Part shown: positions 1 through 55,973 of the stretch, piece after piece
Layout: each line of letters begins with the position of its first letter
How positions within the stretch are numbered: position 1 is the stretch's first letter
Assembly: GCA_902551185.1 (NCBI GenBank)
Contig: CACDCN010000005.1
Coordinates: forward strand, 1 to 55,973
Source: an uncultured SAR86 cluster bacterium
Lineage (GTDB): Bacteria; Pseudomonadota; Gammaproteobacteria; Magnimaribacterales; D2472
DNA length: 55,973 bases
Direction of reading: 5' to 3'
Notes under the pieces: model-generated
Databases searched by the model: none
What the model saw: the letters and a program-made list of their open reading frames with translations, nothing else
What the model was told of the DNA's origin: nothing
Translations under genes and position numbers: made by a program

Positions 1-408
1 TATGGTTTATATCCAATTTTTGCAATTTATATTTTTAGGTCACTTGTTCACTTCCTAGCAGAAAATTCTGGCCTTGTTGGTATTGCATCAATCAAAGAGC
101 TCCCAATACTTAATGGTTTAGACCCTAACCAGCTGGTTTACTTATTTGCATCGTTATGGGGCGCTACACAAGTATCATTAACATTAATTTTATTAATATT
201 ATTTATCAAATATAAAAACCTTATACCGCTTATATATTTGATATGTCTTTTAGATCACTGTTTTAGATTAATTTCTGGTTCACTTCATCCCTTAGCCGAA
301 GATTATTATATAAATACACCACCAGGCGTTATTGCTAATATACCAATACTAATATACTTTATATTAATGTTTTATTTATCATTAAAGGGAAAGGCTCAAA
401 ATGATTGA
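1..408 (+). CDS. Integral membrane protein, C-terminal part (5' end outside window)
   Basis: An open frame runs from base 1 to a TGA at 406-408, giving about 135 residues with no start inside the window. It is strongly hydrophobic with three to four likely membrane helices: one at the very start, one around residues 50-75, one around 80-95 and one at the C-terminal end. The loop 'SGSLHPLAEDYYINTPPG' lies before the last helix. I do not recognise the family. Its last 8 bases overlap the start of the next gene, so the two are probably translationally coupled and belong to the dehalogenase/GST run. Transport or sensing of the cluster's substrate is only a guess. Confidence 0.75.
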   Translation, partial: YGLYPIFAIYIFRSLVHFLAENSGLVGIASIKELPILNGLDPNQLVYLFASLWGATQVSLTLILLILFIKYKNLIPLIYLICLLDHCFRLISGSLHPLAEDYYINTPPGVIANIPILIYFILMFYLSLKGKAQND

Positions 409-1048
409 TTTCTACTTTTCTTACAGAAGTCCTTATTCGTATTTAATTCTTCCTAGAATGTTAAAACTTAAAAATGAATACAATCTAGATATAAACTTCA
501 AAATTGTATATCCCATTGCTATAAGATTTCCTGAGTTTTTTGAAAGAAGAAATATCCTATATTTTTTATCAGTTATGTTTGATATTAAAAGAAAAGCAAA
601 AAAATTAAACATGCCTTTAACGTTGCCATTAAAACCTGATCCCATAAGACAAAATACCTTTACCGGTAAAATTTCAAATCATCAGCCATACATATTTGAT
701 GTATGTCATATGGGTCAACTAATGTCTAATAGAGGTAAAGGAATTGAATTTGCATATGAAATGTCTACTTTAATTTGGAATATTAAAAATTGGAATAATG
801 ATGACAGGTTAACAAAACTCTTAGCAGAACTTGGGGAAGATTTATCAGAGGTAAGAGAATCCATAAAAATAAACGAAAGACAATTAATAGAAGAAATTGA
901 ACTCAACCAAGAAGATCAGAAAGAAGCAGGACATCATGGAGTTCCATTAAATGTTTATAAGGGTAAATATTATTTCGGTCAAGATAATCCATTTGAAAAC
1001 TTAATAAAAGAACTCATCAATGATGGAGTTATAAAAGATTTTTTATGA
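401..1048 (+). CDS. DsbA-fold / 2-hydroxychromene-2-carboxylate isomerase-like protein
   Basis: This 215-residue protein opens with 'MIDFYFSYRSPYSYLILPRM', the signature of the HCCA isomerase / kappa-class GST branch of the thioredoxin fold. In that branch a Ser in the S-P-Y-S region activates glutathione. The C-terminal segment 'GHHGVPLNVYKGKYYFGQDN' matches the family's cis-Pro strand and the final GQD element. Known relatives use glutathione for isomerisation in aromatic degradation or for thiol chemistry. The start is ATG 401, preceded by an AAAGG-like ribosome site. It overlaps the upstream membrane protein by 8 nt and the next gene by 4 nt (ATGA). The substrate cannot be told. Confidence 0.8.
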   Translation: MIDFYFSYRSPYSYLILPRMLKLKNEYNLDINFKIVYPIAIRFPEFFERRNILYFLSVMFDIKRKAKKLNMPLTLPLKPDPIRQNTFTGKISNHQPYIFDVCHMGQLMSNRGKGIEFAYEMSTLIWNIKNWNNDDRLTKLLAELGEDLSEVRESIKINERQLIEEIELNQEDQKEAGHHGVPLNVYKGKYYFGQDNPFENLIKELINDGVIKDFL

Positions 1049-2106
1049 AAGTTTTAAGAACTCCAGATAAATATTTTAAAAATATTAAGGATTATCCATT
1101 TAAACCAATATATACAAATATAAATTCTGATGACGGAACTGAATTAAGAATTCATCATATAGATGAAGGTCCAAGAAATGGCCCTATTCTTCTTGCAATG
1201 CATGGTCAACCAGTTTGGAGTTATCTATATTCACGAATGATACCAATATTAAATCAATCAGGAATAAGGGTTATAGCACCAGATTTAATAGGTTATGGTA
1301 AATCAGACAAGCCTGCATCAAGACAAGATTATAGTTATCAGAATCAAGTAAATTGGATGAATAGTTGGTTGGTTAAAAATGATTTATCAAATCTCACCTT
1401 TTTTGGTCAAGATTGGGGTGGTTTAATAGGACTTCGAATGATATCTGATAATCCATATAGGTTTAATAAGGTTTCTATAGGTAATACTGGATTGCCCTAC
1501 ATGCCAAATACACCAAAAGAGATAATAGAAGAAGTCAAAAAATTTAGAAGCTCTAAGATAAAACTTACTCCTTTAAGTATGTCAAAAGAAGTCAGAAAAA
1601 TGGATTCAGGTAAAACTCATCCAGCATTAAAATTTATGTATTGGCAAAAATTTTGTTGGGATACTAAAAATTTACCAGTAGGATTATTAAATTCAACAAT
1701 GATGGAAGGAAAGCCAAGGAATGAAATTAGAAATCATTATATTTTTCATAAATTAGGGTTATCAAAAATATCACCATATATGAGTAATTTAATGAAAGCC
1801 TACGAAGCACCCTATCCATCGCCTAAGTACAAAATGGGTTGTAGGGCCATGCCAAGTCATGTTCCAATTATTCCAGATCAATCATTAGATGCTCAAAAAA
1901 AAGCCAGAGAATTTTTTAATAAAACAGATAAACCATTTTTATCTGTATTTGCTGGTGATGATCCTGTAACTAATGCTATGGAACAAGACGTATTAAAGAT
2001 GGTACCTAATGCAATAAGCGCCCCTAATATTGGTGGTGGTCATTTTTATCAATGGACTAAACCTAAAGAGTTGTCTAAGGTATTAAGTGATTTTATTAAA
2101 CAATAA
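1045..2106 (+). CDS. Haloalkane dehalogenase-like alpha/beta hydrolase
   Basis: This 353-residue alpha/beta hydrolase carries the haloalkane dehalogenase arrangement. The oxyanion/halide motif HGQPVWS is near residue 53. The nucleophile elbow 'GQDWGG' has Asp123 as nucleophile followed by halide-binding Trp124. The acid is probably Asp305 or Asp306 in 'AGDDPVT', and the base is His333 in 'GGGHFYQW'. The segment '[19 protein letters not shown]' resembles the DhlA-type cap region. An Asp nucleophile rather than Ser separates it from ordinary esterases, although epoxide hydrolases share it. It is somewhat longer than the typical ~300-residue enzymes. It overlaps the previous gene by 4 nt and is followed after 2 nt by a GST, which suggests one operon. 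The actual substrate is unknown. Confidence 0.82.
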
Positions 2107-2108
2107 CT

Positions 2109-2792
2109 ATGATAGAACTATATACAGCACCAACACCTAATGGACATAAAGTTTCCTGCACTCTCGAAGCTATGGAACTAGAATATACTGCTATTCTTGT
2201 AAATCTTAGTGAAGGCGATCAACACAAACCAAATTTTTTAAAAATAAGTCCAAATGGAAGAATACCTGCAATTATAGATAAATCGAATAATAATCTTCAT
2301 ATGTTCGAGTCAGGAGCAATAATGATCTACCTTGCCGAGAAAACAGGAAAACTAATATCTGATGATCCATCTAAAAAAGCAAAAATATTAGAATGGTTGA
2401 TGTTTCAAATGGGTGGAGTTGGTCCAATGATGGGACAAGCAAATGTTTTCTTTAGATATTTTCCTGAAAAGATTCAACCAGCGATTGATAGATACCAAAA
2501 TGAATCTAGGCGTTTGTTTGAGGTACTTGATAAACATCTTATGAAAAATGAATGGTTGGCTGGTGATTATTCAATAGCAGATATTGCAAATTGGTGTTGG
2601 GTTAGAACTCATAATTGGTCTGGCGTATCTACAGATGGTCTAGATAATTTAGAAAGATGGAAAAATGCAATGTATGATCAACCAGGAATGAAAGAAGGTA
2701 TTAAAGTTCCAATACCTGTAGAAAATCTATTAAAAGATAAAGATAAAGCTGAAGAATTTGTAAAAAATTCATCAAAAATCGTAAAAAAATAA
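2109..2792 (+). CDS. Glutathione S-transferase, Nu class (YfcG/Ure2p-like)
   Basis: This 227-residue protein starts '[17 protein letters not shown]', nearly the same as the Escherichia coli YfcG N-terminus. In that class Thr and Asn of 'TPNGHK' contact glutathione in place of a catalytic Tyr or Ser. 'NGRIPAI' supplies the cis-Pro and '[15 protein letters not shown]' the gamma-glutamyl site, followed by an all-helical C-terminal domain with '[14 protein letters not shown]'. YfcG acts as a disulfide-bond reductase on small disulfides. The gene begins 2 nt after the dehalogenase stop, so it is expected to be co-transcribed and may process glutathione conjugates or disulfides from that reaction (inference). 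Confidence 0.88.
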
Positions 2793-2802
2793 GGAGTCTG
2801 TG

Positions 2803-3444
2803 ATGATAAAACTATATTTAACACCAAATACAAGAGCTGGTAGAGTGGCCTGGCTCCTTGAAGAATTAAATATGGAATATGAATTAGAAATATTACCATT
2901 TACAAAAGAAGGCCTTAAGTCACCAGAACATAGAGCAAGACATGCTCTTGGAAGAGTCCCTGTAATAGAAGATGGAGATATTTCAATTTTTGAATCAGGC
3001 GCAATAATTCAATACATACTGGATAAATATGATGATAAAGGTTTGAAACCAGCTGTTGAATCTGATGACTACCCCTACTATCTTCAATGGTTTCATTATT
3101 GTGAAGGTATGGTTATGCCGCCAATGAATCAAATTGTAGTTCAAACAGTTTTATTACCACCTGATAGACGTGATGAAGCTGTTTTGAATCAAGCAACCAA
3201 CTTATTATCTAAAGCATTAAAACCTGTAAATGAATTTCTAGATGGAAAAGATTATTTAATAGGAGATTTTTCTGCTGCTGATTGTATGTTAGGTCATTCA
3301 TGTTTTATGGCTAATAGGTTTGGTACTGTAAGTGATGAAATGAAGAATATAAAAAAATATATATCAAATATTGAATCTAGACCTGCGTTTAAAAAAGCAA
3401 TTACTTTAGGAGCTGGTGGTCCTGGAGACGCATTAGGACAATAA
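2803..3444 (+). CDS. Glutathione S-transferase family protein
   Basis: This is a 213-residue GST: an N-terminal thioredoxin fold ('MIKLYLTPNTRAGRVAWLLEEL'-type opening, cis-Pro in 'GRVPVIED', glutathione-binding 'FESGAIIQYIL') and a helical C-terminal domain with 'IGDFSAADCMLG'. I place the start at ATG 2803 rather than GTG 2800, because AAGGAG at 2791-2796 is better spaced from it. It is a separate, diverged paralogue of the preceding GST, which makes a triple GST-fold run. The substrate is not predictable, but position next to a dehalogenase-type hydrolase suggests conjugation or reduction of electrophilic products. Confidence 0.86.
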   Translation: MIKLYLTPNTRAGRVAWLLEELNMEYELEILPFTKEGLKSPEHRARHALGRVPVIEDGDISIFESGAIIQYILDKYDDKGLKPAVESDDYPYYLQWFHYCEGMVMPPMNQIVVQTVLLPPDRRDEAVLNQATNLLSKALKPVNEFLDGKDYLIGDFSAADCMLGHSCFMANRFGTVSDEMKNIKKYISNIESRPAFKKAITLGAGGPGDALGQ

Positions 3445-4551
3445 ATGTCTGTACCAATAAAAGTATTTGGGAATGTGGGTTCTCCATATACTCAAAAAAT
3501 TTTAGCTTTATTAAGATATAGGAATATACCCTATACCGTGTCTTGGGGTGATGTTATTCATAACTTATCACTTTTAAATATAGATCCTCCAAAACCTGTC
3601 TTATTACCAACAATGATATTTGGTAGTGGTGATGATAAGAATATCGCTAAAACTGATACAACACCAATTATCAGAGAGCTAGAAGATATATACGAAAGTA
3701 AGTCTGTAATACCTAATACGCCATCGATAAAATTTTTGAATTATCTTCTTGAAGACTTTGCAGATGAATGGACTACAAAATATATGTTCCATTATCGATG
3801 GCATTTCAATGAAGATGCAGAAAATGCAAAGAAAATGCTTGTGCTGCAACACAAATCAAATATTCCTGATGATGTTATTAATGAATTTGCAGATGTTATT
3901 GCAGATAGACAAATAAATAGATTATGGGTTGTGGGATCAAATGATGATACAGCTGAATTAATAGATAAGAGCTATAAAAGATTTTTAACTTTAATGGAAA
4001 AACATTTATCTATTAACCCATTTATGTTCGGTATGCGCCCTTCTTCTGCTGATTTTGGTTTGTATGGACAATTAACACAATTAGTAGGTTTTGATCCAAC
4101 ACCAAGAAACATTGCTTACAAACAATCGCCTAGATGTGTTTCATGGGTAAATATAATGTCAGATTTATCTGGGTTACATAATAAAGGAGGAGTGGGTGAA
4201 TTTTTTGGAGTTGAGAGTAAATCTGATAATGATAATGAATTAAATTATTTTGATAATAATGATCACGGTTGGAACACATTAGAAAATTTACCTAAAACAT
4301 TACATAAAATTTTTTCTGAAGTTGGAAGAGTTTATATTCCTTGCTTAATTGCTAATAACAAAGCTTATGAAAACAAAGAGGATGTATGGGAAATAGAGAT
4401 TGATAATTCATCATGGAAACAAAAAACATTTCCTTATCAATCTAAATGCTTGGGTTGGATTAAACAAGAGTTCAATAGTTTATCGTCTGATGATAAATCT
4501 GAAATTAAAAACTATCTAAACGGAACTGGTTGTGAATTAATCCTTGATTAA
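3445..4551 (+). CDS. Large GST-fold protein with extra C-terminal domain
   Basis: This 368-residue protein starts at the ATG directly after the previous stop codon. Residues 1-85 look like a GST N-terminal thioredoxin domain ('FGNVGSPYTQKILALLRYRN', then 'LLPTMIF' and 'TTPIIRELEDIY'). Residues 90-230 resemble a GST helical domain with 'MRPSSADFGLYGQLTQL'. Roughly residues 240-368 form an added domain that I do not recognise, ending in 'LNGTGCELILD'. This makes it about 140 residues longer than a standard GST. Its 3' end overlaps the convergent ceramidase-like gene by 15 bp. It probably closes the detoxification operon. Confidence 0.75.
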   Translation: MSVPIKVFGNVGSPYTQKILALLRYRNIPYTVSWGDVIHNLSLLNIDPPKPVLLPTMIFGSGDDKNIAKTDTTPIIRELEDIYESKSVIPNTPSIKFLNYLLEDFADEWTTKYMFHYRWHFNEDAENAKKMLVLQHKSNIPDDVINEFADVIADRQINRLWVVGSNDDTAELIDKSYKRFLTLMEKHLSINPFMFGMRPSSADFGLYGQLTQLVGFDPTPRNIAYKQSPRCVSWVNIMSDLSGLHNKGGVGEFFGVESKSDNDNELNYFDNNDHGWNTLENLPKTLHKIFSEVGRVYIPCLIANNKAYENKEDVWEIEIDNSSWKQKTFPYQSKCLGWIKQEFNSLSSDDKSEIKNYLNGTGCELILD

Positions 4552-5490
4552 TTTTTCTGATCTATAGTGATAAAAAAATAAAATAGTAGAAAGTGCTGTT
4601 AAAAGATGCCAATAACCATGAGCTTGAAAAATAGTATCTGGATTACATGATTCATTGTCAGGAACCCCAGTTAACCAAATAGCAAACGCACTTAGATAAG
4701 CTATCATTCCCATAAAATACCATCTATAAGTTCTAACACCTTCAGGTTTTTTATTAGCTAATAACCCAGGCAACCAAAAGAAAATAATCCACCAATAATC
4801 ATTAAAATTTTCATAGACTTCTATTGGTGATGTGCCAAATAACATTAAAACAAGAAATCCTACGAATCCTGATATAAATCTCATGTTTGGCGACCAAAAT
4901 TTATATAAGAATTCAGAAATAACCCAAAGCCCTATTGAAACTCCAAATAAACTTAAACCTATACCCATTCCATCACCGAATAGTCCTCGCATGACAGCGT
5001 AAAAAATTACTATTCCTGTATAAGTTTTTAATAGTGTTGCTACAGTCCAATTAGACATCTTATAAATGTTATATAACCATGGAAGAATGATATACATAAC
5101 CATGCTTAAATTATCTGCCCAACCACCCCATTCTGTGTTTGTTCCATGCATGAGCATTGAACCAGGTCCAAGCCATACTACTGCAACACCATATAAAATT
5201 GTTATGTGATTTAAGCCTGAAAATTCATTAAAAGAGGTTTCATTAGACAATTTATATAATATAAATAATCCAGCAATCATAAACCCTAAGTTGCTTAATG
5301 TATTAACAGGCTCCCTAAATGGGCCGCCACTTATTCTTTCACACCAGCGCGAAGCCTCACCAATAAAGGCTATTGAATCGATAGATTGGATAAGTTGGTA
5401 ATAACTTAAAACATAGAAGATTATTAAAAAAAGTACACTTACTATAAGAGTAATTTTAAAAGCATTTTCTTTTATAAATATATTATTCAA
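4537..5490 (-). CDS. CREST-superfamily (alkaline ceramidase-like) membrane hydrolase
   Basis: This 317-residue protein has about seven to eight hydrophobic helices. It carries the CREST family metal/active-site pattern: 'CERISGGPFREPVNTLSN' in the first conserved loop with Ser and Asn, 'MHGTNTEWGGWADNLSM' with His and Asp, and 'HGYWHLLTALS' giving the HxxxH near the C-terminus. CREST members (alkaline ceramidases, PAQR receptors, Per1) are proposed or shown zinc-dependent amide hydrolases in membranes. Bacterial members are mostly uncharacterised, so an amide-linked lipid substrate is inference. It stands alone on the minus strand, convergent with the GST run. Confidence 0.75.
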   Translation of the reverse strand: MNNIFIKENAFKITLIVSVLFLIIFYVLSYYQLIQSIDSIAFIGEASRWCERISGGPFREPVNTLSNLGFMIAGLFILYKLSNETSFNEFSGLNHITILYGVAVVWLGPGSMLMHGTNTEWGGWADNLSMVMYIILPWLYNIYKMSNWTVATLLKTYTGIVIFYAVMRGLFGDGMGIGLSLFGVSIGLWVISEFLYKFWSPNMRFISGFVGFLVLMLFGTSPIEVYENFNDYWWIIFFWLPGLLANKKPEGVRTYRWYFMGMIAYLSAFAIWLTGVPDNESCNPDTIFQAHGYWHLLTALSTILFFYHYRSEKLIKD

Positions 5491-5551
5491 TTAACTTTAT
5501 TAAAATAAATTTGTTCGTCTTTATGATTTTATAATATTTATGGGTAAATGT

Positions 5552-6481
5552 TTATAAAGCTGAATCTAATTCTGGTAAAGCTGTAAATAAATCAGCTACC
5601 AATCCATAATCTGCTACTTGAAAAATTGGTGCATCTTCATCTTTATTGATAGCAACAATAACCTTTGAATCTTTCATACCAGCAAGATGTTGAATTGCTC
5701 CTGAAATACCAACTGCTATATATAAATCTGGTGCAACGATTTTACCAGTTTGCCCAACTTGGTAATCATTTGGAACAAAGCCGGCATCAACTGCAGCTCT
5801 TGATGCGCCAACAGCAGCTCCTAATTTATCAGCAATAGAATCAAGTAAATGGAAATTATCTCCCGATTGCATCCCTCTTCCACCAGATATAACAATATTT
5901 GCAGATGTTAACTCTGGCCTATCACTTTTAGCTAATTCTTCAGATACAAACTTACTAATTCCAGGAGAAGGTTTTCCATCAATAGTCTCAACCTCAACAC
6001 CAGAATTATTTTGTGTTGCTGGATCAAATGCTGTTGACCTGACTGTAATTACTTTAACTGTATCATTTGATTTAACTGTCGCAATACAACTTCCAGCATA
6101 TATAGGTCTTTTAAATGTATCATCAGACTCAATAGATATAATGTCTGATATTTGTTGAGTATCTAGCTTTGCGGCTATACGAGGCATTAAATTTTTTCCA
6201 AAAGTTGTTGCAGGTGCAAGTATATGACTATAGCCACCTGAGAGATCTTCAATAATATCTGATAAATCCTCAGCTACTGAGTTTGCATAAGTCTCAGCAT
6301 CACATTTAATTACTTTATTTACACCATCTAATGATTGTGATTCTTCTACTACATTATCAATGTTAAAACCTATAACCAGTAAGTTAACTTCCCCAGTTAA
6401 TCTTGTTGCAGCAGATACTGTATTTAATGTTGCTCCTTTAAGATTATTATTATCATGTTCTGCAATTACTAAAATGCTCAT
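5552..6481 (-). CDS. etfA: Electron transfer flavoprotein, alpha subunit
   Basis: This 309-residue protein has the ETF alpha layout: an N-terminal Rossmann-like domain ('[20 protein letters not shown]') and a C-terminal FAD domain with '[20 protein letters not shown]', '[20 protein letters not shown]', '[15 protein letters not shown]' and '[10 protein letters not shown]'. ETF accepts electrons from acyl-CoA and other dehydrogenases and passes them to ETF-ubiquinone oxidoreductase. Its start overlaps the etfB stop by 4 nt, so the two subunits are translationally coupled. Standard length and no anomalies. Confidence 0.97.
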
Positions 6482-7230
6482 TCGATCACCTTTGCTTCAT
6501 TTTTTAATTTATCAACTAACTCTTCTACAGTTTCAACAATAACACCAGCTTCTCTGGATGGTGGTAATTCAACAGAGATTAATTCAGTTCTTGGGTTTGC
6601 ATCAACTCCAGTATCATTTAATGAAATAACATTAAGTTCTTTTTTCTTTGCCTTCATTATGTTTGGCAATGACGCATATCTAGGTTCATTTAATCTTAAA
6701 TCAGTAGTAATAATTGCTGGTATGGTTAATTCTAATGTTTGAAGACCGCCATCAATTTCTCTAGTAACTTGTACTGATGATGATTCTAATTTAACTTCTG
6801 AAGCATTCGTGGCCTGAGGATAATCAAGTAACGCTCCTAACATCTGACCAGTTTGATTGTTGTCTCCATCTATTGCTTGTTTACCAAGAATAATTAAGTC
6901 TGGTTTTTCGTCATCAACAATTTTTTGTAGTACTTTTGCTATTGCTAAAGGCTCTAATAATGATCCTGTCTCAACTAATGTTGCTCTATCTGCCCCAAGA
7001 GCAAGAGCCGTTCTTAGTTGTTCTTGAGAATCTCCTTTTCCGACTGAAACCGCAATAACTTCAGATGCCTGACCAGCTTCTTTTAATTTAACTGCTTCTT
7101 CGAGTGCTATTTCACAAAATGGATTAACAGCCATTTTTACATTATTCAGATCAACATCTGTATTATCAGAAAGAGGTCTTACTTTAACGTTATAATCTAC
7201 AACCCTCTTGATTGGAACTAAAATTTTCAT
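6478..7230 (-). CDS. etfB: Electron transfer flavoprotein, beta subunit
   Basis: This is a 250-residue ETF beta subunit, with '[19 protein letters not shown]' at the N-terminus, '[16 protein letters not shown]' and the AMP-binding signature '[18 protein letters not shown]'. It pairs with EtfA to form the soluble FAD-containing electron carrier. It is the first gene of the minus-strand etfBA pair and shares an 83-bp divergent promoter region with the ETF-ubiquinone oxidoreductase gene, so the whole electron route from dehydrogenases to quinone is encoded back to back. Confidence 0.97.
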
Positions 7231-7313
7231 ATCTATAATTTATATAAATGGTAGTTATAAGAGGCTATAATTGTAATGTATTTATTTAGATAATTACAAT
7301 ATAAAAATATCTT
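7231..7313. promoter_or_regulatory. Divergent promoter region etfBA / ETF-QO with inverted repeat
   Basis: This 83-bp AT-rich gap must drive both the minus-strand etfBA pair and the plus-strand ETF-QO gene. It contains a perfect 8-bp inverted repeat, ATTGTAAT at 7270-7277 and ATTACAAT at 7293-7300, separated by 15 bp. Arms of this size and spacing suit a dimeric regulator, for example a TetR-type or FadR-like fatty-acid regulator, but no regulator can be named. A chance repeat is possible in such AT-rich DNA. Confidence 0.5.
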
Positions 7314-8939
7314 ATGCACAGAGAAACTATGGAGTACGACGTTGTAATTGTTGGCGGTGGTCCATCAGGTCTAGCTGCGGCAATTAAACTTGGTCAATTA
7401 AATAGAGAGCATAATGCTAATCTAGAAATATGTCTTCTTGAAAAAGGTTCAGAAATTGGTGCTCATATCCTTTCAGGAAATGTATTTCAGCCAAATGCAT
7501 TAGATGAGCTTATTCCTGATTGGCATACTCTAGGCGCACCATTAAATACACCTGTAAAAAAAGATAAATTATTTTTTCTTTTAAAAAATATAGGTATACC
7601 CATTCCAACATTTGTAATGCCGCCAATGAATAACCATGGTAATTATGTAATTAGTTTAGGTAATTTGTGTAGATGGCTGGGGCAACAAGCCGAGAACCTT
7701 GGTATTGAAATATTTCCTGGCTTTCCTGCAAGTAAACTTTTATTTGAAAATGATAAAGTTGTTGGGGTTCAAACAGGTGATATGGGAATATCAGAATCAG
7801 GTGAATTAAAGCCAGGGCATGAACCTGGTATTGAAATAAGAGCAAAATATACAATTTTAGGTGAAGGTTGCAGAGGACATCTAGGGAAGCAGATTATTAA
7901 TAAATACAACTTAAGTGAAGGAAAAGACCCGCAACACTATGGAATTGGATTTAAAGAAGTTTGGAAATTAGATAAAAATTTATATGAGCCTGGCTTAGTT
8001 ATTCACACCAATGGCTGGCCAACATCATTTGATACAGCGTCTGGCTCTTATTTTTATCATGGCGAAAATGATGAGGCCTATATAGGATATGTTGTTCCCT
8101 TAGATTATAAAAATCCTCACCTTAGTCCTTTTGATGAATTTCAAATGTGGAAGACTCATCCATCAATAAAAAAATATCTTAAAGGTGGAGAAAGAATTTC
8201 ATATGGAGCAAGAGCATTGATAAAAGGTGGGCTCCAGTCATTACCAAAAATGGAATTTCCTGGTGGATTGCTAGTTGGAGATAATGCTGGAACTCTTAAT
8301 TTTTCTAAAATTAAAGGATCCCATACAGCCATGAAATCAGGCATATTGGCCGGCGAACATATATTTAATTCTTTACAAAATAATGTAACTAAAACATTTG
8401 ATGTAATAATTAATAATTCATGGATTTATGATGAGCTATATAAATCTAGAAATTTTGGACCTATATTTCATAAATTTGGTGCTTTTCTTGGAGCAGCACT
8501 TAATGCAATTGATCAGTTTATTTTTAGAGGTAATTTACCCTTAACTCTCAATCATCCTACTCCAGATTATGCATGCATGAAAGAGTCTAATAAAATGCCA
8601 AAAATAGATTATCCTAAACCTGATGGAATTTACTCATTTGATAAATTATCTTCTGTTTATCTGTCTAACACTAATCACGAAGAAGATCAGCCCTGTCATC
8701 TTCAATTAAATGATTCATCTATACCTATTAGTATAAATTTACCTATGTATGATGAACCTGCTCAAAGATATTGTCCTGCAGGTGTGTATGAAGTTGTCGA
8801 GAAGGATAATGAGCATAAATTTGTTATTAATGGTCAAAACTGTGTTCATTGTAAAACTTGCGACATCAAAGACCCTTCTCAAAATATTAACTGGGTTACG
8901 CCTGAAGGGCCAGGTGGACCAAACTATCCAAATATGTAA
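7314..8939 (+). CDS. Electron transfer flavoprotein-ubiquinone oxidoreductase
   Basis: This 541-residue membrane-associated flavo-iron-sulfur protein passes electrons from reduced ETF to ubiquinone. The FAD-binding 'DVVIVGGGPSGLAAAIKL' is near residues 9-26 and 'GARALIKGGLQSLPK' lies mid-protein. The C-terminal 4Fe-4S domain has Cys in 'CPAGVYE' near residue 487 and the triplet 'NCVHCKTCDIKDP' near 511-517, ending 'EGPGGPNYPNM'. The start at ATG 7314 is favoured over ATG 7329 because family members begin with a few residues before 'MEYDVVIVG'. It diverges from etfBA and overlaps the following DUF885 gene by one base (TAATG). The human orthologue is ETFDH. Confidence 0.96.
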   Translation: MHRETMEYDVVIVGGGPSGLAAAIKLGQLNREHNANLEICLLEKGSEIGAHILSGNVFQPNALDELIPDWHTLGAPLNTPVKKDKLFFLLKNIGIPIPTFVMPPMNNHGNYVISLGNLCRWLGQQAENLGIEIFPGFPASKLLFENDKVVGVQTGDMGISESGELKPGHEPGIEIRAKYTILGEGCRGHLGKQIINKYNLSEGKDPQHYGIGFKEVWKLDKNLYEPGLVIHTNGWPTSFDTASGSYFYHGENDEAYIGYVVPLDYKNPHLSPFDEFQMWKTHPSIKKYLKGGERISYGARALIKGGLQSLPKMEFPGGLLVGDNAGTLNFSKIKGSHTAMKSGILAGEHIFNSLQNNVTKTFDVIINNSWIYDELYKSRNFGPIFHKFGAFLGAALNAIDQFIFRGNLPLTLNHPTPDYACMKESNKMPKIDYPKPDGIYSFDKLSSVYLSNTNHEEDQPCHLQLNDSSIPISINLPMYDEPAQRYCPAGVYEVVEKDNEHKFVINGQNCVHCKTCDIKDPSQNINWVTPEGPGGPNYPNM

Positions 8940-10669
8940 TGAATAAAATTAAAATAATATTGATACCTCTTATTTTAATAGTTGTTGCTTGCACTTCAAA
9001 TAATGAAGATGAAAATAAAACATTTGATTCCTTTTTAAAAAACGAATGGCAAAAAACTCTTAGAGAAAATCCTATATTTGCTACCTATACAGGCGATAAG
9101 AGATACAACACTTTAATATCCTCAAATAGCATTGATAGATTTTATGAAGTTAAGATTTCTGAAGAAGAATCAATTAATACATTAAAATCTATTAGCTTTG
9201 ATAAATTAAATGAGGATAATCAGCTTAATTACAAACTTTATTTATTTGATCTTCAAAACAGTATTAATTTAAAAAATTATCCTACTTACTGTTATAGGCT
9301 TAACCAAAGAGGTGGTATTCAAAGTTTTTATGAAACTGGCGATAGATTAGTTTATTCATCAGAACAAGATTATCTTGATTGGTATAAAAGATTAGAACAA
9401 TTTTCAGAAAACATTAAAAACTCTATTGAGAATAATAAAAAATGTTTAAATGAAGGATTTACACAACCGAAGATAATAACAAATGGTGTTATTTCTCAAA
9501 TAGATGGAATCCTTAATGTATCAATTGAAAATAATCCGTACTACAAAGTTTTCTCAAAGATAGATAATGAATCATTACAAAACTTAGCCAAAGAATTAAT
9601 TATCAATAAAATAAATCCGGCCTATAAAGAATTAAATAATTTCTTAAAAAATGAATATCTACCAAATTCAAGGGATTCAATAGGCATCAAGGATGTGCCT
9701 AATGGAAATAAGTATTATGAACAGCTTGCTAAAAAGTTTACTACTACTGATCTTACGCCGGACGAAATCCATGAAATAGGTTGGGATGAATTAAGAAGAA
9801 TTAGATCAGAAATGGAACAAATTATTGAAGACTTAAATTGGAATGGAGATTTTAGTTCATTTTTAAATTATCTTAGAACAGATCCAAAGTTTTATTATGA
9901 CAATGCAGATGACTTGTTTGATGCATATTTAATAATGTCTAAAACAATTGATCCATTATTGCCTAAAATATTTAAAGTATTCCCGAGAGCTCCATACGGA
10001 GTAATACCAATTCCTGAGGAAACTGCGCCCTTTACTACGACTGCTTATTACAATAGACCATCACCAGGTAGGCCTGGATATTTTTATGCAAATCTTTATA
10101 AACCAGAATCTAGACCAAAATATGAAATTCCTGTTTTGACGGTGCATGAAGCAGTGCCGGGCCATCATTTCCAAATATCTATAGCACAAGAATTAGAAAA
10201 CGTTCCTGAATTTAGAAAACATGGTGGAATAACAGCATTTGTTGAGGGATGGGGTTTATATAGTGAAGAGCTTGGAGAGCATATGAATATATATGATGAT
10301 CCATATGATAAATTTGGGCAACTTACTTACGACATGTGGAGAGCAATTAGGCTGGTTGTTGATACAGGAATACATTACAAAGACTGGACTAGAGATGACG
10401 CTATAGATTTATTCCTAAAAAACTCAGCTAAATCTTTATTAGATATAGAAAATGAAGTTGATAGATATATTGCGTGGCCTGGACAGGCTTTGGCATATAA
10501 AATTGGTCAGTTAAAAATTCTTGAACTCAGAACTAGAGCAGAAAATCTTCTTGGTGATAAATACGATATTAAAGATTTCCATCATGAAGTATTAAAAAGA
10601 GGTTCGCTACCTCTTGAGTTACTTGAGTTTTATATTGATGAATGGATTAATCAGACTTTAAACTCTTAG
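8939..10669 (+). CDS. DUF885 family lipoprotein, putative metallopeptidase
   Basis: This 576-residue protein has a lipoprotein signal peptide: charged start 'MNKIKI', a hydrophobic stretch and lipobox 'VVAC' with Cys at residue 18. The body matches the DUF885 family, with 'VPGHHFQ' inside '[19 protein letters not shown]' (an HExxxxH-like zinc motif), '[16 protein letters not shown]' downstream and '[18 protein letters not shown]' near the end. Family members are regarded as zinc-dependent peptidases or hydrolases of unknown substrate. It starts on the last base of the ETF-QO stop and probably shares its transcript. Its 3' end overlaps the convergent DUF2256 gene. Confidence 0.88.
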
Positions 10670-10793
10670 ATCTTCTGCATTTCTCGCTACAGTAAATTAC
10701 ATTATCCCAATCTTTTTTCCATTTTTTTCTCCAAAAAAATGGTTTATTACACACTCGACATATTTTTTTTGGTAAGTGTATTTTTTTAATCAA
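10647..10793 (-). CDS. DUF2256 small zinc-binding protein (48 aa, TTG start)
   Basis: On the minus strand a 48-codon frame reads from TTG 10793 to TAA 10647. The peptide has '[19 protein letters not shown]' followed by '[13 protein letters not shown]'. This is the DUF2256 pattern: CxxC, the FxWRKKW core and CSxxC. Four Cys suggest a zinc knuckle. No ATG is available because a TAG lies in frame three codons upstream; TTG with GGA just before it is the likely start. It overlaps the 3' end of the DUF1285 gene by 8 nt and the convergent DUF885 gene by 23 nt. The function of the family is unknown. Confidence 0.85.
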
Positions 10794-11319
10794 TTTTTCC
10801 TATTATGTGATTTATGTTATGACTGGGTATATATAATAAATCTTTATCTATGAATTTATTCTCTAGGGCAAAATTAATTAAATTATAATATGTATTTCTA
10901 TCTAGAAACCCTTCAATATTATCTCTAACATGAACTATAGGTATTGATGAGCCTTCATAGTTAATTAGTTTAGTTGTGTTTTTATTATTAAGTTGAAAGT
11001 CATAGTTTAAATTAGTAATGAATGTTACAAGATCATCCTGTATCAAATAATCAATTATTTTATAAGGAGCAAGTTCAATTTTAACTGGTACTTTTTCTAC
11101 AGGGGTTACTAAAAAATAATCATTCTTATCTTTTCTAAGAACTGTTGAAAATAAATTTATTAATTTTGTATTCTTGACTGGTGAATTATTGTAAAACCAT
11201 TCCCCTTCTCTATTTATGAAAAATTCCTGACCATCACATAATTCTGGATTCCATTTATGCACAGGAGGAAATTTTTTATTTTGTCCTTGAAGGTCTTTTG
11301 TAATTTTAGAAATACTCAT
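10786..11319 (-). CDS. DUF1285 family protein
   Basis: This 177-residue soluble protein has the DUF1285 layout: '[20 protein letters not shown]' early, '[20 protein letters not shown]', '[20 protein letters not shown]' and a C-terminal region with '[18 protein letters not shown]'. Structures from the family show a two-domain fold of unknown role. Its start overlaps the LysE-type gene by 14 nt, and it overlaps the downstream DUF2256 gene, so it is near the end of the long minus-strand run. No function can be assigned. Confidence 0.82.
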
Positions 11320-11911
11320 ATATAGACCTAATTAATATTAATAATCCGATTGCACATAATATAATCGACATAGCAGAAGATATATATTTATTTGAATAAA
11401 CATTAAATGTTTTGTTTTTTGATGTAGTAACAACAAAGCTTAAAAAAATAAACCATATAGATGACATAGCTGCAAAATAAATTGGATAAATATAAAAATA
11501 TATTCCATTTAAATTATCGATAATAATACTAAATAAAGAAACAAAGAATAAAAATGCTTTTATGTTGAAAATATTAGTAATTAAGCCATTTAAAAAACTA
11601 TTTTTAGATTGATTATTATTTATTTCAGTACTTAGTTGTGAATTACTTACAAACATGGTCATTCCTAAATAAAAAATATATGCGCCTCCAATAAGACTAA
11701 TAATTAACTTATACAAGTCATTTGATAAAATTATTATGGAAATTCCATTTATTGCTAACAAGCAATGAACATAGATTCCTAAGCCTATTCCAATTGCAGC
11801 TTTAATACCTTCAACTCTTCCATGAAGAGAAACCTGTCTTAAGACTATAGCTGTATCAGGCCCTGGACTCGTAAGTGCTATCAAGTGCGCAAGAGCTGAC
11901 CAAAGAAACAT
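11306..11911 (-). CDS. LysE/RhtB-family amino-acid exporter
   Basis: This 201-residue membrane protein has about six helices and the family N-terminal motif 'LIALTSPGPDTAIVLRQ', followed by 'GIKAAIGIGLGIYVHCLL' and 'GGAYIFYLGMTMF'. The middle section 'SFLNGLITNIFNIKAFLFF' matches the conserved N-P-K-like loop (here N-I-K). Members export amino acids such as lysine, threonine or homoserine lactones; the substrate here is not predictable. It follows murB by 3 nt on the same strand and overlaps DUF1285. Confidence 0.88.
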   Translation of the reverse strand: MFLWSALAHLIALTSPGPDTAIVLRQVSLHGRVEGIKAAIGIGLGIYVHCLLAINGISIIILSNDLYKLIISLIGGAYIFYLGMTMFVSNSQLSTEINNNQSKNSFLNGLITNIFNIKAFLFFVSLFSIIIDNLNGIYFYIYPIYFAAMSSIWFIFLSFVVTTSKNKTFNVYSNKYISSAMSIILCAIGLLILIRSIYEYF

Positions 11912-11914
11912 AAT

Positions 11915-12919
11915 TTAATTAGGAATAATAGTTGGTTCAATTTCAAGTGGTATATTAAATACCTCAAAAACTTTAGATTTAATTTGATTAGCATATTCCA
12001 ATATATTAGTTTGTGAGGTTTCAGAATTAGTAATTAATACTAAAGCATGTTTATCATAAATTTTTATATTATTATCATTAATAAGATCATTTTTAATGAG
12101 CTGTATTAATCTTGCTGCACCAACCTTTACATATACAGAATCAATATCCCAAATAATTAATCTATCTAATGAAAAATGATCAGTATTGATTTTATTTTTA
12201 TCTATAATAGGATTTTTAAAGAAACTTCCAGCATTAGGAACTTCATCTGGATTTGGGAGTATTGAATTTCTTATCTTACAAACAATATCTGATACAGAAT
12301 CTAAATTCAGAGAATTTGAATCAATTTTATTTTGATATAAGTAGGTTTGAATAGACTTGTAATCTAAATTTAATCTATTTATAGAGTCTGTCTTAAAATC
12401 AATATTAAATATTATTAAATTACCTTTTTTTAATGAAGAATCTCTATATGAAAAGTTACATTGTTCTTTCGTTAGAGTTACAAACTTACCTGTTTCATAG
12501 TTAAAACAATCTACTTTATTTATAAGATTAGAAACTTCCTGACCATATGCGCCTATATTCTGAATTGGTGCAGCTCCAACTGTGCCTGGTATTAAGGATA
12601 AATTTTCAAAACCATAGATATTTTTACTTACCATCTCTTTGACTAAAAAATGCCAATTAATTGATGCTCCAACAGACACAATATTTGTCTCATTTAGATA
12701 TTTAATATTATTAAATAATGGTTTGATTATAATTCCATCATAATATTCAGGCGGAACTATATTTGTCCCCTCGCCCAAGATAAATACTGGTAATTTTTTA
12801 TTAGATATAAAAACATGTAAATCATTAAATTCATTTTTATTATTTATTTCTACATAAAATTTACATGATGATTTTATTTGAAGTGAATTTTTTATTTTGT
12901 GGTTTTCAAATATATTCAT
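11915..12919 (-). CDS. murB: UDP-N-acetylenolpyruvoylglucosamine reductase
   Basis: This 334-residue enzyme reduces UDP-GlcNAc-enolpyruvate to UDP-MurNAc in peptidoglycan synthesis. The FAD-binding part has 'FILGEGTNIVPP' and 'SLIPGTVGAAPIQNIGAYG'. The catalytic Arg is in 'FSYRDSSLKK', the Ser proton donor in 'PNAGSFFKNP', and a Glu lies near the C-terminus in 'FNIPLEIEPTI'. It is the type I (E. coli-like) form. It overlaps kdsB by 4 nt; kdsB-murB adjacency is also found in Pseudomonas. Confidence 0.95.
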   Translation of the reverse strand: MNIFENHKIKNSLQIKSSCKFYVEINNKNEFNDLHVFISNKKLPVFILGEGTNIVPPEYYDGIIIKPLFNNIKYLNETNIVSVGASINWHFLVKEMVSKNIYGFENLSLIPGTVGAAPIQNIGAYGQEVSNLINKVDCFNYETGKFVTLTKEQCNFSYRDSSLKKGNLIIFNIDFKTDSINRLNLDYKSIQTYLYQNKIDSNSLNLDSVSDIVCKIRNSILPNPDEVPNAGSFFKNPIIDKNKINTDHFSLDRLIIWDIDSVYVKVGAARLIQLIKNDLINDNNIKIYDKHALVLITNSETSQTNILEYANQIKSKVFEVFNIPLEIEPTIIPN

Positions 12920-13626
12920 TTATTCTGTAGATATTTACTAGCGGCAATGACATCCTGCTCAGTATCAATTCCATTTGGTATATTTCCATCATAATAAGAA
13001 ACATAAATACTATAATTATTTTCCAAAAATCTTAATTGTTCTAATTTAAATTCTAGTTCACTTTTTGTAGGCTCTAAATTAACAAGATTATTTAAGATCT
13101 TATATGAATAACCATATATACCTATATGCCTCATAGGATTACTAAAATTTCCAACTCTTGCAAAATTTTTTGCATACATGCTGTTATCAGTTTCAACTAA
13201 CACACAATTGGGATCAGATATATCATCATTGGTTTTGATTTTTGTTGAAACAGTTATTACATCACAATCATTATCATTGAAATCATTTATAACTTGATAA
13301 ATTAATTCTTTAGGAATAAATGGTTCATCGCCTTGAAGATTTAAAATAAAAGTATCGTCAGGAAGATTTAACTTATTTGCAGCTTCATAGATTCTATCGG
13401 TACCAGATATGTGATCTGAAGTCATAATAACATTCGATGATATTTTAAGAATGTTATCTTTTATTTTTTCAGAGTCAGTTGCAACATATGTATTAGATGA
13501 AATATTTAGAGCATTTTTAAAAACTCTTTGGATAAGTGTTTCTCCATTTATGTCTATAAGAGGCTTATTCTTAATCCTTGTTGAGCCAATTCTTGATGGT
13601 ATTAAAATATAAATACTTTCATTCAT
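12916..13626 (-). CDS. kdsB: 3-deoxy-manno-octulosonate cytidylyltransferase
   Basis: This 236-residue CMP-KDO synthetase activates KDO for transfer to lipid A. It has 'ILIPSRIGSTRIKNKPL' (nucleotide-binding start), 'YVATDSEKI', 'MTSDHISGTDRIYEA', 'NLQGDEPFIP' and 'RHIGIYGYSYKIL', ending with 'GIDTEQDVIAASKYL', all typical of KdsB. It begins 1 nt after the msbA::lpxK stop codon and overlaps murB, so lipid A flipping/phosphorylation and KDO activation are coupled in one transcript. Confidence 0.96.
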   Translation of the reverse strand: MNESIYILIPSRIGSTRIKNKPLIDINGETLIQRVFKNALNISSNTYVATDSEKIKDNILKISSNVIMTSDHISGTDRIYEAANKLNLPDDTFILNLQGDEPFIPKELIYQVINDFNDNDCDVITVSTKIKTNDDISDPNCVLVETDNSMYAKNFARVGNFSNPMRHIGIYGYSYKILNNLVNLEPTKSELEFKLEQLRFLENNYSIYVSYYDGNIPNGIDTEQDVIAASKYLQNK

Positions 13627-13627
13627 A

Positions 13628-16387
13628 TTAAGAAATTGATTTTAATTTATCTTCAAGATCATCTATAAATTTATTATTAACATCTGCGTCAATTGTTAAA
13701 TACCAAATCTTATTATTATCAAAGTCTTTGCATTTAGATGCATCTTTTTCAGTCATAATAATTGGGAGATGATCTAAATAAAAAATATCATTTGATGAGA
13801 AATTATGATGATCTGGGTATGGATGTCTAATGATATCAAATCCTAATTTATCCAATAGATCAAAAAACCTTCCTGGGTTGCCCAATCCAGCAACAGCATG
13901 AACTTGGTTATGCATAGGCCAATCTTCAACACTGTATGATTTGCCTGATTTTAAATGAACAAATTTAGAAGGAATTATATTCATTAAATATTCATTATCT
14001 TTGGTTGGTCCGCTATTATTAACAACAAAATCAACTGTTTTTAATCTTGATTTAGATTCTCTCAAAGGACCAGCCGGGAAAGTTAAATTGTTTCCCAATC
14101 TTCTTTTTCCATCAATTACATTAATTTCAATATCTCTTCCCATTTTATAATGCTGAAGCCCGTCATCAGAAATTATTACATCACAATCATGGTTAGCTAT
14201 TAATTTCTTTACGGCTCTTACTCTATTTTTATCTATATAAAAGGGTATATTTAATTTAGCTAATATTTGAGCCTCATCTCCTGTTTCTTTAACAGATGTA
14301 TTCTCATTTACTCGTAAGGTTTCTTTAAAACTTCCACCATAGCCTCTGCTTACTATTCCAGGTCGATATCCTTTATCTATTAATTTTGTTGCAATATATT
14401 TAACCAATGGAGTTTTTCCAGTACCGCCAATAGTTAAATTGCCAACAACTATTACCGGTATATCTGGTTTAAATAATTTAACTTTATTTTTAATATATTT
14501 TCTTCTTCTTCTATTAGTTAAATATGAAAATAATAATGAAAATGGATATAGCAGATACAGCCATATACTTTTTTTATACCAACTATCTACAACAAAACTT
14601 GTTGAAACCTCATCTTCATATTCAGGTAAGAATAATTGAGTAGTTGTTGATTTTTTCTTTTCAACTTGAGGAGAGTCTTCAAATTTATTTTTATACAACG
14701 AATAATATATAGATTTATTATCTAATAATTCACTATGGGATCCTGATTCAACTATTTCGCCATTATCTAAAACTATTATTTTTGATGCATTTTCTATAGT
14801 AGATAATCTATGTGCTATTACTATAGTTGTCCTATTTGTAATTAATTTTTCTAACGCTTCCTGTACGATCAATTCAGATTCTGTATCTAATGCTGAGGTA
14901 GCTTCATCTAAAATGATTATAGGTGAATCTTTATAAAATGCTCTTGCTATTGCTAATCGTTGTCTTTGACCTCCTGATAAAAGAACGCCATCATCACCAA
15001 TTTCTGACTCAAAGCCTTCTGGTAGATTCTGTATAAACTCATCGCAACCTGACAACTTTGAAGATTCTTTGAGTTTTTCAACATCTATAGAATCATCTCC
15101 ATAAGCAATATTTTTTGCGATAGTATCATTAAATAAGGACGGTGATTGATTAACAATAGATATCGAAGCTCTTAAATGATTTAAAGAAAAATCTGATATT
15201 GGAATATTATCAATTAATATTTCACCAGAGGTATGGTTATAAAATCTAGGAATTAAATTTGCAATAGTTGATTTGCCTGAACCAGATTTGCCAACTATTG
15301 CCACTGTTTCATTTTTATTTATTGAAAAATTAATATCATTTAATATTTGATTTCCAGTTTCATATGAAAAGTTAATATCTTTAAATTCTATACTTCCACT
15401 AATCTTACTTTCATTTTCACCAGTATCTTGTTCTATTTCTTGATCTAGTTGATTAAATATTTCATTAGCTGCTGCTAATCCCTTTTGTACAATAATATTT
15501 ATATTTGATAATTGTCTTATAGGTTTTGCCATTAAACCAGCAGCTGTAAAAAATGCTACAAATGTTTCAGCATCTAATGAAATTCCTAATTTAGCACCTA
15601 ATGCAAAGTAAGCGACAATTGATAATGAAATTGATACAAGTACTTGAATAATTGGTGTTGCCATATTCCCAGTTGCTTCAAGTTTAAGGTTTTGATTTTT
15701 ATTTGAAGCATTAGCAATTAAAAATCTTGAATTTTCATATTCTTGTGCGTTAAAACTTTTAATTTCAACATGGCCATCAACTGCTTCAGATGCTATATGT
15801 GTAACATCTCCCATAGCAGTTTGTATTTTAGTTGCTAACTTTTTAAGTCTTTTTCCAGCCACATAAACTATTAAGGCAATTAATGGCGCTGTGCCAATTA
15901 GTAATAATGTTAATTTAAAATTTAATATAAGTAGATATACAAATAATCCTATTAAAAGAAATCCTTCTCTTATAAGTGTTTTAACTGCATTAGAGGCAGC
16001 ACCTGATACTTGAGTTGTTGTAAATGTAATTCTGTTGATTAGTTGTCCAGATTGATTTCCATCAAAATATGATTTAGGAAGATCGTGTAATTTTTTAAAT
16101 AATTCTTCTCTCAAATCATGAACTATTCCAAAACCTACTTTTGACATAAAGTAATTTCCAATAAAAAAACCTATACCTCTTCCAATTGCAATAAAAATTA
16201 AAGACAAGGCTAGTAAAGAATTAAAATTTTGTTCCTCAGAATTTATATAACTAATTATTCTTCTTATCCACTCAACCGCTGCAATATCAGCAAAAGCAAA
16301 AGTAATAAAGCCTATAACACTTATAAAAAATGACCATTTATATCTAAAGGTATAACCTAACAGTCTTTTTAAACTTCCTTCTTTCAT
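13628..16387 (-). CDS. MsbA-LpxK fusion: lipid A flippase joined to tetraacyldisaccharide 4'-kinase
   Basis: This single 919-residue ORF holds two complete enzymes. Residues ~1-570 are an MsbA-type ABC exporter: six-helix membrane domain, Walker A 'GKSGSGKST' at ~366-374, signature 'LSGGQRQR' at ~470, Walker B 'IIILDEATSALD' at ~490-501 and the H-loop His at ~525. After a charged linker (~570-600), residues ~601-919 are LpxK, with 'WLYLLYPFSLLFSYLTNRRR' as membrane anchor, P-loop 'VGNLTIGGTGKTP' at ~648-660, 'VSRGYGG', 'DEAQILA', 'ISDDGLQHY' and 'RHPYPDHHNFS'. LpxK adds the lipid A 4'-phosphate; MsbA flips the product across the inner membrane. No Met lies between ~residue 565 and the LpxK P-loop, so separate ATG initiation of LpxK is unlikely. 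Other gammaproteobacteria carry the two as adjacent genes. Confidence 0.93.
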   Translation of the reverse strand: MKEGSLKRLLGYTFRYKWSFFISVIGFITFAFADIAAVEWIRRIISYINSEEQNFNSLLALSLIFIAIGRGIGFFIGNYFMSKVGFGIVHDLREELFKKLHDLPKSYFDGNQSGQLINRITFTTTQVSGAASNAVKTLIREGFLLIGLFVYLLILNFKLTLLLIGTAPLIALIVYVAGKRLKKLATKIQTAMGDVTHIASEAVDGHVEIKSFNAQEYENSRFLIANASNKNQNLKLEATGNMATPIIQVLVSISLSIVAYFALGAKLGISLDAETFVAFFTAAGLMAKPIRQLSNINIIVQKGLAAANEIFNQLDQEIEQDTGENESKISGSIEFKDINFSYETGNQILNDINFSINKNETVAIVGKSGSGKSTIANLIPRFYNHTSGEILIDNIPISDFSLNHLRASISIVNQSPSLFNDTIAKNIAYGDDSIDVEKLKESSKLSGCDEFIQNLPEGFESEIGDDGVLLSGGQRQRLAIARAFYKDSPIIILDEATSALDTESELIVQEALEKLITNRTTIVIAHRLSTIENASKIIVLDNGEIVESGSHSELLDNKSIYYSLYKNKFEDSPQVEKKKSTTTQLFLPEYEDEVSTSFVVDSWYKKSIWLYLLYPFSLLFSYLTNRRRRKYIKNKVKLFKPDIPVIVVGNLTIGGTGKTPLVKYIATKLIDKGYRPGIVSRGYGGSFKETLRVNENTSVKETGDEAQILAKLNIPFYIDKNRVRAVKKLIANHDCDVIISDDGLQHYKMGRDIEINVIDGKRRLGNNLTFPAGPLRESKSRLKTVDFVVNNSGPTKDNEYLMNIIPSKFVHLKSGKSYSVEDWPMHNQVHAVAGLGNPGRFFDLLDKLGFDIIRHPYPDHHNFSSNDIFYLDHLPIIMTEKDASKCKDFDNNKIWYLTIDADVNNKFIDDLEDKLKSIS

Positions 16388-16785
16388 TTTTCTATCGTTC
16401 TAATTTGAACTTCATTAAATCCATGCTTATTTAAAATATCCATTACAGTTATAACCCATAAATGTAATGTTGTTGACTCAGCACTTAATATAAGAGATTT
16501 ATTATTCTCTAATTCAAATATTGCTTGTTCAAGATCATTTAAATCATCTATATTAAATAATTTATTATTTATAAATACACTACCATCGCTAATGATTATT
16601 ATTTCGTTAAGTGATTGGACAGTTTTATACTGAAATGATTCAGTTTTTGGTAGCTCTAAAGAAAGGAATTGTGAATCGCCTACTTTTGATGTAACTACAA
16701 AAAAAATAACTAATAAAAAAACAATGTCTATTAGAGGTGTTATTTCAATAGAAAATGATGATTTATTGTCTGTAGTAAACTTCAT
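16384..16785 (-). CDS. exbD: ExbD/TolR-family biopolymer transport protein
   Basis: This 133-residue protein has a short cytoplasmic N-terminus and one membrane helix at about residues 14-36, 'IEITPLIDIVFLLVIFFVVT', which contains the conserved proton-path Asp of the ExbD/TolR family. A periplasmic domain of about 95 residues follows. With ExbB it converts proton-motive force into mechanical work. The pair sits directly upstream of msbA, as in Pseudomonas. Whether it energises TonB for the receptors found later in the window is inference. It overlaps the msbA::lpxK start by 4 nt and the exbB stop by 1 nt. Confidence 0.9.
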   Translation of the reverse strand: MKFTTDNKSSFSIEITPLIDIVFLLVIFFVVTSKVGDSQFLSLELPKTESFQYKTVQSLNEIIIISDGSVFINNKLFNIDDLNDLEQAIFELENNKSLILSAESTTLHLWVITVMDILNKHGFNEVQIRTIEK

Positions 16786-17381
16786 TAGTTAATAATATCT
16801 ATAAAATCAGAAACTTCTTTCTGTAAGGTGATTAATAAATATGTTATTTTTTGTTCAAAATATTTATGCATTACCAATCCAGGAACAGCAATAAATAAAC
16901 CAAAAGCTGTGGTTATTAAGGCTTGGGATATTCCTGATGCAAGTAAATCTGGGTTTGCACCAGCAGTTTCAGTCAACCCTGTAAAAGCTGTAATCATACC
17001 TACTACTGTACCTAATAAGCCTAACAATGGACTAATTGTTGCAATAGTTCCTAACATTGTTAAATTTCTTTCAAGGCCATACTTAACTTCTATTGCTTTT
17101 TCTTCAATTTTTGATTCTAAGTTATCTCTTTGGAGATTTTTATATTTAATACAATTAATTAATAAAAACCCTAAAGATGATAAGTTTGCTATCTCAGAAG
17201 CTTGCTTTTTAGAGAGTGACTCTTTGTCTAATAAATTAATTATTTGGGCTTTTAGACCTTTAGGTGATACTAATCTGTTTTGTAAAAACCATGAACGTTC
17301 TATTGTTATAGTAATAATAAGTACGCTGCATGCCAATAATGGCCACATAAAAGGTCCGCCAGCTGTAATAAATTCATTCAT
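16785..17381 (-). CDS. exbB: ExbB/TolQ/MotA-family proton channel protein
   Basis: This 198-residue protein has three membrane helices: '[20 protein letters not shown]' at the N-terminus and two in the C-terminal half. The family core is '[20 protein letters not shown]', '[11 protein letters not shown]' and '[20 protein letters not shown]'. It forms the ExbB-ExbD motor. It overlaps the lolD stop by 8 nt, so the lol and exb genes are translationally coupled. A long antisense frame lies opposite this gene and is a shadow. Confidence 0.93.
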
Positions 17382-18054
17382 TTAATTCACTTAATTTTGA
17401 CTCAGAGAGTTCATATACCTTTTTAAAAGCTTTAATAAACTCATTATCATGAGTAGCTGTAATTAAAGCAATACCATGGTTATTTGACATATCTATTAAA
17501 AGGTTTTGAATATGATTTGCATTCTCATAATCTAAATTACCAGTAGGCTCATCTAAAAATAAAAATTTTGGTTTATTGATTAAAGCTCTAGCTATAGCGG
17601 CTCTTTGTTTCTCACCACCAGAAAGCTTCCATGGCAAGTGGTCTTTTCTTTCATAAATATCTAGATATTTCATTATTTCAATAGATCTAGATTTATTGGT
17701 TTTATTTAAACTATTATTTAATAATAAGGGTATATGTATATTTTCTTCAATAGTAAGATCTTCCAGTAAATGATGAAATTGATATACAAAACCAAAATTA
17801 AGTAATCTAATTTGACTTAATTCTTTATTCTTTAGATCTAAGAGAAATCTATTTTTAAATCTAACATGGCCTTGGGTTGGTTTATCTAATCCCGCCATAA
17901 TATGCAGTAAGGTAGACTTACCAGCACCTGATTTTCCCGATATTGCTATTCGTTCATTTTCTGCAATCGAAATATTTATATTCTTAAGAACACTTAGCGA
18001 TTCATTATTTAAAATAAATGATTTGGATATATCAATACATTCTAGTTTATTCAT
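17374..18054 (-). CDS. lolD: Lipoprotein-releasing system ATP-binding protein
   Basis: This 226-residue ABC ATPase has Walker A 'GKSGAGKST' near residue 40, '[18 protein letters not shown]' (Q-loop and the LolD/MacB-type segment), signature '[15 protein letters not shown]', Walker B '[12 protein letters not shown]' and the H-loop His in 'ATHD'. With the LolC/E membrane subunit it extracts outer-membrane lipoproteins from the inner membrane for LolA. It overlaps the membrane subunit gene upstream by 8 nt and exbB downstream by 8 nt. Confidence 0.95.
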
Positions 18055-19279
18055 GTCTCAAGATCTCAACTGGATTTAATTTAATAGCTTTTAATGATGG
18101 AATTAACGATGCAATTAAGCTTATAAAAAACGAAATTAAACAAATGATAAAAATTTGATAATAATCAATAAAATAAGGGAAGTAATTAATAAAATATGCA
18201 TCAAGAAGATTTCTATCTAATATCGATTCAATAAAAAAAATAAGGTTATTTAAATTTAATATAAGAGTGAATCCAAGCAGCACTCCAAATATTATTCCAA
18301 TTAAACTAACAATTAAGCCTTGTGTAAAAAAAATTAGTATTATTTGTTTAGAATTGGCTCCTAGCGTCATGAGAATACCAATTTCTCTTTCTTTCGACTT
18401 AACTGTCATAACTACTGTAGATAAAACTAAAATTGACGCAACTGCAACAATTAAGAATAACATTAAGCTAATTAATAATTTCTCGAACTGAATTGCTTCA
18501 AAAAGTGTTCCATGTGATGATTTCCATGAAGAAAAATAAAAATCTTTATTATTTAAATCTCTTAATATAGTTTCACTTATTATCTCAGCATTAAAAAGAT
18601 TATTGGTTTTCAACCTGATTGATAACGTTTCATTATTTTTAATATTTTTTAATTTTTGGGCGGTTCTATGAGAGACTAAAGTTAAAACCTGATCTATTTC
18701 AGTTTTAAGTTCATATATCCCAATAACTTTTAAATTAACAGATGTTGGATATGATCCAATTATTGAAGTTTTTATATCTGAGGTAGTTATATTTATTTCA
18801 TCTCCAATATATGCGCCTATACTTGCTGCTAATAATGAGCCTAATATAATTGTATTATCTTCATTAAGATTACTAATACTGCCTGATAACATATATTCAG
18901 GTATTATTGACATACTTTTTTCTTTAGCTGGATCGATTCCTATGAGTGTTATGCCACTACTATTATATGAAGAAGTTATTAAGCCCTGAATACTTATATA
19001 TGGAGATGCATTAACAATATCTTTATTATTTTTAATATCTTTTATGATTTGATCATAATCTTTTATTGGAATATCTGAAGTAATTACAGAGTGAGGTATA
19101 ACCCCAAGTATCCTGTTCTCAAGCTCTTTTTCAAAACCATTCATTATTGAAGTTACTACAATAAGACTGGCTATACCTATCATCAAGCCTGTAATTGCAA
19201 GAACAGTCGTAAAGGAAAACATTCCTCCCTTATTAGATCTAAGATATTTATATCCTAATTTTAAAGATATAGAAGACAC
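18047..19279 (-). CDS. Lipoprotein-releasing system transmembrane protein (LolC/LolE/LolF type)
   Basis: This 410-residue protein has one N-terminal helix, a periplasmic domain of about 200 residues and three C-terminal helices, the LolC/E topology. It contains 'LGYKYLRSNKGGMFSF', 'SIMNGFEKELENRILG' and the FtsX-like 'MTVKSKEREIGILMTLGA', ending '[15 protein letters not shown]'. Only one membrane subunit accompanies lolD here. In species with a single gene the protein is called LolF and acts as a homodimer; a second copy elsewhere in the genome cannot be excluded. It follows the aldehyde dehydrogenase by 4 nt. Confidence 0.92.
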   Translation of the reverse strand: MSSISLKLGYKYLRSNKGGMFSFTTVLAITGLMIGIASLIVVTSIMNGFEKELENRILGVIPHSVITSDIPIKDYDQIIKDIKNNKDIVNASPYISIQGLITSSYNSSGITLIGIDPAKEKSMSIIPEYMLSGSISNLNEDNTIILGSLLAASIGAYIGDEINITTSDIKTSIIGSYPTSVNLKVIGIYELKTEIDQVLTLVSHRTAQKLKNIKNNETLSIRLKTNNLFNAEIISETILRDLNNKDFYFSSWKSSHGTLFEAIQFEKLLISLMLFLIVAVASILVLSTVVMTVKSKEREIGILMTLGANSKQIILIFFTQGLIVSLIGIIFGVLLGFTLILNLNNLIFFIESILDRNLLDAYFINYFPYFIDYYQIFIICLISFFISLIASLIPSLKAIKLNPVEILRHE

Positions 19280-19283
19280 AACA

Positions 19284-20711
19284 TTATTTCATTAGTTGTT
19301 TTAATATTTTTTCAATATTTCCTTTATATGGAGGTCTTACTCCATCAAATAATTTATCGAATCTAGAACTAACTTCTTTGTAATATGCTCTAGGGTTTGA
19401 AAAATTCTTAAAACCTTCAAAAGACTTATATCTTCCAATACCAGAAGCGCCTACTCCACCAAAAGATAATTCACTTTGTTGAAGATGACTAATAACATTG
19501 TTGACTGTAACCCCTCCAGATGAAGTTTTATTTAATAAATTATCCTCTTCAGATTTATTTTGACCAAAATAATATAAGCCCAATGGTTTATCTTTAGAGT
19601 TTATCAAATCTGTAGCTTCATCAATCTCTTCGTACTCTAGAACTGGTAATAATGGCCCAAAGATTTCTTCTTGCATTATCTTCATATCATCAGTTGTATT
19701 TGTAACTATTGTTGGCGGGATTTTATAAAATTCTTGTTGACTAAAATCTTCACCTGATGGGTTTATTGGTTCTACATTTGCTCCTTTTTGAATAGCGTCA
19801 TCTAATAAATCATTTAACCTTTCATAATGAGCTTGATTAATTATTGAGGTGTAATCATCATTATTTTTAATATTAGGATAATATTCAGAAACTGCTTCTT
19901 TTGTTTCTTTTATAAATTCATCTTTTTTATCTTTATGAACAACGACATAGTCTGGAGCTAAGCATATTTGACCAGCATTCAATGTTTTTCCAAACATAAT
20001 CCTTTTAGCAGTGGTCTTCATATCTGCTGTTTTACTTACAATAACTGGTGATTTACCACCTAATTCAAGTGTACATGGAACTAAATTTTTTGAAGCAGAG
20101 TTATAGACATGTTTTGCAACTACATTTCCACCAGTATATATAAGATGATCAAATTGCAATTGCGTAAAAGCTGCACCAACTTCAGGCCCTCCTAAAAATG
20201 TTGCAAATTCATTTTGATCATATGCTTTATCACATAAATCTTTTAATAATGATGCTGTTAAAGGCGTGTGTTCACTTGGTTTGTGCATAACTTGGTTTCC
20301 AGCAGCAAAAATGCATACAAGCGGCATAAAGGCAAGATTTACTGGAAAGTTCCATGGTGAAATCATGCCTACTGTTCCTAATGGTTCGTATTTTATATAA
20401 GACTTAGCGCCTATAAGTCCAAATGGGAAATTTGATGATTTTTTTTCAATCTTATTCCATTTTTTAACATTCTTTACAGCATGAGTAATAGCTGGCAGTA
20501 TTCCATAAACATCAGATAACATTGAAGCATTTTTTGATCTTACACCAAAATCTGTATTTAGAGCTTCTACAAAATCATTCCGATTATCCATTATTAATGT
20601 TCTAAGCCTTTCTAGCCTATCAATCCTTAATTCAATTGAAGGTGAACCATTTTTTATAAAATATTCTTTCTGATCATTTAGAACTTTGTTCATATTCTCA
20701 TAATCATTCAT
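19284..20711 (-). CDS. NAD(P)-dependent aldehyde dehydrogenase (class 3 / coniferyl aldehyde dehydrogenase-like)
   Basis: This is a ~475-residue aldehyde dehydrogenase. The catalytic Cys is in 'LNAGQICLAPDYV' near residue 250 and the general-base Glu in 'CTLELGGKSP' near 214. Further markers are 'MISPWNFPVNLAFMPL' in the cofactor fold and 'EEIFGPLLPVLEYEE'. The C-terminal 'SHLQQSELSFGGVGASGIG' resembles class 3 fatty aldehyde or coniferyl aldehyde dehydrogenases. I set the start at ATG 20711, two codons inside a GTG at 20717, because the ribosome site GAGGAG is well spaced from the ATG. It probably shares an operon with the preceding SDR, in lipid aldehyde or fatty-acid metabolism (inference). 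Confidence 0.92.
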   Translation of the reverse strand: MNDYENMNKVLNDQKEYFIKNGSPSIELRIDRLERLRTLIMDNRNDFVEALNTDFGVRSKNASMLSDVYGILPAITHAVKNVKKWNKIEKKSSNFPFGLIGAKSYIKYEPLGTVGMISPWNFPVNLAFMPLVCIFAAGNQVMHKPSEHTPLTASLLKDLCDKAYDQNEFATFLGGPEVGAAFTQLQFDHLIYTGGNVVAKHVYNSASKNLVPCTLELGGKSPVIVSKTADMKTTAKRIMFGKTLNAGQICLAPDYVVVHKDKKDEFIKETKEAVSEYYPNIKNNDDYTSIINQAHYERLNDLLDDAIQKGANVEPINPSGEDFSQQEFYKIPPTIVTNTTDDMKIMQEEIFGPLLPVLEYEEIDEATDLINSKDKPLGLYYFGQNKSEEDNLLNKTSSGGVTVNNVISHLQQSELSFGGVGASGIGRYKSFEGFKNFSNPRAYYKEVSSRFDKLFDGVRPPYKGNIEKILKQLMK

Positions 20712-20726
20712 AACCACTCTCCTCAG

Positions 20727-21599
20727 TTAACTTCTATCTGCTTTATCTTTATTATTTGCATCTCTTATCAATTTTCTCATATTTTCCCAATCTTCGTCAG
20801 ATAATTTATCTAACTGGGAAAAAGTGCCGCCTCCAGTTAAATATTGAGCTCCATCAAGAGCAATTGTTTGGCCAGTTAAATAATCGCAATCATCTGCCAT
20901 TAAAAATGTTGCAAGGTTCTGGAGTTCTTTCATTTCTCCAACCCTACCTAAAGGAACATTTACAGCCTCCATGGAGTCCTTATCTGAGCTTGGGTTCAAT
21001 CTATCCCATGCCCCTTTTGTAGGAAATGGACCTGGCGCAATACCATTTACTTTAATTTGATACTTTCCCCATTCAGCAGCTAATGATTGGGTCATAGCAT
21101 GTATACCAGATTTAGACATTGCTGAAGGGACTACATAAGGCGAACCAGTCCAAATCCAAGTCGCTAAAATATTAATAATTGATCCTTTGTGTTGTTTTTC
21201 TATCCATCTTTTTCCAACAGAATGCGTCATATAGAAAGTTCCGTGGAAAACTATATTTGCAATAGCATCAAACCCTTTATGAGAAAGATCCTTAGTGGGA
21301 GATATAAAATTTCCAGCCGCATTATTTACAAGTCCATCTAATGGTTTATTATCAAATATCGATTCAATATAATCATCAACATCTTTTGAAGCTCTTATAT
21401 CAAGAGTTTGATAGTTAACTTTAGTACCATATTTTTCTGTAATTTCATTGGCTGTTTCCTTAAGAACATTTTCCCTTCTTCCACATATAAAAAGATCAGC
21501 GCCATGTTCAGCAAAATGATTCCCCATCTCTTTACCCAAACCAGTACCACCACCAGTAATTAAAATACTTTTTCCTTTTAATAAATCTTTCTTAAACAT
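20727..21599 (-). CDS. Short-chain dehydrogenase, 2,4-dienoyl-CoA reductase-like
   Basis: This 290-residue SDR has the Rossmann motif 'ITGGGTGLGKEMG', 'FICGRR' and 'NNAAGNF'. The active-site strand 'VVPSAMSKSGIHAMTQSLAAEWG' region keeps the Lys but lacks the usual YxxxK Tyr, as seen in dienoyl-CoA reductases. 'GIAPGPFPT' and the C-terminal 'GGTFSQLDKLSDEDWE' also fit that group. The likely role is NADPH-dependent reduction of 2,4-dienoyl-CoA in degradation of unsaturated fatty acids, consistent with the ETF genes nearby. Other enoyl-reducing SDRs remain possible. Confidence 0.85.
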   Translation of the reverse strand: MFKKDLLKGKSILITGGGTGLGKEMGNHFAEHGADLFICGRRENVLKETANEITEKYGTKVNYQTLDIRASKDVDDYIESIFDNKPLDGLVNNAAGNFISPTKDLSHKGFDAIANIVFHGTFYMTHSVGKRWIEKQHKGSIINILATWIWTGSPYVVPSAMSKSGIHAMTQSLAAEWGKYQIKVNGIAPGPFPTKGAWDRLNPSSDKDSMEAVNVPLGRVGEMKELQNLATFLMADDCDYLTGQTIALDGAQYLTGGGTFSQLDKLSDEDWENMRKLIRDANNKDKADRS

Positions 21600-21608
21600 A
21601 ATTATTTT

Positions 21609-22607
21609 TTATTTAATAATACTAATAATAGCATCTGACCATAAATCTGAATAATTTAATGATTCAACGTAGTCTAGTTTTTGGCCACCTGAACTAATAA
21701 ATAGTTCATTATATTCATCACCGATTTCTATAATTGTTTCTAAACAATCTGCTGTAAATGATGGTGAAAAAACCAAAACATTTTTCTTTCCTTCTTTTGC
21801 CATCGATTGTAATACCTCATCAGTAAATGGTGATAGCCACTTATTTGTTAATCTAGATTGATAGGTAACTAAATAATTTTCTGGATTTATATTTAACCTA
21901 GATGCTATTAATTTTGTTGTTTCATATGTCGTTGCTTTATAACAAAATTTATTATCTTCAGTTATTTTTGATTCACAATCATGATCATTACATACAGAGT
22001 TCTCATAAACATTATCTACATGACTATTGGGTATTCCGTGGTAACTAAAAATAATTTTATCATATGAGTTAATATTAAATTTTCTAGCTTTCTCAACCCA
22101 TGCATCTATAAACTTATCATTATCATAAAATTGATTAATGAATTTGATCTTAGGTACAACCCATTTTTTAGATAGTATTCTTGAAACTTCCTCATAAACT
22201 GATCCTGTGGTAGCAGCAGCATAATGAGGAAATAAAGGCAATATTATTATCTCATCTGGATTTTGTATTAGTAACTTATTTAAAACATTTTCGATTGATG
22301 GATTTTGATATCTCATAGCATATTCAACAGTATATTCAGGTAACTTAGATTGAATTTTTTGTGTTAATTTTTTTGTGTTATGAAGTAATGGTGAGCCAGT
22401 TTCTTTATTCCAAACTTTTTTGTATATTTTTGTTGATGAAAATGATCTTGTAGGACAAATAATTAAATTAACAAGAAAAAATCTTAATATTGGATTAATA
22501 TTAATGACCCTTCTATCCATTAGAAACTGTCTTAAGTATTTAAACACACTAAAATATGTAGCTTTATTGGGTGTGCCTAAATTGACTATTAATAATGCTC
22601 TCTTCAT
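21609..22607 (-). CDS. hemH: Ferrochelatase
   Basis: This 332-residue enzyme inserts Fe2+ into protoporphyrin IX, the last step of heme synthesis. It contains 'ALLIVNLGTPNK', 'MRYQNPSIENVL', 'ILPLFPHYAAATTGSVYEEV', 'FSYHGIPNSHV' with the metal-path His near residue 190, 'TYQSRLTNKWLSPFT' and 'VFSPSFTADCLETIIEIG' with the catalytic Glu. A short Cys-rich stretch after the His (C-N-D-H-D-C, then a Cys ten residues later) is absent from the E. coli enzyme as I remember it and might bind a metal or cluster. It overlaps the MFS gene by 4 nt. Confidence 0.94.
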   Translation of the reverse strand: MKRALLIVNLGTPNKATYFSVFKYLRQFLMDRRVININPILRFFLVNLIICPTRSFSSTKIYKKVWNKETGSPLLHNTKKLTQKIQSKLPEYTVEYAMRYQNPSIENVLNKLLIQNPDEIIILPLFPHYAAATTGSVYEEVSRILSKKWVVPKIKFINQFYDNDKFIDAWVEKARKFNINSYDKIIFSYHGIPNSHVDNVYENSVCNDHDCESKITEDNKFCYKATTYETTKLIASRLNINPENYLVTYQSRLTNKWLSPFTDEVLQSMAKEGKKNVLVFSPSFTADCLETIIEIGDEYNELFISSGGQKLDYVESLNYSDLWSDAIISIIK

Positions 22608-23794
22608 ATAGATTCTGATTTTCTAATAATTGGATGCGATATTATAAATAATATTAAGGATATACATAAGATTGAACTGAAATAATATAAGTATGAAGGG
22701 TTAATTGCATATATGGGCATTGCGATAAATGGTGTAGTCATATGCCCTATAGGTATTACTGATCCCAAATATCCTGCTGCTGAGCCTTGATTTTCAGGAG
22801 TTTGAGCAACAGAAAGTGCTGAAGCTAATGCTGGTCTTGTCATACCAAATCCAAATCCAAGTATTATTATGGAGAGATAATAAACTGAAATTGTTGAGAA
22901 GAAAGCCATAGTAAAATATGAAAATATTAAAAGAATTGTCCCAAACAATAATAGATTAAAATTATTCATTGGAAAGGCATCAGTAAATAAGTATTGACTT
23001 ACAATCGTGGATATTGATAAAAGTGCAAAAGTCATACTGATTAATGTTGGTAAGTTATCTAACCCATTAAATGAATCGGTGATATAAAACCCAATAGATT
23101 GGATTAAAGATGCTTGACATAAACTTAAAATAGCTGCAAATGCTAAAAAAGGCCAAATTGTCTCTGAATGCCATGAAATTTTTATATTATTGTTATTAGT
23201 TGCTTCTATATGGTTAGACTTTTCAAGGTTTAAATAAATTCCACATGCCGCTATAAAACCAAGAAATGAAAATACATAAAAAGGAGTTTCGTTTGATATT
23301 AGAAACAAAAATCCACCAATTAAGGGGCCCGCAACTGTCCCAACTAAAAAACTAGATTCTAATCGTGCAAATTGAGTTGTTCTATCATCTTTAGATGTTA
23401 TGTCAGCCATATAAGCAAATGTTGCAGGTCTTGTAGCAGACCCTAAAAGACCATTAATCAATCTTCCAAGAACTAATGCAGGAAATAAAAGTGTAATATT
23501 TAGAATATTTTTTTCAGCTAAAAATAATGGAGTGATTAAGGCTATTAATGATATTGAATAACCTATCAGACCTAATATTGCTATATTTCTTCTACCATAT
23601 TTATCACTTGCTCTTCCCCAAAAAGCACTTGTTAAGGCCCATGCTAATGCTGAAATAGCAAATATTGATGAAGTTTGTATAACACTTAAACCAAGATCTC
23701 TTGCTAGTGGCGGAACTAAAACAAAAACAAATGATTGTCCTAAACCAACTGTAAATAGGCCAAATTTTAACCATGAAGATCCTGATATAGACAT
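22604..23794 (-). CDS. MFS transporter (multidrug/TetA-like)
   Basis: This 396-residue protein has twelve predicted helices. The MFS loop 2-3 motif reads 'GRASDKYGRRN' near residue 60, and 'PALVLGRLINGLLGSATRPA' with a later 'GSAAGYLGSVIPIGHM' fits the drug:H+ antiporter families. The substrate is unknown. The start overlaps the trpS stop by one base (TAATG) and its end overlaps hemH by 4 nt, so it is embedded in the long minus-strand operon. A direct link to tryptophan or heme is not evident. Confidence 0.87.
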   Translation of the reverse strand: MSISGSSWLKFGLFTVGLGQSFVFVLVPPLARDLGLSVIQTSSIFAISALAWALTSAFWGRASDKYGRRNIAILGLIGYSISLIALITPLFLAEKNILNITLLFPALVLGRLINGLLGSATRPATFAYMADITSKDDRTTQFARLESSFLVGTVAGPLIGGFLFLISNETPFYVFSFLGFIAACGIYLNLEKSNHIEATNNNNIKISWHSETIWPFLAFAAILSLCQASLIQSIGFYITDSFNGLDNLPTLISMTFALLSISTIVSQYLFTDAFPMNNFNLLLFGTILLIFSYFTMAFFSTISVYYLSIIILGFGFGMTRPALASALSVAQTPENQGSAAGYLGSVIPIGHMTTPFIAMPIYAINPSYLYYFSSILCISLILFIISHPIIRKSESI

Positions 23795-24786
23795 TAAGAA
23801 ATACTTTTAATACCAATAACTTCTCTTATTTCTGATAATTTATCTTTAGCAATTAATCTAGCCTTCTTCGCGCCATCATTCAATAAGTCATTAATTAAAG
23901 CTTGATCATTAACAAGATCGTTATATCTGTTTCTGATTGGTTCTAATTCTTTATTAATTAAGTTAAATAATATTTCTTTTGCCTCTCCCCAAGATATTCC
24001 ATCGTCATATGATTGTTGAAAATCACTTATAGCTTCATCTGAAGCAAAGCTTTTATATAAATCAAATACTGTACACCCTTTTGAGTCTTTTGGCTCACCG
24101 GGCTCTAATGAATTTGTAACAATTTTCATTATAGATTTTTTTAAATTCTTTTCACTTTCTAACAATGGAATAACATTTCCATATGATTTACTCATTTTCC
24201 TACCATCTAAACCCAATACAACTTTTTCTTTATCTTGAATAATAGGCTCAGGGATTGTAAATAATGGTTTATATAAATGATTAAATCTAGATGCTATATC
24301 TCTTGTCATTTCCAAATGTTGTATTTGATCTGAGCCAACTGGAACATGTGTTGAATCAAACATTAATATATCTGCTGCCATCAGAACAGGATATGCAAAT
24401 AAACCCAAAGTAATACCTTTATCAGGATCTTTTTTATTTAAGGATGATGCTGCTTTATACGCATGTGCCCTATTCATTAAACCTTTTGCTGTGACACAAT
24501 TTAATATCCAACTTAACTCTATAATTTCTGGAATATCTGATTGTCGGTAAAAATATGAAGAATTAGTATCCAATCCACAAGATAACCATGCTAAAGCTAT
24601 ATTTTTAACAGAGGCGCTTATATCATCTGAATTTTGATTTTTTATTATCGAATGATAGTCAGCAAGGAAGAAAAAAGAATCGTTAGAATCTTCTACCAAA
24701 TCTAATGCTGGTCTAATCGCACCGATATAATTACCTATATGTGGAGTGCCTGTGGTTGTAATTCCTGTTAGAATTCGTTTTTTCAT
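23794..24786 (-). CDS. trpS: Tryptophanyl-tRNA synthetase
   Basis: This 330-residue class I aminoacyl-tRNA synthetase has the HIGH-equivalent 'TTGTPHIGNYIGAI' at residues ~10-23 and the KMSKS loop 'LDGRKMSKSYGN' near ~192-203. 'MAADILMFDSTHVPVGSDQ' forms the Trp pocket region. It charges tRNA-Trp. It is the first gene of the fifteen-gene minus-strand run; a 33-bp gap separates it from the divergent DUF349 gene, so both promoters must be compact or overlap. Confidence 0.97.
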   Translation of the reverse strand: MKKRILTGITTTGTPHIGNYIGAIRPALDLVEDSNDSFFFLADYHSIIKNQNSDDISASVKNIALAWLSCGLDTNSSYFYRQSDIPEIIELSWILNCVTAKGLMNRAHAYKAASSLNKKDPDKGITLGLFAYPVLMAADILMFDSTHVPVGSDQIQHLEMTRDIASRFNHLYKPLFTIPEPIIQDKEKVVLGLDGRKMSKSYGNVIPLLESEKNLKKSIMKIVTNSLEPGEPKDSKGCTVFDLYKSFASDEAISDFQQSYDDGISWGEAKEILFNLINKELEPIRNRYNDLVNDQALINDLLNDGAKKARLIAKDKLSEIREVIGIKSIS

Positions 24787-24819
24787 TTAGTATAATTATA
24801 AACTTGATGAGCAAATATT

Positions 24820-26244
24820 GTGGAAACTAGTAAAAATTTATTTAAAGAATTAGAGAATGCTGAAAAGTTATTTTCTGATGGTTCAATTAAAAACGCACAA
24901 AAAATTGTTAGAAATGCTATAAAAGATTCAAAGTCTTTAACAAAAATACCGAATAAATTACGTCATAAATTAAATGCTGCAATCAATAAATCAAAGTATT
25001 TTGATGAAATATCATCATTTGCTACCAATCCTAAAAGAGATGAGTTAATAACTAAAATTAATAAGTTAATCTCAGACCCGCTTAAAAATCCAAAAAAACA
25101 TGCTCATGCTATTCATGAAATTCAAAAACAATGGCAATTACTAGATGCTTCTAGCAAAGCAGCATCAAGGACTCAATGGTTAAAGTTTAATGAATTAACC
25201 AATAAAGCCTGGGAAACATGTAAAGAATATTTCGATGAAATAAAAGAAATTAAAATTAATAATGCCAAAGAAAGAGAAAATATTATTAAAGAGATTTCAT
25301 CATATGTAGAAAGGAACGAAAAAAAATGGCCGGATTCTAAAACATTAATAAATTATTTAAGAAATATATTTAAAAAATGGCAAACATATGCTCCGGTTTT
25401 AGATGATGATCTAAACAGATTAAAAGAATCTTATTTCCAAGTAAAAAAACCAATAAATGATGAAATAAAAAAACAAGAAAAATTAAATAAAGAAAAAAAG
25501 GAAATCTTAATTAATAAGGTTAATGAAATAAACAACGAAGACAATCAAATTTGTATAAATGAATTTAAAAAATTAAAAAATGAGTGGGTAAAGATAGGTC
25601 CAGCTGGCAAAAAAAATGATAAAGCTTTATGGGATAAATTTAATAAAAATGCAGATAGGTTTTTTGCTGAAAAAAAACAAATAATTAATGATGAAATTCT
25701 AGTTATAAAAGATTTAAATAAACAACTTATCAATGGTGATAAATCAATTTCTGATATTAAAAATGAATTATCTAAACTACAAAACTCTAATAACACTGAT
25801 GAATTTAAAAAAATAAATATTGATATAAATAAAGAGGTACTTAAGTTAAAAAATAATAAAAAGAAAGAGAAAATTGAAATATATAAGAATATATATAATG
25901 CTTTATTAGACAATAGTGCCACAGATCCTATCCCAAATATTTTTTTAGAATCGATCAAAACATCACATGCAAATGAAAAATCAAATACCAAAGAGCTTTC
26001 TTATGCTTGTATAAAACTTGAGATACTCGCTGGTCTAGATTCTCTTAAGAAAGATGCAGAATTAAGAAATTCAATACAATTAGAATTACTTAGTTCCAAA
26101 TTTAACAAAAATAATAATTCTATTCCTAATGATATAGATTCAATTTTAAAACACTTTATTAGTAACTTTTCATGTGATGATGAAGGAAGGACTCATCAAA
26201 ATTTATGGAAAAGAATTAATAAATGTTTTGAAGTTCTGCTTTAA
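24820..26244 (+). CDS. DUF349 coiled-coil protein
   Basis: This 474-residue protein is very rich in Lys, Asn and Glu and mostly helical. It contains repeated DUF349 units: 'HEIQKQWQLLDASSKAASRT', 'FKKWQTYAPVLDDDLN', and 'FKKLKNEWVKIGPAGKKNDK' with 'WDKFNKNADRFFAEKKQ'. The W-x-x-(I/L)-G-P-x-x-K unit is the family hallmark. No enzymatic motif is seen; DUF349 proteins have been tied to RNA-associated or stress roles without firm function. The start is a GTG; an in-frame TGA lies four codons upstream and no ATG is available. It diverges from trpS and its end overlaps the convergent sugar transporter by 4 nt. Confidence 0.87.
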   Translation: METSKNLFKELENAEKLFSDGSIKNAQKIVRNAIKDSKSLTKIPNKLRHKLNAAINKSKYFDEISSFATNPKRDELITKINKLISDPLKNPKKHAHAIHEIQKQWQLLDASSKAASRTQWLKFNELTNKAWETCKEYFDEIKEIKINNAKERENIIKEISSYVERNEKKWPDSKTLINYLRNIFKKWQTYAPVLDDDLNRLKESYFQVKKPINDEIKKQEKLNKEKKEILINKVNEINNEDNQICINEFKKLKNEWVKIGPAGKKNDKALWDKFNKNADRFFAEKKQIINDEILVIKDLNKQLINGDKSISDIKNELSKLQNSNNTDEFKKINIDINKEVLKLKNNKKKEKIEIYKNIYNALLDNSATDPIPNIFLESIKTSHANEKSNTKELSYACIKLEILAGLDSLKKDAELRNSIQLELLSSKFNKNNNSIPNDIDSILKHFISNFSCDDEGRTHQNLWKRINKCFEVLL

Positions 26245-27635
26245 TTTTTTGCTTTTAAAGATTGAATTATTTCTTTATGTCTATCAGCTGATAGAGAATA
26301 TTTATAAAATATGATAAAAGGTACTATCATTAATAACGTTGTAATCGGTCCTTGAACAAAAGCAAGGGTGTATGCTTGTTCAGTTGTATGATTTAACCTA
26401 TCAAAATTAATAAAACTTAAAACTTGTCCAGCAAAAAACGATCCTAATCCAGCGTTAAGTTTCTGCATAAAACCAACAGTAGCAAATAGAATGCCTTCTT
26501 GTCGTTTTCCACTTTGTAATTCAACCTCGTCAGCTATGTCACCAACCATAGAATCTCGCACCATGATACCAATAATATTAAAGGTAATAAGTACCAATAA
26601 AAAAGAACTTATAAAAAATACTAATTGATAGGACCCTTTTTCAGGTGTCAGTCCTAAATTAAACATAATGAAAGCAGCAGGTGATAATAAACCAACCATT
26701 ACAATACTAATTAAGACTAAACGCCTTTTATCAAAAACACTAACCAGCCTTGGGGTTAAATAAAAAGCTGCTAAAGTTGCTAATAAATATATTGGTAGAA
26801 AATATTTAATTTGTGTTGCCTCAAATTCCCAAAAATATGTATTAACAAACAAGGTCAAGGTATTTGCTAACCCCCAAGCTAGTGATAAAAATAAATTACC
26901 AAAGAAGAATATTAAAAATGACTTATTACCTACAGCTATCTTTATCTCTTTAAGAATATCTATTAAAGATATTGATCCTGACCATTTTGAAAGAGATTTA
27001 ATTTCATCTTTTGTAGAAAGAGATGAATAAAGTACGCTTAGTATCATAAATATTGCGCCTGTTACTGCAAATGGAAACCATGCATCAGGATTTAATTGTC
27101 CTTGAGGATATTCAGGAGTTGATGCAAAAAATATACCATAACCTAAGAATGCATTACTAAGACCAGCAACCCAGCCTACCATTTCACGCCAGGACATCAA
27201 TAAGGTTCTTTCTTTATAATTTTTAGTAACCTCGCCTCCAAATGCTCTATGCGGTATATCAAATAGTGTCATTCCGATTCTGGTTAGAATTGTAAAAATT
27301 GTCATCCAAACAAAAAGATCATTTTGGGACATATCCCAATCTTGTCTTGGAGCAAATAAAAATACATAACCTAAAGACATTGGAATGAACGAAATTAACA
27401 TATACGGATGTCTTCTTCCTAAAGAAGATTTTGTTCTATCAGAAATAGTTCCCATAAGCGGGTCTGTAACAGCATCTACACAAAGTGCAATAAATATAGC
27501 TAAACCTGCTAATGCAGGCTTTAAGCCAATAATATTGCTATAAAAAAATAATAAAAAAAATGTAAATGTATCAGTCTTGATTCCGTTAGCAATTGAACCA
27601 ATAGAATAATTTATTTTAAATTTATTAGTGAGCAT
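26241..27635 (-). CDS. GPH-family (MelB-like) glycoside:cation symporter
   Basis: This 464-residue protein has twelve predicted helices. The sugar/cation site 'ALCVDAVTDPLMGTISDRTK' provides the Asp residues of the GPH DxxxDP motif, followed by 'LGRRHPYMLI'. 'FDIPHRAFGGEVTKNYKERT' is the loop typical of the family. Members import glycosides or similar solutes with Na+ or H+. It follows a secreted alpha/beta hydrolase after 9 nt on the same strand, so it may import a product released by that hydrolase or its DUF3089 neighbour (inference). Confidence 0.88.
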   Translation of the reverse strand: MLTNKFKINYSIGSIANGIKTDTFTFFLLFFYSNIIGLKPALAGLAIFIALCVDAVTDPLMGTISDRTKSSLGRRHPYMLISFIPMSLGYVFLFAPRQDWDMSQNDLFVWMTIFTILTRIGMTLFDIPHRAFGGEVTKNYKERTLLMSWREMVGWVAGLSNAFLGYGIFFASTPEYPQGQLNPDAWFPFAVTGAIFMILSVLYSSLSTKDEIKSLSKWSGSISLIDILKEIKIAVGNKSFLIFFFGNLFLSLAWGLANTLTLFVNTYFWEFEATQIKYFLPIYLLATLAAFYLTPRLVSVFDKRRLVLISIVMVGLLSPAAFIMFNLGLTPEKGSYQLVFFISSFLLVLITFNIIGIMVRDSMVGDIADEVELQSGKRQEGILFATVGFMQKLNAGLGSFFAGQVLSFINFDRLNHTTEQAYTLAFVQGPITTLLMIVPFIIFYKYSLSADRHKEIIQSLKAKN

Positions 27636-27644
27636 TTTTTTAGT

Positions 27645-28625
27645 TTATTTACTTAAATGTAATAAAAGATTGTCTTTGAATTGATTAAAAACAGGTGGCT
27701 CTATTAAATGTCTCATATCAGGAATAATAATAAGCTGACTACCTTCAATAAGATTATTCATCTTATAGGCATTTTTTACTTTTATTAATGGATCATCTTT
27801 TCCATGAATAATTAATGTAGGCGCACTAATAGATTTGACTTTATTTATTCTATTATTTGAGCCTAATATTGCAGAAAGTTGTCTTCCAAAACCTGTATCG
27901 TCTTCCCCACCTCTTTTTATAGAAATTGAAACATCTTTATAAAATTTTTCTGTATTAAGATCAATACCTTGATAACCAATTTCTTTAAAAATTTTTCTAG
28001 TTCTTTCTACTCGCTCATCAATTGTTGCATTTGGATTTTTTGTCCTGTCCATCAATAATTTTCTAACTTTTCGTGTTGGTCCATTAAATGGTGATGGGGT
28101 AGATGCGGTTGAGGCTATTAATGTAAAGGTATTAATTCTCTCAGCATGATTTGATACGACTATTTGAGCAATCATGCCACCCATGGAGATACCCAATACA
28201 TGAGCTTTATCTATGTTCAATGCATCTAATACAGATATAGCATCATCAGCCATATCATCTACGGTATATTCGGAATTAATCGGAAGTCTTAAAAAGTATC
28301 TAATATAACTTCTTATAATAGTACTATCTCTATTTTCATCGTCGAAAGAAGTACTTTGAATTCTAGATGATAAACCAGTATCTCGATTATCAAATGCTAT
28401 AGGCCTGTAATTATTTTCAATTAAAAATTCAATAAGATGTTGCGGCCAATTTATTGATTGCCCGCCCAATCCTTGAACCAATAAAATTGGATCACCATTT
28501 GAGGGACCATAATCACGATAATATATTTCTATATCATTATTTGAGGCCATGCCCTCTTCATATGAAAATAAATCAGAGTTAGTAAACATAATTGTTATGA
28601 ATAATATAAATTTATATAAAGGCAT
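27645..28625 (-). CDS. Alpha/beta hydrolase, predicted exported
   Basis: This 326-residue hydrolase begins with a signal-like hydrophobic segment (residues ~3-22, 'LYKFILFITIMFTNSDLFSY'). The fold markers are 'ILLVQGLGGQSINWP' (oxyanion), nucleophile elbow 'GISMGGMIAQI' with Ser, acid Asp in 'IIHGKDDPLI' and base His in 'IPDMRHLIEPP'. The triad appears intact, so ester or lactone hydrolysis is likely; the substrate is unknown. Its start overlaps the DUF3089 gene by 14 nt, and the GPH transporter follows. Confidence 0.85.
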   Translation of the reverse strand: MPLYKFILFITIMFTNSDLFSYEEGMASNNDIEIYYRDYGPSNGDPILLVQGLGGQSINWPQHLIEFLIENNYRPIAFDNRDTGLSSRIQSTSFDDENRDSTIIRSYIRYFLRLPINSEYTVDDMADDAISVLDALNIDKAHVLGISMGGMIAQIVVSNHAERINTFTLIASTASTPSPFNGPTRKVRKLLMDRTKNPNATIDERVERTRKIFKEIGYQGIDLNTEKFYKDVSISIKRGGEDDTGFGRQLSAILGSNNRINKVKSISAPTLIIHGKDDPLIKVKNAYKMNNLIEGSQLIIIPDMRHLIEPPVFNQFKDNLLLHLSK

Positions 28626-29706
28626 TAATTCTATCTTGAATGTTTTGCCTTAATGTACCCCAAAAAAGCATAACATCAAAGGGGTGTAGGTCGCCGTTAA
28701 AATGTTTCATTTTTTTTATACTTTCAATTAAAGGGCCTTTGGTATCTATCAATCCTGTATCTTCATTTAAAGAAGCTTCAAATTCTTGTATTCTTGTTAA
28801 TCCAATAGATTTTTTTGTACCTGTATGTTCTATTCTTAGCCTATCTGTAAAATCATAATTTTGTGCTTTATTAATAATTGATTTATTTTCACTATTAGAA
28901 TGCCATTCATTATCATTTGTCCAAGAGAAAGGATTAGTTGCTACAACTTTTTGTTTCATTAATTCTACTGACCAGCCACTTGGTTTCCAAAAAAGAGTTT
29001 TTTCTCGATTCCTCTTAAAGCCTTCAACAACAGTAGACCAAGAGATAATACAATTAGTATCATCATAACTTTCTGATCTTTTGATATTAGGAAAAATTTC
29101 TTTGTAGTATTTTTCAGGAATCATATATCCAATAACATATGCGCATATAAATCTTTTTTGTAAATTGCTATTATCAATTCTTTGATTGATTAATCTATGA
29201 GCTAAAAGAGCCCCCTGACTATGAGCGGCAATAATAAATGGTTTATTACTATTTTGGTTTTCAATAAAATAATCAAAGGCTCTCTCAATATCTGTATATG
29301 CAAGATCAAGAGCTTGTTGACCATTTTTATTTATATCAAAGAAGGAATAATAAGTAGCTTGTCTATACTCAGGAGCATAAATATTACATGAATTATTGAA
29401 AGCAGAAATCTGATTTGCTAACACTATTTCAGTTCTTTCATATGCTGATCTTTTTTTATCCATATTCGAATTCCATTCTTTTTCATAAAATCCTGTGGGA
29501 TGAATATAAAAAACATCAACCGGATTATCAGATTTCATAACACTAAATGATGCATCAGGTACATCAAATTGTTGGCCATCAATAGCAGGTAATGCTGCCC
29601 AATTAGCATCATCTGAATAGTCTGGCTTTGGCGGAGACTTTGATATATCAAAATCTGTTTCAGGTTGAATATATTCTAAGAATTTTAAAAATATGTCGTC
29701 TGTCAT
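28612..29706 (-). CDS. DUF3089 alpha/beta hydrolase-like protein
   Basis: This 364-residue protein matches DUF3089: 'ADDANWAALP'-type opening (here 'YSDDANWAALPAIDG'), 'DVFYIHPTGFYEKEWNSNMD', 'CNIYAPEYRQATYYSFFD' and the nucleophile elbow 'IIAAHSQGALLAHRLI' with Ser. The C-terminal 'NGDLHPFDVMLFWGTLRQNI' likely carries the base His. Members are predicted lipases or esterases. No clear signal peptide. It starts immediately before the stop of the HD-domain gene and overlaps the next hydrolase, so three genes are coupled. Confidence 0.82.
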   Translation of the reverse strand: MTDDIFLKFLEYIQPETDFDISKSPPKPDYSDDANWAALPAIDGQQFDVPDASFSVMKSDNPVDVFYIHPTGFYEKEWNSNMDKKRSAYERTEIVLANQISAFNNSCNIYAPEYRQATYYSFFDINKNGQQALDLAYTDIERAFDYFIENQNSNKPFIIAAHSQGALLAHRLINQRIDNSNLQKRFICAYVIGYMIPEKYYKEIFPNIKRSESYDDTNCIISWSTVVEGFKRNREKTLFWKPSGWSVELMKQKVVATNPFSWTNDNEWHSNSENKSIINKAQNYDFTDRLRIEHTGTKKSIGLTRIQEFEASLNEDTGLIDTKGPLIESIKKMKHFNGDLHPFDVMLFWGTLRQNIQDRINAFI

Positions 29707-30279
29707 TTATGATTGCAGATAAATAGATTTCTTAGGTTTTTTAAATAGCTCTTTTACCTTCGGGATAAAGAAATCTAAATCTAACGTATCATAATCAGGA
29801 TCAAAACTATTTTGATCATATTTTTCACAAAACTCACGGCAACTTTCAAAGTATGGGCTATTTGAATATTTATCTCTCATATTCTTATCTAATCCAAGAA
29901 ATTCAAAAAAATAGTAACCTTGAAAAATTCCATGATGTTTTACTATCCAATAATTTTCTTCAGAAACAAATGGCTGAAGAATTGTTGCTGCAAATTCAGC
30001 ATGATTTGCTGGGGCTAGATTATCTCCAATATCATGAATTAATGCGCAAACTACATATTCATCATCTCTACCATCTCTATAGGCCCTGGTTGCCGTTTGC
30101 AATGAATGCGTGAGCCTATCTACTTGAAATCCACCATAATCATTTTCTAACATCATCAAATGATTTAAAACTTTATCGGCTAAATGATCATAATCTTTGG
30201 CATTACTTGCGGCAATTATTGAATAATCTTCAGCATCACCATCTTTCATCTGTGTGAATTTTGCTTTTTTAATACTCAT
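29707..30279 (-). CDS. HD-domain protein (predicted phosphohydrolase/oxygenase, PhnZ-like)
   Basis: This 190-residue protein has the HD-domain metal pattern: His in 'DRLTHSLQTATRAYRDG', the HD pair in 'ALIHDIGDNLAPANH' near residues 82-83, and 'YWIVKHHGIFQGYYFFE' with the third His set. The arrangement resembles small diiron HD proteins such as PhnZ and the myo-inositol oxygenase group as well as ordinary phosphohydrolases. Motifs alone do not decide between oxygenase and hydrolase. It precedes DUF3089 with no gap. Confidence 0.72.
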   Translation of the reverse strand: MSIKKAKFTQMKDGDAEDYSIIAASNAKDYDHLADKVLNHLMMLENDYGGFQVDRLTHSLQTATRAYRDGRDDEYVVCALIHDIGDNLAPANHAEFAATILQPFVSEENYWIVKHHGIFQGYYFFEFLGLDKNMRDKYSNSPYFESCREFCEKYDQNSFDPDYDTLDLDFFIPKVKELFKKPKKSIYLQS

Positions 30280-30320
30280 TTAAAAATTATAGCTTAAAAG
30301 ATAATATTTAAGAATCTACT

Positions 30321-30731
30321 CTATAAGTTGATTAATTTATTAGTTGCAGAAGATACTGCTATTAAACTATCGTTTTGATGTAATTCGCATCTTGTAAAGG
30401 CAATAGATTTGCCTTTTTTTACTATACTGCTTGATGCAATAACTTTAATGTCAGGTGAGCAAGGTTTTAGAAACTTCACATCTATATCTAATGTAAGTGG
30501 AAGATCTTTGCCTTTAGATTGATACATAATAAATTGAGCCATTGAGGCATCCATCATTCCTGTCACAAAACCACCTTGCAAAATTGTTCCATCTGAATGA
30601 GTGAGACTTTTAGTTGGTAAAAATTCTACATTCCAACTATCTTGATCTACATCGTAATATGCTTTCTTAAAACCTAATATTGATAAAAATTCAGGAACTT
30701 CTTTAAATATTTTTTTAAAATCTTCGTTCAT
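30321..30731 (-). CDS. PaaI-like hotdog-fold thioesterase
   Basis: This 136-residue hotdog protein has 'LTHSDGTILQGGFVTGMMDA', which holds the family's catalytic-region Gly-Gly and Asp helix start, and 'LDIDVKFLKPC' plus 'VIASSSIVKKGKSIAFTRCE' for the rest of the fold. Members cleave acyl-CoA or phenylacetyl-CoA-type thioesters. It sits between the tRNA-Ser gene and the HD-domain gene on the minus strand. The acyl specificity is unknown. Confidence 0.85.
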   Translation of the reverse strand: MNEDFKKIFKEVPEFLSILGFKKAYYDVDQDSWNVEFLPTKSLTHSDGTILQGGFVTGMMDASMAQFIMYQSKGKDLPLTLDIDVKFLKPCSPDIKVIASSSIVKKGKSIAFTRCELHQNDSLIAVSSATNKLINL

Positions 30732-30738
30732 ATTAAAT

Positions 30739-30830
30739 TGGCGGAGGGAGTGGGATTCGAACCCACGGTGCCGATGAAGGCACGACGGTTTTCAAGACCG
30801 CTACAATAAACCAGACTCTGCCATCCCTCC
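30739..30830 (-). tRNA. tRNA-Ser (anticodon UGA)
   Basis: The minus strand folds as a class II tRNA of 92 nt including an encoded CCA. The acceptor stem is GGAGGGA with TCCCTCC and a G discriminator. The anticodon loop CTTGAAAAC carries TGA, reading UCA codons. A long variable arm ('CGTGCCTTCATCGGCACC') marks tRNA-Ser, and the T loop reads GTTCGAATC. The 5' end is 30830, and CCA is the complement of 30739-30741. Confidence 0.97.
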
Positions 30831-30857
30831 GATTAAAGATGCTATTCTATAGGGTAA

Positions 30858-31607
30858 ATGAAATTATTAAAAGCTGACAATTATCAAACGTGGTATATAG
30901 AGGAAGAAAATGAATCTATATTAATAGACCCTTGGTTAACTAAACAATTACAACCAGATGGATCTATATTTATTCAAAGAAATAAATCTATTACATCTCA
31001 ACTTTCAACTCAAAACCTAAATAAAGTAAAAGCAATAATAATTACAGCTCCGTTTGAAGATCATTTAAATTTTGATTCAGTTAGAATTTTTCCAAATGAT
31101 ACGCCGATATATACATCTAAAATAGTAAAGAAAGTAATATGTAAAAAAAATTTACCAAATCCAATATATATTCTTGATGAAAAAGGTATGAATATATGTT
31201 CAATGAATGTTAAATCTCTACCTACTAGTTATCCATATTACTCAACTACATTTTCGTTATTATTTGAAGACAAATATAATAATAAAATCTTTCATGAGGG
31301 TCATATTGTAAATTTTAAATATCTGTTAAAAAATAATATAAAAGCTGATATTGCAATATTGACTGCAGAAGAAGTTAGGTTGTTTGGGTTGATTACTTTG
31401 GGTATGAATTACAAGAAAACTATAAAAGCATGTAAATTACTTGGTATTAAAGATTTATTTATAACAGGCAATAATCCAAAAAAAACAAAAGGTTTGATAA
31501 GTAATTTTTTAACTATTAAGCCTTTGTTGATTGGTAAATTAAATAAAGAATTTAACGTATATTATAAAGCTGGTGATAGTGTTGAATTAAATAATAGACT
31601 TGATTGA
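30858..31607 (+). CDS. Metallo-beta-lactamase-fold-like protein
   Basis: This 249-residue protein begins 'MKLLKADNYQTWYIE' and shows the MBL-fold pattern of strand, 'ILIDPWLTKQL' and 'VKAIIITAPFEDHL'. The usual HxHxDH motif is reduced to a single D-H ('FEDHL'), so metal binding may be incomplete. A later 'FHEGHIVNFKYLL' and 'LFITGNNPK' fit later strands of the fold. The function is unknown and catalysis doubtful. It overlaps the convergent aminotransferase by 21 bp at its 3' end. Confidence 0.65.
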   Translation: MKLLKADNYQTWYIEEENESILIDPWLTKQLQPDGSIFIQRNKSITSQLSTQNLNKVKAIIITAPFEDHLNFDSVRIFPNDTPIYTSKIVKKVICKKNLPNPIYILDEKGMNICSMNVKSLPTSYPYYSTTFSLLFEDKYNNKIFHEGHIVNFKYLLKNNIKADIAILTAEEVRLFGLITLGMNYKKTIKACKLLGIKDLFITGNNPKKTKGLISNFLTIKPLLIGKLNKEFNVYYKAGDSVELNNRLD

Positions 31608-32702
31608 TTCAATACAATGATTAATATTTTTCTCATTGCTAGATTCACCCATTAGCCCTATTCGCCAAACCTTACCAGCCAATGTTCCTAATCCTGCACC
31701 AATTTCAAGATTAAAATCTTTTAATAACTTTTTTCTTGCATTAACGTCGTTTACGCCATCAGGAATTACGATAGTATTTAGTTGAGGAAGTCTATCCTCT
31801 TCTTTTACAAGAAAATCTATTCCTATTTTAGCTAAACCATCTCTTAAAATAGTATGGTTCTTATAATGTCTTTCCCATGAATTTTCTAGACCCTCTTCAG
31901 CAAGAATAACCAATGCTTCATGAAGTCCATATAAATTATTTATTGGTGCTGTATGGTGATATGCTCTTGCACCGTCACCATCCCAATAACTCATTATTAG
32001 ATTTAAATCTAGAAACCAGCTTTGTACTTTCTCTTTTCTATTTTTAATCTTTTCCTCACAAGCTTTATTAAAAGTAATTGGTGACAGTCCTGGTGCTGCT
32101 GATAAACATTTTTGTGTACCTGAATACACTGCATCTATATTCCATTCATCTACTTTTAATGGTATTCCAGCTAGACCAGTTACTGTATCGCATATAGTTA
32201 AGCAATCATGTTTGTGAGCAAGATCAACAAGCTCTTTAGGGTCTGACTTAACGCCTGTTGAAGTTTCAGCATGAACAAATGCAAGGATACAAGCATCAGG
32301 ATTTTCTTTAAGAGCTTTCTCTGCCTTAGCTATATCAATTTTTGTACCCCAATCATCATTTACTATAACAGCAATGCCACCACACCTTTCAACATTTTCC
32401 TTCATTCGATCGCCGAAATACCCATTTTGACAAATAATTACTTTATCACCTGGTTCAACTAAATTTACAAAACAACATTCCATGCCTGCTGACCCTGGTG
32501 CAGATACTGCAAAAGTTAATTCATTTTTAGTTTTAAATGCATATCTTAATAAATTTTTTGTATCATCCATCATAGATACAAATGAGGGATCTAAATGCCC
32601 TATTGTATTTTTTGCCATCGCATTCAAAACTCTTTGACTAACGTCTGATGGTCCTGGTCCCATTAATGTTCTTATGGGTGGTTTAAATGTTTTAGATTTC
32701 AT
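31587..32702 (-). CDS. Class V aminotransferase (alanine-glyoxylate / serine-glyoxylate type)
   Basis: This 371-residue PLP enzyme has 'TLMGPGPSDVSQRVLNAM' at the N-terminus, 'VSAPGSAGMECCFVNLVEPG', 'AFVHAETSTGVKSDP', 'CDTVTGLAGIPLKVDEW' and the PLP Lys in 'SGTQKCLSAAPGLSP' near residue 197. The C-terminal 'GAGLGTLAGKVWRIGLMG' is typical of alanine/serine-glyoxylate aminotransferases. It likely converts glyoxylate plus an amino acid to glycine and a 2-oxo acid. It is a single-gene unit diverging from the small secreted protein. Confidence 0.93.
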   Translation of the reverse strand: MKSKTFKPPIRTLMGPGPSDVSQRVLNAMAKNTIGHLDPSFVSMMDDTKNLLRYAFKTKNELTFAVSAPGSAGMECCFVNLVEPGDKVIICQNGYFGDRMKENVERCGGIAVIVNDDWGTKIDIAKAEKALKENPDACILAFVHAETSTGVKSDPKELVDLAHKHDCLTICDTVTGLAGIPLKVDEWNIDAVYSGTQKCLSAAPGLSPITFNKACEEKIKNRKEKVQSWFLDLNLIMSYWDGDGARAYHHTAPINNLYGLHEALVILAEEGLENSWERHYKNHTILRDGLAKIGIDFLVKEEDRLPQLNTIVIPDGVNDVNARKKLLKDFNLEIGAGLGTLAGKVWRIGLMGESSNEKNINHCIESIKSII

Positions 32703-32725
32703 AGGCCATAATATATACTTTAAAA

Positions 32726-33058
32726 ATGAAGAAGTTAATACTTATATCATTAGTTTTATGTCCTTTTTATATTTCAGCAGATTTTGATAATAAGTGCTCA
32801 GTGCTTATAACATTAAGGCTTCAAACAAATGATGATGCATATAAAGATGCCATATCAAAAATCACTCAATGTGAAAAGTATGATATTTTGTCTGTTACTA
32901 GTTTCTTAGAAGAATCTATAAGTAAAGTTTATATAACTGATTTAATTCAGAACTTCTGTATGTTTAATCACGAAATAATAACTCTAATAGATGAACAAAC
33001 TTCAAATCTAAGCTGTGTGCATAGAGGCAAACAAAGAATTGAAAGAAAACTTAATTAA
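32726..33058 (+). CDS. Small secreted protein of unknown function
   Basis: This 110-residue protein has a clear signal peptide, 'MKKLILISLVLCPFYISAD', with probable cleavage after 'ISA'. The mature part of about 91 residues contains four Cys, in 'NKCSVL', 'TQCEKY', 'QNFCMF' and 'LSCVHRG', which could form two disulfides in the periplasm. No family recognised. It is divergently arranged to the aminotransferase and overlaps the convergent MAPEG gene by 4 bp. Confidence 0.65.
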   Translation: MKKLILISLVLCPFYISADFDNKCSVLITLRLQTNDDAYKDAISKITQCEKYDILSVTSFLEESISKVYITDLIQNFCMFNHEIITLIDEQTSNLSCVHRGKQRIERKLN

Positions 33059-33444
33059 CTAACACAAAGATTTAATCCCATTATTACTAATACAACTATT
33101 GATGGCAACCAAATTAAAGGCCTGACCATCGGGATCGAATATAAATCCACAGCAGCACAAACTAAATAGGCAATTCTTAAGCCAAACCATATTTTTGCTA
33201 ACATTAAATTAACTTCACCCATTCCCATAACTACTGATAGAACAGCAAAAGTTAGAAATAATGGTAATGATTGTCTTAAATTGTCACTTGCAGATGTCAT
33301 TCTTTTAGATAATTCAGTCATTCCTGATATATCACCACCCGTATAGGTCCAATTAACAAATGGTACTTTATGTAATGAAAGACTCATTGTTAAAAAAAGA
33401 TGCAATATATAAAACATTCCAACACAAATTATTAAATTTTCCAT
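33055..33444 (-). CDS. MAPEG-family membrane protein
   Basis: This 129-residue protein has four predicted helices. The segment 'SKRMTSASDNLRQSLPLFL' corresponds to the MAPEG loop with the conserved (R/K)-x-x-x-A-x-x-N pattern and the following helix, and 'IWFGLRIAYLVCAAVDLYSI' to the third helix. MAPEG proteins include membrane glutathione transferases, but many bacterial members are uncharacterised. Given the GST-rich start of the window, glutathione-dependent detoxification is possible (inference). It is followed at 24 bp by the first TPR-sulfotransferase's 3' end on the same strand. Confidence 0.8.
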   Translation of the reverse strand: MENLIICVGMFYILHLFLTMSLSLHKVPFVNWTYTGGDISGMTELSKRMTSASDNLRQSLPLFLTFAVLSVVMGMGEVNLMLAKIWFGLRIAYLVCAAVDLYSIPMVRPLIWLPSIVVLVIMGLNLCVS

Positions 33445-33467
33445 AATTACTCCTCTACATATTTATT

Positions 33468-35423
33468 TTAATATTTTAAATTATTTTTTAGTTCATCTAA
33501 ATAGCTTTCATAGTTTTTCCAATAATCCATCCCACTTTTATATATAGGTTGACGAACCTGTTCAGCACTGGGTGTCTTAACCGATCTTTTAGATTTATAA
33601 AATTCAAGACACTCATTTTCGAACGGTATCTCACAATATTCCAAGATTTGGTTAACAGATTCTTCGAAATTATTAACTACATCTTCATAGTTAATAGATA
33701 AAATTTGATTTGGGAGAACTTTATTCCAGTGATCCATTAGTTCAATATAGTTATTGTAATAGCCTGCTAGATCTTTTAAATCATATGTAAACTCCTGGCC
33801 CTCAGCAAAAAGCTGTTTGTAACAAGCAAAGCATGCAGACATGGAAGATCTTCTTATATCAATAATTTTTGCATTAGGAAGGATTAATTTTATTAACCCG
33901 ATATGTCTAAAATTATTAGGCATTTTATCAAGGAAATATTGTTTATCAGTTCTAAAGACCTCGCTATCTGCAATATATTTATCCCCTATCATTTTTAATT
34001 GTGGTGCAGATAAACTTAATAAAATATCTGGATATCTTGAAGTAATATCTTGTGCCTTTCTTTCATTTAATCTTAAAGCAGTTGAGATAATATTTGGAAG
34101 TTCATGAGTAGCTTCAACCATAGAATGTGATGAAAGAATTTGCTCTATTAAAGTTGATCCAACTCTTGGTAAACCTAATATAAAAATTGGAGCCTTGTTT
34201 TCTGATCCCCAATCTTTTTTCATTTCAAATAACTCATTAGTACAGACATCTTTTTGATTATTACAATCTCTTTCAAAATCATCGATATTAAATAATGCTT
34301 TATTCTTTTTTATTTGATTTCCTGCTTTGTAATGTTCAAAAGAAAGGTTAAACTTTTCACGGTCTTCATAAGCCTTGCCTAAAGCAAAATGCATAAATGT
34401 TTTTTCTTCTTCATCTATATATTTATCTTTAACCATCTGTTTAAGAGAAGATACTTCTTTGTCTGAAAATTCATAAGTTTTTAAATTAGCTAAACTCCAA
34501 TATGAATCTCCAAAATATTTATCTGTCTTATATGCTTTTTGATATGAGTCTATTGATTTATTAATTTCTCCCGATGTCTTGTACAAATGTCCCATTGATA
34601 ACATTACATCAGTGTTTTTTGGTTCAACTTTTAATATATCGTTATATATATCAATTGCTTCTTTATACCTATCAGTCCTAAATAAAGCAGTTGATAGTAA
34701 TTTCATTGCATTAAGATTTTTTGGATCTTCATCATAAAATGCTTGAGCATGTTTTAATGCTTCTCCATATTTTTGTCTTTTTGTTAGTATGTTTATGTAG
34801 TCATATTTGATCATCGCATTATCTGGATCAAACAATAATGCGCTCTCCAATAAAAACTCTGCATCCTCGTAAATATTTAAGTCTCTGCCTATATTTGCTA
34901 ATAATCTCATTGCCTCAATATCATGAGGGTGCTCTTGTAAATATTGTCTACAAATATGATCAGCTCTTGCTAACTTGCCTTCATGAGTAAAACTAATTAC
35001 TGTTTTAAGTTCAGGTGGAAGATTTTTTAAGTAAAAAACATTTTGCTCTACAAATTTAATTAAATCCTGATTGCTTTCCTCTATAGACAAAATACCCAAC
35101 CAAGAAGCCTGTAACGAGGGGTTATGTCTTACTGCTCTTAAATAAGCCTTTAGTGCCTTATCTTTATCTTTTAATAAAACATGAACATGTCCAAATTCTT
35201 GAAATGCTCTTCCGTACTTGGGATCAATTTGAATTAAATTATCAAGCCCTTTTATTGCTTTGTCTAATTCATTTAAGTATCTATAACAAACTGATGTTAA
35301 ATAAAAATAATCTCTTTTTGAAATAGATTTATTATATTTATTACATAAATTTAAAGCTTCATTGAATTCTTTATTCTTAATTGAAGCTTCAATATTTTTT
35401 AAAGGCTCTACATTCTCGTTCAT
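33468..35423 (-). CDS. TPR-repeat sulfotransferase (module 1)
   Basis: This 651-residue protein joins about nine TPR units (residues ~1-390, for example '[20 protein letters not shown]' and 'TDVMLSMGHLYKTSGEINKS') to a C-terminal sulfotransferase domain. The PAPS 5'-phosphate loop is 'FILGLPRVGSTLIEQILSSH' near 412-432. The 3'-phosphate region is 'IIDIRRSSMSACFACYKQLF'. The C-terminal 'KTPSAEQVRQPIYKSG' is shared with its paralogue at 41495-43087. PAPS-dependent sulfation of a peptide, glycan or lipid is likely; the acceptor is unknown. It begins 24 nt after a terminator hairpin behind a TonB-dependent receptor gene. Confidence 0.88.
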   Translation of the reverse strand: MNENVEPLKNIEASIKNKEFNEALNLCNKYNKSISKRDYFYLTSVCYRYLNELDKAIKGLDNLIQIDPKYGRAFQEFGHVHVLLKDKDKALKAYLRAVRHNPSLQASWLGILSIEESNQDLIKFVEQNVFYLKNLPPELKTVISFTHEGKLARADHICRQYLQEHPHDIEAMRLLANIGRDLNIYEDAEFLLESALLFDPDNAMIKYDYINILTKRQKYGEALKHAQAFYDEDPKNLNAMKLLSTALFRTDRYKEAIDIYNDILKVEPKNTDVMLSMGHLYKTSGEINKSIDSYQKAYKTDKYFGDSYWSLANLKTYEFSDKEVSSLKQMVKDKYIDEEEKTFMHFALGKAYEDREKFNLSFEHYKAGNQIKKNKALFNIDDFERDCNNQKDVCTNELFEMKKDWGSENKAPIFILGLPRVGSTLIEQILSSHSMVEATHELPNIISTALRLNERKAQDITSRYPDILLSLSAPQLKMIGDKYIADSEVFRTDKQYFLDKMPNNFRHIGLIKLILPNAKIIDIRRSSMSACFACYKQLFAEGQEFTYDLKDLAGYYNNYIELMDHWNKVLPNQILSINYEDVVNNFEESVNQILEYCEIPFENECLEFYKSKRSVKTPSAEQVRQPIYKSGMDYWKNYESYLDELKNNLKY

Positions 35424-35447
35424 TAGACAATTTTAATACAGTTATTT

Positions 35448-35478
35448 AAAAAAAAGGCCAGTATAAACTGGCCTTTTT
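35448..35478 (-). terminator. Rho-independent terminator between receptor 1 and sulfotransferase 1
   Basis: A perfect 7-bp inverted repeat, GGCCAGT (35456-35462) and ACTGGCC (35467-35473), with a 4-nt loop is flanked by an A run on one side and a T run on the other. It works as a terminator on the minus strand (T run at 35455-35448) and could also act on the plus strand. It lies 22 nt after the receptor stop and 24 nt before the sulfotransferase ATG, so it may act as an attenuator rather than a full stop. Confidence 0.9.
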
Positions 35479-35495
35479 AAAAGTTAATAATCTAA

Positions 35496-37922
35496 TTAGA
35501 ATTTATAACTCATTCTTACACCAATATTTCTTGGTCTATTGGTTGTAATTCTAGGTATATCATCCTGATCGTTATAATAAAAATTAGCTCTTTCGTCTGT
35601 AGCATTCCTTACAAAGAATTCTATATCCGTGTTGTTAATGGTAAAACCATAAGCTAAATCTATTATTTCATATGCAGGTTGCTCTAGACGTTTAGCCGCC
35701 TCAAGAGAACTGTAAGCTTTATCAGCCTCTTTTATAGCAATCTGAGTATATGCAGGGTTACCCTTGAATTCAGAATCAATTCTAACTCTAACGTTATATT
35801 GAAGTTTTGGAGATAATGGCATAGCACTACCTACATTTGATATTTGAATAATTTTTGATTTATCCGCAACAACTTCTGTGTCATTCCATGATATAGCACT
35901 AGCAATAGTTACTCTATCAGTCGGATACCAAAGAATATCAGCTTCCATACCTTCAATTTCTGCATCAGCAGCATTTTCTATAAATGTTAATAGTCCAACA
36001 TTTACTGGATCAAACTGAGAAACTTGGACATTGCTCCAATCAACCCAGTAATATGATGCATTCAATCTCATTGCACCATCCATAAGTAAAGTTTTAACAC
36101 CTATCTCTGTATTAACAGTATCGTCAGTTCCATATGTAATTTCTACATTAGGTAATGATGAATTTCTTGATGCTAATCCACCACCTCTATTAAATCCACC
36201 AGGTCTATAACCTTCAGATCTTGTGAAATAGTACATAGTATCTTCATCAGCTGTATATTTCATAGTGAACTTAGAAATAGTATCATTCATATTCATTGGT
36301 TCAGTACTATGATCACCAGAACTAATATAGTTTCTACCATTACTTACGTTTGAGCCTCTATAACCAAACTTAGATTGTCCAATAAAGCCAACATCTAGGT
36401 CATATTTTCTAGCCCCAACAATCATATCTAATTGATCAGTAATAGGAACTGTTACTTCAGCAAAATATGCTGTTTGATCTTCAGTTCTTTGAATGTCATT
36501 AAAGAATCTACATTCAGGTCTTCTTACTCTATTTTCTCTTGACCAAGCTCCAGGTAATGGATTATTAGCTTGATAAGGAGCCCACGTGCCAGTATTAGCA
36601 TATGGATGCAAAGTACCTAAGTAACAATAATCATTTTCTGTTTCAAGAATATTTTCATCCAAGAAAATACCTGCAGTAAATGAAATATCTGATTCCCATG
36701 CTTCATTTGATGAAACTCTGAACTCATGTGTAGTTCTTTCGTTTTTATCAAATAATTCAACTGATACTGTAGCAGGTCCGCAAAGTGTATAAGCTGTATA
36801 GTTACATACATAGTATGGTAACCATGCACCAACATTTGCATAACCACTATAGTCAACTTGTTGTTCAGCTTCTCTATCTAGATAAGCTCCAGTATATAAA
36901 GCGTCTAATTTACCTACTCTTCCTTCTAGTGTTAATGAAGTTTGAGTAAATGTATCATCTAATGTATCAGGAACGAATCTGCTTACATTAAGATCGCCTT
37001 TCTCTGGATCATAATCGAATACACCATCAGCGCTAATGTCTTGTTTCATGTGAACAAGAAGCATTTCCCAATCTTCACCAATTGTAGATTGTGAAGAAAG
37101 TCTAAACCCTTCATAAGAAGCGTCGTTAAAATCTTCTTCAACTAATGCTGCGTTATCTTCTGTTACCCATGCTTGAGTTGCAGAATACGAAGCAAAAGTT
37201 CCCCGACCTTGTCCTGACCATGTACCAGCAACGTTGTCTATATAACCACCTTGATCTGATTTATAGAAAACGCCTCTAATTGACCAAGCATCATTTATTA
37301 GGGGAACGTTCATATAAGCATCATATGCATGTGATGGAGAACCGTGAGCAGTATTGTAATGCATCATATTAAACCCACCTTCACTTTCGTTATATTTAGG
37401 CTTATTAGTGATCATTCTTACAGTACCAGCCTGTGAGCTAGCTCCATATAATGTTCCTTGAGGTCCAGGAAGTACCTCTATTCTTTCCATATCTGCAACA
37501 TACACATCCAAGTTTCTTCCAGGAACTTGAAGTGGTTGTTCATCAACATACAAGGCCACGTTTGGACTTGAACCTTGTGCAGAAGATAAGAAGACGTTTA
37601 CAGGGTCAACAGCCATACCTCTAATATAGATTGTTGATTGTCCAGGTCCTCTACCACCTGATGTTACATTAGGTAAGTATTGAATGTATTCATCAAAATT
37701 TGAAACATTCATTTCCTTTAAAGTTTCTTCGGTTAAAGCGGTTACCGTTACAGCAACTTTTGAAGCACTTTCATCCTTCTTAGTAGCAGAAACAACAACT
37801 TCTTCAATTTGTCTCTCTTGAGACTCAGCAGTTTGAGGAACCATTGCAGCAACAGCACCTAAAACACCCAAAGATATCTTATTATTAATTTTATTAATTT
37901 TTGTTTTAACTAAATCAAACAT
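35496..37922 (-). CDS. TonB-dependent outer-membrane receptor (module 1)
   Basis: This is an outer-membrane beta-barrel transporter of about 808 residues. A signal peptide ending near 'AAMVPQTAESQ' is followed by the plug domain: 'IEEVVVSATKKDES', 'LPNVTSGGRGPGQSTIYIRG', 'LYVDEQPLQVPGRNLDVYVA', 'RIEVLPGPQGTLYGASSQAG' and 'VRMITNKP'. The barrel ends 'NRPRNIGVRMSYKF' with a terminal aromatic. The ATG at 37922 has GAGGA six bases upstream and is preferred over the longer in-frame start at 37970. It is a paralogue of the receptor at 43144-45411; both have two Cys in one extracellular-type loop ('YYVCNYTAYTLCG' here). The substrate is unknown and no iron-specific mark is seen. Confidence 0.94.
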   Translation of the reverse strand: MFDLVKTKINKINNKISLGVLGAVAAMVPQTAESQERQIEEVVVSATKKDESASKVAVTVTALTEETLKEMNVSNFDEYIQYLPNVTSGGRGPGQSTIYIRGMAVDPVNVFLSSAQGSSPNVALYVDEQPLQVPGRNLDVYVADMERIEVLPGPQGTLYGASSQAGTVRMITNKPKYNESEGGFNMMHYNTAHGSPSHAYDAYMNVPLINDAWSIRGVFYKSDQGGYIDNVAGTWSGQGRGTFASYSATQAWVTEDNAALVEEDFNDASYEGFRLSSQSTIGEDWEMLLVHMKQDISADGVFDYDPEKGDLNVSRFVPDTLDDTFTQTSLTLEGRVGKLDALYTGAYLDREAEQQVDYSGYANVGAWLPYYVCNYTAYTLCGPATVSVELFDKNERTTHEFRVSSNEAWESDISFTAGIFLDENILETENDYCYLGTLHPYANTGTWAPYQANNPLPGAWSRENRVRRPECRFFNDIQRTEDQTAYFAEVTVPITDQLDMIVGARKYDLDVGFIGQSKFGYRGSNVSNGRNYISSGDHSTEPMNMNDTISKFTMKYTADEDTMYYFTRSEGYRPGGFNRGGGLASRNSSLPNVEITYGTDDTVNTEIGVKTLLMDGAMRLNASYYWVDWSNVQVSQFDPVNVGLLTFIENAADAEIEGMEADILWYPTDRVTIASAISWNDTEVVADKSKIIQISNVGSAMPLSPKLQYNVRVRIDSEFKGNPAYTQIAIKEADKAYSSLEAAKRLEQPAYEIIDLAYGFTINNTDIEFFVRNATDERANFYYNDQDDIPRITTNRPRNIGVRMSYKF

Positions 37923-38178
37923 ATGAATCCTCATAGTTATTTTATATAAATTGCTATATAAATAAGGCACATGACCCTAGAAGACTTTTCCCCCAGAGAA
38001 ATTTAGCAATATTTATAGACCAGCAATTTCAGTAAATCGGTCTGTTGCCAATGATAACATCTTATAACTATCATGCAATATAGCTATAATTTATAGTTAT
38101 AATAAAAAATAACTATAATTTATAACTAGATTAATAATATCAATTATGTTTCACTAGTGATGTTTAAAAATAGAGTCC
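37923..38178. promoter_or_regulatory. Divergent control region of receptor 1 and BCCT transporter 1, with repeats
   Basis: This 256-bp region is the longest gap in the window. It holds two copies of CTATAATTTATA, at 38084-38095 and 38113-38124, each inside a 21-bp near-match (38080-38100 and 38109-38129, 17 of 21 bases the same). They are spaced 29 bp apart. The 7-bp arms TAGTTAT (38094-38100) and ATAACTA (38109-38115) are inverted repeats between them. A related TTATAACTAT lies at 38062-38071. This looks like an operator set nearer to the BCCT gene. No regulator gene lies alongside. Confidence 0.5.
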
Positions 38179-39669
38179 ATGAATAACATAAGTAAACCAA
38201 GATTTCTTATATCAGTTTTTTTGATATCGCTTATCACTGCCGTTGTTTCACTAAATTCAGATATTTCAGAGTCATTTTTCCTAGATTTACAAACGTTTTT
38301 ATCTAAATATTTAGGTTGGATGATCATTGTCTTGGCTAATGGATTTGTAATATTTTCTATATTTTTAATTTTTACTAAATATAAAGATATTAAACTAGGT
38401 GGTTCTGAAGCCAAGCCAACATATTCTTATGTAAACTGGATTGCGATGTTATTTAGCGCCGGATTAGGTATCGGACTGCTATTTTATGGTGTTGCTGAAC
38501 CCATTATGCATATGAATTCTTATCCAGGTATGGTTGAGGGTGATATTTCATATAATGCAGGCAAAGCAATAGGTTTAGCAAATCTTCATTGGGGACTCCA
38601 TGGCTGGGCGATTTATTCATCTCTTGGGCTGTGTTTTGCATTTGCTTCATATAATAAAAAATTACCATTTAGAGTGAGCTCTTTATTAGGCTCCAAAGTT
38701 TCAAACAATAAACCTTTAGCTATATTGATAGATATTATTGCAATTCTAACTACTGTATTTGGTGTAACAACTTCACTCGGCTTAGGTACAGTTCAAATCA
38801 GCTCAGGTTTAGCTCATGTTTTTTCAATTAATGAAAGTTTCTCAAATCAGGTAATTATTATTGCTGTAATTACTTTGATAGGACTAATAAGTGTTTGTCT
38901 TGGTCTTGATACTGGAATTAAAAAACTATCTCAAATAAATATGATATTAGCAATAACACTCATGACATTTATATTTATATTTGGTCCTACTGTATTTATA
39001 TTAAATGCTCTTATTCAAAATTTTGGTTCGTATGTAAATACTTTAATTGAATCTGCCACATGGACAGAGGTTTATCAATCTACATCATGGCAAAATGGTT
39101 GGACATTATTCTTTTATACTTGGTGGTTTGCTTGGGCGCCTTTTGTATCATTATTTATTGCAAGAATTTCTTATGGAAGATCAATTAAAGAATTTATCAT
39201 AGGAGTTTTATTCGTTCCTTCATTAATAGTATTTTTATGGATGGGTATCTTTGGCAATGCTGCAATATATCAGGTAATTAATGAAACTAGTCAGATTAAT
39301 GAAATTGTAAATAATAATTACACGGTAGCACTTTTTGCTCTTTTTGATGTCTACCCGATCGCTAAAATAGCTTCAATATTTTCTTTAATACTTATAGTTA
39401 CATTCTTTGTCACATCATCTGATTCGGGTGCGCTTGTTGCATCTATGCTTTCATCAAGGAGTCAAGCTAGCATCAATGATGATTCTCCAATATTATCTAG
39501 AGTAACATGGGCAATATTATTAGGGATCTTAGCAGGTGTACTTTTGTATGCAGGTGGACTAACTGCGCTTCAAACCTCTGTAGTTATTTTAGGGGTTCCA
39601 TTTTCAATCATTGTGGTATTTGCTTGTAGACATTTCTATAGATCTCTTGAGGATGAACTAAATAATTAA
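38179..39669 (+). CDS. BCCT-family transporter 1
   Basis: This 496-residue protein has about twelve helices. It carries the betaine/carnitine/choline transporter core: 'MLFSAGLGIGLLFYGVAEPI' (glycine-rich TM3 stretch and Trp/Glu region), 'NLHWGLHGWAIYSSLGLCFA' and the family signature 'WTLFFYTWWFAWAPFVSLF' near residues 309-327 followed by 'ARISYGRSIKEFI'. BCCT proteins import trimethylammonium or sulfonium compounds such as glycine betaine or DMSP with Na+ or H+. The substrate is not certain. It diverges from TonB receptor 1, with which it shares the repeat-bearing control region. Confidence 0.92.
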   Translation: MNNISKPRFLISVFLISLITAVVSLNSDISESFFLDLQTFLSKYLGWMIIVLANGFVIFSIFLIFTKYKDIKLGGSEAKPTYSYVNWIAMLFSAGLGIGLLFYGVAEPIMHMNSYPGMVEGDISYNAGKAIGLANLHWGLHGWAIYSSLGLCFAFASYNKKLPFRVSSLLGSKVSNNKPLAILIDIIAILTTVFGVTTSLGLGTVQISSGLAHVFSINESFSNQVIIIAVITLIGLISVCLGLDTGIKKLSQINMILAITLMTFIFIFGPTVFILNALIQNFGSYVNTLIESATWTEVYQSTSWQNGWTLFFYTWWFAWAPFVSLFIARISYGRSIKEFIIGVLFVPSLIVFLWMGIFGNAAIYQVINETSQINEIVNNNYTVALFALFDVYPIAKIASIFSLILIVTFFVTSSDSGALVASMLSSRSQASINDDSPILSRVTWAILLGILAGVLLYAGGLTALQTSVVILGVPFSIIVVFACRHFYRSLEDELNN

Positions 39670-39815
39670 TGTAGCTCCTCATCAATTTTTTTTAATTCGT
39701 CTTTATCCATTTCATCTTCATAGATAAGACTATTATTTTTTTTATTATTAATCCTTTTCGCAAAAATTAATGCAGCGACTACAAAAATTAATATAATTCC
39801 AAGTTGATATAACAT
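39666..39815 (-). CDS. 49-aa single-helix membrane protein
   Basis: A short minus-strand frame from ATG 39815 to TAA 39666 encodes a 49-residue peptide. It has one N-terminal membrane helix ('LYQLGIILIFVVAALIFAK'), a basic patch 'RINNKKNN' that would place the tail in the cytoplasm, and a strongly acidic C-terminus ('EDEMDKDELKKIDEELH'). It overlaps the convergent BCCT stop by 4 bp and starts 59 bp from the divergent nitroreductase. Evidence is a clean hydrophobic/basic/acidic layout that fills an otherwise empty gap. Function unknown. Confidence 0.6.
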   Translation of the reverse strand: MLYQLGIILIFVVAALIFAKRINNKKNNSLIYEDEMDKDELKKIDEELH

Positions 39816-39874
39816 AAAATCTATATTTATAATTAACTTATCTGCATCATAACTCTTTAAAAGGTAAACACAAA

Positions 39875-40426
39875 ATGGACGCGTTAGATAATATATTAAA
39901 AAGAGTTTCTGCTAGAGAGCTTGCTGAGCCTCATCCTACTAAATCTGAAATGGAAAAAGTATATAAAGCTGCATTAAGAGCACCAGATCATGCGTGGTTA
40001 AGACCAAGCAGTTTTATTGAAGTTAAAGGAGATGGATTAAATAAATTATCAAATATTTTTTTAGAATATGCTAAAAATCAAACTGATATAACCGATCAAA
40101 TAATACAAAAATATAAAAACGCTCCATTTAGGGCCCCAATGATAATAATATTAGTAAATACATTTAAAGAACATCCAAAAGTCCCGGCAATAGAACAAAA
40201 ACTATCAACTGCAACAGCAGCTCAAAATATAATGCTTGCATTAAATACAATGAATTATTCTAGTATTTGGAGAACTGGTAAATTAGCCTTTAATAAAGAA
40301 ATTCAAAAAAAATTAAATCTTTCAGATAATCAAGAAATATTAGGGTACTTATATATTGGTACATCAATAGGAGAAAATAAAAAAATACCTAATTTAGATA
40401 TTGATAATTTTGTATCTTATTTATAA
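39875..40426 (+). CDS. Nitroreductase family protein, YdjA-like
   Basis: This 183-residue FMN-type nitroreductase has 'ILKRVSARELAEPHPTKSEM', 'AALRAPDHAWLRPSSFIEV' (the YdjA-like FMN phosphate region with R-A-P-D-H), 'QKLSTATAAQNIMLALNT' and 'SIWRTGKLAF', ending with 'ILGYLYIGT'. Members reduce nitro or quinone compounds with NAD(P)H, and physiological substrates are mostly unknown. An AAAGG ribosome site precedes the ATG. Its end overlaps the convergent membrane protein gene by 6 bp. Confidence 0.9.
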   Translation: MDALDNILKRVSARELAEPHPTKSEMEKVYKAALRAPDHAWLRPSSFIEVKGDGLNKLSNIFLEYAKNQTDITDQIIQKYKNAPFRAPMIIILVNTFKEHPKVPAIEQKLSTATAAQNIMLALNTMNYSSIWRTGKLAFNKEIQKKLNLSDNQEILGYLYIGTSIGENKKIPNLDIDNFVSYL

Positions 40427-40798
40427 GTCGCTTGATTTATATAAAGCTGAAGCAGCAAATGCTATAGAAAAAAATATTATTTCCGAAACTAATGATGAGA
40501 TTGCTAATGGGGCATCATGATTTAGTGATGCTAGAACATTAAAAATTGCAGCAAGTAAATAAATAATGCCTACACTAAATATCCACTCATATTTTTTTGT
40601 TATCAGTGATAAAAATGACATTATTGCTGTTCCTAGAAAAAATGCAGTGAAATCTCTAATTTGTGTATTCCTTCCCTCGCCTTCAAGATAAAGCATATTT
40701 AAAGATTCAGCCGCAGCTTCAGGAGTAAATATCCATTGCAATGATAATAGTGCTAGGACCGTTCCTAGCAAAGCTGATAATATATTGGCAGTCTTCAT
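40421..40798 (-). CDS. Small four-helix membrane protein (DUF4345-like)
   Basis: This 125-residue protein has four predicted helices (residues ~5-25, 48-64, 72-90 and 98-117). The loop 'GEGRNTQIRDFTAFFLGTAI' after the first helix resembles the DUF4345/DoxX-like small membrane protein group with a conserved R-x-(F/L) segment. Function unknown. It overlaps the S51 peptidase stop by 4 nt on the same strand, so the two are likely co-expressed. Confidence 0.65.
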   Translation of the reverse strand: MKTANILSALLGTVLALLSLQWIFTPEAAAESLNMLYLEGEGRNTQIRDFTAFFLGTAIMSFLSLITKKYEWIFSVGIIYLLAAIFNVLASLNHDAPLAISSLVSEIIFFSIAFAASALYKSSDL

Positions 40799-41493
40799 AT
40801 ACTAATTTCTTCTATATCTTTTATCTGATTATGTATTATTTTAGAATTTTTATGAGTTACTTCATAGCATTTATTTTCTTTTCCAAAGTTTATTGAAAAT
40901 TTAGGTTCATCGTTTACTAAATGCAATGCACAAAATCCCTCTATTGCATAACATATATTGATTTCATTATTTTTAAGAATTTTTTCTACATAAGGAATCC
41001 TTTCAGGCTCTTCATCATAATGCGGGCAACATACACCATTTACAAAATTTAAACAGGGCAAGATTGATTGATGGTCTTTAAATGAATCAGTAATTCCATT
41101 TGTAAACCAACATATAGCTCCAGCACTTACACCGCTCATAATAATTCCATTCTTATAAGCTTCATATAAAATTTTATCTAATTCCCATTCTTTCCATACT
41201 GCAAGCATACTTTTAGTATTACCTCCGCCTACAAAAATAATATCTTGTTTATTAATATGTTCCTTTAGTTTTATAGTTCTTTTGAAAAGGTCTATATGTG
41301 ATGTTTTACAATTTAATGAATCAAATGCTTTGTAGAAATTATTTATATAATCTCTATCATCGCCTGTGGCTGTTGGTATAAAACAAATTGAAGGATTTTT
41401 TTTAGTTGATTGACTAACAATATACTTTTCAATTTTTAAATTTTTTATTTCTCTACCAAAACCACCCCCACCTATGGCGATTATTTGTCTCAT
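40795..41493 (-). CDS. Peptidase S51-family protein (dipeptidase E / cyanophycinase-like)
   Basis: This 232-residue class I glutamine-amidotransferase-fold protein has the start 'IIAIGGGGFGRE', 'IIFVGGGNTKSMLAVW' and the nucleophile elbow 'IIMSGVSAGAICWF' with Ser near residue 121. 'YAIEGFCALHLVN' lies near the C-terminus and is typical of S51 members with the catalytic His region. It may hydrolyse Asp-containing dipeptides. It follows TPR-sulfotransferase 2 after 1 nt on the same strand. Confidence 0.87.
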   Translation of the reverse strand: MRQIIAIGGGGFGREIKNLKIEKYIVSQSTKKNPSICFIPTATGDDRDYINNFYKAFDSLNCKTSHIDLFKRTIKLKEHINKQDIIFVGGGNTKSMLAVWKEWELDKILYEAYKNGIIMSGVSAGAICWFTNGITDSFKDHQSILPCLNFVNGVCCPHYDEEPERIPYVEKILKNNEINICYAIEGFCALHLVNDEPKFSINFGKENKCYEVTHKNSKIIHNQIKDIEEISI

Positions 41494-41494
41494 A

Positions 41495-43087
41495 TTAATT
41501 ATTCTCCATGCTTAAAGTCTTTTTTAATGTATCTAGCCAATTATCAAAATTTCTCCATTGACCAATGCCTTTATTATAAATCGGTTGTCTAACCTGCTCC
41601 GAACTAGGGGTTCTGACTGTTCTCTTTGTTTTGTAGAAATTTAAACAATCTTCTTCAAAATCTAATTCACAAAATTTTAATAAATTTCTTATTTCATTTT
41701 CTGTATCTTCAACCATATTTTCATAAATTACTCTATGAACTTTACCAGGTAATACTTTATCCCAGTGATCCATTATCTTTAAATAATCTAAATAATAATT
41801 ACCTATTCTATTTTGAGAGTAAGTAAATCCTTGACCAGAGCCAAAAAGTTGCTTGTAACAACTAAATGAACAATCCATTGGATTTCTTCTAGCATCAATT
41901 ATTTTTGCATTAGGAAGTATTAAATGAATTAACCCAATATGAACAAAATTATTTGGCATCTTGTCTATGAAGTATGGTTTATCGGTTACTCTTTGATCCA
42001 GAGTATTCTTAAGATAAGCACCACCCATTTCTTTAAATTCAGCTTTCTCTATACTCTTTAATGAAGATGGATATTCAGATTTGCTATTACTATTTTTTTT
42101 ATTTGCTATTTTTCTTGATAACGCAATTATATTTTGTAGTTCAGTAGTCCCCTCCACCAAAGAATGAGACGATAAAATCTGCTCAACTAATGTTGATCCA
42201 GACCTAGGCAAACCTACAACAAAAATTGGGTCAGTATTTTTATTACCTACTCCATCAAGGGCTTGTAATTGTTCCTGAGTAAAAAAATCTATTAATTCAT
42301 TACATTCATTGGTAAATTTTATAGAGTCCCATGGAACCTGTTTGCTTTTTATAGTATTTCCTTTAGAGTAAGCTGCCATTGCAGCTTCAAAGTTCTTTCT
42401 ATCTTCTTCAGCTTTTCCAAAAGCAAATAACAAATGGTAATAATCATCAATTTTACAGTCTTTATTGTTTAATAAAACTTTAAGTTCATTAATATCTTCA
42501 TTAGTAAATTTATACGTTTTAAGATTTGCAAGACTCCAATACGCTTCACCATATCCTGTTTTAGTAGAAATAGCTTTTTTATAGGACACTATTGCCTCTT
42601 CAATCCTGCCTACAGCTCTTAGGGTATGGCCATAACTTAAATGTAATTGATTGTTCTCAATTTTTTTATCATTAATTATTATTTCAAATATTTCTAATGC
42701 ATTGTCATGTTGATTTGCCAAGGCTAAATTAACTGCCTTTAATGTTAGATATTGAGCATTATCTTTATCTTTATCTAAAAGAAGATCTATTTCCTTTAAA
42801 GCTTCAAATGGAAGTTGTCTTTTATATAATAAATTTGCATAACTTAATCTAGCCTCATCATAATCTGGGGCTAAATCTAAAGCTCTTGTTAAAAGATATC
42901 CGGCATCTTTATATGCTCTAAATTTGACACCAATATCTGCTAATAATTTCATTGCATTTACATCCAATGGATCATCATTTAAATAGTTTCTTAATATTGG
43001 TTCAGCTTTTTTAAGTTTATCCTGAGAAATTAATTCCGCTGCTTTGATCAAATCAGGTGGAATATTGTTTTTAGTATAGCTACTCAA
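41495..43087 (-). CDS. TPR-repeat sulfotransferase (module 2)
   Basis: This 530-residue paralogue of the protein at 33468-35423 has fewer TPR units (residues ~1-265). The sulfotransferase domain has the PAPS loop 'FVVGLPRSGSTLVEQILSSH' near 287-306, 'IIDARRNPMDCSFSCYKQLF' for 3'-phosphate binding and the shared C-terminal 'RTPSSEQVRQPIYNKG'. The only workable start is TTG 43087, nine bases after a terminator hairpin; no clear ribosome site is present. Weak initiation plus the hairpin suggest low expression relative to the receptor. The acceptor substrate is unknown. Confidence 0.87.
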   Translation of the reverse strand: MSSYTKNNIPPDLIKAAELISQDKLKKAEPILRNYLNDDPLDVNAMKLLADIGVKFRAYKDAGYLLTRALDLAPDYDEARLSYANLLYKRQLPFEALKEIDLLLDKDKDNAQYLTLKAVNLALANQHDNALEIFEIIINDKKIENNQLHLSYGHTLRAVGRIEEAIVSYKKAISTKTGYGEAYWSLANLKTYKFTNEDINELKVLLNNKDCKIDDYYHLLFAFGKAEEDRKNFEAAMAAYSKGNTIKSKQVPWDSIKFTNECNELIDFFTQEQLQALDGVGNKNTDPIFVVGLPRSGSTLVEQILSSHSLVEGTTELQNIIALSRKIANKKNSNSKSEYPSSLKSIEKAEFKEMGGAYLKNTLDQRVTDKPYFIDKMPNNFVHIGLIHLILPNAKIIDARRNPMDCSFSCYKQLFGSGQGFTYSQNRIGNYYLDYLKIMDHWDKVLPGKVHRVIYENMVEDTENEIRNLLKFCELDFEEDCLNFYKTKRTVRTPSSEQVRQPIYNKGIGQWRNFDNWLDTLKKTLSMENN

Positions 43088-43096
43088 TTTACATAT

Positions 43097-43126
43097 AAAA
43101 AAGGCCGCATCAATGATACAGCCTTT
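43097..43126 (-). terminator. Rho-independent terminator between receptor 2 and sulfotransferase 2
   Basis: The minus strand forms a 12-bp stem with two G-U pairs (43115-43126 with 43100-43111) around a 3-nt loop, followed by a run of six T (43102-43097, partly inside the stem end). It lies 17 nt after the receptor stop and only 9 nt before the TTG start of the sulfotransferase. That leaves no room for a separate promoter there, so the sulfotransferase probably depends on read-through or on a promoter inside the receptor gene. Confidence 0.85.
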
Positions 43127-43143
43127 AAGTTTTTATTTTAAAA

Positions 43144-45411
43144 CTAGTTCAAATTCCAAGAATATCTTACACCAATAGTCATCGGTCTATTTACTGTGGT
43201 AAGTCTTTCAATATCCTCGCTATTGATATAAAGTTCTGCAACTTCATCAAATACATTATCCATATATATCTGCATAGTTGAGTTATCGCCTAGTTGAGTT
43301 GTGAATGACATATTACTTATCGCATAAGAATCTTGTAATTCTCTATCATCGTAAAATAAATCATTCCACATTTCATCTACGAATACATGGTTAAATTGAA
43401 AGCTTGATGTATCTGTTATATCTACATTGATAGTCACATTATATTTTTTGTCAGGTGTAAATGGTAAATCTTGACCATCTCTTGCCTCAACAACACCTCT
43501 TAATGTGTAATCTTCTTTTAATGCAGTACTATTTTCAGAAAACCCAACTGCAATACTTACAGCATCATTGACTAAATACTTTAAGTCAATTTCTGTACCA
43601 TCACTTTCAGCTTTTCCGATATTATCTACTAGTCCTAATAATGATATTGATGAATCAAACCACCCAAGTTGTATATCATCCCAATCCATTATATAAAGTG
43701 CCCCATTAAGTCTAAGCCTTCCATCCATTAACATAGATTTAAAACCTATCTCTTTACTTTCTAAGAAGTCAGCGTCATATGTAGCACCTAACTGAGTTGT
43801 TCTGTTAGCTCCACCAGGTCTATAACCTTCAGAGAAAGTAACATACATCATTGAGTCATTATTTAATGCATATGATAAATTCACCTTAGTAATATCATCA
43901 CTTCCACTATAGATAGAATTAACATTATCAGGTCTGGTTGCACTTCCTAAAATATAATTTGGCCACCAAACAGTTCCTACAAAACCTTTTAGTGTTGTAT
44001 CCATATCAAATTTTCTCTTACCAAGAGTTAATTCCATTTTGTCATTAATCTGGTAATAAATTTCTCCAAAAACAGCTGATTCTTCTTCTGTTCTTACTTG
44101 ATCAGTTTGATAATAAAGATCCTTTGAACCTGGAACAGCTGCTAAAGGATTTATTGCTGGTACATGCCATTGAGAATTATACTCAGTAACATTCTCGGTT
44201 TTAAATGAACCAAGAATCCAGTTCAATTTCCCATCACCTTTTGAAGACAGTCTTATCTCAGTAGTGTCGTATTCTTGATGAGTATCATTTTCAAATTGAA
44301 TGCTAGGATCAACACATGGTCCAAAATAATATTCATAACAAGTATAGTAACCTTCAACATAACCATCTATTGAATAGTGTGAATAGTCACTTAAAACTTC
44401 AAAATCTCTGTCCATACTTGATGTTGTAAAGGTTAGGTCAGCAAAACCTAAGTCACCAGTTAACGTAACAGCAAATCTTTCCCAATCATCTGTTTGAGAA
44501 TCGTCATAGAATCTGCTTACATTGTATTCACCAAGTGCGTCTGGATTATGGTCCCATACACCATCAGAAGTTGTCTTCTGACCCATTGATGACATATCTA
44601 ATTTCCAATTTTCAGTTAAATCGATTCTCAATGCAGCTCTATATCCAGTTTTAACAGCATCATTAAAATTATCTTCAACATATAATTCGTTTGTTTTAGT
44701 AATGCCACTAACCGGATAAGTAATAGAATCAGCAACTGAGTCTATATAACCACCATCCCTGTCGTTATAACCTACTAATCTCAGAGCCATATTCTGTGAT
44801 AATGGAATATTAACAAACCCTTCGACTAATGAGCTGGTTTGTCCACCTTTAGTTGATTCTGCACCAATATTGACACCTGAATCAAATTCACTCGTTGGTT
44901 TTTTAGTAATAATCTTTAAATTACCTGCTTGAGATGCAGCTCCATACAATGTGCCTTGTGGACCAGAAAGAGATTCAACTCTTTCAATGTCGTATATATG
45001 AACATCTAAATTATCACCAATCATAGTTACAGGTGATTCATCAAGATATATAGCTACGGCAGGACCCTGAAGTGATTGGTTGGAGTTACCTCCATCAGAT
45101 ATACCTCTCATAAATATCTGCCCCATTCCAGGCCTTCTCTGAACTGCAGAAACAGATGGCAACTGAAGTACATAATCAGCAAAATCTTTAATATTTAAAG
45201 ATTCTAATTCATCAGCAGATAGCGTGGTTACACTGATTGGAACATCTTGTAAATTTTCAGTTTTCTTTTGTGCGCTAACAATAACTTCTTCAATCATTAA
45301 GTCATCTTGCGCGATAGTATTTGCACTAACTAAGACAGCAGAAGCTATTGCAGTAGCTTTTGTTGTTTTAATTACTGCGTCGTGTACTTTTTCAGCGTGA
45401 AATATATTCAT
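43144..45411 (-). CDS. TonB-dependent outer-membrane receptor (module 2)
   Basis: This receptor of about 755 residues has a signal peptide ('AIASAVLVSANTIAQ'). The plug has 'IEEVIVSAQKKTEN', 'VQRRPGMGQIFMRG', 'IYLDESPVTMIGDNLDVHIY' and 'SLSGPQGTLYGAASQAG', and the barrel ends in 'NRPMTIGVRYSWNLN'. The ATG at 45411, preceded by GGGG, is chosen over an in-frame TTG at 45423. The loop 'YYTCYEYYFGPC' has the same position and Cys pair as in receptor 1. Barrel sequences have otherwise diverged, so the substrates probably differ. The gene diverges from the M28-like lipoprotein across an AT-rich gap of about 95 bp. Confidence 0.94.
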   Translation of the reverse strand: MNIFHAEKVHDAVIKTTKATAIASAVLVSANTIAQDDLMIEEVIVSAQKKTENLQDVPISVTTLSADELESLNIKDFADYVLQLPSVSAVQRRPGMGQIFMRGISDGGNSNQSLQGPAVAIYLDESPVTMIGDNLDVHIYDIERVESLSGPQGTLYGAASQAGNLKIITKKPTSEFDSGVNIGAESTKGGQTSSLVEGFVNIPLSQNMALRLVGYNDRDGGYIDSVADSITYPVSGITKTNELYVEDNFNDAVKTGYRAALRIDLTENWKLDMSSMGQKTTSDGVWDHNPDALGEYNVSRFYDDSQTDDWERFAVTLTGDLGFADLTFTTSSMDRDFEVLSDYSHYSIDGYVEGYYTCYEYYFGPCVDPSIQFENDTHQEYDTTEIRLSSKGDGKLNWILGSFKTENVTEYNSQWHVPAINPLAAVPGSKDLYYQTDQVRTEEESAVFGEIYYQINDKMELTLGKRKFDMDTTLKGFVGTVWWPNYILGSATRPDNVNSIYSGSDDITKVNLSYALNNDSMMYVTFSEGYRPGGANRTTQLGATYDADFLESKEIGFKSMLMDGRLRLNGALYIMDWDDIQLGWFDSSISLLGLVDNIGKAESDGTEIDLKYLVNDAVSIAVGFSENSTALKEDYTLRGVVEARDGQDLPFTPDKKYNVTINVDITDTSSFQFNHVFVDEMWNDLFYDDRELQDSYAISNMSFTTQLGDNSTMQIYMDNVFDEVAELYINSEDIERLTTVNRPMTIGVRYSWNLN

Positions 45412-45506
45412 GTTTTTCCCCAAATTTTTAAAAAAATCTAGTTAAAATATACAATAAATTCAAAATATAGTAAATTTTTATTAAAAATAATAAAATCATT
45501 AAAAAA
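45412..45506. promoter_or_regulatory. Divergent promoter region of receptor 2 and M28-like lipoprotein
   Basis: This 95-bp extremely AT-rich gap must hold promoters for both genes. Many TATAAT-like hexamers fit on either strand, so no single promoter can be singled out. The GGGGAAAAAC just upstream of ATG 45411 is the ribosome site of the receptor. The repeats seen upstream of receptor 1 are not present here. Confidence 0.45.
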
Positions 45507-47204
45507 GTGAATAATTATCTTAAATATATATTATCTCCAATATTCTTAACATTAATATTGTCGTGTTCTAATGACGATTTCTCTTTTTTGCCCTTAAATA
45601 AAGAATGGATAGTTAATGAAAAAGAGGCCACAAGGTGGTCAATGGTAAAGCATGATAATTTACCCACACTTACAGGTACTGTTAAATGGCAAAACTATAT
45701 GATTTTCTTAGAAAATGAATTTAAAAAATATGGTGTTGTAGATATTTACAAAAACTCATGGGAATTTGATAGATGGGATATATCTGAAGATCCTTCAAAT
45801 TGGACTCTTTCAGTTGAGGATAAGCAAGTTAGAGTGGCATATTATGGTGCTTATTCTGGTAAAACAAGCCTTGATGGTATAACTGCAGAAATGATTTTCT
45901 ATGACCATGATAATCCACCTATTGATATTAAAGACAAAATTGTAGTTATACCAACCAGAAAGCATCCAAGTAAGCCATATAGTACAAACTACCTAACTAA
46001 TTACACATACAATGAGTATGAATATGTATTAGATGGTGACACTCTTCCTGAGCCATTTGAATTTGTAGATCCTGAAGTTTCATTTACTTTTGATATTTGG
46101 TATCAACTTGCACAAAGACTTGATCAAATTCCTGAAGATGGAGAAGCTGCTGGAGCTGTAATTGTATATGACATGGCTTATGACAGAACAAAAGGTTTAT
46201 ATACTTTTCCTGTTCCCGATCATTATGATTCGCCTACAGTAATACTTTCTAGAGAAGATGGGGCTGGAGTAATTAAAGCAGCAAAGGAAAGTAAAGAAGC
46301 AACAATTATTTTAAACAGTAAAATTGAGAAGTCAGAAGCTTATCAATTAATTGGATACTTGCCAGGCAAACATTATGGTACTGATAAAGATGAGCAGATT
46401 ATTTTAACCAACCATACTGATGGTCCATCAATTACACAAGATAATGGTGCATTAGGTATATTAGGCATAATTAAATACTTCTCCAATATTCCTCAAGAAA
46501 AAAGAGATAGAACTTTGCTTATTTATCTTGATTGCAGACATTATATGCCTGGCATGGAACAATCCCATAAAGATGTTTCATGGTTGAAAAAAAATCCTAA
46601 CTTAAAAGATAAAGTTGTCGGATTAATACAAGCAGAACACCTTGGAGAAATGGACTACAAGGAGGTAAATGGAGAAGTACTCCCTACAGGGTTCACAGAA
46701 CAATCATATTTATGGACAAGAAATAATGATTATTTAATAAAGTCTGGTAAAAACGCTTTAGATAGGTATGGTTGGTCTAGAGGAATGTTATCAGTTCCTG
46801 AACGACCCGGCCCAAATGGTAATATTCAACAAGTATGGTGGGGAGTTGGCATCATCGCATTAGCAAATGAACTAAGAGACAATGAAGATTGTGATGAATA
46901 TTCTTGCGATGAAAGCCTAACTTCTAAGAGTCCTTTAGTTTGGAATGGATCAAGTTGTGAGGTTTGGACATGCCTTAATGTCCCTGCGTATGGTCAAGGT
47001 GGTTTCTTAGGATACTATTGGAATAAATATTCTGATATAAGTAAGTGGAACTCAGAACTATTTATTCAACAAACTTCTACTTTAATAGATCTTACTGGTG
47101 TTTTAATGTATAGCGATTTAGAAAAAATTAAGCCTATTTTAGGTGATCAAAGTTTTAGAAATACTGATATGAGTATTGCAGCACCAATCGATATTAATGA
47201 ATAA
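45507..47204 (+). CDS. M28-like peptidase-fold lipoprotein with altered metal site
   Basis: This 565-residue protein starts at GTG 45507 with a lipoprotein signal (lipobox 'ILSCS'). A PA-like insert (residues ~110-280, with 'AAGAVIVYDMAYDRTKG') precedes an M28-type zinc peptidase core: 'ILTNHTDGPSITQDNGALGI' gives the H-x-D and the bridging Asp. The usual Glu-Glu pair is replaced in 'LIYLDCRHYMPGMEQ', the next ligand lies in 'QAEHLGEMD', and the C-terminal His is not obvious ('GFLGYYWNKYSD'). Activity may therefore differ from classic aminopeptidases. It diverges from TonB receptor 2, so it may process that receptor's ligand (inference). Confidence 0.72.
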   Translation: MNNYLKYILSPIFLTLILSCSNDDFSFLPLNKEWIVNEKEATRWSMVKHDNLPTLTGTVKWQNYMIFLENEFKKYGVVDIYKNSWEFDRWDISEDPSNWTLSVEDKQVRVAYYGAYSGKTSLDGITAEMIFYDHDNPPIDIKDKIVVIPTRKHPSKPYSTNYLTNYTYNEYEYVLDGDTLPEPFEFVDPEVSFTFDIWYQLAQRLDQIPEDGEAAGAVIVYDMAYDRTKGLYTFPVPDHYDSPTVILSREDGAGVIKAAKESKEATIILNSKIEKSEAYQLIGYLPGKHYGTDKDEQIILTNHTDGPSITQDNGALGILGIIKYFSNIPQEKRDRTLLIYLDCRHYMPGMEQSHKDVSWLKKNPNLKDKVVGLIQAEHLGEMDYKEVNGEVLPTGFTEQSYLWTRNNDYLIKSGKNALDRYGWSRGMLSVPERPGPNGNIQQVWWGVGIIALANELRDNEDCDEYSCDESLTSKSPLVWNGSSCEVWTCLNVPAYGQGGFLGYYWNKYSDISKWNSELFIQQTSTLIDLTGVLMYSDLEKIKPILGDQSFRNTDMSIAAPIDINE

Positions 47205-47291
47205 TTAATCTCACCATTAATCATAAAATATTAATATATAGTAGATATTACAATAAAAAATATTTTTAGTAGATTTTTGATTCAAATAAAG

Positions 47292-48851
47292 CTAATAACC
47301 TAACTCAATACATACCGGTTTTGCTTGACTGATCTTCATCTTCGAGTATCTATCATACGAAAATATATTAAACTTTTCTGAATCAAATTGATGCCATGTT
47401 TTATAGTTAGTATTTGGATTTCCGGTTTTTAAGAAATTTATCCAATGTGCTTGTATTTTTCTTGTTATAAGATCATCTATTCTTGAGGTTGGCAACCATT
47501 TATCATGTGTATTAAATATGTAAGGTATTTCTGCTCCATGATAAGCACCCATCTCTTTACTCTTTTCACCTTCTCTTACCCTATCAAATGAATAAAACCA
47601 AACATTATTATTTGTATGCTTAGTTAAAGATTTAGCAATAAATGATGATGGACAAGTCCAATTTCTCGACGTTAATAAATAATTAAGCTTTTTTTTCTCG
47701 CTTTTAATATCTTCTACAATTAAATTTAATTTATCATCATCTACATAAAACCCCCAACTTTCTCTTTCATCATAAAAATTAGATAAATAATAATCTTCAG
47801 CTAAATACATTAGTTCTTCATCTGAGTTGGTTCCAATAATAAGATCGACATGATTAAAATTTCCTGTATCAAATGATGTAAAAATCGGTTCGAGTATTGA
47901 ATGATTGTCTACCACAGGATAATAGCCTGTATAACCATAAATCTTTTCTGCTTGATTGAGCAATTTTATTGAGTTAATTTTTTTTAGCTCATTAATACTA
48001 GCTCTTTTGTTATCATAACCAGTTAATTCAACAGATAGTTTATTAGATAACTTTATGTGTTCATTGCTTGCAATATAATCTTTATCTGAAATTGACCAGC
48101 CTGCACTTTGGTGGATTGCTCTTTTAAATAAATTTTTACTTAAGGGGGATGCTATTAAATGGGCTACATTTGTAGCGCCTGCTGACTCACCTGAAATTGT
48201 TACATTATGTGGGTCTCCGCCTACTTTAGAAATATTCTTTTTTATCCATTTTAACGATTCTATTAGATCAAGTAATGCAAAATTAGATACACCTAATTGA
48301 GGGTGCGAATAAAAACCAAATATGCCCAGTCTATATGCAACAGTAACTACTATTACTCCTTCTTTGGATAATTTCTCACCTATATAGTTTGGTTCAAAAG
48401 ACCACCCTGCTCTATTAGAGCCACCATGAATATATACTAATACTGGTAGCTTGGTTTGTTTCTCAATATTTTCTGGGATCCACATGTTTAAATAAAGGCA
48501 ATCTTCACTCACATCCGGCATATCGATATAATTTGGATCACCACCAAAACCAATAGCAACGCCTTTATACCAATTTACAATTCTTGGTCCTTGCATGCAT
48601 GCTGATGCAAACTTATTTGCATAATATTTATCTTCATTAAATATTTTTGCTTTAGTCTTTTCCCATCGCAACTCACCAATAGGAGGCTCTGCAAAAGGAA
48701 TGCCTAGATAAGTGTGAACATTGTTTTCTATGGTACCTATTATTTTAGTTTCACCTATATAAAAACTTACATCAGAATAAATATGATTAGTATTAAATAG
48801 AAAGAATGTTACTAAAAATAATTTATAAATTTTTGACATATTAAACTGCAT
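47292..48851 (-). CDS. Type B carboxylesterase, exported
   Basis: This 519-residue esterase has a signal peptide ('KLFLVTFFLFNTNHIYSD'). The family markers are 'YLGIPFAEPPIGELRW', the oxyanion segment 'VLVYIHGGSNRAGW', the nucleophile elbow 'VTISGESAGATNVA' with Ser near 218, Glu in 'GTNSDEELMY' near 340 and His in 'GAYHGAEIPYIF' near 436. It hydrolyses carboxylic esters in the periplasm or outside the cell; the substrate is unknown. Its start overlaps the PD-(D/E)XK nuclease gene by 11 nt, an unusual pairing. It is convergent with the M28-like gene across an 87-bp gap holding no clear hairpin. Confidence 0.93.
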   Translation of the reverse strand: MQFNMSKIYKLFLVTFFLFNTNHIYSDVSFYIGETKIIGTIENNVHTYLGIPFAEPPIGELRWEKTKAKIFNEDKYYANKFASACMQGPRIVNWYKGVAIGFGGDPNYIDMPDVSEDCLYLNMWIPENIEKQTKLPVLVYIHGGSNRAGWSFEPNYIGEKLSKEGVIVVTVAYRLGIFGFYSHPQLGVSNFALLDLIESLKWIKKNISKVGGDPHNVTISGESAGATNVAHLIASPLSKNLFKRAIHQSAGWSISDKDYIASNEHIKLSNKLSVELTGYDNKRASINELKKINSIKLLNQAEKIYGYTGYYPVVDNHSILEPIFTSFDTGNFNHVDLIIGTNSDEELMYLAEDYYLSNFYDERESWGFYVDDDKLNLIVEDIKSEKKKLNYLLTSRNWTCPSSFIAKSLTKHTNNNVWFYSFDRVREGEKSKEMGAYHGAEIPYIFNTHDKWLPTSRIDDLITRKIQAHWINFLKTGNPNTNYKTWHQFDSEKFNIFSYDRYSKMKISQAKPVCIELGY

Positions 48852-49521
48852 ATTTCTTATGGAATTCTATCAATCTTTTTTTCCATAGTTTAGTTAAAAC
48901 ATTAAATTCAGCAGGCTTTACAATAAATTCTTGAAATAATAAATCTCTATCAACCATTAATATAACTACTTGATTTATTTCTGTGCCAAACATTACATTA
49001 TGAGCATTTGCATATGCACAACCTTGAAGAAAATAATCCTCTATCCATTCCCTTCTTTTCATCCTTCTTGATGTTTTAAAATCTATTATAGATGGAATAT
49101 CATTAATTTTTCCGACACAATCAGCTGTCCCAGCATATAAACCATCAAGCATTAAACCAACCTCAAGACCCCAAACTTCAGAAATAGTTTGTATTCCTGT
49201 ATCAATAAATTTATCTGTAATTTTATTTGCAATAATACCATTTTGATCATCACTAAAATTCTTCCAATCCTTTTCATTTAAAAAATTTTCTAAGGCCTCA
49301 TGAACCATACTCCCAATATCAGTACTTTGTTTAGTTATCCTGTCAGCCTCATCATCACCAACCTTATTTCTCCATTGCTGAATTGAGTCTGATTTGTCTG
49401 ATGTTTTACCTAGAACAGTAGTAACGCTTGGAACTGTTTGATTTTTTGAATCTATATAATATCTACCAATTTCTTTATCTACTCTTTTTAACTCAGGATA
49501 TTGATAAATATTTGTTATCAT
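48841..49521 (-). CDS. PD-(D/E)XK nuclease-superfamily protein (RecB/Cas4/phage exonuclease-like)
   Basis: This 226-residue protein has the RecB-type nuclease motif order: His-Glu in 'GSMVHEALENFL', the metal Asp in 'LYAGTADCVGKI', the D-x-K catalytic pair in 'SIIDFKTSRRMK' and the Q-x-x-x-Y motif in 'DYFLQGCAYANAH'. All key residues are kept, so it is probably an active exonuclease. Similar stand-alone proteins occur in marine phages, and no CRISPR or recombination genes lie nearby. A 26-bp gap separates it from the divergent BCCT gene, and the esterase gene follows with overlap. Confidence 0.82.
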   Translation of the reverse strand: MITNIYQYPELKRVDKEIGRYYIDSKNQTVPSVTTVLGKTSDKSDSIQQWRNKVGDDEADRITKQSTDIGSMVHEALENFLNEKDWKNFSDDQNGIIANKITDKFIDTGIQTISEVWGLEVGLMLDGLYAGTADCVGKINDIPSIIDFKTSRRMKRREWIEDYFLQGCAYANAHNVMFGTEINQVVILMVDRDLLFQEFIVKPAEFNVLTKLWKKRLIEFHKKYAV

Positions 49522-49547
49522 TGTCTAAATATTTCTATAGTTTTAAT

Positions 49548-51023
49548 ATGTTCAAATTAAAAATAAATCCATTATGGAGTAAATCAGTTTTACTGATTAC
49601 ATTTTTATTTTTAATTATTCTTTCATCATATGTTTTAACTAATCCAAAAGGAAGTGCTGAATCATTAAAATTAATATATGATTTTTTTGCAATTAATTTC
49701 GAGTCGTTCTTTTTATATTTTGGATTTAGTATCTTGGTAATATTAATCTTTATAGCCATTTCATCAGCAGGCTCAAAAAAAATTATATTAAAAGGAAGGG
49801 CTGATTATTCATATTTTTCATGGTATTCAATGCTTTTTGCTACTGGTATGGGTGCAGCACTTCTTTATTGGTCTACATATGAATGGCTAGTCTATTATAC
49901 AAATCCAATTGATGGTGAAGAGCAATCTTTATTAAAAGCAAGGTCCTATCCATTATTCCACTGGATGTTTACAGGATGGGCCTTATATATCCTCCCTACG
50001 GTAGCATTTGTTTTTTCTCTTATGAAAAATTCAAATACACCACTAACTTTTTCTGGAATACTTCTAAAAAAACAATCTGGGCCAATAAGAATTATTTTAG
50101 ATATTTTTTTTATCGGTGCAATCTTAACTGGAGCGGGCGTTGGTTTGGCACTCTCTTTCCCTCTTATGTCTGCTGCTATTGCAAAATTATTTAATTTAAA
50201 TCAAACAATATATCTTGATTTTTTAATGTTATTTATATGTATGTGTATTGTCTCTGTTAGTGTTTATAGAGGCCTTCAAAATGGCATAAAAAAACTAAGT
50301 AATTTCAATATAATTCTTGTAACCACTTTTTTGGCTTTAATTTTAATAACTGGTCCTACAAAATATATTATTATTAATACCCTTGAACCAGTTTCATACG
50401 TTTTTAAAAACTACTTATCATTAAGTTTGATTCAATCAAAATATTCACTTGATTGGACTGTATTTTATTGGGCATGGTATATCGCGCTAGCACCAGCAGT
50501 AGGTGCTTTCATAGTAAATATTTCTAATAATAAAACTGTGAGGGAGTTAATTTTTGGAGCCTTAATTGTTGGTTCGCTTGGTTGTATTTTACATATTGGT
50601 ATTCTTTCAAACTTATCTATTTATTTTTATGAAAATGGTATCTTGGATGCTCCAAAAATATATATTGATGGGTCATTAACATCACATGCTCTGGTTGTTG
50701 AAACAATTTCATCCATAAATCATGGATCCATATTTTTAATTTTATTTACAATAATTGCTATTGTATTTTTATGCACAACTTATGATTCTTTATCTTATAT
50801 ATTGGCAACAGCTTCTATGAAAAATTTTAATGATAAGCCTTCAAAAAACTTGCGTGTATTTTTTGCAATTATTCTGATGATTCAACCAGCACTTATTATG
50901 TTCTTAGGAGGAAAGGACTCATTTATGTGGCTTTTAGTTGTAATATCTGTACCATTGATGATTATTTATTTATTTCTAGTATTATCAATCTTTAAAAATG
51001 CAATTAAATTTAAAAAATCATAG
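49548..51023 (+). CDS. BCCT-family transporter 2
   Basis: This 491-residue protein has about twelve helices. BCCT features are 'MLFATGMGAALLYWSTYEWL' (TM3 GMG stretch), 'YPLFHWMFTGWALYILPTVA' and 'SLDWTVFYWAWYIALAPAVG' (family signature with Tyr in place of the second Trp) followed by 'NISNNKTVRELIFG'. The start is ATG 49548; an in-frame ATG 120 bp upstream would run into the divergent nuclease gene and add an unrelated tail. It is distantly related to BCCT 1, so a different quaternary-amine substrate is likely. The next hydrolase overlaps its end by 26 nt. Confidence 0.88.
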   Translation: MFKLKINPLWSKSVLLITFLFLIILSSYVLTNPKGSAESLKLIYDFFAINFESFFLYFGFSILVILIFIAISSAGSKKIILKGRADYSYFSWYSMLFATGMGAALLYWSTYEWLVYYTNPIDGEEQSLLKARSYPLFHWMFTGWALYILPTVAFVFSLMKNSNTPLTFSGILLKKQSGPIRIILDIFFIGAILTGAGVGLALSFPLMSAAIAKLFNLNQTIYLDFLMLFICMCIVSVSVYRGLQNGIKKLSNFNIILVTTFLALILITGPTKYIIINTLEPVSYVFKNYLSLSLIQSKYSLDWTVFYWAWYIALAPAVGAFIVNISNNKTVRELIFGALIVGSLGCILHIGILSNLSIYFYENGILDAPKIYIDGSLTSHALVVETISSINHGSIFLILFTIIAIVFLCTTYDSLSYILATASMKNFNDKPSKNLRVFFAIILMIQPALIMFLGGKDSFMWLLVVISVPLMIIYLFLVLSIFKNAIKFKKS

Positions 51024-51876
51024 AGCAAATATTTTTGAAAAAAATCAATTTGACTCAAGCAAACCATCTGTAATATTTATTCCTGGAGCAGGAATGGACC
51101 ATAGAATAATATCTATGTTTAATTTAGATCCTATTCAAGATCGATATAATATTTTAGGATTTGATTTACCTGGCCATGGATATACAACTGGACCAATTGT
51201 TGATTCAATTGCCGATCATTCTTCATTTTGTATAGAAGTTTTTGAACAGATTGATATTATTGATCCAGTAATAATTGGACATAGTTGGGGTGGACTGGTT
51301 GCATTAGATTTATCTACAAAAACAGATAATAAAATGGCTATTTGTATGAATATTGCATACCCTTTTCTAGTTGGCGATATGTTACTTGATTATGCTAAAG
51401 GTAACCTAGACCAAGCAGTAGAATTCTTAATGAAATATGGTATTTATAAACTCCCTGAGACTGAAATTAAAACTAAAGGTTTCGGCACAATGGGTTCAGG
51501 TTTTTATGGAAGATCAAAAGGACAAATTAAATCTCCATATGGAACAAAGGTAGTTGAGGATGATCCAGAAAGAGAAATTAGACTCTATCCATTAAAAAGA
51601 TTATTTAATCAATCTGAAAAAGAAATAAGTTCAATTGATTTAAAATCTTGTAACTCTTTTAGGTTAAATGACGATCAGATTTCTAATCTAAAAAATATAA
51701 AATATATTTTTAGTGAAAAAGATAAATTAGCAAGATTTAATCCTGAAAATGAACTACTTAAAAATGTTGATCATGAAAAAGATATAATTATTCTTGATGA
51801 TGTTGGTCATTTTCCTTATTTTGAAAGTCCTGATCAAATAAATAAGGTATTAATTAAAATACTAGATATTTCTTAA
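50998..51876 (+). CDS. Alpha/beta hydrolase
   Basis: This 292-residue hydrolase has 'PSVIFIPGAGMDHRII' (oxyanion region), 'ILGFDLPGHGYT', the nucleophile elbow 'VIIGHSWGGLVALDL' with Ser, acid region 'YIFSEKDKLARF' and base His in 'LDDVGHFPYFESPDQI'. The triad is intact, with no signal peptide, so it acts in the cytoplasm. The ATG overlaps the BCCT transporter gene by 26 nt, which suggests that the imported compound or a derivative is its substrate (inference). Convergent with the lysophospholipase-like gene. Confidence 0.87.
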   Translation: MQLNLKNHRANIFEKNQFDSSKPSVIFIPGAGMDHRIISMFNLDPIQDRYNILGFDLPGHGYTTGPIVDSIADHSSFCIEVFEQIDIIDPVIIGHSWGGLVALDLSTKTDNKMAICMNIAYPFLVGDMLLDYAKGNLDQAVEFLMKYGIYKLPETEIKTKGFGTMGSGFYGRSKGQIKSPYGTKVVEDDPEREIRLYPLKRLFNQSEKEISSIDLKSCNSFRLNDDQISNLKNIKYIFSEKDKLARFNPENELLKNVDHEKDIIILDDVGHFPYFESPDQINKVLIKILDIS

Positions 51877-51877
51877 A

Positions 51878-52774
51878 TTAATTTTTATTTAAAAATTTAT
51901 TTAAAACTAAATAGTTATCTTCTTTATCAACTTCACTAAAAACCTCGTGTCGAGCACCTTCAATTAATTTGATAGATATATTTTTAAAAATATTTTTTAA
52001 AAAGATATAAAGTCTTTCCACACCTTTTCCATTCCCTCCAACTGGATCATTTGATCCAGAAATTATTAAAATTGGTATAGATTTATCTGCATGGATATAA
52101 TTTTTTTTATCGAAAACTGATTCCATTCCATTTGCTAAATCATTCCACAGACCATTTGTCACCATGAAACCGCAAAGCGGGTCATCAATATAATTATCAA
52201 CATTTGTATTATCAGATGATATCCAGTCTTTATTAGTTCTGTTTGGTTTAAAAAATTTATTATATGAGCCAAGAGTAATGTTATCTAAAAATTTACTGAT
52301 TCCTTTTTTTCCAAAAAATATTATTTGCATCCTTATTAATAAACTTTGAAGAGTTAATAAAGAAGAAGGGATTTTAGAGGATCCTGACAAAATTAAACCA
52401 TTTATACTCATTTTATTCTGCATTGCACCAAGAGCAATCCATGACCCCATACTATGTGCTAGTAGATATTGTTTTAGATTTGGGTACTTTTTTTTAGTCT
52501 CTTTAATGATTAAAAGTAAATCATCTATCACAAGAGCCCAGCCATTTTCTTCAGCAAAAAAGCCCTTTTGATTGTCTTTAATTCTTTTTCCATGGCCTCT
52601 ATGATCTATAGCAACTACATGAAAACCATCATTATTTAATTTTTTAATTAGCCATTTATATCTGCCAATATGCTCAGCCATACCATGACTTATATGGATA
52701 ACGCCTTTTACATCATATGTGTTTGATAAATACTCATATATATAATCATTTTTGATAGAGGTATTTAAATTCAT
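51878..52774 (-). CDS. Monoacylglycerol lipase / lysophospholipase-like hydrolase
   Basis: This 298-residue serine hydrolase has 'GVIHISHGMAEHIGRYKWLI' (the MGL/PldB opening), 'AIDHRGHGKR', the nucleophile elbow 'LLAHSMGSWIALGAM' with Ser, acid Asp in 'ISGSNDPVGGNGKGVE' and base His in 'IEGARHEVFSEVDKE'. It likely releases fatty acids from monoacylglycerols or lysophospholipids. No signal peptide. It diverges from the KASIII-like gene across a 38-bp gap; both point to acyl metabolism. Confidence 0.92.
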   Translation of the reverse strand: MNLNTSIKNDYIYEYLSNTYDVKGVIHISHGMAEHIGRYKWLIKKLNNDGFHVVAIDHRGHGKRIKDNQKGFFAEENGWALVIDDLLLIIKETKKKYPNLKQYLLAHSMGSWIALGAMQNKMSINGLILSGSSKIPSSLLTLQSLLIRMQIIFFGKKGISKFLDNITLGSYNKFFKPNRTNKDWISSDNTNVDNYIDDPLCGFMVTNGLWNDLANGMESVFDKKNYIHADKSIPILIISGSNDPVGGNGKGVERLYIFLKNIFKNISIKLIEGARHEVFSEVDKEDNYLVLNKFLNKN

Positions 52775-52812
52775 AATTTATAATAAACTCATACTTGGAT
52801 TAATGAAATATT

Positions 52813-53928
52813 ATGGATGAAATTCATATAGCAGGATCTGGGATTTGGTTTCCAGATGATCTAATTACTAATGATGAGATCGTTGCATCATTTAATTCTT
52901 ATGTAGATTCATACAACAATTTAAATAAAGATAAAATATCTGCCGGAGAACTGGAATCTCTTGAGCATTCTTCATCTGAGTTTATTGAAAAAGCCTCTGG
53001 TATTAAAACAAGGCATGTAATTGATAAAAAAAATATTCTAGATATTAATAGAATGATGCCATCTCTTAAGAATGAAGATGAATCTAGAATGTCTATACAG
53101 GCAGATGCTGGGATTAGAGCAGCCAAAATAGCAATGAAAGAAGCAAATGTATCTCCAGAAGATATAGATGGAGTTATTTTAGGTACATCACATGCTGCAA
53201 GATATTATCCAGCTGTTGCTATCGAAATACAGAATGAATTGGGTATAGATGGATATGCATATGACATGCTTGTAGGATGCTCATCAACAACTTTTGCTAT
53301 TAATAATGCATATAGTGATATTGCTTCAGGTTTAGCTGATACAGTTCTTGTTATAAATCCAGAAATATCCACACCAGCAGTAAACTTTACCAAAAGAGAT
53401 ATTCATTTTATATTTGGTGATGGATGTGTTGCTACTGTTGTAAAGAGAGATAGTAAGTCTGAAAAAAGTTTTAAAATTATTGATAGAAAATTAATAACGA
53501 AATTTTCTAATAATATTAGAAGTGATTGGAGTTATTTATCAAGAACTGCAATAGACCATAAAACAGAAGAAGAATTACTTTTCTATCAAAATGGTAATAG
53601 TGTTTTTAAGGAAGTTTGTCCCTTAGTTGCTGAATTTATTACTACACAATTAGATAAAAATAATATTAAACCTGATGAAATAACAAAATTCTGGTTACAC
53701 CAGGCAAATGCCAGAATGATCAATCTTATAGTTTCAAGAATAATAGGTAGTAATGAATTTGATACTAACTTAGCCCCCTTACCTATTCAAAAATTTGGTA
53801 ATTTAGCAAGCGCGGGTTCAATGTTTGCATTTAATCTAAATAATGACCTTGAAAGAGGTCAAAAGGGAATAATTTGTTCTTTTGGTGCAGGATATTCTGT
53901 ATGTTCATTATTAGTTGAAAGGGTATAA
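52813..53928 (+). CDS. 3-oxoacyl-ACP synthase III-like enzyme (beta-ketodecanoyl-ACP synthase type)
   Basis: This 371-residue thiolase-fold enzyme has the KASIII triad: Cys near 156 in 'DMLVGCSSTTFA', His near 296 in 'FWLHQANARMI' and Asn near 330 in 'KFGNLASAGS'. The N-terminus 'IAGSGIWFPDDLITNDEIV' and the overall length, longer than FabH (~320), fit the Pseudomonas PA3286 group. That group condenses medium-chain acyl-CoA with malonyl-ACP and so links beta-oxidation products to fatty-acid synthesis. The chain-length call is by resemblance only. It is followed after 4 nt by a small membrane protein gene and tspO. Confidence 0.9.
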   Translation: MDEIHIAGSGIWFPDDLITNDEIVASFNSYVDSYNNLNKDKISAGELESLEHSSSEFIEKASGIKTRHVIDKKNILDINRMMPSLKNEDESRMSIQADAGIRAAKIAMKEANVSPEDIDGVILGTSHAARYYPAVAIEIQNELGIDGYAYDMLVGCSSTTFAINNAYSDIASGLADTVLVINPEISTPAVNFTKRDIHFIFGDGCVATVVKRDSKSEKSFKIIDRKLITKFSNNIRSDWSYLSRTAIDHKTEEELLFYQNGNSVFKEVCPLVAEFITTQLDKNNIKPDEITKFWLHQANARMINLIVSRIIGSNEFDTNLAPLPIQKFGNLASAGSMFAFNLNNDLERGQKGIICSFGAGYSVCSLLVERV

Positions 53929-53932
53929 AATT

Positions 53933-54076
53933 ATGGGTGAATATGACGCAGTATGGGTTTTTATAATTTCATTAATTTTTGTTAGCTTTTATATATACAT
54001 TGAAGCGAGGCCTAAAGGTTCAAATCTTTTTGGCAATATCTCAGAGACAATCAGTAGATTCTTTAGAAAAAGATAA
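53933..54076 (+). CDS. 47-aa single-helix membrane protein
   Basis: An ATG at 53933 opens a 47-residue frame with one membrane helix ('VWVFIISLIFVSFYIYIEA') and a basic amphipathic tail ('ETISRFFRKR'). It starts 4 nt after the KASIII-like stop, and its TAA shares one base with the tspO ATG (TAATG). This tight coupling supports it as a real gene. No family recognised. It could be an accessory subunit or a small stabilising partner of TspO (speculative). Confidence 0.65.
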   Translation: MGEYDAVWVFIISLIFVSFYIYIEARPKGSNLFGNISETISRFFRKR

Positions 54077-54522
54077 TGCTTAGGGTTGATCCAAAAATCA
54101 ATGCTATTATTTTAGTTCTTATAACACTTATTGTAGGTAGTCTTGCATCATCAAATACAGGAACTGATTCATGGTATCAAGGTCTTGTTAAATCTGATTT
54201 AAACCCTCCTGGGTATGTATTTGGAATTGTTTGGCCAATATTATATTTATTAATGGGGATAACAATTTGGAGAACATACAATACAATTAAGAATCTCTTT
54301 TATGCCCAATTATTTTTTAATGCGATATGGTCATGGTTATTTTTTTCTTTTCACTTGCCGCTAATATCACTATTTGATATATGGTTATTGATATTTATTA
54401 ATATAAAAATATTATTAATTCTGTTAAAACAAGATAAATTTGCTGCATTTTTATATGCACCATATATTGTGTGGTTGTTTTTTGCTTCTTATTTAAACTT
54501 ATTTATTGTAATAAATAATTAA
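54076..54522 (+). CDS. tspO: TspO/MBR family protein
   Basis: This 148-residue five-helix protein has the TspO hallmarks: 'KSDLNPPGYVFGIVWPILYL' (PP-x-x-VF-x-x-VW-x-x-LY), 'AQLFFNAIWSWLFFSFHLPL' and 'FAAFLYAPYIVWLFFASYLN', the last with the conserved A-x-x-x-x-PY-x-x-W motif. Bacterial TspO binds porphyrins and affects tetrapyrrole turnover and stress or light response. Some SAR86-type bacteria use retinal proteins, but none is seen here. It overlaps the upstream 47-aa gene by one base and the convergent NupC gene by 4 bp. Confidence 0.93.
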   Translation: MLRVDPKINAIILVLITLIVGSLASSNTGTDSWYQGLVKSDLNPPGYVFGIVWPILYLLMGITIWRTYNTIKNLFYAQLFFNAIWSWLFFSFHLPLISLFDIWLLIFINIKILLILLKQDKFAAFLYAPYIVWLFFASYLNLFIVINN

Positions 54523-55769
54523 ATAAACAAGCCTACTATCAATCCTGTCATACATGAAGCCAATGTTGCTCCAACTAAGGCCTTAAATGAAACATTAATT
54601 AAATCATCCTTTCTCTCTGGTGCCATCGCTGTTATACCAGAAATTAATATTCCAACTGAAGAAAAGTTTGCAAAGCCGCATAGGCTATAAAACGTTATTA
54701 GTTTAGATTTATCAGACAACTCACCATTCTCTAGTGAAGCCAATCCAGGATAGGCAACAAATTCATTTAGTGTTGTCTTAATGCCTAATAATTCTCCTGC
54801 GATGACAGCTTCGTTCCATGGTATGCCCATAAGCCATGCTATAGGAGCAAAAATATATCCTAAAATAATTTCTATGGATAGATCAAATCCAAATTGATAT
54901 GAAATTAAACCTAAAATTGAGTTAACAATATATACCAATGCTATTACTGCTATTAGTATTGTACCTACACTAACTGCAATACTAGCACCATCAGAAGAGC
55001 CTCTTGTCACCGCATCCATAGTGCTTTTATAAACTTTAGGAATCTTATTTTCATTAAAATCTGTTATTGAATTTGATGGAATCATAATATTTGCATACAT
55101 TATTGCTGCTGGTACAGACAAAACAGATGCTGTTATAAAGTGTTGTATTAAATTTTCATCTGCAAAAGCGGTATCTAGAATGCTTATTAATGCAACCATA
55201 ACTGATCCAGCAACAGTTGCCATTCCTGCTGTCATTAGTATTAGTAATTCTTTATTAGACAAATTACTAACATAAGGTCTAATTAATAATGGAGCTTCAA
55301 CCTGACCAACAAAAACGTTTGCAGCTGCTCCCAAACCTACAGGTCCTCCAATGTTAAATAGCTTTTGACATGCTTGAGAAATTAGATTAACAATAAAAGG
55401 AAGTATGCCCCAATACCACAAGATAGCTGAAACACATGCCATAACAATTATGTAAGGCAAGACTCCAAAAGCAAAAGTTTCTAATAAAGACCTATATGGT
55501 GTATCTAAGTCAGTTGGAGGATAGCCAAATACAAAACTAGCGCCTTCCATAGTTGCTTCTTGTAAAATAATTACTCCATTACCTAGTAATTCAAAAGCGG
55601 TAATAACGATTGGAATTTTTAAAAGTATTGCTGCTAAAACAATCTGAGCAAGGATCCCATAAACAATGTATTTGAAATTTATAATTTTAAAGTTTTCAGA
55701 AAATGGTATTGCAATAATAATAAGTCCTATAAAACCTATTATTATTTGAGTTATTGAAAGTATATCCAT
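54519..55769 (-). CDS. Concentrative nucleoside transporter (NupC/CNT family)
   Basis: This 416-residue protein has multiple helices. The CNT core is 'NIGGPVGLGAAANVFVGQVE' with the nucleoside-binding Gly/Gln/Glu residues, 'APLLIRPYVSNLSNKELLIL', 'MTAGMATVAGSVM' and 'GYIFAPIAWLMGIPWNEAV', ending with 'GFANFSSVGILISGI'. It imports nucleosides with Na+ or H+. It starts 3 nt after the stop of an upstream 2OG-Fe(II) oxygenase on the same strand, so the two are probably co-transcribed and may share a nucleoside or nucleobase substrate (inference). Confidence 0.94.
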   Translation of the reverse strand: MDILSITQIIIGFIGLIIIAIPFSENFKIINFKYIVYGILAQIVLAAILLKIPIVITAFELLGNGVIILQEATMEGASFVFGYPPTDLDTPYRSLLETFAFGVLPYIIVMACVSAILWYWGILPFIVNLISQACQKLFNIGGPVGLGAAANVFVGQVEAPLLIRPYVSNLSNKELLILMTAGMATVAGSVMVALISILDTAFADENLIQHFITASVLSVPAAIMYANIMIPSNSITDFNENKIPKVYKSTMDAVTRGSSDGASIAVSVGTILIAVIALVYIVNSILGLISYQFGFDLSIEIILGYIFAPIAWLMGIPWNEAVIAGELLGIKTTLNEFVAYPGLASLENGELSDKSKLITFYSLCGFANFSSVGILISGITAMAPERKDDLINVSFKALVGATLASCMTGLIVGLFI

Positions 55770-55772
55770 ATG

Positions 55773-55973
55773 TTAATAAAGCTTGATTTCTTTTAATCTC
55801 TGGTCTAAAAAATCATCTGCCAAAACTCCTTTATCATCTTCTCTATAAACTGATTTCAATATTATTGATGGAGCGGGATGAAGAAAAAAAGGAATGCTGT
55901 ATCTTGGCTTTGATTCTGTTTGTTTATCTTGGATAACTCTATGAGTTGTGCTTTTGAGTTTTTTATCAGTCAC
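55773..55973 (-). CDS. 2OG-Fe(II) oxygenase (isopenicillin N synthase-like), C-terminal part
   Basis: The frame enters from beyond the window and stops at 55773, giving 66 residues. The segment 'STTHRVIQDKQTESKPRYSI' carries the C-terminal iron-binding His (H-R-V) and the 2-oxoglutarate-binding R-x-S motif (R-Y-S), followed by 'PFFLHPAP', all typical of the isopenicillin N synthase-like dioxygenases. The GTG at the edge is probably an internal Val rather than a start. Adjacent to a nucleoside transporter, it could oxidise a nucleobase or nucleoside. Confidence 0.82.
   Translation of the reverse strand: MTDKKLKSTTHRVIQDKQTESKPRYSIPFFLHPAPSIILKSVYREDDKGVLADDFLDQRLKEIKLY

Follow-up and report, generated by a model that had tools for sequence, protein, structure and literature searches.

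Recurring pairing of TonB-dependent receptors with TPR-sulfotransferases and BCCT transporters suggests that bacteria chemically modify the receptor itself

Why should a sulfotransferase gene lie directly downstream of a gene for an outer-membrane importer, and why twice within 12 kb? The question is raised by DNA of an uncultured SAR86 cluster bacterium (the window, the whole stretch analysed, has 55,973 nucleotides; Table 1). As an earlier note on this DNA had described, two receptor/sulfotransferase pairs lie in the same order on the same strand, all four genes being on the minus strand between 33468 and 45423. Both sulfotransferases, ST1 and ST2, indeed combine Pfam Sulfotransfer_3 (cut-off 27 bits) with TPRs, the plan that the note had given for a PAPS-dependent enzyme; the motifs that it quoted are present (TPSAEQVRQPIY / TPSSEQVRQPIY and GPQGTLYGASSQAG / GPQGTLYGAASQAG), as is the Cys-pair loop in both receptors, TB1 and TB2. 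ST1 and ST2 also match PF00685 (39 and 56 bits), below their PF13469 scores. Homologues favour position 37934, probably the true start of TB1; the ATG at 45411 is the likely start of TB2.

Table 1. Features of the two modules and their neighbours in the window.
Feature	Positions	Strand	Description
ST1	33468-35423	minus	651 aa; TPR-sulfotransferase; PF13469 (Sulfotransfer_3) 142 bits, plus TPRs
ST1 TPST-like catalytic domain	33618-34190	minus	
TB1	35496-37970	minus	824 aa; TonB-dependent receptor, partner of ST1; PF07715 (Plug) 63 bits
TB1 candidate sulfation loop	36765-36854	minus	residues 361-390 of the 812-aa form
BCCT transporter, module 1	38179-39669	plus	divergent from TB1; PF02028 535 bits, spanning the protein's length
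S51 peptidase-like protein	40795-41493	minus	directly after ST2; PF03575 178 bits
ST2	41495-43087	minus	530 aa; TPR-sulfotransferase; PF13469 161 bits
ST2 TPST-like catalytic domain	41651-42229	minus	
TB2	43144-45423	minus	759 aa; TonB-dependent receptor, partner of ST2; PF07715 57 bits
TB2 candidate sulfation loop	44302-44388	minus	residues 346-374
BCCT transporter near module 2	49428-51023	plus	PF02028 307 bits, spanning the protein's length
Alpha/beta hydrolase	50998-51876	plus	follows the second BCCT gene; PF12697

The assembly itself (77% complete) contains only 10 Plug and 3 Sulfotransfer_3 matches, and both long sulfotransferases lie directly downstream of a receptor; the pairing is therefore more than chance. 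For the third Sulfotransfer_3 gene (372 aa open frame), no receptor was seen within its 12 kb stretch. The S51 peptidase-like gene has relatives in 34 of 64 SAR86 loci and in none of 116 other loci, and its position beside ST2 is SAR86 synteny only. The corresponding counts for the alpha/beta hydrolase gene are 35/64 and 0/116; we infer for it a role in module 2.

The pairing extends beyond this genome: the same layout recurs in other Alpha- and Gammaproteobacteria as well as in SAR86-type relatives, one clade of TPR-sulfotransferases adjoining one clade of TonB receptors. The functional pairing proposed by the earlier note is borne out by counts in other genomes, which are far from random: a receptor was found within 400 bp of 170 of the 204 distinct enzymes, compared with 3/51 for second-tier, more distant TPR-sulfotransferases (a control of 51 enzymes in 43 loci, selected from a longer list). 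By set, these were 62/90 enzymes in SAR86 relatives, 33/37 in the phylum sample and 78/81 in named genomes (best 80 of at least 586 loci), four loci being common between sets. The median receptor-enzyme gap was 71-87 bp. Among 25 SAR86 enzymes located 0.4-5 kb from a receptor, 19 had a BCCT gene in between. Within the fetched stretch, no receptor was found for four phylum-sample enzymes (L197, L198, L199 and the second copy of L189), nor for L255 and the lower-scoring L092. In a set of 398 genomes, enzymes of at least 599.8 bits (about 600) and receptors of at least 490 bits occurred in the same 28 genomes, besides the genome of origin, and 33 of the 34 receptors above this score adjoined the enzyme.

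Matching trees, the other expectation of the earlier note, were obtained in part. Over 179 pairs, distances in the enzyme and receptor trees correlate at 0.837, against 0.096 for the best of 999 permutations. Of the 105 enzyme splits with support, however, 28 disagree with the receptor tree, and such agreement would also arise from shared vertical descent.

The BCCT transporter gene near each module was absent from the earlier note. These two genes are the only BCCT genes detected in the assembly. Relatives lie in the stretch of 116 of 175 distinct loci, compared with 1/43 second-tier control loci (SAR86, 59/64; phylum, 18/36; named, 42/80, the best 80 of at least 586); BCCT is missing from the stretch in 56 of the 116 phylum and named loci, and was found in the stretch at none of the 7 loci that hold the assembly's own unpaired receptors. 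Among 100 genomes of the order, 54 had both the TPR-enzyme and BCCT, 2 and 3 had only one of them, and 41 had neither; no BCCT was detected in the 26 genomes of the order's two enzyme-less families. The module 1 protein scores above the general NCBIfam bcct cut-off and below all substrate-specific ones. When neighbouring ORFs of at least 60 aa were clustered across 116 loci, with small groups annotated in part only, BCCT came first (60 loci), followed by MarR (19), aldehyde dehydrogenase (10) and groups of 5-8; the sole possible exporter recognised was an MFS transporter group, assigned by eye (6 loci). Relatives of a GBBH-like dioxygenase (2/80 named and 1/64 SAR86 loci) and of trimethylamine methyltransferase (3/80 named loci) were rare.

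The catalytic domain of the enzyme has a predicted fold closest to tyrosylprotein sulfotransferases (TPSTs). In VIA-align comparisons of the ST1 AlphaFold2 model (pLDDT 91), the top seven structural matches were all TPSTs (Z 19.6-20.2 over 232-235 residues), the next sulfotransferases scoring 16.1 and 15.8. From sequence alone, the enzyme can hardly be told apart from polyketide sulfotransferases: a catalytic profile searched against the PDB ranked TPST1 best (E 4e-13), followed by CurM (3e-12), with TPST2 at 4e-9 to 7e-9, and with the ST2 sequence alone the polyketide sulfotransferase 4gox (E 5e-5, part of the domain) preceded TPST1 (about 8e-4, residues 283-483) and CurM (0.0055, residues 286-489). 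The C-terminal EQVRQPIY...W of the enzyme aligns with DQVIKPVN...W of TPST1, a region that the CurM alignment does not reach. Residues R420, E441, K500 and S619 are invariant in 47/47 enzymes and align with TPST; we take them to match the 5'-PSB Arg, catalytic Glu, Lys and 3'-PB Ser of TPST2, the Glu and the Lys not being TPST-specific, as CurM has both at the aligned positions. The TPR part of ST2 matched O-GlcNAc transferase best in a single-sequence PDB search (E 6e-8), but by profile a designed TPR protein outscored it, TPR matching being unspecific. Hydropathy indicated no membrane anchor in the enzyme.

On the receptor side, the TB1 model (pLDDT 84) resembles the TonB receptor FyuA (Z 35.9, 616 residues aligned, 16% identity). 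A loop placed between two long strands, and predicted with lower confidence than the barrel (pLDDT about 75 for the loop), carries an Asp, conserved tyrosines and a Cys pair, a DYxxY...YYxC pattern found in nearly every paired receptor. Its tyrosines are conserved: in 45 aligned receptors Y365 and Y375 were present in 45, D361 and Y362 in 44 and both Cys in 43, and in a larger set of 176 paired receptors the counts were 176 for Y365 and Y375, 175 for Y362, 171 for D361 and 162 for each Cys. The TB2 loop has 8 Tyr in 30 residues; across 13 paired receptors of SAR86, D346, Y347, Y350 and Y360 never vary, and C362 and C370 hardly do. In 154 of 174 receptors, the Tyr content of the barrel is highest in this loop. 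The strict motif was present in 156/176 paired receptors versus 0/43 others, these 43 including three receptors that adjoin second-tier TPR-sulfotransferases (L229-L231). One unpaired receptor has 10 Tyr in 30 residues. Since the paired receptors form one clade, descent confounds the link between motif and enzyme, and the motif may be a marker of that clade, its tyrosines binding a ligand unmodified.

The recurring pairing, often with BCCT alongside, points to chemical modification of the receptor itself by these bacteria. From the fold, the catalytic residues and the motif, we infer that the receptor loop is the acceptor of the enzyme. As the TPR arm is like that of O-GlcNAc transferase, the cytoplasmic sulfotransferase would use it to grip the newly made, unfolded receptor, and the TPST-like domain would transfer sulfate from PAPS to the tyrosines of the DYxxY...YYxC loop. 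The receptor would then be exported via Sec and fold into the outer membrane, with the sulfotyrosine-bearing, disulfide-pinned loop facing outside, where this anionic aromatic surface could capture or gate a cationic quaternary-ammonium ligand (betaine, carnitine or choline-like) or a conjugate. TonB would drive import, and, as the recurring gene suggests, the BCCT carrier would move the ligand, or a product of its breakdown, through the inner membrane. We lean by a little towards a reading in which each module serves uptake and has its own enzyme for modifying the receptor: the enzyme would sulfate the loop in the cytoplasm, and the loop would help in capturing quaternary-ammonium cargo that is passed to BCCT. 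More tentatively, at somewhat below an even chance, we propose a widespread class of importers whose loop is Tyr-sulfated before export by a dedicated TPR-guided enzyme, yielding an anionic aromatic trap, a BCCT partner and modification-dependent uptake. The source of PAPS casts doubt on sulfation, as genomes of the order almost never show an ATP sulfurylase (PF01747 in 1/100, CysD above cut-off in 0/100). PF01507, which includes PAPS reductase, is above cut-off in 18/100 genomes, only two exceeding 30 bits. A short APS-kinase-like protein, with weak matches (about 22-38 bits, mostly to the first 90 of 152 positions), accompanies the sulfotransferase (60/70 genomes with it versus 2/30 without), but none was found in the 77%-complete assembly itself.

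The enzyme could instead act on the cargo, an imported hydroxylated quaternary-ammonium compound being sulfated in the cytoplasm for storage or osmoprotection (e.g. choline to choline-O-sulfate). Choline sulfation by a PAPS-dependent enzyme is known, BCCT recurs beside the pair, a few loci have other quaternary-ammonium enzymes, and, in sequence, CurM (whose substrate is a polyketide chain) is almost as similar to the domain as TPST1 is. We consider this unlikely, because a receptor adjoins the enzyme (170/204) more commonly than BCCT lies in the stretch (116/175 loci), protein sulfotransferases lead the fold comparison by about 4 Z units, the TPR arm is similar to one found in a protein-modifying enzyme, and the Asp-Tyr loop is left unexplained. 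That the conserved tyrosines, left unmodified, hold the ligand through stacking or cation-pi contacts, with the substrate of the enzyme encoded elsewhere, would fit the aromatic cages that bind quaternary ammonium, and also a close receptor relative in genome G070 (792 bits), which keeps most of the loop (DYSGF...PYYTC) in a genome with no Sulfotransfer_3 match; it leaves the nearly one-to-one pairing of two clades unexplained and seems very improbable.

Two further readings come from the earlier note. Its secreted peptide, glycan or lipid taken back by the receptor gained no support, as no such neighbour group stood out among the 116 loci (ORFs of at least 60 aa). A methanobactin-like variant, in which the enzyme completes a sulfated peptide, or a small carrier, for secretion and re-import by the receptor, draws on the operons of two Methylocystis that contain a sulfotransferase, and on TonB transporters in such operons, in the available sections of PMC3621798. 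It is improbable given the short receptor-enzyme gap, the MFS group as sole recognised possible exporter (6 of 116 loci, ORFs of at least 60 aa) and the assignment of MbnS to PF00685 in those sections (PMC3621798), while ST1 and ST2 score better with PF13469. The note's sulfated envelope component comes close to the reading favoured here, except that the component would be the receptor's own loop. Sulfation of a surface glycan or lipid that aids the receptor has precedent in known envelope sulfotransferases for such substrates; it is hardly more probable than unmodified tyrosines, as the annotated neighbour groups (part of all groups) included none recognisable as making glycans or lipids and the closest structural matches are protein sulfotransferases.

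If the more tentative proposal of a widespread class is true, uptake by a receptor would depend on its post-translational modification. In the available part of a 2022 review, bacterial TPST genes are described as sparse and RaxST alone is named with its substrate (PMC9372746). With a second bacterial group, broader than the first and with its candidate acceptor encoded in the neighbouring gene, bacterial protein tyrosine sulfation would become directly testable; carrier genera with named strains include Erythrobacter, Idiomarina, Colwellia and Novosphingobium. The BCCT gene also ties TonB receptors of SAR86-type ocean bacteria, an uncharacterised class, to quaternary-ammonium compounds.

TPST-type enzymes sulfate tyrosines of human secreted proteins. 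Animal TPST1 and TPST2 (PDB 5wrj, 3ap1; tick, 8w5z) provide the closest predicted fold, and TPST1 heads the PDB profile matches thanks to the C-terminal motif; the invariant Glu lies 21 residues past the Arg of the 5'-phosphosulfate motif, presumably as in TPST2 numbering. Unlike these, the ST enzymes are bacterial, have no membrane anchor by hydropathy, carry a long TPR arm and share 15-17% identity. The sulfotransferase domains of CurM and olefin synthase (4gbm, 4gox), parts of polyketide enzymes, are a close second by profile (E 3e-12 and 7e-11; Z 15.8 and 16.1), with alignments that extend to profile position 219-220 and do not reach the C-terminal motif. O-GlcNAc transferase shares the TPR arm fused to a protein-modifying catalytic domain, that domain itself being unrelated. 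RaxST of Xanthomonas, in the accessible text of two sources, is a cytoplasmic bacterial sulfotransferase likened to TPST whose substrate is exported (PMC9372746; PMC6637879). That substrate is the small secreted peptide RaxX, encoded beside a type I exporter, whereas the neighbour of ST1 and ST2 is an outer-membrane receptor, and ST1 and ST2 carry TPRs, RaxST being compared by description only; among the 116 loci (ORFs of at least 60 aa) no RaxST-style group of peptide and type I secretion genes stood out. Methanobactin operons likewise combine a sulfotransferase with a TonB transporter, and, in the available sections (PMC3621798), have a peptide precursor and biosynthesis genes, of which no group stood out, and no MbnA precursor with MbnB/MbnC was seen, in the same 116 loci (ORFs of at least 60 aa). 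With the TonB siderophore receptors FyuA, FoxA and FhuA, TB1 and TB2 share the plug and barrel fold, and differ from them by the Tyr-rich, Cys-paired loop and by their sulfotransferase and BCCT partners.

The two receptor-sulfotransferase pairs described in the earlier note are real; both lie on the minus strand, with the receptor first and the enzyme directly after it (TB1-ST1 and TB2-ST2). Pfam recognized a TonB Plug domain in TB1 and TB2, and TPRs together with Sulfotransfer_3 in ST1 and ST2. The closest named record to ST1 was from an uncultured SAR86 cluster bacterium (97% identity), and a search of viral contigs with ST2 returned no relative. The assembly to which the window belongs (920 kb, 77% complete) contained 10 Plug and three Sulfotransfer_3 matches, and two BCCT genes were found in it, both within the window. 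Its third sulfotransferase is of a short type also listed for many genomes of the order.

Features of the window and of other loci (L, fetched locus; G, genome, G000 being the assembly of the window; f2, one family of the order)
Feature	Location	Strand	Remark
TB1, TonB-dependent receptor	window 35496-37970	minus	module 1
ST1, TPR-sulfotransferase	window 33468-35423	minus	module 1
TB2, TonB-dependent receptor	window 43144-45423	minus	module 2
ST2, TPR-sulfotransferase	window 41495-43087	minus	module 2
BCCT gene	window 38179-39669		
BCCT gene	window 49428-51023		
Type-B carboxylesterase	window 47292-48851		flanked by module 2 and its BCCT gene
MFS_2 transporter, alpha/beta hydrolase and DUF3089 genes	window 26241-29706		row of genes near the modules
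Third sulfotransferase (L104)	G000:C3:3090-3824		372-aa frame; its stretch has no receptor
Two tandem enzymes	L290:174-9575		flanked by two paired-clade receptors
Very large frame matching TPR-sulfotransferase	L208:3480-8657		1725 aa
Very large frame matching TPR-sulfotransferase	L212:4990-8667		1225 aa
Very large frame matching TPR-sulfotransferase	L216:9455-13063		1202 aa
High-scoring receptor not adjoining an enzyme	G333:C1:1413384		about 9 kb from an enzyme
G070 orphan receptor	L201:6013-8388		paired clade; loop DYSGF...PYYTC
APS-kinase-like frames, f2 examples	G093:C8:14374; G081:C3:15838; G063:C1:435668; G069:C6:68461		

The pairing was followed in three sets of loci, four loci belonging to two sets: 64 loci around TPR-sulfotransferases from relatives in the same order (SAR86 set, enzyme cut-off 230 bits), 36 first-tier loci drawn from 398 genomes sampled across the phylum (590 bits) and, from named genomes, the best 80 of at least 586 loci, chosen by enzyme similarity alone (550 bits). 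A receptor lay within 400 bp of 62 of the 90 SAR86 enzymes, 33 of the 37 phylum enzymes and, in the best 80 of at least 586 named loci, 78 of 81 enzymes. After removal of duplicates between sets this held for 170 of 204 enzymes, compared with 3 of 51 in a control of more distant, second-tier TPR-sulfotransferases (at least 250 bits; 43 loci, hand-picked from a longer phylum listing); the association of the two families is therefore not random, the counts not being independent events because the loci are mutually related. The remaining 28 SAR86 enzymes comprised 25 with a receptor within 5 kb, two at a contig edge and one without a receptor (L092). Among these 25, 19 had an intervening BCCT gene, as judged by coordinates, four had apparently broken reading frames (L044, L051, L055, L056) and two (L036, L054) were near a contig end, their own receptor being cut off.

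When the top three enzyme and top two receptor candidates of each of the 398 genomes were scored, both distributions were bimodal, and the same 28 genomes (the window's own excluded) had an enzyme of at least about 600 bits and a receptor of at least 490 bits. Receptors scoring at least 490 bits adjoined an enzyme in 33 of 34 cases. A conserved unit of receptor and TPST-like enzyme, often with a BCCT gene, spans Alpha- and Gammaproteobacteria, and the earlier observation, correct for the window, extends beyond what could be seen there. Other arrangements were also encountered: the very large frames of L208, L212 and L216 are perhaps repeated or fused units, and four stretches (L215, L210, L213, L221) contain multiple TPR-sulfotransferase matches and no receptor.

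Enzyme and receptor trees were compared for 179 of 184 pairs, using quick settings and leaving out pairs with identical enzyme segments. A mismatch had been raised in the earlier note as a sign of independently assembled pairs; the distances agreed (correlation 0.837; maximum of 999 permutations 0.096). Of 105 supported enzyme splits, 69 recurred in the receptor tree and 28 conflicted with a supported receptor split. The nearest neighbour was identical in both trees for 109 of the 179 pairs. Receptor and enzyme have accordingly moved as a pair for the most part, the conflicts reflecting a degree of exchange or noise; tree agreement would likewise result from vertical descent by itself.

Clustering of neighbouring genes in 116 loci placed BCCT far ahead (60), followed by MarR-like (19, named by eye) and aldehyde dehydrogenase genes (10). 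With a BCCT profile, 59 of 64 SAR86, 18 of 36 phylum and 42 of 80 named loci were positive (116 of 175 distinct loci across the three sets), compared with 1 of 43 second-tier control loci and none of seven loci of the assembly's own unpaired receptors. TPR-enzyme and BCCT gene occurred together in 54 of 100 genomes of the order and were both absent from 41; two had the enzyme only and three, which may be gaps as enzyme status was judged by match length among the matches listed, had BCCT only. Two families of the order that lack the enzyme also lacked BCCT (0 of 26 genomes). Going by the family name, BCCT members carry betaine, carnitine, choline and like compounds; both window BCCTs scored below every substrate-specific NCBIfam cut-off. 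Relatives of GBBH-like dioxygenase and of trimethylamine methyltransferase were present in 2 and 3 of the 80 named loci respectively. A conserved esterase was considered as a core member and rejected, type-B carboxylesterase relatives being found in 10 of 64 SAR86 and 3 of 116 other loci. In the neighbour clustering, which covered ORFs of at least 60 aa, no gene for a peptide, an exporter or a glycan was recognized as recurring beside the unit; a methanobactin-like cluster was sought through this clustering, and none was seen there.

The AlphaFold2 model of ST1 had a mean pLDDT of 91. Its seven best structural matches in VIA-align were all tyrosylprotein sulfotransferases (Z 19.6-20.2; 232-235 residues aligned at rmsd 2.6-2.9 A), and the next sulfotransferases, from polyketide enzymes, scored Z 16.1 and 15.8. 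The match of the catalytic domain comes from VIA-align and a profile search, the best 50 Foldseek matches being TPR proteins throughout, with no sulfotransferase. In the profile search against the PDB, TPST1 was best (E 4e-13), followed by CurM (3e-12) and TPST2 (4e-9); CurM is so close behind TPST1 that the subfamily cannot be assigned from sequence alone. Judged by hydropathy, the enzymes have neither a signal peptide nor a membrane segment.

TB1 was modelled as a TonB receptor (pLDDT 84; Z 35.9 to FyuA). Its Cys-pair loop (DYxxY...YYxC; residues 361-390 of the 812-aa form) lies between two long strands, and, as long loops alternate with short turns in the model, it is probably on the outer face. 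Although outer loops tend to be the most variable parts, Y365 and Y375 were conserved in all of 45 aligned receptors, D361 and Y362 in 44 and the two Cys in 43; in 176 paired receptors, Y365 and Y375 were present in 176, Y362 in 175, D361 in 171 and each Cys in 162. In 154 of 174 paired receptors, the part of the barrel richest in Tyr was the stretch starting at DYxxY, with up to 17 Tyr per 30 residues in some from SAR86; the richest 30 residues contained on average 7.8 Tyr in paired receptors versus 5.1 outside pairs, where one receptor reached 10. The strict motif was found in 156 of 176 paired receptors versus none of 43 others, the latter including the G070 orphan and three receptors beside second-tier enzymes and excluding paired L081, L083, L093 and L282. 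Paired receptors are one clade, and shared descent is the weak point of the motif argument. The orphan belongs to this clade and its genome has no Sulfotransfer_3 or BCCT match; its loop change fits relaxed selection and plain drift equally well.

A protein sulfotransferase requires a protein acceptor. The receptor is the protein nearly always encoded beside the enzyme and has a conserved Asp-Tyr loop, which makes it the likely acceptor; the small size of the unit that recurs (receptor and enzyme, in many loci with BCCT), beside which no recurrent gene for a peptide, exporter or glycan was recognized among ORFs of at least 60 aa, also points to the receptor as substrate. From sequence and models, we lean slightly towards a receptor loop that would be sulfated by its partner enzyme. 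According to a review, animal TPST prefers Asp immediately before Tyr (PMC9372746). The BCCT partner suggests a cationic ligand, for which a loop both negative and aromatic would be well suited, and a more tentative proposal, which we regard as possible but somewhat doubtful, is a class of importers whose loop, Tyr-sulfated by a dedicated TPR-guided enzyme, might trap quaternary-ammonium cargo for BCCT. The strongest rival, sulfation of the cargo instead of the receptor, is unlikely; it gains firmness, and loop sulfation and the importer proposal lose some, from the closeness of CurM to TPST1, and from three loci (L229-L231) in which second-tier enzymes adjoin TonB receptors that belong to another subfamily and lack the DYxxY loop, possibly a second kind of receptor-sulfotransferase pairing.

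The supply of PAPS also bears on loop sulfation. The two types of ATP sulfurylase were found in 1 and 0 of 100 genomes of the order, a scarcity that speaks against this reading, for which PAPS must be supplied. A short APS-kinase-like gene was present in 60 of 70 genomes with sulfotransferases and in 2 of 30 without; this co-occurrence also fits the third enzyme type rather than ST1/ST2. In many f2 genomes an APS-kinase-like frame of about 140 aa adjoins, by coordinates, the third, non-TPR Sulfotransfer_3 gene. A limited literature search found nothing on the receptor-sulfotransferase unit, on TPR sulfotransferases or on SAR86 sulfotransferases; papers touching on both tyrosine sulfation and TonB were, judging by their titles, on unrelated subjects.

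For the TPR arm of the enzymes, the best single-sequence match was O-GlcNAc transferase, many TPR proteins also scoring well; no Asn ladder like that of O-GlcNAc transferase was seen by eye in the TPR groove. In the catalytic domain, Arg420, Glu441, Lys500 and Ser619 were invariant in 47 of 47 enzymes, and the Arg420-Glu441 spacing of 21 matches that in TPST2. CurM also has the Glu. The C-terminal motif pointed out in the earlier note aligns with the matching region of TPST1; the CurM alignment ends before this motif whereas that of TPST1 covers it, which favours TPST.
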